Source: Symbiodinium sp. CCMP2592
Taxonomy: Eukaryota > Sar > Dinophyceae > Suessiales > Symbiodiniaceae
Assembly: GCA_905221615.1 (NCBI GenBank)
Contig: CAJNDT010003101.1
Location: 1-64,000 of the forward strand
Direction: 5' to 3'
DNA: 64,000 bases
The first letter of the stretch is position 1. Every line of letters starts with the position of its first letter. The notes below the pieces were generated by a model. It was given only the letters and a program-made list of their open reading frames with translations, was not told where the DNA came from and searched no databases. A program made the translations under genes and the position numbers. This document shows, piece after piece, positions 1 to 64,000 of this stretch.

Positions 1-470
1 CGGGGAGAGAAGCGCTCGCGATACTAAAATTTCCAGATTTGTGTCACGCGAGACAACCATGCAAGAGGCGTTCACGAAGAAATGCGGAAAAGGACCAAGT
101 ACAGGAGGCAAGGGTGTGCACAGAATCACGGACGCAACCAGCACGACACCGTTTTATAAGATAATATTATAGAAAATTGATTATGAGAAAATTTTCGAAA
201 CAGGAGACTCTAATATGGTATCCTAAATAAATAAAGGACCTATAACTCTGTCTTGTAACATCGCTTCTAATATGATGCATCGCTATAGATCTCGAACTTA
301 TCTCGTAAGGCTATCTCAATCTATGATACATGAATATACCCCTAAATCCTGTATTTGACACTTCTCTATTTGGCAGGGCAGGCCATCTTTCTAGGGTGGA
401 GAAAGGCTTTAGAGTTGAATTATTTTAGGGTTTCGGTTTAGGGTTTAGGTTTGGGGTTTGCTGTCCAGTC
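1..470. other. unassigned, no gene recognised
   Basis: AT-richer single-copy DNA without a fold-back element or a convincing exon. Degenerate TTTAGGG units begin at about 426. Confidence 0.4.
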
Positions 471-474
471 CTTG

Positions 475-560
475 GTAGGGAATGGGGGAATGAATCCCTA
501 CACACGTCCCTATATAAATCCCCAACAAGAGTCCCCGTAACCCATTCCCCCATTCCCTAC
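475..560. repeat. inverted repeat, single copy
   Basis: An 18-bp perfect arm at 475-492 (GTAGGGAATGGGGGAATG) pairs with 543-560. The loop is about 50 bp. It resembles the other fold-back elements, but no second copy was found here. Confidence 0.7.
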
Positions 561-878
561 TAAGCGCCAGGGAGTTTAGGCTTCAAGCTGAAGGTTTAAG
601 AACTTAGGGTGTGGAAGTTCCGGATCAGGGGTGTATCTGTTCCGGAACTCCTCCGGCTTGTCATGACTTCTGGGGTTTAGGTCTTCGGAATTCAGTTGTC
701 AAGTCTTTTGCTGAGCCCTCCAGGCAAGTTGGCTTTCAGCTCTCCGACATGCGTGCAGTCCAGAGGAAGCAAACCATCTCATCCGTATCTCTACTTCAGG
801 TTCCCATAAAGGGAAGAGGAGCTTCTTTGATTCGATATTAACTTCTGGCAATACGTTGCATCCTCAACTCCACTGGCA

Positions 879-1200
879 GCCGGTGAAGAAACCAGAGACA
901 TCAAAACTCAGCGTGTGCTAGGTAGGGCTACCGCGGCAACGCCTGGTGTCCAGCCTAAGCCAGAAGCACCTTCAGCCACGGTATCTTCGCATGTTAGGCA
1001 GGCTAAGGCCCCCTGAAACGACCCCTGCGATCTTGCTTGGTCTTTCTTTGAGCCCCAAAGATGGACATGCTAGGGGTGTAGGGGTCGCAAATCTCGAAGC
1101 TCCTTCTGACGCATGCCTAAGGGCCTGAGGATACCCAGTTGAAAAGCAAGCTGGAGTTTTACATCATACCCTCCACTGCTTCGGTTCCAGTGAAAGCTGC
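879..1200. other. ambiguous coding-like stretch
   Basis: Both strands stay open in short stretches here. Plus-strand readings include QPKPEAPSATVSSHVRQAKAP-like and QLKSKLEFYIIPSTASVP. A minus-strand alternative at about 1150-1185 reads QLSLEPKQWR between CCCCAG and GTATGATG. Strand cannot be decided, so no exon is called. Confidence 0.25.
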
Positions 1201-1570
1201 TGGGGCTTGGTTGCGTTCTTAGCTGTTTGTGCTTGCTGAAATCAGCAAGCTTGACTTGAAATTTCTATTCACGCGCCCTGAACTACCTGTCAAGTTCAAG
1301 CCTTGCAGTGACGTCCTGGCCTGCCCGACACGGTCTTGCTGCAGGAAGGCGGAGAAAGAGGAAAGGGCGTTTCCCCACTCTACTCTGCATCTAAGACCAC
1401 AAGGAATGGACTTTGCCACAGATGAGTTCGGTGTCGGCGTCACATAGGCTGGTTTGGGCGAAATGGTCGGTCGGCTGTAGATGAGTTGGTTAGGATCTTA
1501 GGGCTATGCTCTCCTTTGAAAAGCGAGCTCCGCCAGGGCGTGGGGGTTTACGGTTTTTGGGTTCGGAGTG

Positions 1571-1683
1571 CTTGGAGGATCATGGGACTTAGTAAGTACA
1601 TTTATAAGTACCCTAATTGGGATTATAAGTACATATAAGTGTAGTTACCTTAATTATAACCCTAGTTACTAAGTCCCATGAGC
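1571..1683. repeat. fold-back element, family A (diverged)
   Basis: The arms TCATGGGACTTAGTAA (1580-1595) and its complement (1666-1681) are perfect. The left end has CTTGGAGG, but the right end has lost the matching CCTCCAAG. Confidence 0.7.
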
Positions 1684-1764
1684 CTTTAAGTGGGGTTCTG
1701 GCTAGATAAAACAAGAGCCGCTTTCGGCTCTGATGGGTGCGGTGCCAGCTCTTGCACCGGTTGA

Positions 1765-1850
1765 GCTGAGGCGAGGTTTAGGGTTTAGGGTTTAGGGGTT
1801 TAGGGGTTTAGGGTTTAGGGCCCGGGGTTTAGGGCTTAAGGCTTAGGCAG
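1765..1850 (+). repeat. TTTAGGG array
   Basis: Several TTTAGGG-type units with extra G residues and variants such as TTAGGGCCCGG. They are interstitial, not terminal. Confidence 0.9.
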
Positions 1851-2261
1851 TGGCTTTGCGTATCACTCCGGCAATCCATGACTCAGAATAGCCGCTGTGA
1901 ACACCTCCACGAAAAAAAGTCAAACGACATCAGCCGGATGTCGATTACCTGCTACGGAGTCTGGCTTGTTGCAACGCAGCAAGCTCGGAAGAAGTACATG
2001 GAACCGGCTCACCTTCCTGCTGGCTTGCACAAACACAGACTGCCAGGATCTAGGATCCAAAACTCACTACACAAGTTCCGAAGAAGTGCAAGATAGCCTA
2101 GAACCTCAGACCTCTGTTTGCGAGCACTCTACTCACTACACGACTACTTACATGATCTTGCGAAGCATCCCCTCAATCGTGTGAGCTGCCGACCATCTTT
2201 CCTGCCCAACTTAAGCATTGAACACTGCCAGGACTGCTGGGTCCGATACCTGGTGCCATCC

Positions 2262-2625
2262 ACCCTAAACCCTACACCCTAAACCACCCACTAAACCCTA
2301 AACCACTGAGACTTAAACCCCTAAACCCTAAAACCCTAAACCCCTGAGACCTAAACCCCTAAACCCTAAAACCCTAAACCCCTGAGACCTAAACCCCTAA
2401 ACCCTAAAACCCTAAACCACTAAGCCCCTGAGACCTAAACCCTAAACCACTAAACCTCTGAGACCTAAACCCCTAAAACCCTAAACTACTAAACCCCTGA
2501 GACCTAAACCACTAAACCCCTAAACCACTAAACCCCTGAGACCTAAACCCCTAAACCCTAAACTACTAAACCCCTGATACCTAAACCCCTCAACCCTAAA
2601 ACCTAAACCCTGAACCCTAAAACAT
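2262..2625 (-). repeat. CCCTAAA array with higher-order repeat
   Basis: CCCTAAA-type units are organised into a longer block of the form CCCCTGAGACCTAAACC, iterated about eight times. The array ends at the donor side of the exon at 2624-2672, so on the minus strand the intron starts GTTTTAGGG. Confidence 0.85.
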
Positions 2626-2672
2626 GGCATGAGCCACCGGAATCCTCACGAGCTTTGATCCCGGACCCGGAT
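2624..2672 (-). CDS. candidate exon, unknown protein
   Basis: The minus strand is open between acceptor CTTTAG and donor GTTTTAGGG and reads PGPGSKLVRIPVAHA (49 nt, ending 2 nt into a codon). Third positions are mostly G/C. A telomeric C-rich array lies on the donor side. Another frame is open, so frame is moderately certain. No family was recognised. Confidence 0.45.
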
Positions 2673-2691
2673 CTAAAGTAGAAGCCAAATG

Positions 2692-2930
2692 TGAACCCCA
2701 GAAACTTGGAACGTGGGTTGAAGATGATTAGTGCTGGGATCCCCTATACTCTACCTTAAGGGCATGAGGCATGAGCATATTGACGTTCTGCCTATAGTCT
2801 CCATTGTGAAACTACAATGGAGACTATAGGCAGAACGTCAACATGCTCACGCCTCATGCCCTTAAGGTAGAGTATAGGGGATCCCAGCACTAATCATCTT
2901 AAGCCCACGTTCCAAGTTTCTGGGGTTCAC
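2692..2930. repeat. long hairpin, composite family B element
   Basis: Two arms of about 117 bp are nearly perfect complements around a loop of a few bases (about 2808-2813). Each arm contains the family B inner motif (CTTAAGG, then GATCCCAGCACTAATC) and an outer CAGAAACTTGG. It looks like two elements in head-to-head fusion. Confidence 0.85.
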
Positions 2931-3029
2931 AACACATTGAATAGGGTTTAGATTGAATCGCAGAGTACGGGTGGACGGCTCCCCCAAACCGACAAGCCCT
3001 ATATCCAAGTCCTAATCTTGCCCAAACTC

Positions 3030-3110
3030 TAAACCTTCATCGAAATGTCGGAGCTGCAGAAACTCCTGCAAGCCAGCCGATTCTGGGATATCTCCATGTC
3101 CCTAAGGGTC
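3030..3110. other. ambiguous exon-like stretch next to a fold-back element
   Basis: Minus strand: DIPESAGLQEFLQLRHFDEG followed by GTTTAGAG. Plus strand: MSELQKLLQASRFWDIS. Both are plausible, but the minus reading has a donor and fits the transcription direction elsewhere. The family C element starts at 3100. Confidence 0.3.
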
Positions 3111-3209
3111 CATGTGCTCATATAGTATATACTTGGGCCTTCAAGGTAGTCCCCTTTCGGGTACTTTGAGCCGCAGTATATGCTGTTTGGGTACACGGAC
3201 CCTCAGGGT
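3100..3209. repeat. fold-back element, family C
   Basis: The left end CCCTAAGGGTCCATG and the right end CACGGACCCTCAGGG are complementary. The inner arms contain ATAGTATATACT / AGTATATGCT. Confidence 0.75.
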
Positions 3210-3721
3210 GTGTGATTGGAAGCCAGGAAAGCACCTCAATGCAGTTGATGATGTGGAACTATGATATATCCCCGATTTCCTAAATCCCTCTTCTTCCTGG
3301 CTTCATATGAGCGCATCGTCCTGCGACTGACCGTACATCCAAATCGCCCGCGTGGCAATACGCGGTTTAGCATCGCAACGGATTGCTAGCGCCCACAGAG
3401 ATCGACACTCCTTGATTCAGGCTGTGCATACAGGGGCCTACGTAATTACCGATACTTTTTGGGGTTCCTTCTTGTTGTGAATATAGTATAATATATCCCG
3501 AAGCCCAACTCTAATTATTACCAAAGCTCACATATTGCTTGAAAGTAAAACAAACCCTAAACCCTAATGTAGAAGCCTGAAGAAGTACCAATCCTATTCC
3601 TTGGGGCTCCTCATGATAAATATACCAAAAACGGTGCCCAAACCTATTCTAATTATCTATTAAGGCCCCTATACCATAGAACCGTACCATAGGTCCCTTC
3701 TAGACCTCTTCAAGGAACCCC

Positions 3722-3895
3722 CCTAAACCCTAAACCCTAAACCCTAAACCCTAAAACCCTAAACCCTAAACCCTAAACCCTAAAACCCTAAAACCCTAAA
3801 CCCTAAACCCTAAAACCCTAAACCCTAAAACCCTAAACCCTAAACCCTAAACCCTAAAACCCTAAACCCTAAACCCTAAACCCCCAACTAGTCAA
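3722..3895 (-). repeat. CCCTAAA array
   Basis: About 23 nearly regular units of 7-8 bp, the cleanest C-strand array in the window. It lies directly on the donor side of the exon at 3882-3964. Confidence 0.95.
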
Positions 3896-3964
3896 GGCCC
3901 CCATATTGGAAACTCTGTGGATAGGACTCAGGACAGCGCATTTCAATTCCGGAGGAAGACCTCC
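3882..3964 (-). CDS. candidate exon, unknown protein
   Basis: After acceptor CCTGCCAG the frame reads GGLPPELKCAVLSPIHRVSN and continues with MGALTSW to donor GG|GTTTAGGG (83 nt). The C-rich array on one side and a TTTAGGG array (3975 onward) on the other frame it as other exons here are framed. The product is unknown. Confidence 0.55.
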
Positions 3965-3974
3965 CTGGCAGGGA

Positions 3975-4030
3975 AGGGTTTAGGGTTTAGGGTTTAGGGG
4001 TTTAGGGGTTTAGGGTTTTAGGGTTTAGGG
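3975..4030 (+). repeat. TTTAGGG array
   Basis: Short run of TTTAGGG and TTTAGGGG units directly upstream (transcriptionally) of the exon at 3882-3964. Confidence 0.9.
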
Positions 4031-4574
4031 CATGGAAACCATGGGCAAAGTGAGGATTTCGGGTTTCAGGGTTTCAGGATTCAGGGCTTAGGGTTTAGGA
4101 TCTCGGGTTTCAGGGTTGAGGGCTTAGGAATTCGGGTTTCAGGATTTTCCAAGCCGTTGGTTACAGTTGAGGTGCTCTCTTCTTCAAGAATCGGGCCCCA
4201 AACAGCTCAAATTTCCATAGAGAGACTAGATGTGTAAGGACAAAAATTTCAAGTTCTCCCGTTGGCTATCTAAAGGAGGCTTGAGGCATAATATAGATAC
4301 TATACTCATAATAACATAAGGAGCCAAAACAGTGTGTATATATATATATAGGTAATTATTGAGGCCCTTGCATTATGCCCTAAACCCTAAACCCTATATA
4401 GACCCTAAACCCTGAACCCCAAAGCCGAGAGACGAAGTCAAGCCTTGCGCGCTTGTGAATGATTTATCTGGGAGTTAGGATTAGGGGACTCTTGGGATAA
4501 AGACCGTCTCAATCATAGGGACACAAGGCCTCGTCTTTTAGGGACCCTTAAAGGCGGGGTAGGGTTTAGGGTTT

Positions 4575-4680
4575 AGGGGGGTAGGGGCAGGGGGGGCAGG
4601 GGGCCTTAATGCCCGTAAAAACGACCTGATCAGGCCTATTTAAGGAAGTATAGTGCCCCACCCACCTCCCCCTTAGCCCC
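4575..4680. repeat. repeat family shared with 47075
   Basis: The G-rich run plus GGCCTTAATGCC and TAAGGAAGTATAGT recur at about 47075-47150, so this is a two-copy dispersed element. Confidence 0.5.
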
Positions 4681-4820
4681 CTAAGCGTCCCTATGATTTA
4701 CTTTGCTATTGTCCAGGGTTCAGGGCCGTTGAGGGAGAGTTTCGTTCTCAAGGAGCATACGGCGGAATCCCGATACTGCTCCCTCCTAAACCCCTAAACC
4801 AATTCCCTAAACCCCTTAAC

Positions 4821-4894
4821 CCCCTTGCCTCGCAATCTTCTCCATCTTAGGTGCCGGGCACCCCAGGGTAGTTGTCCAGGGAGCCACAAGTGCT
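4821..4894 (-). CDS. candidate exon, unknown protein
   Basis: Acceptor GTGCAG, then the frame ALVAPWTTTLGCPAPKMEK continues to a donor GGTTAAGGGGTTTAGGG. A second frame ends in an in-frame stop (STCGSLDNYPGVPGT) and would make this a C-terminus. The open frame reaching the donor is preferred. Telomeric repeats flank both sides. Confidence 0.4.
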
Positions 4895-5957
4895 CTGCAC
4901 ACTAGCCTCAGGGTTCAGGGTTTAGGGCCGTTTAGGGTTTAGGGCCTCAGCAGCAGTCTGCCATGGAGTAAGGCGCTTGCGGACTCGATGGAACCACAGT
5001 GCAAGTAAAGGGATCTACCTTTCTAGTGCGTCTGGAATCCTGAACCCCGCACCCCTCAAGCCCCTGATGGTACTACCAGCTTGGTTTCGCCCGCTGGTTG
5101 TGCGGTCGTTTTTTCGCCTAAGCGCCTCGCTTTAGGACTCAGGGCTGGGCATCGTACTGGTTTAATTCAGGATTATCATACGGGTCCTACAAAGGCCTTC
5201 TGTAGTTAGGTTTAGTACGGTTCCAGAGTGTCAGCTCTTAGGGTGGATTGGGGTTTGAGGGATAAGGGTTCCAGGGTTTGGAGATTAGGGCTTGCAGGGT
5301 TTACGGTGTAGAGGATTAGGAACGTAGGTTTTAGGGCTTGAACCTTACGGATGCAGGTGTTAAGGTGTAGGATCCGTGTCCTTGGAGGGGTCCCACCTGA
5401 TTCTGGCGACTATTGGGAAGTTAGGGCTCAGGGTTCAAGGAAGGTTGCGTTTGCCAAGTCCCGCTTGATGCATGTTTCAACTCAAGCTCCTGATCAAAAG
5501 ACTGCGGGTTTAGGGCTTAGGGTGCAGAGGTTAAATGGAGTTCCAAGTACATCCAAGCAAAGCCCAAAAGGAAGGCTCGACCCAGTCAAGAGCTACTGGT
5601 GCAGCTGCCTAGCTAGCAACTTAAGAATGCCGCATTCTGAATACCAGGAGATCAAAAATCTTATTACCCCAATAAGCCACCGAAATGAAAGGTTAAACTT
5701 TCCGATTCCTACTAAACTATAAGCACGCAAAAAGTTTAAAGGTAAAGTATGGGGGATCTAAGAAATAGCCAACTGTTCAGATCTGAAGACTCGAATTTTG
5801 GGGCCATCACGGCTACAATACCACGCCAAAGAGAAGAAGGTTGTCAACTGGACACTTGCTGGTTCAGACCTGGTTCCTACGACGGGTTTAACGTTAAGGA
5901 TTTAGGGATTCCATGAAAGGATAGAATCCCGGAATTCGATAGTCGTAGCATCTCAAC

Positions 5958-6056
5958 CCCAAGACTCTGAATCATAAGCGAAGCAGCAATAGATGTTCCG
6001 ATATAGGTGGTGGCCGACACCAAATCGATAATCGCGGCTGCGCAAAGGCCTTGTCT
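5958..6056 (-). CDS. duplicated gene, copy 1, exon d
   Basis: A 33-codon exon that starts RQGLCAAAIIDLVSATTYIG and continues with TSIAASLMIQSLG to donor GGG|GTTGAG. It is strongly hydrophobic. It matches the exon at 49564-49655 (LQGLCAASVLNIVTVASYMT) and resembles an internal repeat of the cysteine module encoded by 7033-7957. It starts in phase 0, as the exon at 7033-7124 ends. Acceptor is CTCCAG. The family is unknown; it could be a membrane or packed-helix segment. Confidence 0.8.
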
Positions 6057-6119
6057 CTGGAGGGTGGAGCCCTAAACCCTAAACCCTGGGCGACTGGAGT
6101 TGCGAATTTAAGGCTTCCG

Positions 6120-6235
6120 ATTCCTAACCCCTAACCCCTAAACCCTAAACCCCTAAACCCTAAACCCCTAAACCCTAAACCCTAAACCCCTAAACACCTA
6201 AACCCTGAACCCCTGAACCCTCGACCCTAAAGGCC
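6120..6235 (-). repeat. CCCTAAA array
   Basis: C-strand telomere-like units, many as CCCCTAAACC. Here they lie on the acceptor side of exon 5958-6056, contrary to the usual polarity. Confidence 0.85.
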
Positions 6236-6630
6236 CCTGGGCGCTCGAACCCTGAAGTTTAGGGCTTAGGAGTTTATGGTTTAGGGGTTATTGTTTCTAT
6301 TGTTTAGTGTTCAGGTTTGAGCCCCAGAAGGGCGACAAACGGATCCAGTCTTCAACGGTTTCGGTTTAGCTTCAGGGTTGAGGATTTAGGGTTTTGCGGT
6401 TTCCTGCATGATTTAGCTGTTGGGCTTGCGGCTGGCTGGTATCATAGGTTGATTTTAAGACTGAGCTGCCGGTCGGGAGCAATGGTCGATGGGGCTTGGG
6501 TAGGTTTTCTCTTGATTTGTCCATCTTGCTGAGATTTGGTCTGGGGTTCTGAACTGAACTTGCCAAACTTTACGGGCTTGGCGTCTAGGGACAGGTCTGA
6601 CGTAATGTCATTCAGCTGCAAAGAGATGAT

Positions 6631-6736
6631 ATGAGCCTTAATAACTAATTAGAATAAGGCTTTGGGCTACATTGTACTATCATTGTAATAAGGAAACCCC
6701 ACAATAGTACAGGTAATTGTTGACAGTTGAGGCCCC
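6631..6736. repeat. fold-back element, family D
   Basis: GAGCCTTAATAACTAATTAG at the left end, GTTGAGGCCCC at the right end. It contains the family core TACTATCATTGTAATAAGGA. Confidence 0.7.
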
Positions 6737-6879
6737 GATAGTACCGATATCCACCGTTCTTCACATTGCGCCGGGAAACTCTGAATCTCCGAAGCCCGAT
6801 CAGTGTCAAGCTAGCTCTTTGCCTTGACGTGTGGGGCCCCAATGCCTGAACCCGAAAACTCCAACTCAAACCCCTGATG

Positions 6880-6982
6880 TAGGGCCCTCAATAAACTTCG
6901 TATGGGGGTTTGGGGGTATGTTAAACTATAACCATAATAAGGAACCCCCAAAATAGTGTAGGTATTCTTATAAGGACCCTAT
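6880..6982. repeat. fold-back element, family D
   Basis: Starts TAGGGCCCTCAATAA and ends TATAAGGACCCTA. The core AACTATAACCATAATAAGGA is well conserved. Confidence 0.75.
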
Positions 6983-7032
6983 TTTTTAACACCTAAAAAC
7001 CCCCAAGCCTCAAAGCCTCAAAGCCGCTATAC

Positions 7033-7124
7033 CTTCGGCAGGTGGCGCTCGCCCATGGCCCTGGTAAAGTCGACTGCCCCAGGGCAGTTGATGACGCTAA
7101 GGGTGATCATGCTCGCGGCGATGC
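7033..7124 (-). CDS. duplicated gene, copy 1, exon c (second half of Cys module)
   Basis: After acceptor TTGAGAG the exon completes a split codon and reads IAASMITLSVINCPGAVDFT, then RAMGERHLPK, to donor AAG|GTATAG (92 nt). Its partner at 50038-50123 reads IASTLISLSVINCPGTLRFS. Joined to 7910-7957 through a GC donor, it completes a C-x24-C module. G/C third positions dominate. A TTTAGGG array (7133-7225) lies on its acceptor side. Confidence 0.85.
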
Positions 7125-7132
7125 CTCTCAAG

Positions 7133-7225
7133 GTTTAGGGTCTAGGGTTTAGGGTCTAGGGTTTAGGGGTTTAAGCTTTAGGGTCTAGGGTTTAGGGTCT
7201 AGGGTAGGGTTTAGGGTTTAGGGAG
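7133..7225 (+). repeat. TTTAGGG / TCTAGGG array
   Basis: Alternating GGTTTAGGG and GGTCTAGGG units. On the minus strand this is the C-rich tract ending at the acceptor of exon 7033-7124. Confidence 0.9.
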
Positions 7226-7909
7226 GCTTGGGGGTTCGGGGGTTTTCAGGGGGTTTTGGGCTTTAGAATCCAGCACCTCGGGTGTGAATGGCTCTTGCAA
7301 GGGATTACTGCCAGGTTGCTTTAAGGGCTACTCTAAGGGTTCGAGAGCTCGATTCGGGCTCTGAGGGTTTAAACGGTTTTTTTACAAAGGGCTACTTTCA
7401 GGGTTGCTTTGAGGGCTACCCCATGGGCTTCACTGGTCTTAAAGGGCTTGAGGGTTCGACGCACTCCTCCGACATTCGTAGCAGCGTTCAGAGTTTAGGC
7501 AAGTTTTGGCCTGAGGCAGGAAAGAGACAGAGAGGCCGGGACCCAGTTAAGGGTTTAGGGTTTAAGGGTTTAGGGGTTAAGGGTTTAGGGCCTAGGGTTT
7601 AGGGTTAAGGGTTTAGTAGGGCCTGTGACGAAGTATTGAAAAATACATGCATAAAAAAACAACCCCCCCGTGGCCCCCCAAGCCCTATGACCACAGCCTC
7701 AAACGCAACGACCAAGCGCAACAGCACCCCTCAACTCCAAACCTTGCCCCAAACCCAAAAACCCTAAACCCCTAAACTCTAAACCCTGAACCTTTCACCA
7801 TAGCCCCTCATATATTAAGTAGCCCTATAGTATCCCTTATAGTAGCCCTTGTATAGATCCCTTGAAAAAGGAACCCTACAGTAGATCCTTACCATAGCTT
7901 TGGGAGTGC

Positions 7910-7957
7910 CTGCCGAAGCGATGGCACCCGTGACATCGATAGCGCACTTCGTCTTTC
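7910..7957 (-). CDS. duplicated gene, copy 1, exon b (first half of Cys module)
   Basis: 48-nt exon after acceptor ACGCAG: KTKCAIDVTGAIASA, then one base before an apparent GC donor (G|GCACTCC). Its partner at 51369-51416 is also 48 nt and reads KNQCIIDITGAISSA. The one-base overhang joins the GC of exon 7033-7124 to give an in-frame Gly, which supports the unusual donor. An AAG acceptor 5 nt further in is the alternative start. Confidence 0.8.
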
Positions 7958-8099
7958 CTGCGTTAGGTTTTAGGGTTTTGGTTTAGGGAATTTAGGGTTT
8001 CAAGTCTTTCGAGTTGGAGTTTTAGGGTTAGAGTTGGGGTCTGGGGTTTAGGGCTTAGGAAGCTTAGGGTTTCGGGAAAGCGTTTATGCGTTTAGGCCT

Positions 8100-8220
8100 T
8101 CAGGCTCGCACAGGGTATAGGGCAGCATAGATCCCCGGGGAACTTCCTGAAGCCCAGAATCTTACCGGCGAAACCAAGAACCGAATTTGTCCATCCCGCG
8201 AACCCCTACTCAGGCTCTCC
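8100..8220 (-). other. weak exon candidate
   Basis: Minus strand FAGWTNSVLGFA precedes a good donor, GTAAGATTC, near 8170. The start is unclear. A second weak stretch at 8640-8705 reads RALKFGRRPVVPDP and might match the exon at 52142-52183. Confidence 0.25.
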
Positions 8221-8493
8221 CAAACCCAAAACTCCATAAGCCGTACTGGAGAGGGCCTTAATAATTTGAATGGGGTTCCTTTTGAAGGGTTCTTACAAAT
8301 AAGGGTCTATAAGGTTACCATAAGGGCTACTAGAAGCCTTGATAATTAGACTAGGGTTTTGGGGCCCTTTATACTCTTACTCCCCCAAAAAGCCACAGAA
8401 GTGAACGGTTAAACTTTCCCATTCCTACTAAACTATGAGAACCTCAAACAGTTTAAAGGTTGGGTTTCGGAGCCCTTTATACTATAGTTACAT

Positions 8494-8584
8494 ACAGAAA
8501 CCTTGGGCGTTTATTAGGGTTCCTTATCTGATACCTTCTGTTTTGGGGTTATAGGCCCAGGGTTTCTCGATCAGGTTCCTACAT
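8494..8584. repeat. fold-back element, family L
   Basis: Contains AGAAACCTTGGGCG and GATCAGGTTCCTACAT as in the copies at 31526 and 33923. Both flanks carry ACTATAGTTRCATA, so it may have inserted into another repeat. Confidence 0.65.
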
Positions 8585-9418
8585 TACTATAGTTGCATAA
8601 GCCCTAAACCCTGGGACTTCTGGTCTTAGCTCTGTGGCTTTGGTTGTGTCTTGGGTGGGCTTTTGGGTCTGGAACAACGGGCCTTCGTCCAAATTTCAGG
8701 GCGCGTCGTGCTTTAGGCTTAAGGCATCTTACTACCCCAGTGGACCACGGAAATAACAGGTTAAACTTTCCGACTCCTACTAAACTATAAGAACCCAACA
8801 AGTTTAAGGGCTGGGTATTGGGGATCTACGTAGTAGAACTTGAAGTGTTTGATGGAGCCCGGGGCAGAAAAACACAAGACCCTCAACTGGGAACTCTGGA
8901 GCCTTCACGCCTGGATACCGGCCAATCCTAAATCCGAAAGTCTAAACCTCTCTAAACCCCCAACCCTCAACCTTTAACCTCCCTACACCCTCCTTGATGG
9001 CCATTGACTTCGAAGTTGTAGGCGCCACAGTCCTGTCATAGGGACAGAACACTCGAAACTTAAGAGATTTGAGGTGCAGGGGTCTCAGATAAACACGCCC
9101 AAAGGTTTCACCCCATCCGCTAATCTCTACAAATACACCCAGCGGGGCAAAGCTTCCAAATACCGGCCGTAGTGTGGGTCAGAATGTCATCTGTAATTAA
9201 CTAGAACCCGACGTCCTTCCTTAACAAGGTCGTTAACCCCTCATCAACCCTAAGCTAAATTAAGAACCCGCTGCTAAATCTCTGAAACTTAAACGCCTAA
9301 GCAATAAATCCACCGTAATCGTTGCGCAAGGGACCCGCGTGGATGTCATGGGCATAGTAACATGTTTCTTTATCAAGGCTGTGCTTTTGAAGTCTATTTC
9401 CCAAACTAAAGCCTACAC

Positions 9419-9485
9419 CGTGAACGCTCCTTGGTGGACATGGCAATCAGCGTGCCCAGCTGCGCCAGACGTGCGACTGCTTTGC
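9419..9485 (-). CDS. duplicated gene, copy 1, exon a
   Basis: From acceptor CCGAAG the exon reads KAVARLAQLGTLIAMSTKER and ends CG|GTGTAGG (67 nt). The partner at 53355-53431 begins KAAARIAEVAVLAATAAEEP in the same phase (split codon GC). Similarity is clear over the first 14 residues and then fades. It is an alanine-rich amphipathic helix. A further possible relative is the exon at 44958-45017, which ends in a similar TKE segment before GTGT. Confidence 0.75.
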
Positions 9486-9499
9486 CTTCGGAGCAACAC

Positions 9500-10210
9500 A
9501 ACCCAAACCCCCAACCCTAAACTCTAAATCGGCAACCCTTAACTCTGAACCAGACTCTAAACCCTGGACGGTCCATCTCACACGTCGGGGTTGGGCTTCC
9601 AGAAAGGACAACATGAGTCGTGCTTTTTCCGAACTAACATCCGTTAACTTTAGTCAGCCAGGTTCAGCTTGCAGGAGTCATTAGCATGTTACAAGGCGCA
9701 TAACAGCTTTGACTGCGAACTTAAACCCTAAACCTACACCAAACCCTAAACCCTAAACTCTAAACCTACACCAAACCTCCAGAACCGCTAGTCACTTTGG
9801 AAGGGACCCCGAAGCTCCGTGCCTTACACCGTAGAAACGAGGCCCTCCACCTACACGGCTAAATCCTACCCTGAATAATTAGGAACACCCATCAACCAAA
9901 AGTCTGAACCCGAAACCCTATACACCGAAAACAGTCTAAGTTGTATACCGTGCAGCGAGGGCACTCAAATCAAATCCGCACTGCACATGCTTCCACGTCT
10001 TCTCAGTTTCCTCAGCGACTTAGGTGTCTGTAAGGTTCGAATGAGGATTCGATACGGATTTCATGAGGGTTCCACAAAAGATTTATGATACACTGAGAGA
10101 GATTTCGGGCCTCTAAACCCGCTGAACCAATGTGGTTGCTGTAAGGCTGGGTACTGTGGGGGCCTTTAGAATCAAAAAAAGAGTTTTGGGCTCCTGTATA
10201 GTAGAACTAT
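9500..10210. other. no gene seen
   Basis: Degenerate CCCTAAA units (9500-9550, 9720-9770) in otherwise unassigned DNA. Confidence 0.4.
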
Positions 10211-10214
10211 ACTA

Positions 10215-10319
10215 TACTGAACTTAGAACCCTAGCAAAAAATATAGTTGTAGCTGTTTCTTAAGGATTATAATAACCAAAAGTTGAAAATTATTTCTAAG
10301 TACCCCTAAGCATAGTAGA
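10215..10319. repeat. dispersed repeat, family M
   Basis: TACTGAACTTAGAACCCTAG at the left and TTTCTAAGTACCCCTAAG at the right, with TAGCTGTTTCTTA inside. It is only weakly palindromic, unlike the other families. Confidence 0.8.
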
Positions 10320-10463
10320 ACTATATTGACGAACCATAAGGAATGATATTGGTGTTTATTGAGGCTTCTACCTGTTGGGTTGTACATTGGGGTCAGTCAC
10401 TGATTGGGGTTGAGGGCTCGCTGTGAGTCTGCATCAGTCAACTGCTGTCTTTCTCAAGCATTT

Positions 10464-10590
10464 CTTGGAGGATCGGGGGACTTAGTAACTGGTTATTTAG
10501 GGACTTATAAGTACCATAACCCCAATTAGGGTCCCTTTTAGGGCACTTATACGTCTACCTACTACCTACTAAGTCCCCCGACCCTCCAAG
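10464..10590. repeat. fold-back element, family A
   Basis: CTTGGAGGATCGGGGGACTT at the left, CCCCCGACCCTCCAAG at the right. Flanked by TT on both sides. Confidence 0.85.
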
Positions 10591-11093
10591 TTCAGAGGTA
10601 TGCAGAAGGCTTCTGGCAAGTAGAATATGCTAGACTTCGGTGATGCGGCTATGCTGTATTCTGCTTTTCGGCTTGGACCCAACTTGATTTTCGTGGGAAG
10701 GGCCCGTGAACCTCAAAACCACAAACCAGATCAGGGCTTCGAGGGCAGTTCCTGGCTTCCGGTTTAGGGTTTAGAGGGGGGTTAGGGTTAAAAGTTTCGA
10801 GTTGATGGCTTCTTGCTCGGGCTACCCAGATACCCTTAGTTTAAGAGGAACATGTTTGAACGTTGAGGGAGCTGTGTTGGAGTGTGGCAGTGGAGTATTA
10901 AACCAACAAGGCTACAACCAACCCTTCTCCTTCCCGCTTCTCTCAAACTGGGCTTTGAAGCAACCAGGGAGAAAAAAGCATAGGCTGTCATTTTATAACG
11001 GTTCCCTTTAGGCAGCAGGTCCCAGAACAAGTATTAAAGCATGGTACTCCAAAGCCCAGTAAAAGCCACTAGAACTCTAAACCCGATATTTAC

Positions 11094-11166
11094 CGCAAAT
11101 GCCGACAGCCACCGTGGATCTCCTGAATCCTCGAAGAATGCAATGCTATGGTTGATGATGTAAATC
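11094..11166 (-). CDS. candidate exon, unknown protein
   Basis: Acceptor CTGGCAG, then one base and IYIINHSIAFFEDSGDPRWL, then SAFA, to donor GCG|GTAAAT (73 nt). Both splice signals are good and the composition is coding-like. No counterpart was found in the right-hand duplicate. Confidence 0.7.
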
Positions 11167-11802
11167 CTGCCAGTACCCATAATCACCATAAGGATTATAC
11201 GATAATTCCCATGGTTTAGGGTCCTCAAGGTAATGCAGGACTTGTATCATCAACAGTAATTATGAGGCCGAGAGGCTTTCTTCTTGTGGGCAATGATCTC
11301 ATCCGAGGTCAGGCCCATCCTACCCCCCCGGGGGGATGCACATGGTTTGGGATTTTAGGACTTGATGTGCACGTTGGCCGCGCTTCTTACCCCGAAGTGA
11401 TGCCATAGCAGGAACCCTGGCCGTGCACCAAACCGGGCATTACAGGATGAGATGCTCGCGAGTGTGGGGGTTGGGGTGTGGCCTTTGGGCTTGCCGCGCG
11501 ATGGGGTATCAAGGAATGATGCTAATGCGTACCTCCGGTACACCCTCGTATTTCAGAACGCATGCCAGGGCCAAAACAAAGAGTACCAATATAACGGTGA
11601 TCTCAGGACTTCTGGTGGTCATAGAAGTCATGGCAACCTCGGTAGTAGGTGCTACAACAGTAGTAACGAGGATTAGAAGCAACATGAGAGGAGTAAGAGC
11701 AGGATGGTAAACGCTTCAGCAACATTTGTGCTACCAGTCGTGCTTTGAACCTCGTAGAAAACGATTGGGCACTCATTTCGACACAATGCCCAAAGCATAA
11801 TC

Positions 11803-11889
11803 TAGGGGCCTTTATGATGAGAATAGGGTTTTGGGGCCCGTTTGCTAGAACCATAAAGTAGTGTAGGTAATCATTGAGGCCCCACTATA
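11803..11889. repeat. fold-back element, family D
   Basis: TAGGGGCCTTTATGATGAGA at the left, ATCATTGAGGCCCCACTATA at the right. The central copy of the core has been shortened. Confidence 0.7.
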
Positions 11890-12435
11890 GTCACCCCTAA
11901 ACCCTAAACCCTAGACCCTAATTCCTGAACCCTTTACTAAGGCACCCTTTACTAAGGCCCCTATAGTCGTGACTGTGACCCCACAACGAAATCCTCTAAC
12001 CCCATAGGGGTTTAGGGTTTAGGGTTTTAGGGTTTATCAGTGAGGCAGCAGCAAGCAACACAATTGCATGCGGAATCCTCTGGGCACCTTAACCCAGCTC
12101 CGGCAAACACTACCCCGAATCCTCCCGAAGACGCGGCAAAAATGAGCAGTGACTTCCGAAACTTGCAGGGTGACCGAAACCTCAACCCTGAAACCCTAAA
12201 CCCTAAACTCTAAGCCCTAAACCCAAACCCTCTTTTGAACCTAGACCCTAAAACCCGAAACCCCGCAAACCCAAAAGCCGCCTAAACAAGTCGAACGGCC
12301 GAAACAAACGGCCGTCAGGCTGAACCCTTGTACAAGGGTTTAGGGTTTAGGGTTTAGGGGTACTCTGAGGGTTCAAGGGTACTGTAAGGGTTCCTTTAAC
12401 GGTACTATAAGGGTTCCTTCACGGGATCTAAAGGC

Positions 12436-12549
12436 CTACCTGTCGGGTATCATTGGGAACTAAAGGTTAACCCTTTTGGTTATATAGGGATTAACTATAT
12501 AGGGACTATACTACCCAAACAAGGCGTAAAGGTTGCCTACTCTACTCTA
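12436..12549. repeat. dispersed repeat, family O
   Basis: CTACCTGTCGGGTATCAT and AAGGTTAACC at the left, AAAGGTTGCCTAC at the right. Other copies start at 15190, 28110 and 34236. Confidence 0.7.
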
Positions 12550-12617
12550 CTATTAGGAAGGGCTACTACAACCCGAGCCCACACCGAAAACTCAGCAGCA
12601 TACCCCATCCCCCCGAC

Positions 12618-12655
12618 CTGTCTGCTGCATGCTTCACTTTATCGTCGATGAACTC
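12618..12655 (-). CDS. candidate micro-exon
   Basis: EFIDDKVKHAAD lies between acceptor TTTGCAAG and donor AG|GTCGGGG (38 nt). Codon choice is coding-like. A TTTAGGG unit sits on the acceptor side at 12714. Short length limits confidence. Confidence 0.5.
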
Positions 12656-12772
12656 CTTGCAAACGGCAACCCGAAATTACGTCACTCCTAATACCAAGAA
12701 TTAGGTGGTGGGGTTTAGGGTTTAAGCTTCGGGTGTGCGCAAGGATGATTACAGGCTGAAGTATCGTGGCAT

Positions 12773-12912
12773 GGATGGTGGTGGTGGTGGTGGTGGTGGT
12801 GGTGGTGGTGGTGGTGGTGGTGGTGGTGGTGGTGGTGGTGGTGGTGGTGGTGGTGGTGGTGGTGGTGGTGGTGGTGGTGGTGGTGGGTGGTGGTGGGTGG
12901 TGGTGGGTGGTG
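12773..12912 (+). repeat. (GGT)n microsatellite
   Basis: About 40 GGT units with interruptions at the 3' end. The long glycine, valine, threonine and tryptophan ORFs across it are artefacts. Confidence 0.95.
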
Positions 12913-13059
12913 GCAGTAGTAGCGGTAGCAGTCGTTTTAGTAGGAGTGGTTGTAGTAGAGTTGTAGTACTGTACCGGCAGCACGTAGAAGCAGTGACAGC
13001 AGCAATAGAAGCTGCAGCAGTAGTGGCGATGACGTTCGTTGGTCATGATGATGGTGCTG

Positions 13060-13315
13060 ATGAAGAATGAATGAGTGAGTGAGTGAATCAGTGAGCGAGT
13101 GAATGAATGCATGAATTAATGAATGAATGAATGAATGAATGAATGAGTGAGTGAGTGAGTGAATGAATGAATGAATGAATGACCGAAAGAATGAATGAAT
13201 GAGTAAATCAATGAATGAATGAATGAACGAATGAGTTCATGCATGGATGAAAGAATGAACGAATGAATGAATGCATGCACGGATGCACGGATGAATGAAT
13301 GAATGAGCGAATGAG
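13060..13315 (+). repeat. (GAAT)n microsatellite, degenerate
   Basis: GAATGAAT units interrupted by GAGT, GCAT and GGAT variants. Confidence 0.95.
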
Positions 13316-13699
13316 AGCAGTGTCAGTAGCCTTCATATGTCGCACTGTGAAAAGCATGCCATCCTACCCGAAAGCATAGATCTCTTATCTTACAACTTGT
13401 AACTCTAAACCTTTAGCCAGCAGCTTTGAATTACGCCTAGCACAACGAGAGCAAGAACAACATAGAAATTGAATAGGTGCAATTTAAAGGGTTCCTTCAC
13501 AGGATTACAGGGTTTACCATAGGGACCTTGACAAATCTAGCACGTTTCCTTTAAAGGGCTCTGTACTGGCGAGGAGGGTTTGGTGTAGCGGCTTTAAGCA
13601 GGTTACTCTCGTGTTGAGGCTTGTACAGTTTAGGAATTTACCAACCAGCAAAAACGATAACGGGACACTCTTCGCAACTATCCAGACACCTGTGTCGCC

Positions 13700-13990
13700 C
13701 TAAACCCAAAACCCTAAACTCCTAAATCCTAAAACCCTTAAAACCTAAAACCCCTAACCCCTAAGCCCCCTAACCCTAAACCCTAAACTCCTAAATCCTA
13801 AAACCCTTAAAACCTAAAACCCCTAACCCCTAAGCCCCCTAACCCTAAACCCTAAACTCCTAAATCCTAAAACCCTTAAAACCTAAAACCCCTAACCCCT
13901 AAGCCCCCTAACCCTAAACCCTAAACTCCTAAATCCTAAAACCCTTAAAACCTAAAACCCCTAACCCCTAAGCCCCCTAACCCTAAACCC
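13700..13990 (-). repeat. 69-bp higher-order CCCTAAA repeat
   Basis: A 69-bp unit made of degenerate CCCTAAA, beginning CCCTAAACTCCTAAATCC, is repeated four times almost without change (starts at 13712, 13781, 13850, 13919). It lies between the exons at 12618 and 14197, on the donor side of the latter. Confidence 0.9.
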
Positions 13991-14097
13991 TTAACTCCCA
14001 AAACCCCCAAGGCCTAGACTCCTAAGACCAAAACCCTCCGATCCTCACAGCCCTAAACACTACACCACCACCAAAACAACTCCCATCTCCAAACCTA

Positions 14098-14195
14098 TAC
14101 TGAACCTAGAACCCTAGCAAAAATTAGAATTTTAGCTGTTTCTTAGGGATTACAACAACCGAAAATTAAAAAATAATTCTAAGTACCCCTAAGTA
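14098..14195. repeat. dispersed repeat, family M
   Basis: TACTGAACCTAGAACCCTAG to CTAAGTACCCCTAAGTA. Its right end touches the exon at 14197-14270. Confidence 0.8.
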
Positions 14196-14196
14196 G

Positions 14197-14270
14197 CCCG
14201 GATGGCCGGGCCTTGTCGTCGGGGTCGCTGGCATCGGCGATCTGGCGGCGGCGCTCAAGTTTTAAAGTGG
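14197..14270 (-). CDS. candidate exon, charged helix
   Basis: After acceptor CCCGAAG the frame reads TLKLERRRQIADASDPDDKA and then RPSG, with strong G/C third positions. The reading runs into the end of the family M element with no GT donor (the junction would be a GC). A TTTAGGG array starts at 14280 on the acceptor side. Confidence 0.6.
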
Positions 14271-14279
14271 CTTCGGGCA

Positions 14280-14455
14280 TAGGGTTTAAGGGTTTAGGGT
14301 TTCGTGGTTTAGGGTTTTAGGGTTTCGGGTTTAGGGGTTTAGGGGTTTGGGGGTTTAGAGTTTAGGGTTTCGTGGTTTAGGGTTTAAGGGTTTAGGGTTT
14401 AGGGGGTTAGGATTTAGGGGTTTAAGGGTTTAGGGTTTCGTGGTTTAGGGTTTAA
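14280..14455 (+). repeat. TTTAGGG array
   Basis: Mixed GGTTTAGGG, GGTTTCGTGG and GGGTTTAAGG units. Confidence 0.9.
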
Positions 14456-15189
14456 GGGTGAACTATGGCAGTTTCTACCATGAGAGTTTGTACCTTAACA
14501 GGAAGTCGAAACAGGGAACCAGGGTGCGCACTGCTAGAAACCAACGGGGCTCTGTTTGGGGATGGGGGAGAAAAATGGAGTTTGCGAAGCCGAAGCCACA
14601 AATGGAGCACCCTGCTGCGAGCCTTTTCCAGTGCGTCGGCTGCCCCTGAGTCCGGGATGCTTAGGCTAATAGGGTTTTATTGTTTAGGTTTCTTCGGGTC
14701 TGTAAGCTTTCTTTCGTGGTGGTTCAGTCGCGTTGTATTAGGTCCAAAGATGGGTTCCGGGTTTACGCTTTTGCGGTTGTCGGAATTAGGTACTAGGTTC
14801 TCCAGTAATGAAGAAGATACATCCTAAACTAAACCCTAAGCCCTTGCAGAATCGCAGCTACTCAAGGAACAAGATGCAGGAGCAAGGAAACTAATCCGGC
14901 TGGCTTGGGGTCTGAGGGCCTGGGGTTAAAGTTAGGGCCAAAAGTTCAGGGGTGTACCTTGAGCCGCCCTTAGGTGCACATCCTGAGGTTATCATGAGCA
15001 AAGGACATAGTTCCCAGGAGCAGTAAAAGTAACAGTAGCCGAAACAACCATAAGGAACTATGTAAAGAATCCAGAATACATGGTACCGTGAAGAAGTAGG
15101 GTAACTTTTTGGGCTACAGGCACACACCCAGATCCTAAACTCACTGATAGCCCTCAGCCCCTAAATCAAAAAGTATTCTGTCCTCCGGA

Positions 15190-15296
15190 ACCTGTCGGGT
15201 ATCATGGGGAACTAAAGGTTTACCTTTTTGGTTATACAGGGATTATATCGGGGATATGCTACCCAAAAATAGGTTAAAGGTTACCTACGCTTCTAC
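15190..15296. repeat. dispersed repeat, family O
   Basis: ACCTGTCGGGTATCATGGGG to GGTTAAAGGTTACCTAC. Confidence 0.75.
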
Positions 15297-15507
15297 TGGG
15301 AAGACATGGAACCCCAAACCCCAAACCCCCGGTCCCGGCACGCACGCTTTCGAAATGAAATCGCGAACCCTACAGCCCAGAAGCACTAAACTTTTAAACT
15401 CGCAACTCCACTTCCATAAAGCGCTAGGGCCTCAAACCATACTTGGAGGAGCACAGGACTATAGTGCGAAAAGTTCAGATATATTTAGTTGGGATATACA
15501 TACACAA

Positions 15508-15715
15508 CCATAAACCCCTAAACCCTAAACCCCTCTAAATCTAAACCCTAAACCCTAAAACCCTAAACCCCTCTAAATCTAAACCCTAAACCCCTCTAAA
15601 TCTAAACCCTAAACCCCTCTAAATCTAAACCCTAAACCCCTCTAAATCTAAACCCTAAACCCTAAACCCTAAAACCCTAAACCCCTCTAAATCTAAACCC
15701 TAAAACCCTAAGCCC
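15508..15715 (-). repeat. CCCTAAA array with 23-bp sub-repeat
   Basis: CCCCTCTAAATCTAAACC alternates with CCCTAAA units. It lies on the donor side of exon 15752-15798. Confidence 0.9.
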
Positions 15716-15751
15716 TGAAGCCTCAGACCCCACATCCTGCAGCCGAAGCAC

Positions 15752-15798
15752 CGGTCTTCATCGCTTCCACGTCGGACATAGCTTTGGCCTGTTGGGAC
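15752..15798 (-). CDS. candidate exon
   Basis: One base plus SQQAKAMSDVEAMKT plus one base (47 nt) between acceptor CTGGCAG and donor G|GTGCTTC. It has a C-rich array on the donor side and a G-rich array (15830 onward) on the acceptor side. Confidence 0.6.
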
Positions 15799-15829
15799 CT
15801 GCCAGGCTCTGTTTTTTTTTTTTTTAACT

Positions 15830-16170
15830 TTTTTAGGGTGTTAGTTCGTTTTTTAGGGCTTTAGGGTTTTCGTGGGTTTAGTTGGTAGTTGGTTTCGGGG
15901 TTAGGGTTTTAGGGTTCAGGGGTTTAGGGTTTAGGAGGTTTAGGGGGCTTAGGGTTTAGGGTTTTAAAGTTTAGGGTTTAGGGTTTAGGGTTTAGAGTTC
16001 AGGGTTTTAGGGTTTTAGTGGGTTTAGGGCTTAGGGGTTAGGGTTTTAGGGTTCAGGGGTTTAGGATTTAGGAGGTTTAGGGGGTTTAGGGTTTAGGGGT
16101 TCAGGGGTTTAAGGGTTTTAGGGTTTAGGGGTTTAGGGGTTAGGGGTTTATGGGTTTAAGGCTTAAGGTT
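15830..16170 (+). repeat. TTTAGGG array, degenerate
   Basis: About 340 bp of GGTTTAGGG variants (TTTTAGGG, TTCAGGGG, TTAGGAGG). Confidence 0.9.
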
Positions 16171-16385
16171 TTAGAGCTTCCGAAAGCCAGTGAGAACAAA
16201 AGGGGCGAGGGGTTGAAGATCTTTGAAGGGTTTAGGGTTTAGGGTTACCCTAAACCCTAAACCCCTTATAGTAAGGTTGAGACTTTGGGATTTCGGAGGT
16301 TGGCTGGGGACGGAGCTCTGGGTGGCAAGTAGTCTCGTAATGCAGCCGGGTTCGGGTTTTTCTGGTAAAGGGTTTAGGGTTTAGG

Positions 16386-16498
16386 TTAGAAGGGGCCCCC
16401 ACCCTGTAATAGTGGTATAATAGGAATATAATAGGGGCCCCTATTATATTCCTACATATTCCTACTATACCACTATTACAGGGTGGGGGCCCCTTTTA
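16386..16498. repeat. fold-back element, family J
   Basis: TTAGAAGGGGCCCCCACCC and its complement at the right. The inner arms GTAATAGTGGTATAATAGGA are perfect, making this the most regular hairpin of its size here. Confidence 0.9.
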
Positions 16499-16596
16499 AG
16501 GTTTAGGGTTTAGGGTGTTTTCGAACTTTTCAATACGATAGATTAGCCGGTCTCGGCTTTCCTTTGCACTTGCAACAAGACGTGCTTGAGGGTGTA

Positions 16597-16717
16597 CTTG
16601 GGGGGTCGGGGGACTTAGTAACTGGCTATTTTCGGGACTTATAAGTACCATCACCCCAATTAGGGTCCTTTTTAGGGTACTTATAAGTCTACTTACTAAG
16701 TCCCCCGACCCTCCAAG
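16597..16717. repeat. fold-back element, family A
   Basis: CTTGGGGGGTCGGGGGACTT to CCCCCGACCCTCCAAG, flanked by TA on both sides. Confidence 0.85.
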
Positions 16718-17084
16718 TAGGGTCTTGCAAAGGCAAGGGTGTCGAGCGTTGAGGATGTAGAGTACGAGTCACAACATTGATTCACAATTTCTGTTGCTCC
16801 TCGATGTTCGCCTTGGCACAACACAAGACACTGCGAATCTAAGTCATATTCACGTCAACCCAGAACTCTCAAACCTCAGTCCTAAGCCCTCCAAAAACTC
16901 ACTCTTGCACCGACAAAGACGAGCCAGCAGCTCATATCCCAACTGGCTAAGACAGTAGGTGGAGCCACACGTCACACTTCCAAAAAAAGCACACAGACTC
17001 TTACATGACCTCACGCCGCAGAGTTTAGGACCTTAACGTTTAAGGAGGCAGAGACAGTTTAGAATCCGAAACCCTCACCACTAA

Positions 17085-17205
17085 ACTCTACCTAAACCCT
17101 AAACCCTAAACAACTAAACTCTAAACCCTAAACCCTAAACCCTAAACCCTAAACCCTAAACCCTAAACCCTAAACCCTAAACAACTAACCTCTAAACCCT
17201 AAAAC
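17085..17205 (-). repeat. CCCTAAA array
   Basis: Regular CCCTAAA units abutting the donor of exon 17206-17287. Confidence 0.9.
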
Positions 17206-17287
17206 CCCAAGATTCCAGGCCCTGAGAGGCAGACGCGGCAGGGTCGGCAGGGAGCGTCGCCAGTCCGGCCGCCAGTTCGCCCGTCAA
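17206..17287 (-). CDS. candidate exon, Ala/Leu-rich
   Basis: Acceptor TGTCTTTGCAG is close to the eukaryotic consensus. The frame reads LTGELAAGLATLPADPAASA, then SQGLESW, and ends G|GTTTTAGGG (82 nt). CCCTAAA and TTTAGGG arrays flank it in the usual polarity. Confidence 0.65.
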
Positions 17288-17328
17288 CTGCAAAGACACG
17301 CAAAGTCTCGGGAACTTGGGGTGAGGAT

Positions 17329-17590
17329 CTAGGGTTTAGGGCTTAGGGAACTTAGGGTTTAGGGTTTAGGGCTTAGGGAACTTAGGGTTTAGGGAACTTA
17401 GGGTTAGGGTCTTTTTCTTTGTCGCCCCTTTTCCGAATGCCAGAAGTGTTGTCCGAAAAATCTGTCAGACTGAGGATTCGGATCCAGGGTTTAGGGTTTC
17501 CCTTGTTTTTTTTTGCGGGGGGGGGGGGGGGGGGGTTTAGGGTTTAGGGTTTAGGGGTTTAGGGTTTAGGGGTTTAGGGTTTAGGGTTCA
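17329..17590 (+). repeat. TTTAGGG array with poly-G
   Basis: Variant units at 17329-17405, a poly-G run of about 19 at 17517-17535, then clean TTTAGGG units. Confidence 0.85.
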
Positions 17591-18169
17591 GAGTCTCGGG
17601 AGCTTAGGGTTGGATCCAGGGTTTATGTTTTTGGGGCACCAGTAGCAGCACCTCGCTTGTAAAGTCCCTGCATGACTACAATAGAATAACTCCAACCCTA
17701 CACCCTCAACAGATCAAGTGCTGTTTAAGGCATGCAACGGATGAAGAAAGACGCGAGAATTAACGGTGGAAGTTTAGCTCTACACCGTAAGCTTGTTGTC
17801 CTAGAATCCTCTACGCTGTGGCCAGCGATGCACTATTGACTATTGACTATTGGAGGTCAAACTGACAACTCCCAAACTTCCCTGAAGTCTCAACCCGCAC
17901 CCTTACCGCAATGAAACCTGCGCCCTGTACCCCACCAACATCCACAACATAAAGCCCTCACACGTGGCTATAACCTAGAAGTCATTTGGCAGTTATCGTA
18001 ATACTAAACAGGAAACACTAAAAACAGTACTGATAGTATACATTTTATTTTACTCGTACCAGAAATATTCACGAACACATGAGAATTATGCAACAGCAAC
18101 ACAAAAATAACTACAGTTACAAGCATAGTTATACTAATGACAACGATTGTCTTAAACATAGTCATACTA

Positions 18170-18560
<391 letters not shown>

Positions 18561-18667
18561 CACCACTACCCTTACCAGGACAAAAGCCGTGCATCCTCCT
18601 CCAGGCGTCGGAAGCCACGGCCAGCCGAAGATTGAGACTGGGCAGCGTTGACTTTCGGGTTCCGGGT

Positions 18668-18890
18668 TTGGGCTTTAGTTGGTTTAGGGTTCAGGGGGGG
18701 GTTTAGGGTTTAGGGGGTTTAAGGGGTTTAGGGTTGAGGGGTTTAGTTGGTTAAGGTTTCGAGGGTTTAGGGTTGAGAGGTTTAGTTGGTTAAGGGTTTA
18801 GGGGGTTTAGGGGGTTTAGGGTGTTTAGGGGGTTTAGAGTTCAAGGGTTTAGTTGGTTTAGGGTTTAGGGGGTTTAGTGGGGCTTCGGGC
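18668..18890 (+). repeat. TTTAGGG array, degenerate
   Basis: GGTTTAGGGGG, GTTTAGTTGG and related variants. Confidence 0.85.
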
Positions 18891-18908
18891 TTTGAGTTTA
18901 GGTTTTTT

Positions 18909-18964
18909 CATGCGGTGACATCCGTTGAGAGCCGCTTCCTTCAAGGGTTCTTCTAGCCTTTCCC
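18909..18964 (-). CDS. weak exon candidate
   Basis: After CTCTCAG one frame reads ERLEEPLKEAALNGCHRM and another reads GKARRTLEGSGSQRM. No clear donor. Confidence 0.3.
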
Positions 18965-19220
18965 CTGAGAGCTTTTTTAAAATTTTGGTGATCTGTCTGT
19001 AGTGAACCCGGGAGGGTCGGAGAGAATCCGTGGGGTGGGGCTCTTCGGGTTTAAGAAATGCAGGTTGTTTTCGGCTCGAGGTTTAGAACTTCAGGCAATT
19101 GCTGGTTTTCATCGGGCCTCTATGTTTTTTTTTGTCATGGTTTCGGTTTTAGGGTTGGGGGGTCGGAGAACCCTGAACCCCACACCCTAAAACCCACCCC
19201 AAAAGCCCTAAACCCTGGAC

Positions 19221-19279
19221 CGGGCGTAGGGCGTTGTTGAATAGCAGGGCATTGACGTAGAAAAGGGAAATAGTATACA
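19221..19279 (-). CDS. candidate exon, hydrophobic
   Basis: YTISLFYVNALLFNNALRP lies between AAAG and CCG|GTCCAGGG (59 nt). Membrane-like composition. A CCCTAAA unit lies immediately on the donor side. Confidence 0.5.
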
Positions 19280-20142
19280 CTTTCATGTCTTGATGTTCCT
19301 TCAAGGGACAGGTCCTCAAGAGCATGGAAGTATGGTGCTCCAGAATCCAGGGTATGATGCCCCCCCCACCCTTTCAGAAAATTCAGCTGCACGGGGTTGG
19401 GGTTTGGGGGTTCAAGTTGGGGATGAAGGTCTAGGTTTTCGGGTTTGTTGGGGTGTGGGGGTTTAGGGCTTTAGCGATTCAGGGTTCAGGGGGTGGGTGT
19501 TGGTTACTTAAGGGTTTAGATTCGGGTCTGTCGCTGTTGCACAGAGTTGGTGTCGCCGACTCAATCCGTGAGTGCTCGGAGTGCAGTCGCCCATCGCGGC
19601 CGCAATGGAAACTTCGAAGCACCCTCAACAGCAACAACAACAACAAACTCCCTAGCTCCAACCACTCATTTAAAAGAATAGGACCATGCGCAACAACACG
19701 CAACCTTAAAACCCAAAGCCACTAGATCCCTGCAAGCCCAAAGCCTTGCACCTTGAACCCTAATATCAAAGCACCTAAACCCTGAAACTCTCGTAAAATT
19801 CACCGGCCACCCTCACCCCTTGAAGCCTTAACTCTAATGACTATCACAAGAAGCCCTCAAACTGTATTGGTTCTTATTTCGGCCCCGAACCCTAAACCCT
19901 AAACCCTAAGCTGCGCCAAGGGGCCCTGAACTTGTCGTTCTGCCGGATCCTCTCATCTCGCCTGCACAAGGATGGTTTAAGGTTTGGGGTTCAGGGTTGA
20001 GATTATAAACAAAGCAACTATACTGTACTTAGAACTACTTATAATCCCAATTAAGGTACCTATGATACCTATGCACGCGGATGGTGGTCCTCTTCACGCT
20101 TTCGACTTAGGGCAGGCATGTGCACTGTGGTTTCAGGAGTTA

Positions 20143-20243
20143 CCCCAAGGGTCCAAGTACCCAATAGTCATATACTCTCCGAAATCCGAACCTACATAAC
20201 TACTACCGAGTACCTGATTGTTGGGACCTTTGGACCCTTGGGG
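20143..20243. repeat. fold-back element, family C
   Basis: CCCCAAGGGTCCAAGTACCC at the left, GGACCCTTGGGG at the right. Confidence 0.85.
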
Positions 20244-20280
20244 TTGGGGTTGATTGCGGTTTAGCGCACAAACAGCTGAG

Positions 20281-20389
20281 CAGGATGCCAGTAAGCTAGG
20301 AAAAAACGGGCTCCCTTTTTGGTATTGGGTAGCTTTGTAAGGGGCCTAGGACTACAGAAAGGGAATAACGGTACTACTGGGCATCCTAG
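20281..20389. repeat. fold-back element, family E
   Basis: CAGGATGCCAGTAAGCTAGG to ACTGGGCATCCTAG. The body has the family core TTTTTGGTATTGGGTA. Confidence 0.8.
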
Positions 20390-20554
20390 AGTCGGTTTAG
20401 GCATGTTCATGTTTCATGGCTCCTGGGCCCTGACCCAGTCTGATAGGTTTAGGGGTTAAGGGTCTAGGGTTTAGGGTGTAGGGGTTTAGAGGTTCGGGGG
20501 TGTAGGGTATACATCGGCTTGTAAATGAGCGAACAACTCCCCTAATTGAGACTG

Positions 20555-20648
20555 TACCCATAGGCCCCAAAGTAGTTCCTTCTTGGGATTACCTTATAGT
20601 ATTCTAAATATGAACCCCAAAATGGAACTTCTTTGGGGCCTTAGGGTA
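20555..20648. repeat. fold-back element, family K
   Basis: TACCCATAGGCCCCAAAGTA to CTTTGGGGCCTTAGGGTA. Confidence 0.8.
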
Positions 20649-20904
20649 ATGCTGCCGGTCGCTTACAACCAGTTTGCCACGTCCCCAGAACCTCCGACTA
20701 AAATGACGAATCCGAAACCAAGTCTCCTGTCCTTCTATTCTGGCTTCTGACGGCCTAAACACAGGCAGAAGCCCTCCCAGTTTACCTCAAACCCTGAAGC
20801 ATAACTCAACCCGGCCCTCTTCGGGCTTTGTAAGCAGGGTTGAGGGCACTTCTTTGTTCAGGGGGTGTGTGTGGGAACATTGGGTTCCAGGGACCTCGCG
20901 ATAT

Positions 20905-21005
20905 GGGAGTTTCCGAAAATTAGGAAACCTTATTCTGGGGTCCTTATAGTAAGGATCCTACTATTTAGGTTACTAAATGAGGGTCCCCTATTTTCGGAAA
21001 CTCCC
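20905..21005. repeat. fold-back element, family F, with 4-bp duplication
   Basis: GGGAGTTTCCGAAAATTAGG to TATTTTCGGAAACTCCC. ATAT occurs directly outside both ends (20901-20904, 21006-21009). Confidence 0.9.
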
Positions 21006-21023
21006 ATATGTAGAACCTTCTAC

Positions 21024-21069
21024 ATTTCGAAGCAAGCAAGCATCATCGCAAAGCTCAGGTAGCCGCGGC
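21024..21069 (-). CDS. candidate exon, hydrophobic
   Basis: After acceptor CCTAG: RGYLSFAMMLACFE, then AT|GTAGAAGG (46 nt). Membrane-like, next to family F element 20905-21005. A TTTAGGG unit borders the acceptor. Confidence 0.5.
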
Positions 21070-21108
21070 CTAGGGTTTAGGGTAACAGGGTAATAGGAAC
21101 AGCCCCCT

Positions 21109-21470
21109 AGACCCTAAAACCCTAAACCCCCAACCCCTAAACCCCTAAACCGCTAAACCCAAAACCCTTAAACCCCAGGCCCTTAAACCCTTAAACCCTA
21201 AACCCCCAACCCCTAAACCCCTAAACCGCTAAACCCAAAACCCTTAAACCCCAGGCCCTTAAACCCTTAAACCCTAAACCCCCAACCCCTAAACCCCTAA
21301 ACCGCTAAACCCAAAACCCTTAAACCCCAGGCCCTTAAACCCTTAAACCCTAAACCCCCCAACCCCTAAACCCCTAAACCGCTAAATCCAAAACCCTTAA
21401 ACCCCAAGCCCTTAAACCCTTAAACCCTAAACCCCCGACCCCTGAACCCCTAAACCCTATAAACCCTAAC
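21109..21470 (-). repeat. 76-bp higher-order CCCTAAA repeat
   Basis: A 76-bp block containing AACCGCTAAACCC and CCCCAGGCCCTTAAACCC is iterated four times. It ends at the donor of exon 21471-21518. Confidence 0.9.
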
Positions 21471-21518
21471 GAGTCCCCGACGTCTCTCGGATCTCCTTGT
21501 TGATCTTCTCAAGTTGTG
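21471..21518 (-). CDS. candidate exon, charged helix
   Basis: Acceptor CTCGCCCCAG, frame QLEKINKEIRETSGT, donor C|GTTAGGG (48 nt). The minus-strand intron then runs straight into TTTAGGG-type repeat. Confidence 0.65.
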
Positions 21519-21895
21519 CTGGGGCGAGGCAGGCGGACGACCCCAAGCTTGGCTCTTTTAGGGGCCTTAATAATTAGAATAGGGGTTCCTTTAAAGGGTT
21601 CCTTTGAAAGGGTTCCCTATAAAGAGGTCTATGAAGGATCTAAAAAACGGTTCTATGGTATAGGGGCTTAGTAATTAGAAGATGGCTTCCTTGACAGGGC
21701 TTCTTTAGAGGGGTTTATATAGGGGTTACTACAATAGTATCTTTTTGACCTTTCTGTCCATGACGAAGCGGGTACATCTCCTTTCGTCAATTCTATCGCT
21801 CTTCTTCCTAAACCCGAAACCCCTTATTCTTAGTGTTGTTGCTTGTCGACGTCCATTCTTCTTACGAGTTTCAGAGCGGGACTTAATGGAGCATA

Positions 21896-21989
21896 TACCT
21901 TAACCCCACGTAACCTACCTTTTCAAGGACTTGTATAAAGAAATCATATTAGGGAACCCTAAAAAGGGAGGTTCCTTAGGGTCCAGGTA
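21896..21989. repeat. fold-back element, family H
   Basis: TACCTTAACCCCACGTAACC to TAGGGTCCAGGTA. The core CTTATATAAAGAAATCATA is nearly invariant in the family. Confidence 0.85.
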
Positions 21990-21997
21990 GCTCGAAC

Positions 21998-22039
21998 GCT
22001 GCAGAGGAGACGTGCTCGAAGCTTCTGTTGGCTCGTGCG
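21998..22039 (-). CDS. candidate exon
   Basis: ARANRSFEHVSSA between GCCACCAG and GC|GTTCGAG (42 nt). The frame is open further upstream. The donor is 8 bp from the end of family H element 21896-21989. Confidence 0.45.
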
Positions 22040-22339
22040 CTGGTGGCCAAGCGGTCCATTCGAGTCGAAGTTTAAAGTTTAGTAGGGTTTAGGGTTTAGG
22101 GGCTTTACGATGTTCTAACAACAACTTTGGGTTTGGGGCTTTTTAAACAGATCGAAACACGCAACTTTGGGTTTAGGTTTTTGTTCAAAACAAGCTGTCA
22201 CATTATATAGCCTGTTTCAGCAGGTCCCGCAAGCAAGTAACAGGGAGAAGGGTGCCCGTGCCCGAACGTCTAGCGCCCCACACCAGGGTTTAGGGGTTCT
22301 TCTTTTTATAAAGGGCCCTTTTTGAGAGAGTTTCGGGTT

Positions 22340-22433
22340 TACCTTAACCCCACGTAACCTACCTTTTCAAGGACATATATAAAGAAATCATATTAGGGAA
22401 CCCTAAAAAGGTAGGATCCTTAGGATCCAGGTA
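22340..22433. repeat. fold-back element, family H
   Basis: TACCTTAACCCCACGTAACC to TTAGGATCCAGGTA. The right end is partly duplicated. Confidence 0.85.
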
Positions 22434-22628
22434 GGATCCTTGGGGTTACCCTAAGCCGTAAACCCGGAAGCCTCTTCCTTGCAAAGGCCCGGGGAGTAGA
22501 CCTTCCTAACACCCTCTTTACAAGGGGGTCTATAAGGGCTACTAAAAGGGATCTATAAGGGTACTATAGTAATTATAGGGGCCTTAAACCTGAGAATAAG
22601 GAAAAGGGTTTTGGGGCCCGTTATACTA

Positions 22629-22723
22629 TACCTGGACCCTAAGGAACCTACCTTTTTTAGGGTTCCCTAATATGATTTCTTTATATAAGTCCTTGAAAAG
22701 GTAGGTTACGTGGGGTTAAGGTA
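22629..22723. repeat. fold-back element, family H, opposite orientation
   Basis: TACCTGGACCCTAAGGAACC to CGTGGGGTTAAGGTA. Confidence 0.9.
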
Positions 22724-22730
22724 AAGCATA

Positions 22731-22842
22731 CTAGGATGCCCAGGAACCTAGGAACAAAAACGGCTCCCTTTTTGGTATTGGGTACCTTTTTAAAGGAGCC
22801 TAGGACTCCAAAAGGGAATAAGGGTACGACTGGGCATCCTAG
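22731..22842. repeat. fold-back element, family E, with 4-bp duplication
   Basis: CTAGGATGCCCAGGAACCTA to CTGGGCATCCTAG. CATA flanks both ends (22727-22730, 22843-22846). Confidence 0.9.
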
Positions 22843-22967
22843 CATAGGGTCCCTTTACAGGGATCTGTAGGGTTCCCTTTAAGGGATCTATAGGGTTCCT
22901 TTGGAGGGATCTATATGTATCCAACGTATCAGTTCGGGTGCTCACCCCGAGCCCTAAACTTTGAAAC

Positions 22968-23046
22968 CTTGTTTTGCAGCAGGCCTCGTTGTCCAGCAGC
23001 CCCGTTACAGCAAGAGCCCCCCCCTTCCCCCGCTTCTTCAAAGCAA
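22968..23046 (-). CDS. candidate exon
   Basis: ALKKRGKGGALAVTGLLDNE then ACCKT, to donor AG|GTTTCAAAG (79 nt). Acceptor CAAAG. Codon choice is coding-like, though a poly-C tract lies inside. Confidence 0.5.
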
Positions 23047-23129
23047 CTTTGAAACCCAAAAAAGGGAACCCTATTATAGAACCCTGTGGTACCCTTTACA
23101 AGGAACCTTCCTTGTAGAACCCTACAGTA

Positions 23130-23238
23130 CCCCAAGGGTCCAAAGGAACCAGTAATCAGGTATATGGGTTCAGGATGGTAGTTATGTAGGTTCCTAGTTG
23201 GCAGAGTATATGATTACTAGGTACTTGGAACCTTGGGT
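23130..23238. repeat. fold-back element, family C
   Basis: CCCCAAGGGTCCAAAGGAAC to GGTACTTGGAACCTTGGG. Confidence 0.75.
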
Positions 23239-23379
23239 ACCCTTTACTAGTTGATGGTTGGGATAGGATTAAAAAACTTAATTAAAATGTTTATTCCTTA
23301 TTGGGTTTAAGTACCCATCAAAACGTAAATTGTTACCCAACTATGACAAAGTTTAATGGCTCCGGAATAAGCTCCGCAC

Positions 23380-23431
23380 CGGCAGTGAAGCTTCCAGGTC
23401 CGAAGAACTGCTGGCCGCGCGTCACTGTTGT
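23380..23431 (-). CDS. candidate exon
   Basis: TTVTRGQQFFGPGSFTA between acceptor CATCCCAG and donor G|GTGCGG (52 nt). High G/C third positions. The frame stays open another 9 codons beyond this donor. Confidence 0.55.
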
Positions 23432-23439
23432 CTGGGATG

Positions 23440-23642
23440 AGCCATTTGGATGGTTGTCAAAATTTTAATATTAGATAATATAAGGTACTATTTTTAATTG
23501 CAAATTATGAAAGGAAGAATAGTGATTAAGATAAAATTTCGAGAATGAATAATTAGGGTCCCTTTTTGGGTCCCTAATATAGTACGGCACCTACTGTTGA
23601 AGGTACCCAAGAAGGACAGTAACTTTGACAACCACCCATGTT
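23440..23642. repeat. fold-back element, family N, enlarged
   Basis: TGGATGGTTGTCAAAATTTT and TTTGACAACCACCCATG form the ends. About 100 bp of AT-rich DNA sits in one arm. Confidence 0.6.
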
Positions 23643-23658
23643 ACGGGACCTTAAACTA

Positions 23659-23765
23659 TAAAATAAAAGCCAGAAAGTTGGAATATGATTCTCCTACACC
23701 CTTTATGGTAAATTATAGGGTATCCTACCCTGAAACCATATTCCAACTTTCTGGAGTTCCCTTTA
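23659..23765. repeat. fold-back element, family B
   Basis: TAAAATAAAAGCCAGAAAGT to CAACTTTCTGGAGTTCCC. Confidence 0.85.
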
Positions 23766-23855
23766 GTGGAACCCCTAGTCTGATTGAAGGAAGATTCCTC
23801 ACTTAAGGGATATTGGAGTCTCTGGGTTACGGGAACCAGACACAAGCTGCCACTA

Positions 23856-23967
23856 CTTGGAGGCCCTTTTGACTTAGTAAGTCGGGTTAGTAAGGTGGGT
23901 TATGGGGATTATAATGGGGTTTCTAGGGGATACTAAGTAGACTTACTAAGTCAACAGGGCCTCCAAG
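23856..23967. repeat. fold-back element, family A
   Basis: CTTGGAGGCCCTTTTGACTT to CAGGGCCTCCAAG, flanked by TA on both sides. Confidence 0.85.
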
Positions 23968-24117
23968 TACTACTACGACGACGACTACTACCACCTACTA
24001 CTGCTGATACTACTCGTATCAGCACAGCAACAATAACTACTACTGCTACTACCACTGCTTCCGCTGCTACGTAGTGACAGCCAGGATCCCCGACACCGGG
24101 CATCAAACTCCCATGGT

Positions 24118-24270
24118 CCTAAATCGGGCCCCCAAAAGCGCATAGGCAAAAATCAGGATAGGCATATCCCATATAAGGATAGGAATATCCCATAAAAACA
24201 TCCTCATAATGAAGCCCAATAAGGCAGGGATATCCCCTATAACATGTTTCTGTGCTTTTGGGTCCCTAAC
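24118..24270. repeat. inverted repeat, single copy
   Basis: GGGCCCCCAAAAGCGCATAGG-type left end and CTGTGCTTTTGGGTCCC right end are complementary. Internal GGGATATCCC-like repeats. Its right end adjoins the donor of exon 24271-24326. Confidence 0.55.
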
Positions 24271-24326
24271 GAAAGCCCGACAACAAGTCATGTCGAGATT
24301 CTGGGCGCCAAAGCATCGAAATGCGT
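24271..24326 (-). CDS. candidate exon
   Basis: After CCTAAACCAAG the frame reads AFRCFGAQNLDMTCCRAF, to donor C|GTTAGGG (56 nt). A TTTAGGG array (24331 onward) is on the acceptor side. Confidence 0.5.
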
Positions 24327-24641
24327 CTTGGTTTAGGGTTTAGGGTTTAGGGTTTAGCCACATGAGCCGATTTAACCCTCATCGTACGGATTTCTGGTTA
24401 GTGTTGGAAGCAAAAGTGTCTATAAACTCCTATGAAAGTGTCAGTCGCGCCTTATGGAACTGTAAACGCCCCCAAAAGGATCCTTCTGAAACTCCTATAC
24501 AAGGCAAGAGTCAGCCGAGACGGCACCAGGGAAACCACCTCCTTCGATCTTTGCAATTCTTTCCTCCTAGGCCGCAGGCAGACTTGACGTGGCTTCGGGA
24601 GGTAGGGGCTCCTCTACGTGTCCCTGATCGCAGCCTTGTAT

Positions 24642-24746
24642 GGGACTTTCCGAAAAATATAGGGGACCCTAATGTTAGCACCCTAAGTATTAGGATCCTT
24701 ATTATAAGAGCCCCAGAATAAGGTACCCCGATTTTCGGAAACTCTC
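24642..24746. repeat. fold-back element, family F
   Basis: GGGACTTTCCGAAAAATATA to ATTTTCGGAAACTCTC. The flanks GTAT and ATAT differ by one base. Confidence 0.8.
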
Positions 24747-25086
24747 ATATAAGGGCTCTGCAATGACGATAGATTCTGCTGCCCTAAGCCCCAAACATTG
24801 AACTAAAGAACCTTGGGGGCTTTAAAAACCTAGCGGTCACCGTCTAATTAGGCCCCTTCAAGAAATGCGGCCCTTTTCGGCCCTGCTTGGTAAGGGTTAT
24901 GGAAAGGCTCCATGTTCTCTGAAATTCCACATACGGTTTTGGATGCATTTCGGGGGGGTTTAGGATTTGCGCTTTAAGAATGAAGGCTTTCGATTTGGAG
25001 TTCTTGGGGTTTTGGGCGTAGGGTGCTGGCCATGGATGATGACGACGTGCAGGTGATGAACCTGTTCTCGTCAACAAACTGTTGAC

Positions 25087-25143
25087 AGGTCTGAATGCAC
25101 GCAACAACAAGATGACGATGGTGGTGAAGATGAAGATCAAACC
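25087..25143 (-). CDS. candidate exon, transmembrane-like
   Basis: GLIFIFTTIVILLLRAFRP between CCGAG and CCT|GTCAAC (57 nt). A hydrophobic run of 14 residues followed by Arg, as in a membrane helix. Third positions are mostly C or G. Confidence 0.5.
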
Positions 25144-25246
25144 CTCGGGATCAAAACAGCCCAAAAGCCTTACATAGTATGGTCTTTGGGCCCAGCAGCC
25201 TTAATGTATGAGTCCTTAGATCCCTAGGGAATGGGAAGGTAGCTAC

Positions 25247-25314
25247 ATGGTTATGTTGATGATGACCAACAAGGCCAGGATTATGATGACGATGAAGCGG
25301 TCAAGGTGACAATG
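25247..25314 (-). CDS. candidate exon, transmembrane-like
   Basis: After CACCAG the frame reads HCHLDRFIVIIILALLVIIN then IT, to donor AT|GTAGCT (68 nt). Likely neighbour of the similar segment at 25087-25143. Its end phase does not fit that exon as drawn, so one boundary is off. Confidence 0.5.
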
Positions 25315-25346
25315 CTGGTGGTTGAGGGTGGTTTTGGTTGCGGGAA

Positions 25347-25455
25347 TATAAGGGCCTTGATAATTAATTAGAGTACGGTTTTGGGACCTAATATACCATA
25401 GTTATGATAAGGAACCATCAAAATAGCATAAAGTTAATTATTTGGGCCCCTGTAT
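25347..25455. repeat. fold-back element, family D
   Basis: TATAAGGGCCTTGATAATTA to AATTATTTGGGCCCCTGTA. Confidence 0.8.
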
Positions 25456-25555
25456 TGGCAGAGTTACAAAAACAAGCTCCCAAGCAGGTTGTGCGCGTTC
25501 AACCCACGTTGCCAACCAGGGTGCCCAGTAGCCATGTCTGGGAAGGCAGCTGGAC

Positions 25556-25606
25556 CTGAGACACCCAGAGTGGCACAGGTTCCGGGTCGAGGGCTTTCAG
25601 GTCAAT
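25556..25606 (-). CDS. candidate exon
   Basis: IDLKALDPEPVPLWVSQ between CACCAAG and CAG|GTCCAG (51 nt, phase 0 at both ends). The same frame is open on both sides. Confidence 0.6.
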
Positions 25607-25732
25607 CTTGGTGACAACCACGCTACTAGTATCGGCAGTAGTCAGAGCACTGGTCAGCGTGGTTCATAGCATGAGCAGGTAATTGAACTGCTCGAATCAG
25701 TCACCGTTGCAACGCAACCCAAACTCGCCTAC

Positions 25733-25825
25733 TATAGGGGCCTTAATAATTAGAAGCCCTTGATAGTATAGTTGAAATAAGGAACCCCCAAAAATGTATT
25801 AGTAATTATTATCATGCCCCTGTAT
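25733..25825. repeat. fold-back element, family D
   Basis: TATAGGGGCCTTAATAATTA to TAATTATTATCATGCCCC. Confidence 0.8.
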
Positions 25826-26039
25826 TAAATATGCCCCAGTCACCTCATGTTGGCTCCGGCTGCACCAACCAGGGCAGCATTCGCCATGAAGCCTGGCTTC
25901 GCTCTCGAGTGGTCTCTGCCTGAACCCTGTAAGGATCCTGTGCGGTTTAGGGTTGAGGGTTTAGGGTAGCCTACCTTTCTACGGTTCCAAACCATGGTTT
26001 TCTTGTATAAGTTCTTGAAAAGGCCGTTTGCTAGAAGTT

Positions 26040-26160
26040 CAGGTGCAGGTTACGATTATCAGGGACTGCACGCCGCGTCTGGTGGTCGCCCTCGGCCACG
26101 GCAGCTCAAATTCAGAGATAGAGCAATGCCGAAACATGTTCAGAGACTCTAAACTTTAAA
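26040..26160. other. ambiguous coding-like stretch
   Basis: Plus strand TPRLVVALGHGSSNSEIEQC and minus strand ISEFELPWPRATTRRGVQ are both open with G/C third positions. Confidence 0.25.
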
Positions 26161-26516
26161 CCTTAGGGCAGCTTGTTAGTTTAGAGGGCTGAGGGTTCGG
26201 GTTAAGACATCGAAACCAGCCTTCATGAGCTGGAATCTCTCTCAAGGGCCCGAACCCAAGAATACCATCTCGCTACAGTCCTTCGACCCGTGCAAAGCCC
26301 TCTAACATCGAAATACCGAACGTCATCATCAACTTCAAGAGTGCACAAGTGTTCTCAACTCGCATGTGCAGAATGTGAGACCTAAACGCAATCCGACAAG
26401 ACAACAAAAGTTGTCACACGTGACCATGGCACACTTTCCGAGCCATGTGTAATGCTCCGATCGACATGTTTCTGCTCCTCGGGGCTTGCCAGGATCGTAA
26501 CTAACCAGGACAACAG

Positions 26517-26726
26517 TTGTTACCAACTGCCAAGGAAAATGATATTTCCGGTACTATTCTTTCGAGAAGTTATGTCACTTTTCAAACCGAAAACCATGGA
26601 CCAGAACACTTCACGCAAGATCCTTTGCTGTTTGGTGTCAGTGGCTTGCTAAACTGCAGCGATGAAGTCCTGATACTTGACAGATTTGACAGTAGACCAG
26701 GTCCGAGCAGCGAAATACATGCGTAG
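26517..26726 (+). other. hypothetical ORF without G/C third-position bias
   Basis: 69 codons from TTG to TAG, protein-like (SYVTFQTENHGPEHFTQDPL), free of repeats. Its codon use differs from the exons and its strand is opposite, so coding status is doubtful. Confidence 0.25.
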
Positions 26727-27196
26727 AGGGGCGTAGCGGTTTGGAGCTTAGGGGGTTCAGGGTTTAGCGATTAGGTTTAGGGTTCGGGGTCTAGGGTTCA
26801 GGGATTTGATTGAATTTTGTAAGGGTTCAACGGTCCGAAGATTCAGGGTCTAGGCTTTAGGATGCATGGCCTGACGTGGGGTTGGACGTGCTGTAGACGT
26901 CGGTCTGCATACATGAAATGGTTGAACTCTGTCGAGTTTAAGTAAGCTTTGTGCAAGCAAACCCCATCTAGTCTGATGCATCCCGAGCAACCGGTCATGT
27001 CGATGGCGCCTTGCAGCACATGTGAATACAATATAACGTGTAATATACATGTAGGTATATATGTTAGATAATGCATAATATGTAGTATACAAAACTGATG
27101 TGTAAACCGCGTTGGGCTCAACAACTTCAGGCGCGAAGCGTCCTAAGGGGGTTGTGCTTCGGGTTCCTGATTCTGACCCTACTTGTGCTATAACTG

Positions 27197-27330
27197 TATA
27201 GGGGGCCTTGACAATTGGCATAAGTAATAAGGTCTTTGGAGTTTCTTCTAGTAGGATTATACTAAGGAAACCCCAAAATTTCGAAATGGTAGTGGTATTT
27301 GTGTGGTTGTTTGTAGTATTAAGGTCCCAA
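27197..27330. repeat. fold-back element, family D (long)
   Basis: TATAGGGGGCCTTGACAATT to GTAGTATTAAGGTCCC, with extra sequence in the right half. Confidence 0.65.
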
Positions 27331-28109
27331 CATTACAGCCGTCCTCAGACTCTTATTGTGTAGTAGCATGTCAGGCGCAGATTTCGTGTTCGGGGGCTCA
27401 AATTCGAGGGGCAGGAGGCCATTGCAAGTTACTTCGGCCCAACTTTCTGCACAAGCTCGAAGGCTGAAAGGTCTCGAGGACAAGGATCATAGAAACTCCA
27501 AGCCCTGAACCCTTAAACAATGAAATCTGAAACACAAACTATAGGACTGAGGATCACGGAATTCCATAATTCTTGCCATATCAAGCTCCAGCTATAAGGC
27601 TTTCGGAGGCAGGCGTTTTGGGCTGGGACTTAAAGCATGGGCTGTCGTCAAAAGAGTTAAACCACAGTTGCAATGAATAGCAAACTGATAATTAGCGCTT
27701 GCTAGGTTGTGATAGCTTGCGTTTGCTTTCTTCTACATCCCTGCTCATGAACCCCCATTCTACAAAGCCTTGTACAGTCCTGGAGAGCAATGTTTCTTTA
27801 AACCCCCTATAAACTCACCGAAAAATCTTGAACATCATAAAACACCTTTAAGATTTCCTGCAGGGCCCTAAATTCCCTGAGACAAGACCATGGATAGTTC
27901 TCTGAATCAGGGTACCGTTTGGGAGGTGTTGATAAGCGTGCCGCCTAATTTTGGGTTCCTCAACAGGGACCCCAATTCAGAGAAGTACCCACATACTGGA
28001 ACACAAAAGATGCCAAGTTCATGCCGAGAAACAGCCGGCTTGGACGTTGAACGTTGGACCTGACCCGATGCTTTAGACACTGCTTTGGGTTGCTGTAATG
28101 TATTTTGGC

Positions 28110-28220
28110 CTACTTGTCGGATATCATGGGGAAACAAAAGCTAACCTTTTCGTTATATAGGGATTAAATAGGGACTAACTAGACTACCCAGATAAGGTTA
28201 AAGGTTACCTACTCCACTAC
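28110..28220. repeat. dispersed repeat, family O
   Basis: CTACTTGTCGGATATCATGG to GTTAAAGGTTACCTACTC. It separates two minus-strand open stretches. Confidence 0.75.
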
Positions 28221-28270
28221 GAGGTTGGGGTTGTGGATTTACGTCAAGGATCAAGTTTCTAGGGTTGAGC

Positions 28271-28552
28271 TCAACGGATCTTTATACGGTTGTAGGGCTT
28301 CGTGGGATTAAGCTGCCAAACTGGCCCCTGGTATCGACAGACCAGAAGGATTGCTAGGAGGGCTGTATCGCGACTTTGAACTTTTTGTTCGGTGACTCTG
28401 CGCTTTAGCAACGGGCTTAAATCTAAGAGAGTTCTACAAAGGTTTTGAGGAGGAGCTTCACCTAAGAGGGTGCTGTGAGGTTTCATTGGGTTCTCAGGGA
28501 CTTGTAGAAGGAGCATAATGTAAGTCCCCGCTGAAACATCGTAACCAAACAC
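28271..28552 (-). other. hypothetical ORF, 93 codons
   Basis: Starts MFGYDVSAGTYIMLLLQVPE and ends in NRIKIR. It is protein-like but lacks the G/C third-position bias. A further open stretch (SRHELGIFCVPVCGYFSELG) follows beyond the family O element at 27907-28110. It may be a decayed gene or chance. Confidence 0.3.
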
Positions 28553-28824
28553 ATTTCCTTAAGTTGGAACTCAACTCAAGAACGGGGTTGCGATGCTGCA
28601 CAGCAGCAACGAAGCTGTACCGGCATTCTGTTGTAAGCCTACTTTCCGGAAAGGTCCCAAAGCCTAAACTCGGAACCTAGCCCGAAAGCCTAAACTCTAA
28701 ACCTCAAACCCTGACGCCGCCAAGCAAGAACCACAACGCTTCGATAGTAAAGCCTGAGCCCTAAATGCTGAACCTCAAACCCTAACCCACAGATTGAACC
28801 CTAAACCGTAAACCCAAAGCCTAA

Positions 28825-28915
28825 TATAGGGGCCTTAACAACTAGAATAGGGTTCCGGGGAACATTGTACTGGAACTATAATGAGGAACCCCAAACTGGT
28901 ATTGTAATTATTTAC
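28825..28915. repeat. fold-back element, family D
   Basis: TATAGGGGCCTTAACAACTA at the left. The right arm is degenerate. Confidence 0.65.
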
Positions 28916-28989
28916 ACGCGAACCACTGCTTAGGAACTCATCACAAGGACCCCTAATAATCTAGGTTTCTTCGGGTCCAGGTAGTTTTA

Positions 28990-29093
28990 ATGGCTAGTTC
29001 AAGGAATAAACAGGGCTCCCTAATTGGTGTTGGGTACCTTTATAAGGAACCTAGGACTGCAAAAAGGTGATAAGGGTACTACTGGGCATCCTC
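28990..29093. repeat. fold-back element, family E, left end damaged
   Basis: AAACAGGGCTCCCTAATTGG and TACTACTGGGCATCCT are conserved. The left terminal repeat is replaced. Confidence 0.7.
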
Positions 29094-29191
29094 GTATAAG
29101 AGTTTTTGGTGTTTGGGGTTAGGGTCTTAGGGCGTAGGTTCAGGGCTTGCAGAATACTACCAGTACTGCCATGTTTCCAAAAAGGCGCTAC

Positions 29192-29298
29192 TAAAGACAA
29201 AGCCAGAAAGTTGGAATACGATTATCCTAAACCCTTTATGGTAAATTATAAGGTATCCTACCCTGAAACCATATTCCAACTTTCTGGAGTTCTTTTTA
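29192..29298. repeat. fold-back element, family B
   Basis: TAAAGACAAAGCCAGAAAGT to CAACTTTCTGGAGTTC. Confidence 0.85.
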
Positions 29299-29494
29299 CG
29301 GTTTCAGGTCTAGGTTTTAGGTGGATTGACCGCACATAATAATCAGGAATAAGACCGAGCTTGGGAATCCGGAATGGGTCTGGTTTTTCTAGACCCCAGA
29401 CCCTTAACCCTAAACCCCTATACTGTAAACCCTAAACTCTAAACCCTAAACTCTAGACCCTAAACTCTAAGCCCTTAACTCTAAACCCGCAAAC

Positions 29495-29548
29495 GAACAT
29501 CGTGCATCCATGCGGCCGCAAGAGCTGACCCTCGGAGAAGTTGAAACG
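29495..29548 (-). CDS. candidate exon, frame uncertain
   Basis: 54 nt between AGTTTAG and TTC|GTTTGCGGG. The frame with the highest G/C third positions reads RFNFSEGQLLRPHGCTMF; FQLLRGSALAAAWMHDV is also open. Confidence 0.4.
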
Positions 29549-29869
29549 CTAAACTCTGAGGTTTGTTAGGTCAGGTTTTTATTTCTTAAGAGCTCTTTTG
29601 TGCCTGCACGAAGGTTCGGACTACTCAGGGTTTAGGCTTTACAGTGTAGGGCAATATAGAAGCCGAAGTTTAGATAAATACCAACAACGTTCTGGGATTC
29701 AGTTTTAGTTATGGAGCAACATACTCTGAAACCCTATTGTAATCTCTAAGCCCCTACATCTTTGTTTGTTTCAATCCTTGGGGATTGAGGTGGCTAGGAT
29801 TTTGAAACCCAGAATATTTATCAGGAGGTTTTGCAGCTTGGGGTTCCGGGATAGGATTAGGGTCTAGGG

Positions 29870-29942
29870 TTTAGGGTTTAGGGGTCTGGGGTTTAGGGGT
29901 TTAAGGGTCTAGGGGTTTCGGGTTTGGGGTTTAGGGCTTTGA
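29870..29942 (+). repeat. TTTAGGG array
   Basis: Short run of TTTAGGG, TCTAGGGG and TTCGGG variants. Confidence 0.85.
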
Positions 29943-30095
29943 GGCATTGGCGCGGGTTTTGGCGGTTTGTCGTTCCGGTGTATTCCCCAAACTCCAACGG
30001 CCTACAGTTTCAGCCCAAAGCCCTAAAGCCCGTTGAGGAACCCCTAAAGATCCCTTTAAAGGAACCCAGAACCCCTAAACCCCTGAACCCTCAAC

Positions 30096-30174
30096 CCCTG
30101 TAGGAAGGTTCGATTCGGGTCTCCGGCTCGAATGGGAGCTTATGGAGCTTGAGGCTCCGTTTGGCGCCGAAAGC
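30096..30174 (-). CDS. candidate exon, basic
   Basis: FGAKRSLKLHKLPFEPETRI then EPSYR, up to GGG|GTTGAGG. The acceptor (ACGAG) lies 7 bp from family G element 30181-30340. Codon choice is coding-like. Confidence 0.45.
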
Positions 30175-30180
30175 CTCGTT

Positions 30181-30340
30181 CCCAGACATTCCAAAATCCT
30201 TAATTCAGGACTATACTTGAAATCATGATAGGATCCCTTATATGAAAAAAGGCATATTCCTTAATTAAGGGATTTTGGAAGGTCTCTAAAATGAAATAAG
30301 GCATATTCCTTAATTAAGGGATTTTGGAAGGTCTGTAGGG
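30181..30340. repeat. fold-back element, family G, with repeated right arm
   Basis: CCCAGACATTCCAAAATCC on the left. Two successive right arms (GGATTTTGGAAGGTCT) at about 30260-30280 and 30320-30337. Confidence 0.8.
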
Positions 30341-30431
30341 TTTAGCCTGGAAGGTCCGTGGCCCGTTCGGGTTTAGGGTTTAGGCTAGGTGCAAGGAAAG
30401 CTCAGCCTCAACCCGAAATCAAGAACTCCAC

Positions 30432-30515
30432 GCTCCTTCCCCAATTTCTCGAGGCGCATATCCTCGATGTAGATGGCGATGTAGCCCCAAATCGCCAGGT
30501 TCAGTTGGACCATGG
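30432..30515 (-). CDS. candidate exon, membrane-like
   Basis: Acceptor GCTTCAG, split codon, MVQLNLAIWGYIAIYIEDMR then LEKLGKE, donor C|GTGGAG (84 nt). Very strong coding look: hydrophobic stretch followed by a charged helix, G/C third positions throughout. Confidence 0.75.
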
Positions 30516-30535
30516 CTGAAGCAGGGAATTAGCAT

Positions 30536-30647
30536 CTAAAATGTCCCGTAACCTAGGAATAAAAAGGGCTCCCTCTTTGGTGTTGGGTACCTTTATAAGG
30601 AGCCTAGGACTACAAAATGGGAATAAGGGTACTACTGGACATCCTAG
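30536..30647. repeat. fold-back element, family E, with 4-bp duplication
   Basis: CTAAAATGTCCCGTAACCTA to CTACTGGACATCCTAG. GCAT flanks both ends (30532-30535, 30648-30651). Confidence 0.9.
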
Positions 30648-31525
30648 GCATAGGGTTTCGGGTTCAGGGTTTCTCAGACTCACGGAAGTGCCAAGTTCGA
30701 AGATACAACCCCAAGTCTTGTGGGCTTATAGAAGGGGACATTTTAGGAAGGGGCCTCTTTCAAGAGTTCCAGTTTTGGATCGCGTGGGCTTGTTCAGTGC
30801 ACGCCTGTTTTATGGAGTGGCGAACTTGTGTTAAGGGTTCCGCTTCAGGCTGACCTACGCATGTTGTGAAAAGCGCCCTCGGCGTGCAGAGCTTCTAGTA
30901 TCCCCAATCTCCGAAACCCCAAACCGCAGGACTCCTTGAACGAGCTCTTTGCAGGACCCTACGCCGCGAGCATTAACGACTAGAGGAGGCATTTTCGAGT
31001 TCCTTCTAACGTGTAGAACGGCCCTGATTAGGCCATGTTCTAATTATGAACCCCTATACCCTAGACCCCAAAGCCCCTGTAAAAGGCCGACGGACCTGAC
31101 ACTCTACTATCATGTGCCTGCGCAGAAATCCTGCTGGGCGGCATCCATGGGGTACGGACTCTTGCAAGCAACCGTCACCTCAGAGAGAGAGACAGAGAGA
31201 CAGAAAGCGTTCTTGTGAGTATTATTTTGAGAGTTTGGAAATGAGCGCTAAGATCTCAGGACTTGCTGCTGAGTAGTGCCAATTTGGTCCGTGCTACACC
31301 GACTAGTTAGTAGGGGGCGGGACAGAAGCGGCAGAGTGCAGGCACGAAGAGCACAAACAAACCCTAACCAAGCTCTACACTGCGACGGAGCCTAAATTTA
31401 ATCCTATCGCAACCGGCTAAAGCGACAGGGGAACATTTGTCGAAACACTTTCATCTTTTGTAGTTGCACTGGGCAGGTTCGTACGTCAGGATGTTGGGCT
31501 GTCGGGCCAGTATCCAACGTCCCTC

Positions 31526-31632
31526 ATGTAGGAACCTGATTAAGAAACCTTGGGCGTTGTTAGGCCTTATATGAGTCCTACTATTTTGAGGTGGGTTCTA
31601 GGCCCAGGGTTTCTTAATCAGGTTCCTACATT
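31526..31632. repeat. fold-back element, family L
   Basis: ATGTAGGAACCTGATTAAGA to TTAATCAGGTTCCTACAT. Confidence 0.85.
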
Positions 31633-31859
31633 AAGTGTCTTGAGTCCTGAACTGGAACCCTAAATCGTCAAACTCTGTGTCGAAGCCCTTCGATATAGTG
31701 CACGGTGCATTTTGCACCCCGCCTTCTCTTCTCCGAATTCAGGGCATGTGCGGGATCCTGTTCACGAAGGTGGATACCCATTGGGGGGTAGGGGTGGTGG
31801 GGGTGGGGCCGCCGGGGGGCAGGTCTTAGGATTTACGGGTTTAGGGAAGCCCAAGTCAC

Positions 31860-31897
31860 AGTGCGGATGTTCGTGACGATCCTCGGATGGTCGTGCA
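31860..31897 (-). CDS. candidate micro-exon
   Basis: HDHPRIVTNIRT between GTCGTCAG and ACT|GTGACT (38 nt). Confidence 0.45.
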
Positions 31898-32143
31898 CTG
31901 ACGACAGCTTTACACTCCTTCCGCGCTAACCAAGCGTCTTAACCCTAATTACTCTAAAAGCCCTTAAAGACCCCAAACTCTAAACCCTTGACCCCTACAA
32001 GCCCCCAAAGAAAACCAAGATTGCAAATCCGGCTCCTGTAAGGGCGTGATCTCTGCGCTTCTACTTGGATCGGTGCTTGGTCAAAAAATTGCTCCTCTTG
32101 GCTGTGCCCGGAGTATCCCGAAATCCTGTGAGGTTTGGGATAT

Positions 32144-32249
32144 GGGAGTTACCAAAAATGGGGGATCCCAATATAATACCCTAACTAGTAGGGTCCTTAT
32201 AATACAAAAAGGTCACCAAAATAAGGTACCTCCATTTTCGGAAACTCCC
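32144..32249. repeat. fold-back element, family F, with 4-bp duplication
   Basis: GGGAGTTACCAAAAATGGGG to CATTTTCGGAAACTCCC, ATAT on both sides. Confidence 0.9.
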
Positions 32250-32351
32250 ATATGACCCCAGACCCTCAACTCGAGGATTTCGGGCGCAGGTTTGGACTTA
32301 GAGCTGTAGGGTTTATGATGGTTTATGGCTTCCAGGGCCCAGGCTTTGGAG

Positions 32352-32468
32352 TACAGTAGAAGCCAGAAAGTTGGAACATCATTATCCTCATGCCCTTAAG
32401 GTAAAGTCTAAGGGATCCTAGCACTAATCCTTCTAAAGACATGGCCCGACTTTCTGGCTTCTACTGTA
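32352..32468. repeat. fold-back element, family B, second subtype
   Basis: TACAGTAGAAGCCAGAAAGT to ACTTTCTGGCTTCTACTGTA. The interior matches the arms of the long hairpin at 2692. Confidence 0.85.
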
Positions 32469-32986
32469 AGGGTTTTCGGGGCTTAGGGTTTAACAAGGTT
32501 CGCAGGGAGGGAAACCTGGTAGGCCCCCTTGTCTCTGTTTTAAGCCGTTGTTTTAAACCAGCCCACTGTTTCAAAATACGCGATTAATTTCAAAAGGTTT
32601 AAGGGTTTGCTTCAGAAGATACTGCGACAAGGCCCAACTGTAGGATCTTGCAGGCCATGAACGAAGGAAGACCCCGCAAACCGTGCGAGTGAGGGTAAAA
32701 AGTCTACGGGAGTTCCGGAACATAGGGCTGCCAACACAAACCCCAAGCGGAAGGAGCCTACGTTTAAGGAGATCAGTCCTAGTGCGGAGTTGCCGACAAG
32801 TCTCTGCCCGATACTCGACAGGATCTGAAATGCATCAATGCCACAAAGGGCCTGCAAAACGAAACGGGTAGCGGTTCGGAAAGGGTATTTGGGGTGTGCT
32901 TGACATTGCTTGAAGGCAACTTCAAGGAACGATATCGAAAGGAGCTTTTGGTGACAGCGACCCAAACCTTTTGTCGCCCTAAACAC

Positions 32987-33056
32987 TAGGAACAAAGGGA
33001 TCTTGGCTTGCCCTCCAGTGATGTTGTTGAGCCGAGGGCCGAGGATGGGCCGTCTT
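32987..33056 (-). CDS. candidate exon abutting a fold-back element
   Basis: The exon begins at the end of family A element 33057-33255, whose terminal CCAAG would be the acceptor. It reads RRPILGPRLNNITGGQAKIP then LFL, to donor CTA|GTGTTTAGGG (70 nt). If the element is removed with one flanking dinucleotide, the frame continues upstream as PSFHPR. Confidence 0.55.
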
Positions 33057-33255
33057 CTTGGAGGCCCTCTTGACTTAGTAAGTCCACTTAGTATCCCCTA
33101 GAAACCCCATTATAATCCCCATAACCCACCTTACTAAGTCAAAAGGGCCTCCAAGTAAGAAACCCTAAACCCTATAGATCCCTTTAAGGAACCCCTATAG
33201 ATCCCTCTTAGGACCCCTTTAAAGGAACCCTTACTAAGTCAAAAGGGCCTCCAAG
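33057..33255. repeat. fold-back element, family A, two right ends
   Basis: CTTGGAGGCCCTCTTGACTT on the left. The right end AAAAGGGCCTCCAAG occurs at 33141-33155 and again at 33241-33255, with CCCTAAA and AAGGGATCTATAGGG-type phrase between them. Confidence 0.85.
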
Positions 33256-33401
33256 TTGGGTGAAAGGAAGGATCTACGTGCCTGCAGAAAGCTGTTCCGG
33301 CTTCGGGTCTGAGAATAAGGTTCCATTAAAAGGGGTCTATGTAAGGGCTACTATAAGGCATCTATAAGGGTACTGTAGTATAGGGGCCTTAAGAACTACT
33401 T

Positions 33402-33506
33402 TACTGAACTTAGAACCCTAGCAAAAACTATAATTCTAGCTGTTTCTTAGGGATTATGATAACTTATAACCAAAAATTTAAAACTATTTCTAAGTACCCC
33501 TAAGTA
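33402..33506. repeat. dispersed repeat, family M, nested
   Basis: TACTGAACTTAGAACCCTAG to CTAAGTACCCCTAAGTA, inserted in a family D element (TATAGGGGCCTTAAGAACTA at 33379). Confidence 0.8.
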
Positions 33507-33922
33507 GAGGGGCCTTGATCACCAGAAAAAGGGGCCTCGGGGTACATTATAGTTTACTAACACAGGGACGGTCAGGAAGCACTAGTACAGACTTTGGGGT
33601 TGCGTGCTTCAGCTCTAAGCCCTACCTGTAGGCTAATACCCTACCCCTTGTTTAGGGGATCTACTTTTCTATATAGCAGATCCTAACCATAAAACTAGGT
33701 ATCCTAAAAAGGGGTAAATGATGAGCCTCTAGGTAAACCCGAAAGCTCTTTCAGGGTTTCGCCGGCACTCCAAAGCCTTTTGGCGTAGATCGCGACTCTC
33801 TGCCCTGGGTGCCAGAACCCCAAACCCAGACTTCACCAGAACCCTAAACCCCAAGCCCGAAAAAAACCCGAAACCAGGAACACCCCTGGCCCTAAACCCT
33901 AAAGCCCGCAAAAAACCTGCTG

Positions 33923-34011
33923 ATGTAGGAACCAGATAAAAAAAGCCTGGCCCCATAGCCTGGGATTCATATAACAGAAACCCACAGGGTTCCTGAATCA
34001 GGTTCCTACAT
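33923..34011. repeat. fold-back element, family L
   Basis: ATGTAGGAACCAGATAAAAA to GAATCAGGTTCCTACAT. Confidence 0.8.
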
Positions 34012-34014
34012 GAC

Positions 34015-34124
34015 ATATGGGTGGTTGTCAAAATCATGGTCCCTCTTTGGGTGCCCTAAATATCAGGTGCCGCACTATCATGGGACCCAGAAAGGGACCC
34101 TGATTTTCACAACCACCCACATAT
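34015..34124. repeat. fold-back element, family N
   Basis: ATATGGGTGGTTGTCAAAAT to TTTTCACAACCACCCACATAT, 4 bp from the family L element. Confidence 0.8.
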
Positions 34125-34440
34125 ACACACCATTAAAACCCTGGAAAGCCCAGCTATAAGCCTGCATCGAGCCGCCTCTTTGACCCGCAACTTAGGGGCT
34201 GAATACCCTACCTAGCCCCCCCCAAAAAAAAAAGGTAAACCTTTTCAACTATGGTAGGGCTTATAGGGTTTAGGGTTTAGGTAGTCCTAGCCCAAAAAAG
34301 GTTGAGGAATATACGAAACCCATAAAGTTAACGGTTACCTACTCAGACACTAAGTTTAAGTCAAAACCCTTGAATGCCACACGGCCAGAGCCGCTCGCTC
34401 AATGACTTTCCTCTTCGAGTTTCGGGTCAAGGAGCGAGGT

Positions 34441-34533
34441 CCCAGAGACTCCAAAACCCTCCTTCAACTATAGTAGGATCCCTAAAACGCTTTAAGGAGT
34501 AGTCCTTAATTCAGGGATATTGGAGTCTCTGAG
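34441..34533. repeat. fold-back element, family G, second subtype
   Basis: CCCAGAGACTCCAAAACCC to GGGATATTGGAGTCTCTGAG. Confidence 0.75.
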
Positions 34534-34742
34534 TTCACAGCTCAGCTGATTTGGGGTGTAGGTTTCATGGCTGTTTGGGGAGGGTTGAGGGTTTTTTAGG
34601 GAGTTTTGGGGTTGGTTAAAAGTTTAGGGCTCAGGGTTGAGAGCTGCTGAGGGTGAGAAGTTGCAGGATTAGGGTTGATCGGTTTGGGGTTTAGGGTTTA
34701 GGGTGTCAGTCAGAGAGATCGAGGATCCGTGGCTGAACTCAC

Positions 34743-34880
34743 CTCACCCCGAGCCGAAGGTGCGGCAAAGGCACCCAAAGCATCTGCCGCATGACGTCCA
34801 GCTTTCCGACGTCATCGGGCGGCACCTGCTCAATGTTCTGCTGGAGCTTCCTGGGAACGAGCAAGAACACGGAGTCTGGG
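34743..34880 (-). CDS. exon, charged/leucine-rich, unknown protein
   Basis: One of the longest good exons (138 nt). After acceptor ACTCCCAG it reads PDSVFLLVPRKLQQNIEQVP, PDDVGKLDVMRQMLWVPLPH and LRLGV, to donor AG|GTGAGTTC, a consensus eukaryotic donor. Third positions are mostly G or C. The opposite strand is also open but His-rich, as expected of a shadow. Family unknown. Confidence 0.8.
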
Positions 34881-34905
34881 CTGGGAGTGTAGGGAATTAG
34901 GATTT

Positions 34906-35007
34906 GGGAGTTTCCGAAAATTAGGGGTACCTTATTTTGGGGTCCTTTTAATAATGATCCTACTATTTAGGGTACCATATGAGGGCCCCCTATTTTCGGA
35001 AACTCCC
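34906..35007. repeat. fold-back element, family F, with 4-bp duplication
   Basis: GGGAGTTTCCGAAAATTAGG to TATTTTCGGAAACTCCC. ATTT flanks both ends (34902-34905, 35008-35011). Confidence 0.95.
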
Positions 35008-35230
35008 ATTTGAGTTTGGGGTTTAGGTTTTATGGGACAGGGTTTGGGTTTCCGGTTTCGGGCTTCAGGCTTTCCTGGACCTTCCGAAACCTTACTGCGA
35101 CTTCCTTCTACAAGTCCCTGAAAAAGTAGACTACTTGGGGTTAAGGCAAGGTAAAATCTTTTCGAGCCCTGAACCCTAAATCCCCCAAAGGCCCTAAATT
35201 CCCACCCAGGCCTGCTTAGGCCGTGCCCAC

Positions 35231-35269
35231 CCTTTTTCTTAGGGTGCCTGGACCCAGAAGGACTTCAAC
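35231..35269 (-). CDS. weak micro-exon candidate
   Basis: VEVLLGPGTLRKR between GTCGCTAG and AGG|GTGGGC, with telomeric units on both sides in the usual polarity. Confidence 0.4.
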
Positions 35270-35632
35270 CTAGCGACCTCTTTAGGTCTAAGGAGTCTAA
35301 GGGTTTAGGGTTTAGGGTTTGGGTTTTTTGGGCTTACTGTACACCTCTTTAGGCCTACGGAGACCCTTAGGGTTTAGGGTTCAGGGTTTAGGTTTTTTGG
35401 GCTTATGGTTTCAGGGTTAGCGCTGAGGTTTCAGGCTCTTAGGGAACAGGCTTTGGCACCCCCTGCTTGCCGGTTTCAGGGTTATGGGCGCGGGAACCTG
35501 CAGCCCCGAACCTTACAACTCCAAACCGTGAAGAAGATACCACTCAAGCAAACCCACAACGTAAAGCTCTGAAAGCCTAATCCTCTAAATCCAGATCTTA
35601 GGTGCTCCAGTGATTTTTCGTGGCCTGCGAAC

Positions 35633-35677
35633 CTGTAGCCTTTGCAACTCGCACCTCGGAATCCTTGAGCAGTGTGC
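35633..35677 (-). CDS. candidate micro-exon
   Basis: Acceptor AATATCAG, split codon, TLLKDSEVRVAKAT, donor G|GTTCGC (45 nt). Starts in the same phase as the exons at 9485 and 53431, with a faint resemblance. Confidence 0.55.
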
Positions 35678-36654
35678 CTGATATTTTAGGCTTGGTAACA
35701 TGCAACATGAAACCCTAATTAAACTTCAACTCCAAAACATGAAACCCTAAACTTCAACCCCAAAACCCTCAAAGCCTGAAGCCTTCGGATCAGCCCCTGA
35801 TCTCGACTGCTAAATGCTCCAAGCCCGAACCCCTTTCCAGGTCCTCGCGTGGGCATCCGTAGCCTGAGCTGGACAACCGGGGCTTCAAGGTTTGGTGGGT
35901 GTGGGCTGTTTGGGGTTCTGAGGTTTAGGAAGTTTAGGAATTAGATGGGTTTAGGTTTTTGTTGAAAGAAATGTTCTAAACCCCAAACCGTTTCAGCAGG
36001 TTATAGCCTTGACCCTTCAGGCTTGCAGTGCCTCTGTTTCGGGTTGAGGGTCTGGGAGCCAGGAGTAACGCCTTGTGCCCGCTTGAGCTTACGAGCAAGG
36101 CCCCCAAACCCGCCTTTCTTGTCAACCTAAGTCCTAGCGCTTCCACAGCGCACCCACGCAAATTGCTGATAGGCGCAGTATTTCGGACTGTTTTCCTGCG
36201 TCGAAAGTTAGTTGCCCCGTCGATTTCAGAAGTTTCTGAAGCGATTCTGCTTCAGGAAGCGACCCAGCATGAGGAGCAGTGCTCTCATGTTCATGTTTTA
36301 TGAATGTGAGTACACCACTGATACACATATTGCAACAGCTCAGGGTTCGCACGAGGCTCGATGTCGGGAAGGCTAACAACAAGGCGGTGGAAGGGACTGC
36401 TGAATATATTTCCAGCTACTATCAATGGTGCCAGAACAGAATGCGCCTGCAAAGCAGGCTTCCGGCCCCGACGGTGCATTTTACGCCACACGCCTTTGCC
36501 GTGGGAGACATGGTAGTGAGGCAAACCTAGGTCGTCGGCTACAGTAGGGTACAAGCGCGCCCAATCACTCACGACCGCCTCCGTGCGGCATCTGTCGATG
36601 CAGCGAAGGCCGTGGCAACTCTCCTTTGCGATTCTATATAAAGATGACTGCGAC

Positions 36655-36806
36655 CAGATGGTCTACGCCAGCTTCGCAGAAGAGCTCAAACGTGTCCTGC
36701 AGCTCCACGGTTCCCACCACGCGCAAGCAAAGGACCATGGAAAGGCCGAGAGCCAGCCATGGCACCACCTGCTCTTGTGTCACGTCCATGGCAGAGTGGG
36801 AGTACC
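36655..36806 (-). CDS. candidate exon, membrane-like
   Basis: Starts after GGTTCAG: YSHSAMDVTQEQVVPWLALG, LSMVLCLRVVGTVELQDTFE, LFCEAGVDHL, to CTG|GTCGCAG; the frame stays open to a stop at 36634. One clear hydrophobic helix is followed by an acidic stretch. The plus strand is also open, but with seven His in a short span it reads as the shadow. Confidence 0.65.
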
Positions 36807-37167
36807 CTGAACCCACAACTCCAAACCCGAAACTTTACATGAACGTCCTTGCTCGGGCAGTCTGGGAGCACCCTGCACCCGACACCCTAGACGAACCCAA
36901 AAATCCCTGGACTTGTACTCCAACCCACTCGGCAACCATCCGGTACACTTCTCGTTTTGTGCGTGTGCACCTGAGCTTGCATGTGCCATGCTAGGGCTTC
37001 GAGCTTCGAGGCCTTGAAGGGTTTGGGGTTTCGAGGCGTTTAAGGGTTGGAAGGGCTTGGGGTTTGGAGGCGTTTAAGGGTTTGGGACCCTAGAGTAAGG
37101 ACGTGTTTGGGGCTTAGGCTTGTCAGTGACTTCGTGGTTGTCTTGACGCGCTTCCAATGTACGTAAT

Positions 37168-37222
37168 TGCCCCCCCCCCCAACCCCCCCCAACCCCCCCC
37201 AACCCCCCCCACCCCCCCACCC
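37168..37222. repeat. poly-C with AA spacers
   Basis: Runs of 8 C separated by AA: a short C8AA tandem repeat. Confidence 0.9.
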
Positions 37223-37343
37223 CTCAAAAAACCAAACCGGAAACCGCCAAACCAGGCCTTGGGGTGTTGAACACACTAAAAAGCGCGGGTTCCTTATGGA
37301 GACGCTTAGACCTAAGTAAACCCTATATCCTAAACTCTGAAAC

Positions 37344-37431
37344 CCAGCTGGGGCACGTTCTTGAAGAGCTTCATGTTGTAGTCGAACTTGAGATTGTCTG
37401 GATCCGAGTGGTCGATGTCGAGGTACTTCAC
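37344..37431 (-). CDS. exon, unknown protein
   Basis: VKYLDIDHSDPDNLKFDYNM then KLFKNVPQL (88 nt) between acceptor GGCTTTAG and donor G|GTTTCAG. Almost every codon ends in C or G and the peptide is hydrophilic and non-repetitive: one of the clearest exons. Telomeric units flank it in the usual polarity. Confidence 0.8.
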
Positions 37432-38016
37432 CTAAAGCCGCACGCTTTGGGGTTAAGGGTTTAGGGCTTAGGTGCTCATGGCCCATCAGCCCTAGACCCC
37501 AACCCCTTAAACCCGAAAGATCCATGAACCTTAAACCCTCAAGTCCCACAAACCCTGACCCAAACCCCGAAATCCCAAACTCAACTCCCTAAACTCCAAA
37601 CCCTAAGCCCTAAACCCCTAAACCCTAACCCCCCCCGAATCCTGAACGCTAAACCCTAAACTTCCCTAAGCCCGGAACTCGCGTGCTACAGCGCGAACCC
37701 TAAGCTGCCGTCCAATTCATACAACAAAAGGTAGTCCTTGAAGTGGCCCTGGGATCTTGAGAGCTCCTTAAAAGGGATCAAAAGGGTTCCTAAGAGGGAT
37801 CTATAGAGTTTAGGGTTTAGGGTCTAGATCATGGGGCCTTAGTAGAGTAAGGCTATCAATAAGGTAACGGTACTGACATCATCTATTTATAGCCCCAGAT
37901 ATCCTCCAAGCAACCCCTGAACCCTTAACCGCAAAGGAGGTCTAACTCATAGACAAAAATCCTAAACCCTGAACCCTAAACCCTAAGACCTAAACCCTGA
38001 ACCCTAAATCCTAAAC

Positions 38017-38108
38017 TTAACCCCTAGTAACCTACCTTTTTAGGGTTTCTTACTCCGATTCCTTATATAAGTCCTTAAAAAGGTAGGTTCTTCAGGGTTA
38101 AGGTAAGC
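38017..38108. repeat. fold-back element, family H
   Basis: AACCTACCTTTTTAGGGTTT to AAAAAGGTAGGTTCTTCAGG. Confidence 0.75.
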
Positions 38109-38165
38109 TCCAAACCCCAAACTTTAAGGTCCCGGGGTCTGAGATTTTCCGGCCTGGTCCCAGAC

Positions 38166-38202
38166 CTCTCGATCTGCGCCATCCGGATAAATGTCCTGGC
38201 AG
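38166..38202 (-). CDS. candidate micro-exon, related to 55163-55250
   Basis: ARTFIRMAQIE between GGGGAAG and AG|GTCTGG (37 nt). The RMAQ segment aligns with LRFARMAQLNTR in the exon at 55163. A second open frame (CQDIYPDGADREVWDQAG) is the alternative. Confidence 0.45.
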
Positions 38203-38264
38203 CTTCCCCAAACCGGAAAAATGCCAAACCCCACTTAAATTTCAGAAATTTAGGCTGTAGGGCT

Positions 38265-38392
38265 TAAGGTTAGGGGTTACGGGTCTAGGGGTCTAGGGGT
38301 TTAGGGTTAAGGGATTTAGGGGTTAGGGTTTTTAGGTTTAGTGAGGTTTAGGGTATTTAGGGTTTCGGGAATTTAGGGTTTAGGGTCTCCGC
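38265..38392 (+). repeat. TTTAGGG array, degenerate
   Basis: Units TTTAGGG, TCTAGGG and TTAGGGG. Confidence 0.85.
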
Positions 38393-38599
38393 AACCTAGC
38401 AGAATGGAAGGATCTCACACTTAAGCGCCCTTAGAACCATAATAAACACACATCTTTCATCAACCCCTGGCATTTTAAAGGTAAAACCTAGAAGAGAATT
38501 CCCTAAGAGTCCTAAAGTATAACAAGTGCCCCTACATCTGCGGGGCTTTGGGGCTACACATAAAGTCTACTAGGCTCAGGGCTCAAGCCGTGCTTGACG

Positions 38600-38760
38600 G
38601 CTTGGGATCCAGCTGCTACTACTAACACGATTGCGACTACCACTACCACGAAAACTACCAGCTGCCCCTATCACTACCACCAAACTGGCCACTACCGCTA
38701 CCGTCGCCACGACGACAACCAGTAGTGCTGATAATCATCATCATCACCGTACTATTAATC
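38600..38760. repeat. degenerate trinucleotide region
   Basis: ACTACCACT-type triplets, related in style to the microsatellites at 18.2 and 54.6 kb. No convincing exon. Confidence 0.5.
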
Positions 38761-39319
38761 ATAATAGTTCTCTTGAAATCACTTACAACGGCGCGCATAG
38801 CTCATGGACGTCCCGCAGTTCTCCTTTCAGGTACGATTCTGAATCAACTGAATAGCAGGGTATACGCTGAAAGGGTAATACTGGGCGACGTAGTACAGAT
38901 CACAGGTTGTGTAGCGGACACATGAGGAGTCCACGAAAGGGTGCTCGAAATCCAAGAAGCCTGACGAGCTAAATCCGAGAACCCTAAAACCATGAAGTCC
39001 ATTTACCGAAGGAACTTACCCTAGACCCGAAACTTAAACCCCTAACCCCGAAACCCTAAAACCCTAAACCCCACAAACCGTGAACCCTAGGCCCCTTGTA
39101 CCCTGAACACTCAACCCTGAAGCCCTGAGCCTGTTCAATGCTAAGGCCTGAATAGTTTACGCTATACTTCTAATAACACCCTCCCAACCAAAATCACATT
39201 TATTATACCTTTGCTAACAACTCGTCTCAATCCACCTGCAAAACCCTATAGACAACATATCAAAGCCTGTGCTGACTTTACAAACCAACTGAAACCGGAT
39301 AGACCTGCCGAAAGAACCC

Positions 39320-39455
39320 GAAACCCTAAACCCCAACCTAAACCCTTAAACCCTAAACCCCGAAACCCTAAACCCCTGAATCCCTAAACCCCTAAACCCC
39401 TATACCCTAAACCCCTAAACGCCTAAATCCCTAACCCCTAAAACCCCTAAACCCC
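39320..39455 (-). repeat. CCCTAAA array
   Basis: CCCTAAACCCC variants ending at the donor of exon 39463-39526. Confidence 0.9.
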
Positions 39456-39462
39456 ACTTCAC

Positions 39463-39526
39463 CTTGATGGCGTTCAGCAGCTCCCCGAGGTGACGCTTCG
39501 TGGGCATGTGGACCAGGCCAGGGTGC
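39463..39526 (-). CDS. exon, unknown protein
   Basis: After acceptor AAAGAG, one base, then HPGLVHMPTKRHLGELLNAI and K, to donor AAG|GTGAAGT (64 nt). Strong coding look. The acceptor motif CCGAAAGAGGC is repeated on the far side of the adjoining family B element (39672-39682). Confidence 0.75.
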
Positions 39527-39537
39527 CTCTTTCGGCT

Positions 39538-39644
39538 TAAAGGGAACTCCAGAAAGTTGGAATATGGTTTCAGGGTAGGATACCTTATCATTTACCATAA
39601 AGGGCTTAGGAGAATCATATTCCAACTTTCTGGCTTTTACTTTA
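39538..39644. repeat. fold-back element, family B
   Basis: TAAAGGGAACTCCAGAAAGT to CTTTCTGGCTTTTACTTTA. Confidence 0.85.
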
Positions 39645-39883
39645 GGTTTTTTGTTTTACAGGGGCCATTCGACCGCCTCTTTCGGTTTAGGGTTTAGGGT
39701 AAGGATCCTACAAATCCTTTCACATGGCCTGTTCTGTTTTCTGTCAAGGATATAGCGGGTCGGGAATTTTAGATTTGAGTTGTTGTTGCCTGAGGGGTCA
39801 AAATCACCTCGTGCGTAGCTTGTCGCCTGCACAGTTCTTTGCCGCGGTAGCCCCGGTCACAGCAACAAGACCGCAGGGTTTAA

Positions 39884-39988
39884 TGTAGGGGCCTTGCAAC
39901 TAGAACAGGGTTTTAGTACTATAACTATATCACATAATGAGGACCCCCCCCCCCCAAATAGTACAGGTAACTATTTAAGCCCCTATAG
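39884..39988. repeat. fold-back element, family D
   Basis: TGTAGGGGCCTTGCAACTAG to AACTATTTAAGCCCCTATA, with a poly-C run inside. Confidence 0.75.
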
Positions 39989-40139
39989 TAGTAATTGGGG
40001 GGCCTCGAGGTTGGCTTGAGGGGTCGTGGGTAGCTACTGGTGATACCAGTGGGGCTGGAGATTCCCATATGGTTTAAGGTTTAGGGTTTAGGATTTAGGG
40101 TTTAGGGCCATGAAGCTTAAGGCCCTATAAGCCCTAAAC

Positions 40140-40181
40140 CTGAAACGGGGCCGAGCATCTCCATCCACTTGTAGTCCTGGG
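40140..40181 (-). CDS. candidate exon
   Basis: Acceptor TCTTCAAAG, split codon, QDYKWMEMLGPVS, donor G|GTTTAGGGC (42 nt). The donor itself is a telomere-type unit. The frame is open upstream as FLFKA. Confidence 0.65.
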
Positions 40182-40407
40182 CTTTGAAGAGAAACCAGAC
40201 AGAACAAATTATAAGCTCGTATTTCATATTGGTTCCTTTAAGGAGCGCAAAAACAGGTACGAACTAGCATGCATTTCATTTCATAATGGTTCCTTCAAGG
40301 AACAGCTCCAAACACGAGTATAAAGGCATGGCACTCCAGAGCGCCTGTAGACCCCTCGTAGGAAGCCCAAAGAGATCCCAGTGATAAAAGTAAACCCTAA
40401 ATCCTAA

Positions 40408-40511
40408 TCTAAGGGCCTTAATATTTCGAATAGGGTTTTGGGGCCCAGTATACTATAATGATAATAGGGAATCTTCAAGATAGTATAGGTAATTATTCAG
40501 CCCTCTCTATT
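40408..40511. repeat. fold-back element, family D
   Basis: TAAGGGCCTTAATATTTCGA to TAATTATTCAGCCCTCTCTA. Confidence 0.75.
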
Positions 40512-40621
40512 AACTCCAAACCCTAAACCCTAAGCCCTAGCCACTAAATCCTAAACCCCTAAGCCCCGAATTCCCAAACCCTTAACCCTCAAACCCTAAG
40601 CCCTAAACCCAAACTCCTCAC

Positions 40622-40723
40622 CCAAGAGTCTTCATCATCGTGAGGCATCGCGGGCAAAGGTCCGATCAGGGGCTGCTGCGCAGCGGCTGCTGCGGGAGTG
40701 TCCTTTCCCAGGACCATGGCCAC
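40622..40723 (-). CDS. exon downstream of a newly made intron
   Basis: 34 codons: VAMVLGKDTPAAAAAQQPLI, GPLPAMPHDDEDSW, donor TGG|GTGAGG. Its first 23 nt (GTGGCCATGGTCCTGGG...) are duplicated at the donor side of the preceding intron (40901-40925), so the frame runs cleanly from KALFE (40924-40947) into VAMVLG. Ala/Pro-rich linker with an acidic end; product unknown. Confidence 0.8.
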
Positions 40724-40923
40724 CTAGGAGTTTCCGAAAATTAAGGGTACAAGTACCATTAAAGGGATCCTTTAAGGGCTCCTTAAAGGGATCTATAAGG
40801 GGTTCTATAAAGGGTTTAGGGTTTACAGGGTTTGGAGTTTCGAAAATTAGGGGTACCTTATTTTGGGGGCCTTGTACTAAGGATCCTACAATTTAGGGTC
40901 TCCTTTCCCAGAACCATGGCCAC
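40724..40923 (-). repeat. 200-nt intron formed by repeat insertion between 25-bp duplicates
   Basis: The 25-bp sequence beginning TCCTTTCCCAG occurs at 40701-40725 and 40901-40925 with one mismatch. Between them lie pieces of two family F elements, an AAGGGATCTATAAGGG phrase and a telomeric unit. On the minus strand the duplicate nearer the donor supplies GT and the insert ends CTAG at the acceptor. Confidence 0.8.
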
Positions 40924-40947
40924 CTCGAAGAGAGCTTTTCGGGGGGG
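40924..40947 (-). CDS. candidate micro-exon upstream of the new intron
   Basis: PPRKALFE (24 nt), acceptor AGGTAG, donor GAG|GTGGCC. Phase 0 joins it to the next exon. Confidence 0.6.
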
Positions 40948-41391
40948 CTACCTTTTTAGGGTCGCTTTTTGTGGTTTCTATATTATAGCTCCTTAAATTT
41001 GGCAGGTCTCTTGGGCCACACACGGGCTAGGGTTAGGTTTTTAATATTGGGCTTGGAATTTTTGGGGTTTCGGCTTCCATCACAAACTAACATCAAAACT
41101 CTGGCGTTCGCTCTGTGCAGCCAAGGAGACAGCCAAGGCTCCACAAGCAAAGGCCAACGTCAATGCCTCGTCATGGAAGTTACACGGGGGTGGGGAACAA
41201 ACATGAACCTTCCAGACATTTAGACCAAACGTAGTTACAAATGCTGAAGCCTAAACCACACCGATGAAGCCTAGAGTGACGTGACCTGTTGGCCTTTCAG
41301 TATAAAACACCTTGCCAGGACGAAAACTAACTTGTTTACACTTCTTACTCCGAGCCCGTATCCCGGAACTTGGCCGACCACTTAGAAGGGG

Positions 41392-41492
41392 CCCCCACCC
41401 TGTAATAGTGACCATAAGGATTATATAGGATTATATTAGGGCCCTATTATACTCCTATTATACCACTATTACAGGGAGGGGGCAGCTTCTAA
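41392..41492. repeat. fold-back element, family J
   Basis: TTAGAAGGGGCCCCCACCC to GGGGGCAGCTTCTAA. Confidence 0.9.
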
Positions 41493-41496
41493 CGAC

Positions 41497-41558
41497 CACT
41501 CATGAAACCACACAAATGCAAGCACGGCTCTCCAGATGCCATCAAAACTCGGCCTCAG
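41497..41558 (-). CDS. candidate exon, hydrophobic
   Basis: LRPSFDGIWRAVLAFVWFHE between AATGCGCAG and TG|GTCGTTAG (62 nt). The donor overlaps the flank of family J element 41392-41492, so the intron begins with that element. Confidence 0.6.
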
Positions 41559-41800
41559 CTGCGCATTGCGCCGTCCACGTCTAGGGTTTAGGAGTGTAGA
41601 GCAGTGTTGAATAGGGTGCCTTTAAAAGGTCCTTATAGAGGGTCTATAAGGGTTATAAGGGCTACTATAAGGGTTTAGAGAATAGGGTCTTGGGGCCCAT
41701 TATACTACAATTATGCCGAGGAACCCCAAAATAGTCTAGGTAATTATCCTATATTAGAGGCGCGTTTAGGTCTTAGGTGTGACTTTGTCATCATGCAGCT

Positions 41801-42275
41801 ATGCTTGTCTTTAAACGGCACGGTTTTATGGGGCTGAGGGTATCGCCCTCCAAACCTACACCCCTAAACCCTAAACCGACACCTCACCCCGGTCGGATGA
41901 TAGTCAGCTCTTCCCCCGTACCTGAACCCTCAACATGGCCCGCAGCATTCTTGAAAGATATTAAAGGGGTGTTCCTGAATGGATGTATGCGAGAAGATCT
42001 GGGCAAGATGAGCGCCGAAGTGGTATTTGCAGGCACATCTTGTCAAAACCATGCACGTTGAGAGTAAAAATGTCTTCGTCGACGTGTCAATCTCAAGGAT
42101 CAGCAAGTGGGCGCGAAAACCGCTTCTCCCGAGCTTCCCCGTTAACCCAACTCTGAACAGGGAGGCTTCAAGGCTGAACGGTTTCAGGTTGAAAGCTCCG
42201 CCAAGATCGGTCGCAGTCCGAAACTGTATACCCCCCTTAGAATCATGGCTTTCCTTATCCCATACCCCACCCTAA
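41801..42275 (+). other. two overlapping plus-strand ORFs, doubtful
   Basis: WPAAFLKDIKGVFLNGCMRE with DLGKMSAEVVFAGTSC, and downstream VESKNVFVDVSISRISKWAR. They are protein-like but have no third-position bias and lie on the opposite strand. They could be a decayed transposon or chance. Confidence 0.25.
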
Positions 42276-42434
42276 CGCACCTCTCAATGCAAACCTTCCA
42301 CTAAGAAAAGACCTCAACCAAGACAAAGATAGTCCTGAACCCTGAACCCGTAAAAAAACTCCCAAAACCGTTAAATGTACCCTAAACGCCCCAAACCCGT
42401 ACAATACACCCCTAAACCCCCTAAAATCGGACAC

Positions 42435-42482
42435 CGAGATGCGAGATGTAGAGGGGGCCTCAGGCTCCTTCGCGCCGTCATC
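42435..42482 (-). CDS. candidate exon, Ser/Glu/Pro-rich
   Basis: DDGAKEPEAPSTSRIS (16 codons) between CCCTAAACCCAG and TCG|GTGTCC. The acceptor is the end of a 260-bp telomere-like array, so the C-rich strand supplies the pyrimidine tract. Confidence 0.65.
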
Positions 42483-42483
42483 C

Positions 42484-42746
42484 TGGGTTTAGGGTTTAGG
42501 TTTTTAGGGTTTAGGTTTTTAGGGTTTAGGGTTTTAGGGTTTTAGGGTTTAGGGTTTAGGGTTTAGGTTTTTAGGGTTTTAGGGTTTAGGGTTTAGGGTT
42601 TAGGGTTTAGGGTTTAGGTTTTTAGGGTTTAGGGTTTAAGGGTTTTAGGGTTTAGGGTTTAGGGTTTTAGGGTTTAGGGTTTTAGGGTTTTAGGGTTTAG
42701 GGTTTAGGTTTTTAGGGTTTAGGGTTTAAGGGTTTAGGGTTTAGCT
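42484..42746 (+). repeat. TTTAGGG array
   Basis: About 36 units, many as TTTTAGGG or GGTTTTTAGGG, the longest G-strand array here. Confidence 0.95.
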
Positions 42747-43017
42747 CACACGCTCTTTTCTCCCGTATCCATCAAGGAACATACCTTAAACCATATGAGG
42801 GATCCTACTCTAATTTAAAGCATATTCCTTAATTAGAATATTGGAAGGTCCGGGATCAGGGATCGCAATATTAGGGTACCCAAAATGGTACCATAATTGT
42901 GACAACTACCCATTTGTAGAAGCAACCTCTAGAAAAGACTGCAATTGATTGAACTTTAGGACAGCGAAACCACAATCTGACTCCTACTCAGTAACACTGG
43001 ATCCTCAATCCTATACC

Positions 43018-43094
43018 TTACCTGGATCCTGAAGAACCTACCTGTTTAGGGTTCCCTATCATGATTTCCTTATATAAATCCTTAAAAGGTGGGT
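43018..43094. repeat. fold-back element, family H
   Basis: TTACCTGGATCCTGAAGAAC at the left, family core CTTATATAAATCC, right end eroded. Confidence 0.75.
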
Positions 43095-43150
43095 TGTTTT
43101 CGGGGGGTCAAAGTACAGCTTGAAAGGCTCAGGAAGGGAACCTGAACCTA

Positions 43151-43244
43151 TACTGAACTTAGAACCCTAGCAAAGATTATAGTTTTAGCTGTTTCTTAGG
43201 GATTACAATAAACAAAACTTAAAAATATTTCTAAGTACCCCCTA
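43151..43244. repeat. dispersed repeat, family M
   Basis: TACTGAACTTAGAACCCTAG to TTTCTAAGTACCCCCTAG. Confidence 0.8.
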
Positions 43245-43458
43245 GGAACAATACCCTTCTCAGACCTTGTAAGACACGTTCTAACACCCTTCCTGCAGAG
43301 ACCCTGAACCCGACACGCGCCGAAAACCCTCACCCTAAAACCATGAACCTGACAACAGTAAGTACTCGTGGTATAATAGGAATTTTAGAGGGCTCTAATA
43401 TAATCCTTATGGTCACCCTAAATGCCCCGAAACATAACATCCTAAGATCCTGAAACCC

Positions 43459-43573
43459 TACAGTAAACCCCATAAAGTTGGAAACCGGATTAAGGACAAA
43501 TAGTGCTGGGGTTCCCAATGCATTACTCTTACTGATTGAGGCTATTGGGTTTGAAACTTTTAGGCGTCTACTG
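43459..43573. repeat. fold-back element, family B, diverged
   Basis: ACAGTAAACCCCATAAAGTT to ACTTTTAGGCGTCTACTG. Contains ATAGTGCTGGGG as in the second subtype. Confidence 0.65.
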
Positions 43574-43965
43574 CAAAGCCAAAGACCCTGACAACCCTCA
43601 ACCCCAAACCCATAACATCCTAAGATCCTGAAGCCTGACACCCTAAACCCTAAGACCCTGACAACCCTCAACCGTAAACGCCCCAAACACCCAAAGCTCT
43701 GAAAACCTAAATGCCCTCACACATGACATCCTAAGATCCTGAAACCCTAAACCCTAAGACCCTAAATTACCTTAGACCCTAAACCACCCTTGTCCTTTTC
43801 GAAATAATAGACAGAGCCCTATATCTGTATCCCTTAGTAGGAGTTATTTAAGAAGGTCTACTAGCCGGTCTGTTTATTCTTTTGGGGGAACCATGAAACA
43901 GGACAAGGATGCCCTAAACGCCCGAAACCCCTCCGCTGGCGCCGACCCCCCCACCCGGCCTCGAC

Positions 43966-44004
43966 CTCCGCACCGTTGAGCAGCATGCTGGCAGACTCTG
44001 GATC
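43966..44004 (-). CDS. candidate micro-exon
   Basis: DPESASMLLNGAE between CAACACAAG and GAG|GTCGAGG; open to a second donor at 43946. CCCTAAA precedes the acceptor, and the array 44017-44175 lies behind it. Confidence 0.55.
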
Positions 44005-44016
44005 CTTGTGTTGAGA

Positions 44017-44175
44017 GTTTAGGGTTTAGGGTTTTAGGGTTTTAGGGTTTAGGACTTATAGGGCTCAGGGTTTTAGGATTTAGGGTTTTAGGGTTTTAAG
44101 GTTTAGGGTTTTGGGCTTAGGGTTTAGGGTGAGGATTAATGTTTAGGGGTTTAGGGGTTCAGGGATTTAGGGTTT
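44017..44175 (+). repeat. TTTAGGG array, degenerate
   Basis: TTTAGGG, TTTTAGGG and TTTAGGACT-type units. Confidence 0.85.
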
Positions 44176-44233
44176 AGAGATTCTTGGGTCTAGGGCTTTA
44201 GGGGATCCTTGGGTTGAGGGTGGGGATTATTGT

Positions 44234-44345
44234 CTAGGATACCCAGTAACCTAAGAAGAAAAAGGCATCTCTTTTTGGTATTGGGTAACTTTATAAGGAA
44301 TCTAGGACTACAAAAGGGGAAAAAGGGTACTACTGGGCATCCTAG
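44234..44345. repeat. fold-back element, family E, with 4-bp duplication
   Basis: CTAGGATACCCAGTAACCTA to CTACTGGGCATCCTAG. TTGT flanks both ends (44230-44233, 44346-44349). Confidence 0.9.
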
Positions 44346-44957
44346 TTGTTTAGGAGTTTAGGGGTTTTTAGGGATCCTTGGGTCTAGGGTTTTAGTGGAT
44401 TAGGGTTTAGGGGCTTTGGGGTTAGTGGCTTAGAGGTTTAGGGTTCAGGGTTGCGGGTTTAGGGGTTAGGGGTGTAGGGTTTAGAGTTTAGTTAGGGCTT
44501 ATAGAGTTTAAAGATGAAGGTCTTAATGATGAAAAAGGGTTCCTTTGAGGGCTCTATCTACAAAGGTTTCTATAAAGCGTTGTACAACGAAGCCTCTGGA
44601 TCCTGTGCGAAAGTCAATATGAGGCTTTATAAGAGGTTCAATCGTTCGAGTTTCTGATGGCTTCTGCATTACGGGTCTTTCATTCCGGGAATGAGGATTT
44701 CCCGAGCATGCTCAAGAACCTAACAAACTAAGCCAAAAACTCTGGCTACTGTAAAGATGCAGGCAAAAGCTCTCACTCACGGCTTGGGGTTTACCTAAGA
44801 TTATCGGGATTAAGGTTTAGAGTTGCTCTTTCTTTTGTGATTCCTGTTAGCACTCCCCAAGCCACATACATTCACCCCAGAACCATTGATGTTGCTGATA
44901 CTGTTCTTGGGAACTCGGTGGCGCGGAAGCAGAAACAAAAACGTGTGTTGATCACAC

Positions 44958-45017
44958 CGGGACTCCTTGGTAGCCATCTTTGCCAGAGTGCCGTATGCAA
45001 GGGATTGTGTCAGCGGG
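44958..45017 (-). CDS. candidate exon, possibly related to 9419-9485
   Basis: From ACCGGAAG: PLTQSLAYGTLAKMATKES, donor CG|GTGTGATC (60 nt). Its end GTLAKMATKES aligns with GTLIAMSTKER of the exon at 9419, with the same end phase and a GTGT donor in both. Confidence 0.5.
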
Positions 45018-45599
45018 CTTCCGGTTGGACCAAAACGGCTTGTTACATCGCAGAAGCAGCTGCTACTGGGTAGGCTGTAGCTCAAGGCTCCCGGTTGCAG
45101 TGTTCTCAGACATCATAATTTTTGGCCGCAATAGCAAACCACGACGGGCCACGACTATACCTGACGGCAGCAGTAGTAATGACTTTTTCTTCGTCCGAGC
45201 TGAAGACCAGGTGCAAGTTCGGAATCCCAGACACTTGTAGTTATGACGAGGGTAATTAATCGTAACAAGAGTCGTGGCAATATGGCGAGCAGCGGACATT
45301 ACGTCAAGAAAATCAGACGGATGAAAGGCAAGTAAGCAGCACGCACCATTATCTCAATGCTGACAGTCGCCAGTGTACCGTTCGTCATGATCTACACGTA
45401 AGTGTTATCATCTGCAACTCAACTTCACCGTCAACCTTATCATCGCCAACACACTGAACAGCATCAGCATTGTCATCGCAGCAACAGCTGCACGATCCCA
45501 GTCATCGTCATCATGCTCTTATATAGTTTGTTGCCATCAGCATCGTCTATTGTGAGACAACAGACAGCTGTTGTATGCCAGACTACAGACACACCTGCT

Positions 45600-46606
<1,007 letters not shown>

Positions 46607-46703
46607 CCGCACACGCACACGCACACGCACTGACACACTCCAACTGTAAATGCAGCTACTGCGACTCCTGCCTGTACCCCGGAAGCTGCTACCGCTGCTG
46701 CTG

Positions 46704-46726
46704 CGACGACGACGACGACGACGACG

Positions 46727-46768
<42 letters not shown>
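46704..46768 (+). repeat. (GAC)n(TAC)n microsatellite
   Basis: About 7 GAC followed by about 14 TAC triplets. Confidence 0.95.
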
Positions 46769-46882
46769 GTTTTCACGCTTTTGCTCCGCTGATTGTGCGC
46801 TTTTCCAGCTGCGTGGACATAGCGCCTCAGGGATCGTACTACAGAAGCGTAAATTCAGCATAAATCATTCCCAAAATATATT

Positions 46883-46959
46883 ATTGCTCAAGGTTCCTTA
46901 TAAAACTATGCTATAAAGGAGCCCAAAACCCCTATTCTACTTATCAAGGCCCCTATATT
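46883..46959. repeat. fold-back element, family D, partial, inverted orientation
   Basis: Contains GCCCAAAACCCCTATTCTA and ends ATCAAGGCCCCTATA. Confidence 0.7.
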
Positions 46960-47218
46960 GCAACTTCGCCAAAGGAGCCCTGCTTTGAAGGATCGGGGGC
47001 CGAGGCACAAGTGCTGTTTTCGACCTACAGGCGCCCTAGTTGGGGTCACTGCTGCTCTCATGAGGACCCTCAAAGGGGGGTAGGGGGGGGTCCTTAATGC
47101 CTATAACAAGGAGTCAGTAAAGCCTATGTAAGGAAGTATAGTCCCCTAAGTGCTCTTTACCTGTGTTATCATCTACCTGATGAGCCTTCTGATCTTTAGG
47201 CGATGCACAACCTTATGG

Positions 47219-47247
47219 GGAGAGAGAGAGAGAGAGAGAGAGAGAGC
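47219..47247 (+). repeat. (GA)n microsatellite
   Basis: About 14 GA units. Confidence 0.95.
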
Positions 47248-47407
47248 ATTCTGTGTCTCAATATGGTGGGTTTTGGAGTAGGGTGTTGCGAAGTATACAT
47301 TGTTTTCCTTGTGAAGTTGGGCCTGCATGTATCTGGGGCAACAGTCGTGATAGAAAACAGATCCATACATTAAAGAGAACCCACTGTTCCTGTTTAGGCT
47401 TAGGGTT

Positions 47408-47501
47408 TACCCTCAGGCTCCAAAGTAGTTCCTTTTTGGGGTTAATATATAGAATCCTATAAGGTAATCCCAAAAAGGAACTACTATGGAGCTTCTGGGT
47501 A
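47408..47501. repeat. fold-back element, family K
   Basis: TACCCTCAGGCTCCAAAGTA to CTATGGAGCTTCTGGGTA. Confidence 0.85.
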
Positions 47502-47610
47502 GTTAGGGATAGCTACTTCATATAGTGCGCACACCATGCAAAAAGATGCCGAAAACTGTGTAAACCTAGGCTCAAAATGTCCCAAGCACTTCGGCCTCTA
47601 AACTAACCAC

Positions 47611-47714
47611 AGAGCCCAATACCCTTTAATTAAGGAATATGGCTTAAATTGTAAAGGGCTTCATATTATGATTTAAGCTATATTCCTTAATTAAGGAGTA
47701 ATGGGCTCTCTGGG
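47611..47714. repeat. fold-back element, family G, second subtype
   Basis: AGAGCCCAATACCCTTTAAT to AAGGAGTAATGGGCTCTCT. Confidence 0.75.
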
Positions 47715-47998
47715 TATGACTGAGTCTTTTGTCATACACGTTCGAAGGCTTGTTCAGAATCGGAGCTCAATTTAGGATTTGGTGATTACGGTTTCGGGCA
47801 GAGAGCAACATCACGGCCGCAAACCTTAACGCTCTAGCCCTCAAAGCTTGATCCTTTTCTAGCCAACCATGCTTCAAGGACTGCAATCACAAGACTTATC
47901 TGCGCCTCTCAGCACTAGAAGGCAGCAAGGGCCTCAAACAATGACCCTACCCGAAAGCCCCTTCGGACCCTAAAAACTTAAACCCTAAACCCCTACAC

Positions 47999-48100
47999 GG
48001 AACTCCAGAAAGTTGGAATATGGTTTCATGGTAGGATACCCTATAATTTACCATAGAAGGGTTAGGATAATCATATTGCAACTTTCTGGCTTTTACCTTA
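47999..48100. repeat. fold-back element, family B
   Basis: GGAACTCCAGAAAGTTGGAA to CAACTTTCTGGCTTTTACC. Confidence 0.85.
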
Positions 48101-48219
48101 AACCCTTAACCGTGCTTCGGGAGAAACCCCACACCCGAGGATCCAAACCTGCCAACTGCAGAACTCAAACCGCCAGTTTTAAACGGTTTAGGGTTTAGGG
48201 TCTAGTTATCTGGCGCCTA

Positions 48220-48325
48220 CCCAGAGACTCCAACACCCCTTAATTAAGGAATATTCCGTAAACTATAGTAGGATCCCTAGTAGGTTTTAAGGAATATATT
48301 CCTGAATTAAAGGATAGTCTCTGGG
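48220..48325. repeat. fold-back element, family G, second subtype
   Basis: CCCAGAGACTCCAACACCCC to AAAGGATAGTCTCTGGG, flanked by TA and TG. Confidence 0.8.
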
Positions 48326-48404
48326 TGCCCTAACCCCCAGGACCTCAAGTCACCCCCGAAAAATAAGCTGTCGGCCTTTGAAACCTCCGTCCTAAACCCT
48401 AAAC

Positions 48405-48507
48405 CTTGGAAGCTGCCCCCACCCTGTAATAGTGACTATAAGGATTATATTAGGGCCCTATTTTATTCCTATTATACCACTATTACAGGGTGGGGGCCCC
48501 TTCTATA
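48405..48507. repeat. fold-back element, family J
   Basis: TTGGAAGCTGCCCCCACCC to GGGTGGGGGCCCCTTCTA. Confidence 0.85.
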
Positions 48508-48530
48508 ACCTAAACCCTATCCCAATGGTC

Positions 48531-48627
48531 CAAAGGACACAACAATTAGGTACCCGGGTTTGGGAAAGTAGTTATGTAGTCTACTTTTTTCAGAGTATAT
48601 GATAATTGGGTACTTGGACCCTCAGGG
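48531..48627. repeat. fold-back element, family C
   Basis: CCCAATGGTCCAAAGGACAC to GGTACTTGGACCCTCAGGG. Confidence 0.75.
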
Positions 48628-48952
48628 CTAGTTCCTGAATCCTAAACCCCGAAACACCAAACCCTAATTCCTGGCTCCGAAACCCTAGTTCCTGAACCCT
48701 AAACCCTAAATCTAATCCCAAGCAGCCGCAGATGCTCCCCAGAGTCGCCTCAGAAACTTTTGCTCGGCCACTTTAGGGCCTCGAAAACCCGAACAATACA
48801 GTTTTGGGGTGTGGGGTTTGGGGGTTTAGGGGTTAGGGTTCAGGGTTTAGGGTTTAGTGTAATATGAGTATAACCATATGTACATAGGAACCATGAAGGG
48901 TATAATCCTACCCTGAGGCTCAAACAAAAGAGCCCCAAAGCCTTATGTAGTA

Positions 48953-49064
48953 CTTGGAGGCCCTTTTGACTTAGTAAGTCTACTTAGTATCCCCTAGAAA
49001 CCCTATTATAATCCCCATAACCCACCTTACTAACCCTACTTACTAAGTCAAAAGGGCCTCCAAG
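48953..49064. repeat. fold-back element, family A
   Basis: CTTGGAGGCCCTTTTGACTT to AAAAGGGCCTCCAAG, flanked by TA on both sides. Confidence 0.9.
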
Positions 49065-49440
49065 TATGGTCTCTGGGCCGCACGACCTGAAAACTGTGAG
49101 TCCTGAGAGCCTCCAGGTTAGGGTTTACGGCCTCGAAGTAGGGTTTAGGGTTTAGGGTTTAGGGTTTCAAAAAAAGAGCCTGGGGCCTTTCTTTGCTTTA
49201 GTATGTTTTGGCAATAGGGCTTCAGAATCATGCGCTTAGTGTTTAGGGTTAAAGGATATTACAGATCGAAGTGAGCTTCAGTCGGAAGCGGGGCTTTCTG
49301 CAAGAAAGGCCATGTTCATCAAGGGGCCTTAAATAAGTCGAACAGGTTGGTGGGGTATGTTGTTGGTAACGATTCAGGCAGGCTTCTACAAGGGCACCCC
49401 ACCTTCCGGGTTTCGTGTCGACGACGCAGCCTTTCCATAA

Positions 49441-49545
49441 TATAGGGGCCTTAACAATTAGACTAGGGTTTTGGGGTATCTTACACTATAAAAACTATCA
49501 TAAGGAGCTTCCAAAATAGTATAGGTAATTACTAAGGCCCCTATA
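49441..49545. repeat. fold-back element, family D
   Basis: TATAGGGGCCTTAACAATTA to TAATTACTAAGGCCCCTATA. It lies in the intron just after exon 49564-49655. Confidence 0.9.
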
Positions 49546-49563
49546 GTGCCCTACTAAGGCCAC

Positions 49564-49655
49564 CGCGAAAGAAGTGGTCATGTAGCTGGCAACAGTCACG
49601 ATGTTCAGGACAGAGGCGGCGCACAATCCTTGCAAGCAGAGGCTTCGATTGCCAA
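49564..49655 (-). CDS. duplicated gene, copy 2, exon d
   Basis: After acceptor ACACGCAG: GNRSLCLQGLCAASVLNIVT then VASYMTTSFA, donor GCG|GTGGCC (92 nt). It matches copy 1 exon 5958-6056 over QGLCAA and the following 18 residues (hydrophobic positions, Tyr and Thr-Ser conserved). The start phase does not match the upstream exon as drawn, so its acceptor or the previous donor may be a few bases off. Confidence 0.75.
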
Positions 49656-49902
49656 CTGCGTGTTGCGTGAAGAAACAAAAAAAACGCTGATGATTCCCAC
49701 GGTACCAACGACGCGCTCGTAGCAACAGCACGCCAGGAAGAGCCCTAAACTCTTAGCCCCAATAGACCGCAATGAACTCCCACGAGGCCCTAAGCCTTAA
49801 TTGTGGATCCGAACTTGCCAACCCACAGTCGACTCCGCCCTCCAAGCCCTCATCAGACTTCGTAGCTACAGGCCCCCGCAAATCCGGGGCCACACCTGAT
49901 GT

Positions 49903-50003
49903 GGGAGTTTCCGAAAATTAGGGTACCTTAGTATGGGGACCTTATAATAAGGATCCTACTATTTAGGGTACTATATTAGGGTCCCCTATTTTCAGAAACT
50001 CCC
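49903..50003. repeat. fold-back element, family F, with 4-bp duplication
   Basis: GGGAGTTTCCGAAAATTAGG to TATTTTCAGAAACTCCC. ATGT flanks both ends (49899-49902, 50004-50007). Confidence 0.95.
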
Positions 50004-50037
50004 ATGTCTGTCTCAAGCTCATGCCCCTAATGCTGAC

Positions 50038-50123
50038 GAAGGAACTCTGCTGCAACGCATCGGAAAATCGCAGTGTGCCTGGGCAGTTGATCACGCTGAG
50101 GCTGATGAGCGTTGATGCGATAC
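50038..50123 (-). CDS. duplicated gene, copy 2, exon c (second half of Cys module)
   Basis: After acceptor GCTCAG, split codon GT, then IASTLISLSVINCPGTLRFS and DALQQSSF (86 nt), donor TTC|GTCAGC. Identical to copy 1 (7033-7124) over LSVINCPG. With 51369-51416 it makes a second C-x24-C module. A family F element lies just downstream and family G just upstream. Confidence 0.8.
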
Positions 50124-50133
50124 CTGAGCGATA

Positions 50134-50242
50134 CCCAGACCTTCCAAAATCCCTTAATTAAGGAATATACCTTAATTCATACTAGGGATCCTAGTATAAT
50201 TTAAGGTATATTCCTTAATTAAGGGATTTTGGAAGGTCTGGG
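50134..50242. repeat. fold-back element, family G
   Basis: CCCAGACCTTCCAAAATCCC to GGGATTTTGGAAGGTCTGGG, perfect 20-bp ends, TA on both sides. It lies 10 bp from the acceptor of exon 50038-50123. Confidence 0.95.
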
Positions 50243-50572
50243 TAGTCATGACTGTTCAAGGGGAGTCGGGTTCTTTCATGCGATGATGAGGACAATCACA
50301 AATCAGGCGATCTGATGCTTGTCTAGGTTTTCGGGCTTGAGGATGTAGGTGTGGCGTTTGATGGTGTAGGGTTCCTGGAGTTTCGGAAGATTTTGCAAAT
50401 GGGATAGAGTCTCCCGGCGTGCTGATTTGGGCATGCGCGCCGGTATGGATCTTGAACTTTCCTTCGCTATAAGTCAACCCCAAACCCTGCAAGCTAATCC
50501 CTGAGTCACTGAACCTCTAAACCCGGCGCCCTTAACCGCCCACCGCCCTACTAAACCCTACCATGACCCCAA

Positions 50573-50633
50573 ATGACTTACCGTTTTAAAGGACTTATAT
50601 AAGGAAATCATAATAGGGAACCCTAAAAAGGCC
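50573..50633. repeat. family H fragment
   Basis: GACTTACCGTTTTAAAGGAC to AGGGAACCCTAAAAAGG; both outer ends missing. Confidence 0.65.
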
Positions 50634-50638
50634 CTAAA

Positions 50639-50760
50639 TCAAAGGGGAAAAGGAGGAACCCTTAATGGGGACCCCTACCCTATAATGGGCTATATAATGG
50701 GCTATATTAAGGGTATTTACCTAGGGGTCCCCATTAAGGGTCCCTCCTTTTCCCCTTTGA
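50639..50760. repeat. fold-back element, family I
   Basis: TCAAAGGGGAAAAGGAGG to CCTCCTTTTCCCCTTTGA. CTAAA flanks both ends (50634-50638, 50761-50765). Confidence 0.9.
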
Positions 50761-51114
50761 CTAAAGACGACTTAGCCCTAAACCCTAAACCCTAAACCCA
50801 AAACCCTATTATGATAATAGGGAACCCCAAAAAGGCCCTAGAGACTTAGCCGGAAGACCGGCCCTAAACTTCAAATCATAATCCGAACTCCCGACGCAAA
50901 CCCAGGAAATCCCAACTCTCCTGGAGAGGGCGCCTTGGGAAGGGGTCGCAAAAGCCTACAAGTAGGTTTAGGGTTTAGTGGGGTATTTAGGGCCTTGACT
51001 GGCTATAGTTAACTAGGTGGGGCTTTTGAAGCCTTTGAAAAATATCAGTAAATTAGATCCTCTTAACCCCAAAAGGGGAAAATATAAAATGTCCCAAAGC
51101 CCTACCTAATTAAT

Positions 51115-51149
51115 TATATATGTATATATACGTATATATATATATATAC
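51115..51149. repeat. (TA)n microsatellite
   Basis: TATATA with TGTA and CGTA interruptions. Confidence 0.9.
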
Positions 51150-51233
51150 GGACGCCGACTGGAGACCGGAACAAATAAGATCACAGTTACAACGACGCCG
51201 AAGAAGGTGGATCCCTGATGTAATGAAAGAGCA

Positions 51234-51322
51234 CCCAAAGGGTCCAAGTATCATTCTGGTATATACTTATAAGGCATTTTGGGGTCTAAGTATATACCAT
51301 GATGATACTTGGACCCTTTGGG
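51234..51322. repeat. fold-back element, family C
   Basis: CCCAAAGGGTCCAAGTATCA to ATGATACTTGGACCCTTTGGG; arms of about 35 bp. Confidence 0.9.
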
Positions 51323-51368
51323 ACATATACACACACACACACACACATCTACCATGTAACAAAGCAGC

Positions 51369-51416
51369 TCGCAGAAGAGATTGCGCCGGTGATATCGATG
51401 ATGCACTGATTCTTCC
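51369..51416 (-). CDS. duplicated gene, copy 2, exon b (first half of Cys module)
   Basis: 48 nt after CCCAGCAG: KNQCIIDITGAISSA, one base, apparent GC donor (A|GCTGCTT). Same length, phases and donor type as copy 1 exon 7910-7957. Joining to GT of exon 50038-50123 gives Ser in frame. Preservation of length and phase with changed codons argues for selection. Confidence 0.8.
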
Positions 51417-52024
51417 CTGCTGGGCGTAGAGCTTCAGGGCAATACAGGAAAAGAGGGTTTGAAGGTTCAGGATGCAAGTTTCGGTTTAAGCTTCTGTCGT
51501 GCGAGCGCAGCTCCATAGGCCTTCTACAAAGCTTACAGAAGCTATCGCAGTCACTCTTAGACTCTTATGCTGGGGCTTTACTTTAGGGAGGCTCCAGGGT
51601 CTCGAGGAATTGGGGAAGCGAGAGGAGCCGAGAGGTATGGGCCTACAGGTTGGGGTTGGGGGTCTAGGTATTAGGGTGCTGATACTCAAGATCCCGCTAA
51701 ATTGGGTCTACCACGCTCCCCCGATCTGCTAGAAATCCCGAATCTTGAATGCATGCTATCGCCGACGGAAGCGATGACGCCTAAACCCATGCCAACAACT
51801 GCAGTCCCAAGCCCTACATAGCCCTAAAGCCCCAATCTACAACTGAAACAAGCACCCTCCGAAAACGAAGTGATTTTAAAGACGACAGTTTATAGAATGT
51901 TGACTTGGCAGGATCGGTTATCCGAATAGACGCGGGCCTTAACAACTAGAATGGGCTTGTTGGGTATATTACAATTTTATCTGCAGAAAGGAAAGGACTC
52001 CTTCCTTGGAAAACATCATACTAA

Positions 52025-52130
52025 TCCTCACCCTAAACCCTAAATCCTGGACCCTAAACCCTAAACCCTAAATCCTAAACCTGAACCCTAAATCCTTAGA
52101 AATCCTAAACCCTAAAGCCCTAAACCCCAG
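52025..52130 (-). repeat. CCCTAAA array, degenerate
   Basis: CCCTAAATCC and CCTGAACC variants, on the donor side of exon 52142-52183. Confidence 0.85.
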
Positions 52131-52141
52131 ACCTGACTCAC

Positions 52142-52183
52142 CAGATTCGGCGAGATTTTGGGGATCGCAGTCCTGGGCTTGAG
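52142..52183 (-). CDS. duplicated gene, copy 2, additional exon
   Basis: LKPRTAIPKISPNL (14 codons, phase 0 at both ends) with consensus donor CTG|GTGAGT. The frame is open upstream as FDE before acceptor CGACGAG. It lies between exons a and b of copy 2; a doubtful match in copy 1 is at 8640-8705. Confidence 0.7.
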
Positions 52184-52265
52184 CTCGTCGAAGTTTATTT
52201 TTTTTAGGGTCTACGCCCTCGGCTTTTCTGGACTTTGGGTAAGGCTGATAAAGCTTTAGGATTTT

Positions 52266-52360
52266 CCAAGGGTAAAAGGAGGGACCCTTTATAAGGAACC
52301 CTAGGGATATACCCCTAATATAGCCAATATATACCCATGATATAGCCCATTATAGGGTAG
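52266..52360. repeat. fold-back element, family I, right end lost
   Basis: CCAAGGGTAAAAGGAGGGAC with the family interior, ending in ATTATAGGGTAGGG. Confidence 0.7.
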
Positions 52361-52380
52361 GGTTTAGATGGGTTTAATCA

Positions 52381-52473
52381 CCCAGAGGCTCCATAGTAGT
52401 TCCTTTTTGGGATTACCCTATAGAATTTTATATATGAGCCCCAAAAAAGGAACCACTATGGAGCCTCCGGGTA
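52381..52473. repeat. fold-back element, family K
   Basis: CCCAGAGGCTCCATAGTAGT to CACTATGGAGCCTCCGGG, with TAATCA and TAATGA outside the ends. Confidence 0.85.
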
Positions 52474-52970
52474 ATGATTCTTTATCATTCAAGGCTTGCG
52501 TGAAGCGGTTTGGGGGGTTGGGATTTTTTGACAAGGTTAAGGTTCTGTTGAGTTTTGGACAGCTGGCTTGGAGTTTGGTCTCTGCAAGACCAGTCTAGCC
52601 CAGCCAGTGAGAAAATGAAGAAAGTCGGGCACGGACTTTCCTGAGTTCCTTTTGTTTCGCGTCGGGTTGGGAAAGCCCCTCAAGCTATACTCCCCGACGC
52701 TACTAGTATTTCCCCCCAGGGCACCGTTTAGGCATGGTGTTCCAACAGACAACCCATCCTTAACAAGGATCAGTTGCTTTCAATCAAGGTTACCTAAAGC
52801 GTCCTTGTCTTCGTCTTCTTCCAGTTCAGGCATAGTTTTCAGCTCGCGATCCTCGTCGTGGCGGGTCGTCGTGGTTGTTGCCGTCTGCTGCGAAAAACAG
52901 CTTTGAGCAGAAGAGAGCCGGATGTGTCTGTCGCCACGCTGCTTGCTGCAGAACCGACATTCGCAATTCA

Positions 52971-53050
52971 GGGGCCTTAATGCTTAGAATGGGGTTTTGC
53001 GGTCCACTATACTATAATTATAGTAAGGAGCCCCCCAAACTAGTACCTAT
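52971..53050. repeat. fold-back element, family D, right end eroded
   Basis: AGGGGCCTTAATGCTTAGAA with the core ACTATACTATAATTATAG. Confidence 0.75.
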
Positions 53051-53354
53051 GTTACTGCAAGTCACTCTCCTCCGACTTCCCAGGAGGTGACATGGGCACA
53101 AAAATGCCACTCAGTGTCCTGACGGACGCTCGCACAAAACGGTGCAAAAAACACTTTCCATGGCCTTTATGCATTTTGGTTCATAGCCATACTCATCGTC
53201 GTAAGTACCTCTTTTGTGTTGATTTATTTATATCACTTGCGTTTCATAGGGGCTCTGAGGTTTTTTTCATTTTACCAGGAATACCACTATGTTTGAGGCC
53301 CTCTTTCTACCCTAGACCCTGAAGCCTAAACTCCTAAACTCAAAGCTCCCAAAC

Positions 53355-53431
53355 CCCAATGCGCATCCCAGGCTCTTCAGCAGCAGTCGCTGCAAGAACG
53401 GCGACTTCGGCGATGCGTGCTGCTGCTTTGC
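53355..53431 (-). CDS. duplicated gene, copy 2, exon a
   Basis: Acceptor CTCCAAG, split codon, KAAARIAEVAVLAATAAEEP then GMRIG, donor GGG|GTTTGGG (77 nt). Matches copy 1 exon 9419-9485 in start phase, acceptor context (CTCC(G)AAG) and first 14 residues. Ala-rich helix. Confidence 0.75.
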
Positions 53432-53978
53432 CTTGGAGAAACAGCCGGGCCCTAGACTAGGCCTTTCAGGATTTCTAGGATTTAGTGTTCATTGTTTTTG
53501 GGTTTAAGGTTTACGGCTTTGATGGGTCTTACGGACGTTAGGATGTTTCATGTTGCCTTGATCCTCACAACCTCCCGCTGGAACTACCTAACTACCCTGT
53601 AGTGCTGCCGGAATACCCACTACAGAGCCCAGCAAAAGGCTGAAGATCTATGATCAATGTGCTCGATCGATCCAAATATAAATCTTTATGTGTATCTATA
53701 TATATACATACATACATATGTACACACATACATAGACACATGGATGCATATTGAGCACTCCTACTCTACATTGTAGATCTCTGCAGGACGGGACCCTAAA
53801 CTTAGGTTCCTTTATGTATCAACTTGAATGACAACGGTGCTCTTTTCCTTTATTCGGATTGAAATGAGGAAACCTTAAACAAGAAAACACAAGTACTGGG
53901 GGGACCGAGTCAACAAACAAACCCCATACTCTGAACCCATCTCCTAAACCTCAGACCCTACACGGACCCCATTTAGAA

Positions 53979-54080
53979 GATCAGGGGACTCAGTAAGCAG
54001 TGTTATAATGGACAGACATACTAACTTCTCGCCTAATGGAGAGGTACTTGTAAGAAACCCTACCAAAAAGTCTCCTGATC
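53979..54080. repeat. family A relative, diverged
   Basis: GATCAGGGGACTCAGTAAGC to GTCTCCTGATC. A left arm of the same subtype recurs at 56931. Confidence 0.6.
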
Positions 54081-54349
54081 CTTTTTCGGCAGATCCTAAA
54101 CTCATGTCACACTAAGCCCCGCGGACACCACTTCCGATACTCACTGAGCCGAGGCACTCATGTCAAAGAAGCAAGCTGCATACTTCCAGTTCCTCTCAGT
54201 CTCCTCGCAATGGGCAGCCCATCACACCACAAGGTCTCCAGTAGCCTTTACAAGCTTCAAGCCCAAGTGCCGTCGATTCCCTAAACCCTGCTTCAAGGAT
54301 CAGCGGAACTAGAAAATCCCAGCTTGTCAATTTGTAAGTAAGCTTGACA

Positions 54350-54480
54350 GGTGGCGCTCCTCCTGCTGACGTTGCTGCAGAGTCTGCGCGTCGAGAATGC
54401 TCCTGACCGGCAATGGGCTACACGAGCTGGGCCCTCGGAATATGCTCGGGGTGCTCATTCTGCGACGAACCGGGGTTTTG
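54350..54480. other. ambiguous exon
   Basis: Minus strand SILDAQTLQQRQQEERHLS after GGTCAG; plus strand VALLLLTLLQSLRVENAPDR. The minus reading fits the gene direction. Confidence 0.3.
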
Positions 54481-54639
54481 GGTGAGGCCAAAGGCGCAGT
54501 GGACGGGTTAAGGCGGTGGCAGTAGTCCTCGTCGCAGCAGCAGTAGTAGTCGTCGTCATCGTCATTGTGATGCTTGTAGTCATCGTCGTCGTACAGTGGT
54601 CATCGTCGTAGCAGTAGTCGTCCTCGAAGAAGTAGTAGC

Positions 54640-55082
<443 letters not shown>

Positions 55083-55162
55083 AAGACAGTAGTCAGAGTA
55101 GCCGCAACAGCAGTAGGAGGGAAGGAAAGCAAAGCAAGCCCGAAAGCCTAACAACCTGAAAC

Positions 55163-55250
55163 CCAATTCAAGCTCGGGTTCATCGCGCCTCTCTTGTGGA
55201 GGAGCCTCGTGTTCAGCTGCGCCATCCTCGCAAACCGAAGAGTTTCGATG
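55163..55250 (-). CDS. candidate exon, basic helix
   Basis: After CTATATAG, one base, IETLRFARMAQLNTRLLHKR then GAMNPSLNW, donor TGG|GTTTCAG (88 nt). M-, R- and L-rich with G/C third positions. The plus strand is also open (FIAPLLWRSLVFSCAIL) but less consistent with neighbours. Related to 38166-38202. Confidence 0.65.
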
Positions 55251-55861
55251 CTATATAGGTTTGGGTTTTAAGGCCAAGCCCGCACCAAAAGCCTTTCACC
55301 TGTATTGCTGTCAGATTTTGTAAGTGCTTTGGGCACGTAGGCGGCACTCAGCAGCTTGTCCGAGTCTTTTTTCTTCTTTTAATTTAGCAGATGTAGAGAT
55401 TCGTCGACTTTCTGTTTATAGAGCCCTAAACCCTAAACCGTATAGAGCAAACTGCTTCGGATTTCGGGCCTGTGGATGGGCTTTTGACTCGAGGGTTTGT
55501 GGAAGGCCCCCTGACGCCCCAAACCTCAAAAGCCCTCCGGCTTGGAGTTTGAGGTCTGAGCTCTTTTTTACTGGAAGCCTTGAACTTACAAAGCCATACC
55601 ATAGACGCACATGTACAATACATATATACATACATATGTATATATTTATGTGTATATATATATATATATTTATATATACATACACAGACTTACATACATC
55701 AAAGAGCTACCCCATTGGGGCTAAGGGAAGTGACCTCCTACTATGATGAAAGCAAACCATGGAATCCTCGTTGGGTTGACGCAGTCGCTCTGGCCGGGCC
55801 ACCTCTGCATCGTCTCAGAACGTGTATTTGCCGCTGAGAGCTTTCAGGCTGGGCTTAGGGT

Positions 55862-56002
55862 GAACTCCAAGGGTAGAAGGAGGGACCCTTAATAAGGACC
55901 CTAGGTATAAACCCTTAATATAGCTACTATATACCCATTATATAGCCCCATTATAGGGTAGGGGTCCCCATTAAGGGTCCCTCCTTTTCCCCTTTGAGTT
56001 TA
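55862..56002. repeat. fold-back element, family I
   Basis: GAACTCCAAGGGTAGAAGGA to CCTCCTTTTCCCCTTTGAGT. Confidence 0.85.
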
Positions 56003-56024
56003 CACTTCAGAGCTTTCTTTATAT

Positions 56025-56126
56025 GGGAGTTTCCGAAAATTAGGGGCACATTATCTTGGGGTCCTGATAATAAGGATCCTACTATTTAGGGTACTATATT
56101 AGGGTCCCCTATTTTCGGAGACTCCC
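56025..56126. repeat. fold-back element, family F, with 4-bp duplication
   Basis: GGGAGTTTCCGAAAATTAGG to TATTTTCGGAGACTCCC. ATAT flanks both ends (56021-56024, 56127-56130). Confidence 0.95.
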
Positions 56127-56335
56127 ATATCGGGCTTTGGGTTGCGATCCTACTTGCTGGGATTTTGGGGGCACTTCTTCTCCGAGTGTCGCACGCTTCT
56201 TGCTTCCCATTCTAAGTGCTGCTCTAATGAGGATCCATTTTTAAGAAAGCGCTCTTGTGGGCTTGCGATTGCTGTTGCTACTGTTCTGAGTTCTTAAGTC
56301 TTCTTCTTATTTATTCCTGCTAATTACTAGCCCTA

Positions 56336-56653
56336 ATGAAGGATCTCTGCGAGTACCAACAAAGCCGCCCAGTCGGAGCCTTTATCGAGAACGAGTCCTT
56401 CCGGTTTGGGGCTTCAGGGCTTCTGATTATGATTGAAGGAATATGCCTTAAGTCAGACAACTGTATACAGGTCCCGACGGGATTGTTGCCCCAAAACGCA
56501 GACCCTACGCCCGTCTTGTGTAGGCTTAGTTCAGATGCAGGAAAGGAACAAGCATCGACACAAATCCTTAGTGTTTCTGCCGTTCCGAAGCTCTTGCTAA
56601 ACAAAGATAATCCCAAACCCAAAACCCTTAAAGCCCTAAAACCTCAACCCTGA
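56336..56653 (+). other. hypothetical ORF, 105 codons, doubtful
   Basis: Starts MKDLCEYQQSRPVGAFIENE and ends in CCCTAAA-derived codons. No third-position bias; opposite strand to the exons. Confidence 0.25.
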
Positions 56654-57370
56654 ACCTTACAGCCCTAAACATTTAAAGCCCTAAAGCCTAAACCCTGAAC
56701 CTTACAGCCCCTGGCCGAACTACCACTTGCGCCTTCTCGAGAGCTTCTTTGGCTCCTGCATGGGCGGTATTGAGATCCTTAAACAGCTACCGGAAGGGTC
56801 TAGGAGCCTTCGTTTCGGGTTTAGGTTTAGGGCTGAGGGTTTAGCGTTTAGGGTTTAGGGCTTAGGGTTTAAGGCTTAGGGTTTTTTTGGTTTAGGGCTT
56901 AGGGTTTAGGGTTTCGGGGAACCCTGAGCTACAGGATCAGGGGACTCAGCAAGTGGACTGAGAAGTGGTGTCGCAAGCCCTTAAAACTAAGGCCCATTTA
57001 GTTACAAGATAGGCGGCGACCCTAGTTATGATCTCCTCTACATCACTATTTCCTGCACTGAAAGGAACCACATTTCTGAACATCAAACCTGAAACCCCGA
57101 CACCATACACATTATATGTAAACCCTAAATGCCCGAAGCCTGAACTTGAGAGTTTTGAGCCTTTGTGAGTCCTAGAAACCCTAGACCTGGAATTACTTCA
57201 ACTCGAAAATCCTACCAGAAAAATCTTAAACAGACCTGCATGCACCAATTACAGAAACCCCAGGAACATAAACCTTTGAAAAACAACCTTCTGCACTATA
57301 GTAGTCTGAAGAGTTGGTGATGTCCATGGACACAGTACCATATCAAACCCGATGTAGACCGCTCTCAGAC

Positions 57371-57475
57371 CTTGTAAAGCCCGATTCCGACTCTATGAAG
57401 GCCCATATGCGCATCCACGCCGGGGCGCCCTTTTCAAGTCTCTCCAAATCATCCGCGAGGTTGAGCCCTCGAGAC
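57371..57475 (-). CDS. exon, unknown protein
   Basis: Acceptor TTGCACAG, one base, SRGLNLADDLERLEKGAPAW, MRIWAFIESESGFT, donor AAG|GTCTGAG (105 nt). Both signals are good and composition is clearly coding. A weakly similar stretch (DALEKARSRVLHLWLRL) on the minus strand at about 14590-14640 may be its copy 1 relative. Confidence 0.7.
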
Positions 57476-57762
57476 CTGTGCAAGGCATTGTGGGGGTGAG
57501 GACGCTAGCAAGGTTCTATCGCAACGACGGGTTTTCAACGGGTTCCGTAGGGTGGGCAAAAGAAATCAGAAGGGCTTCTCCACGGGGCAAAGGGGGTTCG
57601 GGACCGGGTCTGAATCCCAGAGCTGCGTCAGCCTCGTATCCGTAACCCTCTTGCATTCGTTCATCAGAGCCCCAACGTACCCTGAACAACCATACATCTG
57701 GCTTCAAGTACATCCTGTTTGGGGCCATGTGCTTTGATGACAGGATCACAACCTGCTATTTT

Positions 57763-57802
57763 GCGCGCGCGCGCGCGCGCGCGCGCGCGTGTGTGTGTGT
57801 GT
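57763..57802 (+). repeat. (GC)n(GT)n microsatellite
   Basis: About 13 GC units followed by about 6 GT units. Confidence 0.95.
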
Positions 57803-57897
57803 CTGCCGCTTCCCGGACTTGAGTAAGTTAGGTTAGAAGAACCTCAGCCGAAGCACAAGAAATTGCATACTGTTAAGCATAATTCCACTACACATAA

Positions 57898-57990
57898 TAT
57901 AGGGGCCTTAATAATTAGAATATGATTTTGGGCCCATTTACAGTGAAACTATAATAAGAATCCACAAGGAATGCGATTGGTAATTGTTTA
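57898..57990. repeat. fold-back element, family D
   Basis: TATAGGGGCCTTAATAATTA at the left; the right arm is eroded. Confidence 0.8.
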
Positions 57991-58169
57991 CCCTAAACCC
58001 TAAACCCTACGTTCGAAGTCCCAGTGGCACGGCGGGACTCGGCGGAAGTTTCGCCAAGTCCTCACTCGGTCGAACAAGGAGTCTGGTTGTAGGCCGCCAA
58101 GGTTTTGGGTTTTAGGGTTTATGGTTGAGGGACCCGTATGTTATTCGCAAGAAGGCAAGCTAAGTACAC

Positions 58170-58235
58170 GCTTCGCCGTTGCCGAACGCGGAGTACCTGA
58201 TGAAAGAGCACATGCCACCTGCAAACCTGATGCTG
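58170..58235 (+). other. ambiguous plus-strand exon-like stretch
   Basis: NAEYLMKEHMPPANLM has coding-like codons on the plus strand. It is opposite to all other exons and unsupported by clear splice sites. Confidence 0.25.
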
Positions 58236-58287
58236 TGGGGCTTAGGGTTTAGGGTTTTGTGGTTTAGGTTTGGCGAGTTGTCCACAC

Positions 58288-58340
58288 TCGAAGATGAGCG
58301 TGAACGTGAAGTTTTTGCTCTTTGGGCCCCAGAGATTCTT
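58288..58340 (-). CDS. candidate exon
   Basis: KNLWGPKSKNFTFTLIF between TTGCAAAG and GA|GTGTGG (53 nt), with C/G-ending codons. The plus-strand alternative (STLEDEREREVFALWAPEIL) lacks that bias. Confidence 0.5.
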
Positions 58341-58377
58341 CTTTGCAACATGTCACAGCATTCCTGAATGATGTCGT

Positions 58378-58610
58378 CTAGGATGACCAGTAACCTAGGA
58401 ATAAAAAGGGCCGCCTTTTTGGTATTGGGTACCTTTATAAGGAGCTAAGGACTGCAAAAAGGGAATACGGGTACTACTGGGCAATAAGGCTACAAAAAGC
58501 GAATAAGGGTAGAATTGGGCATCCTAAGACTACAACAAGGGAATAAGGGTAGTACTGGGCATCCTAAGACTACAACAAGGGAGTAAGAGTACTTCTTCTG
58601 GGCATTAAGG
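58378..58610. repeat. fold-back element, family E, with iterated right end
   Basis: CTAGGATGACCAGTAACCTA on the left; the right segment (ACTACAACAAGGGAATAAGG...TGGGCATCCTAAG) is repeated three or four times in tandem. Confidence 0.85.
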
Positions 58611-58673
58611 CCCATGCCATGTGGATGGCTGTGGCCCCGATTTCCTGGCCCTGGAACCCTTCTTGGAGTTTCC

Positions 58674-58764
58674 GAAAATTAGAGGTACCTTGTTTTGGGG
58701 TCCTTACAATGAGGATCCTACTATTTAGGTACTATATTAGGGTCCCCTATTCTCGGAAACTCCC
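58674..58764. repeat. fold-back element, family F
   Basis: TTGGAGTTTCCGAAAATTAG to TATTCTCGGAAACTCCC; flanks TTCT and ATCT. Confidence 0.85.
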
Positions 58765-58770
58765 ATCTAA

Positions 58771-58990
58771 TATAGGGGCCTAAATAATTAGAATAGAGCC
58801 GGTTTGAATAGGGTTCTTTTAAAGGGTTCTTGTAAAGGGTTATGAGGGCCAGGGTTTAGGGGCCTAAACAATTTGAATAAGGGTTGGGTGGGGTATACTG
58901 TACCACTTTATCATAATCACTCCCCCAAAAACCCTAAACCCTAAACCCTTAAACCCTAAATCGGTAAAACCTAATATAGGCCCCTGTAGT
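58771..58990. repeat. family D, two nested or tandem copies
   Basis: TATAGGGGCCTAAATAATTA, then a GGGTTCTTTTAAAGGG phrase, then a second left end (AGGGGCCTAAACAATTTGAA) and one right end TATAGGCCCCTGTA. Confidence 0.75.
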
Positions 58991-59241
58991 AACTCACTCC
59001 GTACCTTGAATCCAGGACCGCAGCCTTTTAGCCCACTGCCCACAACATAAAAGTTTAGACCTCTCTATCCTGAGCCTTCATCTTAAGCCTTCAACCCCTA
59101 CTTAAGGCAACAACCTCAGGGTTCCTTCATTTTACGCTTTCAGCTCTCCGTCCTGTATTCCTGTATCGATTTCCTAGGCACACCCCCGAGATTCAAGCTT
59201 GAACATCAAGCCCCGAGTCCTGAATCTGAAGGCCCAGACTC

Positions 59242-59344
59242 CCCAGACCTTCCAATATCCCTTAGTTAAGGAATATACCTTAATCCATATTAGGGATCCT
59301 ATTACAATTTAAGGTATATTCCTTAGTTAAGGGATATTGGAAGG
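59242..59344. repeat. fold-back element, family G, with 15-bp flanking repeat
   Basis: CCAGACCTTCCAATATCCC to GGGATATTGGAAGG. GAAGGCCCAGACTCC is present at 59228-59242 and 59340-59354. Confidence 0.85.
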
Positions 59345-59592
59345 CCCAGACTCCATGTGGCGCTGTGTAAAAAAATCACTTGTCGCTTAACCTTCGGATC
59401 AAAAATCAGCGAAGTTTTGCATCCATTTTTGAGATAAACATCCGCGAACCACGTTTGTGTGGGGGACGACAGGTCGTAGCTTGCCATGTCAGACACTTGA
59501 AGTTTGTTGCTGTTGGTTGTGTAGACTCTTCGCTTTGTTAGCTGTGGGCAAACAAGTGGGGTGAATCCATAAAAATCCCAAGTAGTTTGCAC
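59323..59592 (-). other. hypothetical ORF interrupted by family G element
   Basis: TTWDFYGFTPLVCPQLTKRR, then YLKNGCKTSLIFDPKVKRQV, runs into the element; after the element the frame reopens as QIQDSGLDVQA and a stop. Protein-like but no G/C third-position bias. Confidence 0.35.
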
Positions 59593-59885
59593 TGCAGGAC
59601 CGTAGCCGTGTCACCACTGCTGGTTTTGTGAGGTTCATCGCAGACCGAAACCTACAAAACCACACCAAACACCTCCGAGAAACTAAACTAGTATCGGTAA
59701 TTGTCGATATTATAGGCCCCTATATTAACCGGTCTCCCCCAATTTGGGCTTGGGTGTAGGGGCGGATGCGACTCAGAAGCGGTCCTTCAAGCGGCGGATG
59801 CCTTGGCCCGAGCTGAATTTTGCCTGCTGCGGCAGTTCCCGGAGCTTCCCCAAGCTGCCATGATGTACTGCTTTCAGCGTTTAGA

Positions 59886-59945
59886 GCTTGGGGTTTAGGG
59901 TTTAGGGTTTAGGGTTTAGGGTTTGGGGTTTGGGGTTTAAGGGTT
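59886..59945 (+). repeat. TTTAGGG array
   Basis: Regular short run. Confidence 0.9.
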
Positions 59946-60498
59946 TCGATGTCCAGCCCTAGCGGCCCTAGTATGAACGGGTTTGAAGCAAAAGGATTTA
60001 AAACAACGGGGCTATGCCAGCTTATATAGGCCAAAAAGAGCCCTGACGAAGCAATGACAATAAGACTTGGATTCCCCTAAACCCTAAACCCTAAACCTGA
60101 AACCCTAAACCTTAAATCGCAACGGGCAGGATCCCACGGACTATGCACAATAAAAATCCGAACCGCTGTACAGCTGCCCGAAAGGCCAATACTTCTGAAC
60201 CGAAAAACCCTCCCCTCCGCAAAGACCACACTGCTACGAATGATATTAAGAGATCTTGCAAAAGGCGATGGTTTCTCACTGAAGACTCGGGCTGAGGCTT
60301 GATTGATGGGAGGCCAAAAGGCGGGGGTTTAAGATTCTCGGGGTAGCGGTTCCTTAATCAGAGCCCTATTGTGGGAACCCTAATCCCTACTAAACCCCCA
60401 TAGGCTACAACCCCTTTTGGCCTCCTATGACGACCTGTCGACCCTAACCACTAACCCTTAACGCTAAACCCTTAACGATAAAGTTTCGGCATGCCCAC

Positions 60499-60577
60499 GC
60501 CTGCAGCCGGTGATTTGCTTCGATAACTCGTCGCGCCCTGCCCACTGGCGGAAGCAGCGGTGGTGTTTGGGGTGGCT
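60499..60577 (-). CDS. candidate exon, basic, His/Cys-containing
   Basis: SHPKHHRCFRQWAGRDELSK then QITGCR between AACTGAAG and C|GTGGGC (79 nt). Coding-like codons. The plus strand is open too. Confidence 0.6.
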
Positions 60578-60911
60578 CTTCAGTTGGAGTGGGGGATGCA
60601 TGGGTCCTGAAAACAAAGATCCGAATACTTTCTTAAATAGGGTCTCTCTCAGTGGTTCTAGATTTGGGGCTTCATTGCAGAGTTTGCATGGATCCGGCCA
60701 CTTACCTATCATACTGTTCTACTGCCACTTCTCGTGTGTATTTGTCGGGTACACACTTTGAGAACGCATGAAGTTGTACGGCTCAATTCAGGCGAACTTG
60801 CGTGCTCCGTAGCATGTGGCTATTACGGTTTCACAACTATCGCGAAAATAGATGCCACAAATCAGGGTTTGTTTAAATGTCATCCATCGCCTCCGCATGC
60901 ACGGTGCGCAC

Positions 60912-60975
60912 CAGGACGAACACATGTCCGCCTCGCGGCTTCTTGAAGGAGGGCCTTGGCCAGTCTTGGCATGTG
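60912..60975 (-). CDS. exon, distal half of a frame split by a fold-back element
   Basis: Reads MPRLAKALLQEAARRTCVRP to donor G|GTGCGC. Removing family G element 60976-61084 and one TG copy joins it in frame to the half at 61085-61157. Confidence 0.6.
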
Positions 60976-61084
60976 CCCAGACCTTCCAAAATCCCTTAAT
61001 TAAGGAATATACCTTAATTCATATTAGGGATCCTATTATAATTTAAGGTATATTCCATAATTAAGGGATTTTGGAAGGTCTGGG
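60976..61084. repeat. fold-back element, family G, inside a reading frame
   Basis: CCCAGACCTTCCAAAATCCC to GGGATTTTGGAAGGTCTGGG, perfect 20-bp ends; TG on both sides (60974-60975, 61085-61086). Confidence 0.95.
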
Positions 61085-61157
61085 TGCTTGCTCAGGAAGA
61101 GCTCGCAGATTTCGGTGCCGTACCTCCTCACCATGCCTGCGTTGAACTCCGAGGTAT
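61085..61157 (-). CDS. exon, proximal half of a frame split by a fold-back element
   Basis: After GCGCCAG: TSEFNAGMVRRYGTEICELF then LSKH, ending exactly where the element begins, with no GT. The frame is open upstream as VLRISGQPFRCQPFAPD. Clearly coding in composition. Confidence 0.7.
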
Positions 61158-61303
61158 CTGGCGCAAAAGGCTGGCAGCGGAAAGGTTGTCCGGAGATTCG
61201 CAAGACCCAGCCACGTATTGCACAATCGATTATCTCTGTACGGCTGCATTCTTGCGACTGCACGTCAAGGGCATTAGAGCTAGTGCGTCAAGCGTCCACT
61301 CAC

Positions 61304-61363
61304 GGACATGCGGTCGTTGACCATGCGGCCACTGGCCGTCATGCGCAGGCCACTCCCCATCGG
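61304..61363 (-). CDS. exon, unknown protein
   Basis: PMGSGLRMTASGRMVNDRMS (20 codons, phase 0) ending TCC|GTGAGTGG, a consensus donor. The acceptor is CTTCGAG, or AAG 8 bp earlier (then FE precedes). Confidence 0.65.
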
Positions 61364-61403
61364 CTCGAAGCCTTAATTTAGGGCCCCAGAAAAGCTCGTC
61401 CAC

Positions 61404-61456
61404 CTGCGAGCCACTGCGGTGCCTCGGGTAGTTCTTCAGCGTGTTCTTCCATTGCA
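61404..61456 (-). CDS. candidate exon
   Basis: QWKNTLKNYPRHRSGSQ between TTGACCCAG and CAG|GTGGAC (53 nt). If both this donor and the next acceptor are right, the intron is only 40 nt. The frame also continues VDELFWGP before closing. Confidence 0.55.
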
Positions 61457-61979
61457 CTGGGTCAAGCAGCCATCTTGCTATGTCCTACACATTAGGGTTT
61501 AGGGTTTAGGGTAGGGTTTATCGTCAACCAAGTCAGAAATTGACAGATGGATCTCGCACTCCCTACACTCCCCTAAACCCTAAACGCTCTAAGCCCCTAA
61601 TCCCAAACCCGAAACCCCTAACCCCAGCTCCCAAACACATCGAGTCATAGTCCATGCATGTCGACGCTCTTCCCGGCCTACAATGTTGAGATTCTGAGTA
61701 AAACGCCGGTTATCCCTGTCCCTAGGCCCTACGTTGCCAATAAGACCTTATGGGTACCATTGTGGATGCCCAAGGATCCAACCCCAAAGGACAACAATCC
61801 AAAAAACCGAACATAACCTAAAACTCCAAAGCCCTAGGGCCCTAGGCCCCCAACCCCCCCCAAAGCGCAACACCGCAGAAACTTTAACCCGTACGCCGGC
61901 TAGGGTTTTAGAGTGCAGGCCGTAGGACCTGCAGTCCGGTTGTTGATGAAGATGCTGCTTCGGAGCTAGAATATGCTTT

Positions 61980-62058
61980 TACCTGTTCCTAGACCCTAAG
62001 GAACCTACCCTTTTAGGGTTCCCTAATATGATTTCCTTATATAAGTGGGGTTAAGGTT
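61980..62058. repeat. fold-back element, family H, right end shortened
   Basis: CCTAGACCCTAAGGAACCTA, core CTTATATAAG, end TGGGGTTAAGG. Confidence 0.75.
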
Positions 62059-62350
62059 TAGCTTATCCTAGGACTCAGTTCCTGAACCATGAACCCCAAG
62101 CCCGTGAACATAATTGCAAAAGCCATACACGGCCACCTGCCAGAGATCTGTTGGTAAGTTCGGCTCCAACGGTGACTGAACATGAGGGCCTAGGGTCTGG
62201 AGGTTTAGGGCTTGAGGGTTTCAGGTTTGGAGGTTAAGGATTCGGGACTAGTGTTTAGGGGCTTAGGGTTTAAGGTCAAGGGTTTGCGGGAAAGCTCTCT
62301 CCCTGAGCCTGCAATCTAGAATGCTGAAACCCCAAACCTTGACCCCAAAT

Positions 62351-62432
62351 AACCAGGACCCACCTTTTTAAGGACTTATATGAGGAAATCATAATAGGGA
62401 GCCCTAATGGTTGGTTCTTTAGGGCCCAGGTG
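62351..62432. repeat. fold-back element, family H, diverged
   Basis: ACCAGGACCCACCTTTTTAA to GGTTCTTTAGGGCCCAGGT. Confidence 0.7.
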
Positions 62433-62490
62433 AACCTTGAACCCTTCAGCCTAGAGCCCTGCCTTTCGCGCAACACTTCGCGGGCTACAC

Positions 62491-62680
62491 CCGCTGTCGA
62501 AGGTTGGAAAGCTTGGAGAGGATCTGAGAAACAGTGAGAGGTTCGGATGAGAGAGCTCCGCTTTCAAGGCTCCGGGTTTCGGTGCCTGAAGATTCGCAAA
62601 TTTTGGCGGAGTGTGACTCCAGCGCTTTAGCATCCGACACGCAATTTTCTAAGTTCGATCCAAAGCCTTTTCCCGAAAAG
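62491..62680 (-). CDS. exon, Ser-rich linker, unknown protein
   Basis: The longest confident exon (190 nt). After acceptor TCTGGCAG it reads FSGKGFGSNLENCVSDAKAL, ESHSAKICESSGTETRSLES, GALSSEPLTVSQILSKLSNL, RQR, to donor CGG|GTGTAG. Hydrophilic and Ser/Glu-rich, ending in an amphipathic helix. Linker or low-order region rather than a catalytic domain. Confidence 0.7.
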
Positions 62681-62946
62681 CTGCCAGACCTAAACCTCTG
62701 AACCCTGCTGGATAACTAAAGCAATAAAACACATTTTGCTAAGTCCCCCCAATTACTGTAATTACTCGAGTTTGCTCTGCTGAATAGGGGAGCTTTGCAA
62801 TTTGAGCCGCGCCTGTTCAATCTCCATCTTCGGGCACAGCCTAAACTGTACTCAGCCTAAGACGTCAGCTCAGTTCGTTTGCCGTAGCCGCAGATCTAAC
62901 TACTGTAGCGATGGCAATGTTCGTAAGGTACTTGCCTTCTCCTTGC

Positions 62947-63219
62947 CTAGCCTTCTCTTATCGCTAGTGCTTCTTCGCTTGTCAACCTTAACTCCTTCTT
63001 TGATGTTGATGACTTGTATGACTGCTGTTTGTAGTCACACATCAACGTGCCTGGACCCAATCCTGTCCTAAACGACGCCAAACCTGATTGTGATTCTGTG
63101 TTGTTTCTCCCAGCTTTTGGGAGATGGGCCCTGCAAGAAAACAAATCCGGGCCGTACCAGAAGAAAATATGCCTCACAAACGTGATAGCAATCATGCTGG
63201 CAGCGACAGTAGGGTTTAG
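62947..63219 (-). CDS. possible exon or ORF
   Basis: After TCGCTGCCAG the frame reads MIAITFVRHIFFWYGPDLFS, CRAHLPKAGRNNTESQSGLA, then SFRTGLGPGTLMCDYKQQSY and SSTSKKELRLTSEEALAIRE before TAG. Protein-like, but with weak third-position bias. If real it would be upstream of exon 62491-62680. Confidence 0.4.
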   Translation of the reverse strand, partial: LNPTVAASMIAITFVRHIFFWYGPDLFSCRAHLPKAGRNNTESQSGLASFRTGLGPGTLMCDYKQQSYKSSTSKKELRLTSEEALAIREG

Positions 63220-63476
63220 GCTTACGCATGCCCTGCGAAGTGAGGGTTCAGGCCGACATCGAACCTGACACCCTAAGGTGCAGTCGACTCCCGGTTGGCC
63301 CCAAGCAACTACCTGGACTCGAAAACACCTCAATTTTGGGCGCTCCTAGTTTTCATTTTCAGATATGAGGCCTGAAAAAGCCTGGTTTCGGGTTTATGGC
63401 AGGTGTCTAAAGATAAGTGCGAAACCTAGGCAAAAATTACCCTCAACATCTCACGCAATCCTAGAACCTAAACCAA

Positions 63477-63583
63477 TAAAGGGAACTCCAGAAAGTTGGA
63501 ATATGGTTTCAGGGTAGGATACATTATAGTTTACCATAAAGGGCTTAGGATAATCATAGTCCAACTTTCTGGCTTTTACTTTA
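63477..63583. repeat. fold-back element, family B
   Basis: TAAAGGGAACTCCAGAAAGT to CTTTCTGGCTTTTACTTTA. Confidence 0.9.
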
Positions 63584-63747
63584 AACCCTAAACCCCTAAA
63601 CCAAACCTTCACCAATAAACCCTAAACCCCCTAAACCCCTAAAACCCCCTAAAACCCCTCAGCCCCCTTAAACCCCGAAGCCCCTTTGAACCCCCCCCCT
63701 TCAACCATAGATCCGAAGACCTATAAAGGCATAGTCCTAAGACCCCA

Positions 63748-63972
63748 CTTGGAGGGTCGGGGGACTTAGCAAGTAGGGGCTCCTTTAAAGGGGATTATAA
63801 GGGTTCCTTTAAAGGGATCTATAGGGGTACTATAGGGTTTAGGGTTCAGGGACTTAGTCAGTAAGTAGGTAGTAAGTAGACTTATAAGTACCCTAACAGG
63901 GACCCTAATTGGGGGTTATGGTACTTGTAAGTCCCTAAAATAACCAGTTACTAAGTCCCCCGACCCTCCAAG
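63748..63972. repeat. fold-back element, family A, expanded
   Basis: CTTGGAGGGTCGGGGGACTT on the left, CCCCCGACCCTCCAAG on the right. A phrase GGGTTCCTTTAAAGGGATCT, a TTTAGGG unit and a second GGACTTAGT arm are inserted, doubling its size. Confidence 0.85.
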
Positions 63973-64000
63973 AAAGGGCTCCTTTAAGGGCTACGGTAAG

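Follow-up and report, generated by a model that had tools for sequence, protein, structure and literature searches.

Telomere-like repeat arrays are oriented around exons in a 64-kb window of Symbiodinium sp. CCMP2592, possibly through selection by splicing

In this study, telomere-like heptamer arrays in a 64,000-nt stretch of Symbiodinium sp. CCMP2592 (the window) were found to be oriented with respect to exons. Read in the direction of transcription, the C-strand (CCCTAAA) tends to stand ahead of the acceptor and the G-strand (TTTAGGG) past the donor, and this polarity is real within the window. Our tentative explanation, to which we give a probability of roughly 0.4, is that splicing selects the orientation of those arrays that lie close to exons. 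We infer that such selection is the cause, and that it operates through G-runs and the avoidance of decoy acceptors, not through duplexes. The literature was searched, and no description of this array polarity around exons was found.

The window carries three dinoflagellate genes (A, B, and C), all on the minus strand. Gene B (4847..25555), a multi-exon gene mapped by protein homology and tblastn, has 17 placed exons (N1, N2, and E1–E15) of 31–78 nt, introns of 397–1556 nt where flanked by known exons, and a TAA stop at 4847. The best four of its homologues (P0001–P0005) show 51–52% identity. At least one more exon was expected between N2 and E1 and was not found; E1 and E2 had no tblastn match reaching 19 bits, and their placement relied on reading alignment and phase. 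Gene C (30450..44004) has 14 exons placed by homology and tblastn (C1–C9 and C11–C15, 17–102 nt); the best of its homologues (P0006–P0009) reaches 55% identity over 85% of the query. Exon C10 was searched for and not found, the top score being under the null median. Gene A (48722..54203) is a paralogue of gene B, with exons A9–A15 placed by within-window paralogue matches and tblastn; exons 5′ of A9 could not be placed. Pfam assigned no family to the joined 367-residue exon translation or to two of its three pieces, and the 66-residue piece gave one sub-threshold match to a DUF (E 0.073). No PDB chain matched the joined exon translations, and neither Rfam (at the gathering threshold) nor ARAGORN reported anything in the window.

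All 38 exons (17–102 nt) were located by homology and reading phase, and the repeats were not used in setting boundaries; the 33 defined introns measure 364–1923 nt. Donor sides were left out of the counts for A15, C15, and E15, each the last placed exon of its gene, and the intervals A15–C1, C9–C11, C15–N1, and N2–E1 were left out of the intron set. The donors of C9, E3, A10, and E5 are less certain. Exon positions proposed in an earlier note, made from the letters of the DNA, proved close for E7 (12618), E6, E5, E4, E1, C9, C6, C2, and C1. The cases it placed at 3882 and 2624 lie past the gene B stop codon (4847), and no homology support for them was found. Many exons were first spotted by eye, some of them at coordinates taken from that note, and were confirmed by homology later; exons that it had not named were therefore also counted separately.

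The polarity can be seen without any annotation. Telomere-like blocks are equally frequent on the two strands (57 G-strand and 57 C-strand), yet on the plus strand a C-array is followed by a G-array after a short gap (median 155.5 nt, n = 38) and a G-array by a C-array after a long one (median 369.5 nt, n = 38). This contrast was significant at a block score of 30 (Mann-Whitney p = 0.006) and at six stricter cut-offs (p = 0.0004–0.01). Among gaps of up to 260 nt, 28 ran C-to-G and 17 G-to-C (shuffled-label p = 0.0014), and a placed exon lay inside 13 of the 28 but only 1 of the 17.

The same bias was observed at the exon boundaries. Within 100 nt upstream of the acceptor the C-strand was found at 18 exons and the G-strand at 4; within 100 nt downstream of the donor the G-strand was found at 14 and the C-strand at 3. 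Concordant sides thus outnumber discordant ones 32 to 7 across the 38 exons (p = 3.5e-5 in a sign test, which assumes independent exon sides). Circular shifts of the 38 exons gave p = 0.004 and 0.003 at 100 nt and 0.015 at 200 nt. Leaving out E1 and E2 changed the count to 29 vs 7 (p = 0.00016; shift p = 0.013), and leaving out the four less certain donors as well changed it to 26 vs 7 (p = 0.00066). A unit of the expected strand was located within 600 nt of 33 of the 35 donors and for 34 of the 38 acceptors; at the median, the first such unit lies 44 nt into the intron from the donor and 54 nt ahead of the acceptor. The suggestion that introns open with the TTTAGGG strand and close with the CCCTAAA strand is thus borne out as to orientation; its exact wording at the donor is not, as none of the 35 donors is GTTTAGGG or even begins GTTTAG. 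At 40140, where GTTTAGGG had been read as the donor of C6, the actual donor lies, by homology and phase, some 20 nt earlier; its side scores C within 100 nt. No array occurs on 34 of the 73 exon sides; arrays are therefore not required, and the polarity is a tendency.

Chance or a selection of cases is very unlikely to account for these counts, since several tests with differing assumptions agree and plus-strand control candidates were unbiased (3 vs 6, n = 11). Random non-array positions likewise showed no polarity (555 concordant and 647 discordant sides; 1500 positions, 150 nt). What speaks for chance is that all polarity counts come from one 64-kb window, with sides treated as independent in the sign tests, and that the 10 exons validated first, by paralogy, gave no significant excess (7 vs 4 at 150 nt, p = 0.27). 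The 27 exons unnamed by the earlier note gave 19 vs 4 sides (p = 0.0013), and a circular shift of these exons with exact hexamers counted was not significant (p = 0.14). The minus-strand candidates that an ab initio exon finder proposed beyond the first paralogue set (n = 34) were concordant on 23 sides and discordant on 6 at 150 nt; these results were replaced by the homology-based placement. Pooling 27 outside loci (5 bacterial-assembly contigs and no viral ones for the first pattern, 22 viral contigs for the second) yielded 0 C-to-G and 4 G-to-C gaps, which therefore provide no test of the polarity.

Polarity could also arise independently of splicing. Telomerase might extend both 3′ ends of a double-strand break, in or close to coding DNA, with TTTAGGG, and rejoining of the ends would leave inserts running from G-strand to C-strand, some of which would become or enlarge introns. 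Such healing would be expected to yield exactly the polarity seen, whatever the strand of the gene, and it allows an array 3′ of a last exon, as seen at E15 (4847..4906, minus strand), the last coding exon of gene B, with a C-array before it and a G-array past the stop codon. It is improbable, however, because short gaps without an exon inside defined introns lack polarity (5 vs 6), and because introns occupying the same position in the paralogous genes A and B do not have the same array content, so that arrays must have been gained or lost after the introns existed. That comparison, the 20-intron tests, and the global folds below were based on 23 exons, with earlier ends for A10 and A14. The 3′ side of E15 that carries the G-array is not a known donor.

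The region 12618–17287 illustrates both the tendency and its looseness. Exon E4 (17235..17287, minus strand; 17206 in the earlier note) has a C-strand array before the acceptor and a G-strand array after the donor, the latter being the plus-strand CCCTAAA array at 17063..17210. Exon E5 (15737..15798, minus strand; previously 15752) is flanked in the same manner, with a less certain GA donor: a plus-strand TTTAGGG array (15832..16171, score 351) supplies the C-strand ahead of its acceptor, and a plus-strand CCCTAAA array (15506..15738, score 234) the G-strand past its donor. Exon E6 (14212..14253, minus strand; previously 14197) has C before it, a GC donor, and G after it only past 100 nt; on its donor side lies a plus-strand CCCTAAA array with a 69-nt higher-order unit (13698..14066). 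Exon E7 (12618..12655, minus strand) has weak C before it (score 29) and none after it at 100 nt, with a GT(CGGGG) donor. The C-strand is thus found on four of four acceptor sides in this span and the G-strand on the donor sides of E4 and E5, those of E6 and E7 being unlabelled at 100 nt.

G-strand arrays lie within 100 nt upstream of four of the 38 acceptors (A9, C13, E10, and E14). The two exceptions that had been recognized previously are both real: at E14 (5988..6049, minus strand; position 5958) the G-strand stands ahead of the acceptor, and at C11 (34775..34850, minus strand; position 34743) the C-strand follows the donor and also occurs, weakly (score 22), on the acceptor side. Exon C13 (31860..31881, minus strand) is reversed, with G before and C after.

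The introns fit the dinoflagellate spliceosomal type. Donors were GC (14), GT (13), and GA (8; n = 35), and 32 of 38 acceptors read AG|G, which TTTAG|GG matches, although boundary calling required G[CTA] and AG and these classes are thus partly built in. Flanks without arrays show a related composition: G and T prevail on donor sides that lack arrays (n = 11; G 299, C 211, T 327, A 263) and pyrimidines on acceptor sides that lack them (n = 13; C 353, G 275, T 359, A 313). The arrays therefore follow a general compositional trend. With arrays masked and sides of fewer than eight unmasked G+C dropped, 32 donor sides remained usable at 100 nt, and GC skew was positive on 24 of them and negative on 5 (p = 0.0012); a stricter mask left 31 donor sides, 20 of them positive and 9 negative (p = 0.0098); on acceptor sides masked skew at 100 nt was not significant (p = 0.40). 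The break-healing account does not predict this trend unless the array-free sides are decayed arrays, which the G/T-rich donor flanks could be. The proposal that the C-rich strand serves as pyrimidine tract is weakened by the same counts, CCCTAAA being C/A-rich and the array-free acceptor flanks C/T-rich.

Selection by splicing could act on such flanks as follows. The heptamer arrays would be abundant, labile repeats of long introns which, near exons, are filtered by strand through splicing. Beyond weak 5′ splice sites, G and T tend to prevail in the transcript, and a G-strand array would suit that context, supplying G-runs and possibly G-quadruplexes or protein sites. Were a G-strand array to stand ahead of a 3′ splice site, decoy acceptors (TAG|GG) would appear at seven-base intervals, and for that reason the C-strand would be the survivor there. 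The outcome would be exons bracketed as CCCTAAA – exon – TTTAGGG. AG occurs 2.29 times per 50 nt before acceptors, 3.94 times after donors, and 3.52 times in mid-intron; as local base composition alone predicts 2.39 before acceptors, decoy avoidance is not separately shown. On the transcript strand, G-quadruplex-type motifs were detected at 9 of 35 donor sides, at 2 of 38 acceptor sides, and in 12.5% of random 200-mers. In human and mouse, such motifs are reported to be enriched near 5′ splice sites, above all weak ones, on the non-template strand (PMC9065059), and a section heading of that article states that the enrichment does not reach beyond vertebrates. The resemblance lies in a G-rich transcript strand just inside the intron start at weak splice sites; the case described here differs from the one reported there in being a dinoflagellate, in having telomere-like arrays as the source, and in the mirrored C-strand at the acceptor.

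It had been suggested that the G-strand at the start of an intron pairs with the C-strand at its end, so that the intron is looped out and its splice sites are brought together. The ends of an intron do complement each other better than random ends across the 33 introns, in RNAduplex energy (−74.5 vs −67.2 kcal/mol, p = 0.012) and in local complementarity (p = 0.0145), and an earlier run on 20 introns gave p = 0.0028. G-strand at the intron start also correlates with C-strand at its end (Spearman 0.38, p = 0.028), and in 12 of the 33 introns, including E4–E5, E5–E6, and E6–E7, a G start is combined with a C end within 200 nt. Exact inverted repeats of at least 8 nt within 60 nt of both ends occur in 11 of 33 introns, compared with 8% of random segments. 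The two ends are, however, not matched to each other specifically. Ends of adjacent introns pair equally well (−74.0, p = 0.43), the 12 G-start/C-end introns show no repeat-variant specificity (p = 0.28), and the correlation across exons is likewise 0.38 (p = 0.025). Pairing across the exon is as strong as pairing within the intron (−75.4 vs −76.3, p = 0.61, n = 28), although exons span 17–102 nt and introns 364–1923 nt. End-to-end specificity, positive against random pairs and gone against neighboring introns, was not counted as a result.

Five global folds gave array pairs within an intron in three cases and across exons in three. The E2–E3 fold formed them solely within the intron (44 G-to-C, 33 C-to-G), which favors pairing of an intron's own ends. 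Cross-exon pairs prevailed in E4–E5 (249, with none in the same intron), E5–E6 (248 across two exons, 156 in the same intron), and E1–E2 (73 and 54), and E12–E13 contained no array–array pairs. We consider pairing of intron ends unlikely as the basis of the polarity. Flanking arrays might instead pair over a short exon, presenting it for definition or causing skipping or circular RNA; the equal strength and shorter distance of cross-exon pairing would agree with this. It is highly unlikely all the same, given that complementary flanking introns, as reported for Alu-associated cases, favor back-splicing (PMC9198270). In fish, complementary dinucleotide repeats at opposite intron ends are described as making U2AF2 dispensable (Lin et al., 2016, cited in PMC9198270). 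Those introns as described there resemble ours in having simple repeats at both ends that are able to pair; here the repeat is a heptamer, most arrays lie tens of nucleotides inside the intron, and matching is not intron-specific, pairing across exons being equally strong.

Introners, transposon-born introns, could carry telomere-like terminal inverted repeats. Among dinoflagellates, introners that carry inverted repeats at the ends of the intron have been published for Amoebophrya (PMC7789003) and Prorocentrum cordatum (PMC10666404), and they share non-canonical donors with the introns of the window. The rule given in those articles is an inverted repeat of 8–20 nt plus a direct repeat of 3–5 nt within 30 nt of both ends. 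Its inverted-repeat part was passed by one of 33 introns, compared with 2.5% of random segments; the sole passing intron in the 20-intron run, E7–E8, is not telomere-like, and the first units of the expected strand lie well inside the introns. An introner origin is accordingly quite improbable, and with one of 33 introns passing, the idea that published introner counts represent telomere arrays is unsupported. The nonconventional introns of euglenids, as described (PMC6221363), also have ends able to pair, but here the borders are G[C/T/A]...AG|G. TTTAGGG motifs within genes recall the interstitial telomere motifs, or telo boxes, of plants; these are described as short and located in 5′ regions (PMC3022908), whereas the arrays reported here are long and strand-polar around exons.

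The earlier note had favored splicing structure over telomere relics. As array orientation is tied to exon boundaries, splicing is the better context than randomly placed relics, and that part is supported; the paired-ends mechanism is not. The terms are compatible in any case, and a telomere relic may have a splicing role. A bolder reading, which we regard as rather improbable, is that very short exons are defined genome-wide with the help of a strand-polar bracket of arrays (C-strand, exon, G-strand), via a G-quadruplex, a duplex, or a bound protein. If true, a telomere repeat would have been turned into a splicing signal in a lineage with low-information splice sites. The bracket is a directly testable candidate for the recognition of exons of 17–102 nt with mere G[C/T/A] donors. 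It may also account for stretches in predicted dinoflagellate proteins that look like read-through, LNPK being one example; an LNPK stretch is present in P0009, upstream of the residues encoded by exon C1.

The window contains 245 TTTAGGG and 234 CCCTAAA heptamers, with 57 G-strand and 57 C-strand blocks. Repeats, these arrays counted in, were found by self-comparison to cover at least 20,244 of its 64,000 bases. Long microsatellites of about 0.5–1 kb (ACAG/CACA and AGT, at 45602-46638 and 54631-55082) were observed, and several families of MITE-like repeats, short and partly palindromic, are spread over both strands (2728-2893, 22600-22715, 23654-23899, 29151-29336, 39494-39682, 48987-49115, 50175-50283 and others). 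Neither an Rfam family at gathering threshold nor a tRNA was detected in the window. Protein homology searches with a 256-residue joined exon translation matched five proteins, including P0003 from Symbiodinium natans (52% identity) and the 287-residue P0001 (51% identity over 91% of the query). A second joined translation matched four proteins, with Symbiodinium necroappetens and Symbiodinium sp. CCMP2592 among the sources. Judged by these matches, the DNA of the window is dinoflagellate. The 35 placed donors use GC (14), GT (13) and GA (8). Suessiales donor usage has been tabulated (PMC10666404), and those values are nearer to this usage than is Amphidinium gibbosum, with 74.9% GT.

A total of 38 exons of 17–102 nt were placed, all on the minus strand, in gene A (54203 to 48722; tblastn of P0001-P0003, P0005 and P0006-P0009), gene B (25555 to 4847; P0001-P0003 and P0005) and gene C (44004 to 30450; P0006-P0009). 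Boundaries were accepted where protein alignment and reading phase agreed, always at AG and G[CTA], and were fixed without using the repeats; several exons were first spotted by eye, some at coordinates named in the earlier note. E1 and E2 of gene B gave no tblastn match of at least 19 bits and were placed from alignment and phase. Protein homology and phase also support three micro-exons in gene C: C3 (41531-41553, 23 nt), C6 (40160-40176, 17 nt) and C13 (31860-31881, 22 nt). The 33 introns bounded on both sides have a median length of 958 nt. Genes A and B are paralogous and have intron positions in common. Gene C, flanked by the other two, looks by eye as if it codes for a similar hydrophobic protein with cysteines, and the three genes may form one cluster; the EukProt protein P0008 fuses the end of gene A with the start of gene C. 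No Pfam family was detected for the joined exons of genes B and C.

Array orientation tends to differ between the two sides of an exon. Within 100 nt, read in the direction of transcription, the acceptor sides of the 38 exons carried C-strand arrays in 18 cases, G-strand in 4 and neither in 16; the 35 donor sides carried G-strand arrays in 14, C-strand in 3 and neither in 18. The polarity persisted at 50, 150, 200 and 300 nt and under a higher score cut-off. When the exon set was slid circularly along the window, p was 0.004 or 0.003 at 100 nt and 0.015 at 200 nt; removal of E1 and E2 left 29 concordant versus 7 discordant sides (shift p=0.013). Pooled at 100 nt, 32 concordant sides against 7 discordant bear out the orientation proposed in the earlier note. 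The 11 exons it had named gave 13 versus 3 sides; the other 27 gave 19 versus 4 (p=0.0013) in a sign test, which takes exon sides as independent, and p=0.14, not significant, in the safer shift test. Block spacing, which needs no annotation, showed shorter C-to-G than G-to-C gaps between neighbouring arrays; exons sit in 13 of 28 short C-to-G gaps versus 1 of 17 short G-to-C gaps, and exon-less gaps inside introns are balanced (5 versus 6). Since the pattern is identical on both strands, strand bias from replication or transcription is by itself insufficient as a cause. These results describe one 64-kb window with three neighbouring genes, at least two of them paralogous.

It had been claimed that many introns themselves start with the TTTAGGG strand and end with CCCTAAA; at 200 nt the full arrangement is present in only 12 of 33. 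None of the 35 donors begins GTTTAG, the median distance from the splice site to the first right-strand unit is 44 nt at the donor end of the intron and 54 nt at the acceptor end, and GTTTAGGG, read as the donor of C6, is actually 20 nt within the intron. The exons proposed at 3882 and 2624 both lie beyond the gene B stop codon.

Exon sides free of arrays follow the same compositional trend. The 11 such donor sides contain 299 G versus 211 C and 327 T versus 263 A (G exceeding C in 8, the reverse in 3), and the 13 acceptor sides 353 C versus 275 G (C exceeding G in 9, the reverse in 4). When arrays were masked in two different ways, donors kept a significant skew over 100 nt (p=0.0012 and 0.0098); the skew at acceptors was not significant. 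Among the 35 donor sides, 9 bear a G4-type motif on the transcript strand and 2 a C-type one; among the 38 acceptor sides these numbers are 2 and 10. AG occurs 2.29 times per 50 nt before acceptors versus 3.94 after donors, although the former is not below the composition expectation (2.39). The simplest common cause would be that splicing retains arrays according to their orientation. Further simple repeats obey the same strand rule: intron E6-E7 has GGT-type sequence at its start and ACC-type near its end (12776-12913 and 14063-14073), with an 11-nt exact inverted repeat, and AGT repeats, read on the transcript strand, lie shortly past donor E3 (18215-18569). Past the G[C/T/A], donors of the 35 placed exons (for example 19925, 42443, 54158 and 25525) have a loose motif in common, favouring C at +5 (19/35), T at +6 and +7 (16 each) and G at +8 (17/35) and +9 (21/35); it could be an extended dinoflagellate 5' splice-site signal. 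The pattern C[TC][TCG]GG within +4 to +11, picked post hoc, was found in an exploratory count at 9 of 35 donors versus 0.8 expected (p=0.0005).

Pairing of the two intron ends had also been proposed. RNAduplex, given the first and last 150 nt of each intron, yielded -74.5 for own ends versus -67.2 for any other ends (p=0.012), and local complementarity over all 33 introns was above random pairing (p=0.0145), with no excess among the 12 G-start/C-end introns (p=0.28). Own ends do no better than those of adjacent introns (-74.0; p=0.43). Because a C-array, a short exon and a G-array adjoin, pairing across the exon is expected to compete, and it equalled that of the own intron (p=0.61, n=28 exons). 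In minimum-energy folds of five two-exon stretches, array pairs were intron-internal only in E2-E3 (44 G-to-C, 33 C-to-G), mixed in E1-E2 (54 within the intron, 73 across the exon) and E5-E6 (156 within the intron, 248 spanning two exons), exclusively cross-exon in E4-E5 (249 versus 0) and absent from E12-E13 (0 array-array pairs). In-cell pairing of intron ends is compatible with these results; only the argument from sequence necessity falls.

At intron positions common to A and B (200 nt), both genes have G-arrays at donor sides 10 and 11. Donor sides 9, 12 and 13 have G in B, and side 14 has C in B, all four being array-free in A; acceptor 10 differs in strand, with a G-array in B and a C-array in A. 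The arrays were therefore altered when the introns already existed, an argument against the alternative that these introns were born from the arrays.

In the open-access literature as available to us on dinoflagellate introns and introners, interstitial telomeric repeats, the Amphidinium genome and telomere-like introns, no description of this array polarity around exons was found. Two anecdotes come from predicted proteins: P0009 has QTLNPKL ahead of the exon C1 residues and P0008 has GLDSGFG following those of exon A15, and both seem to run through an array as in the window, C-strand before the exon and G-strand after it. Several short telomere-like blocks in one-strand runs were observed in five IMG/VR contigs (L006, L008, L010, L019 and L022), and the strand of the runs flips once in four of them (L008, L010, L019 and L022), as if the motif tracked gene direction there.
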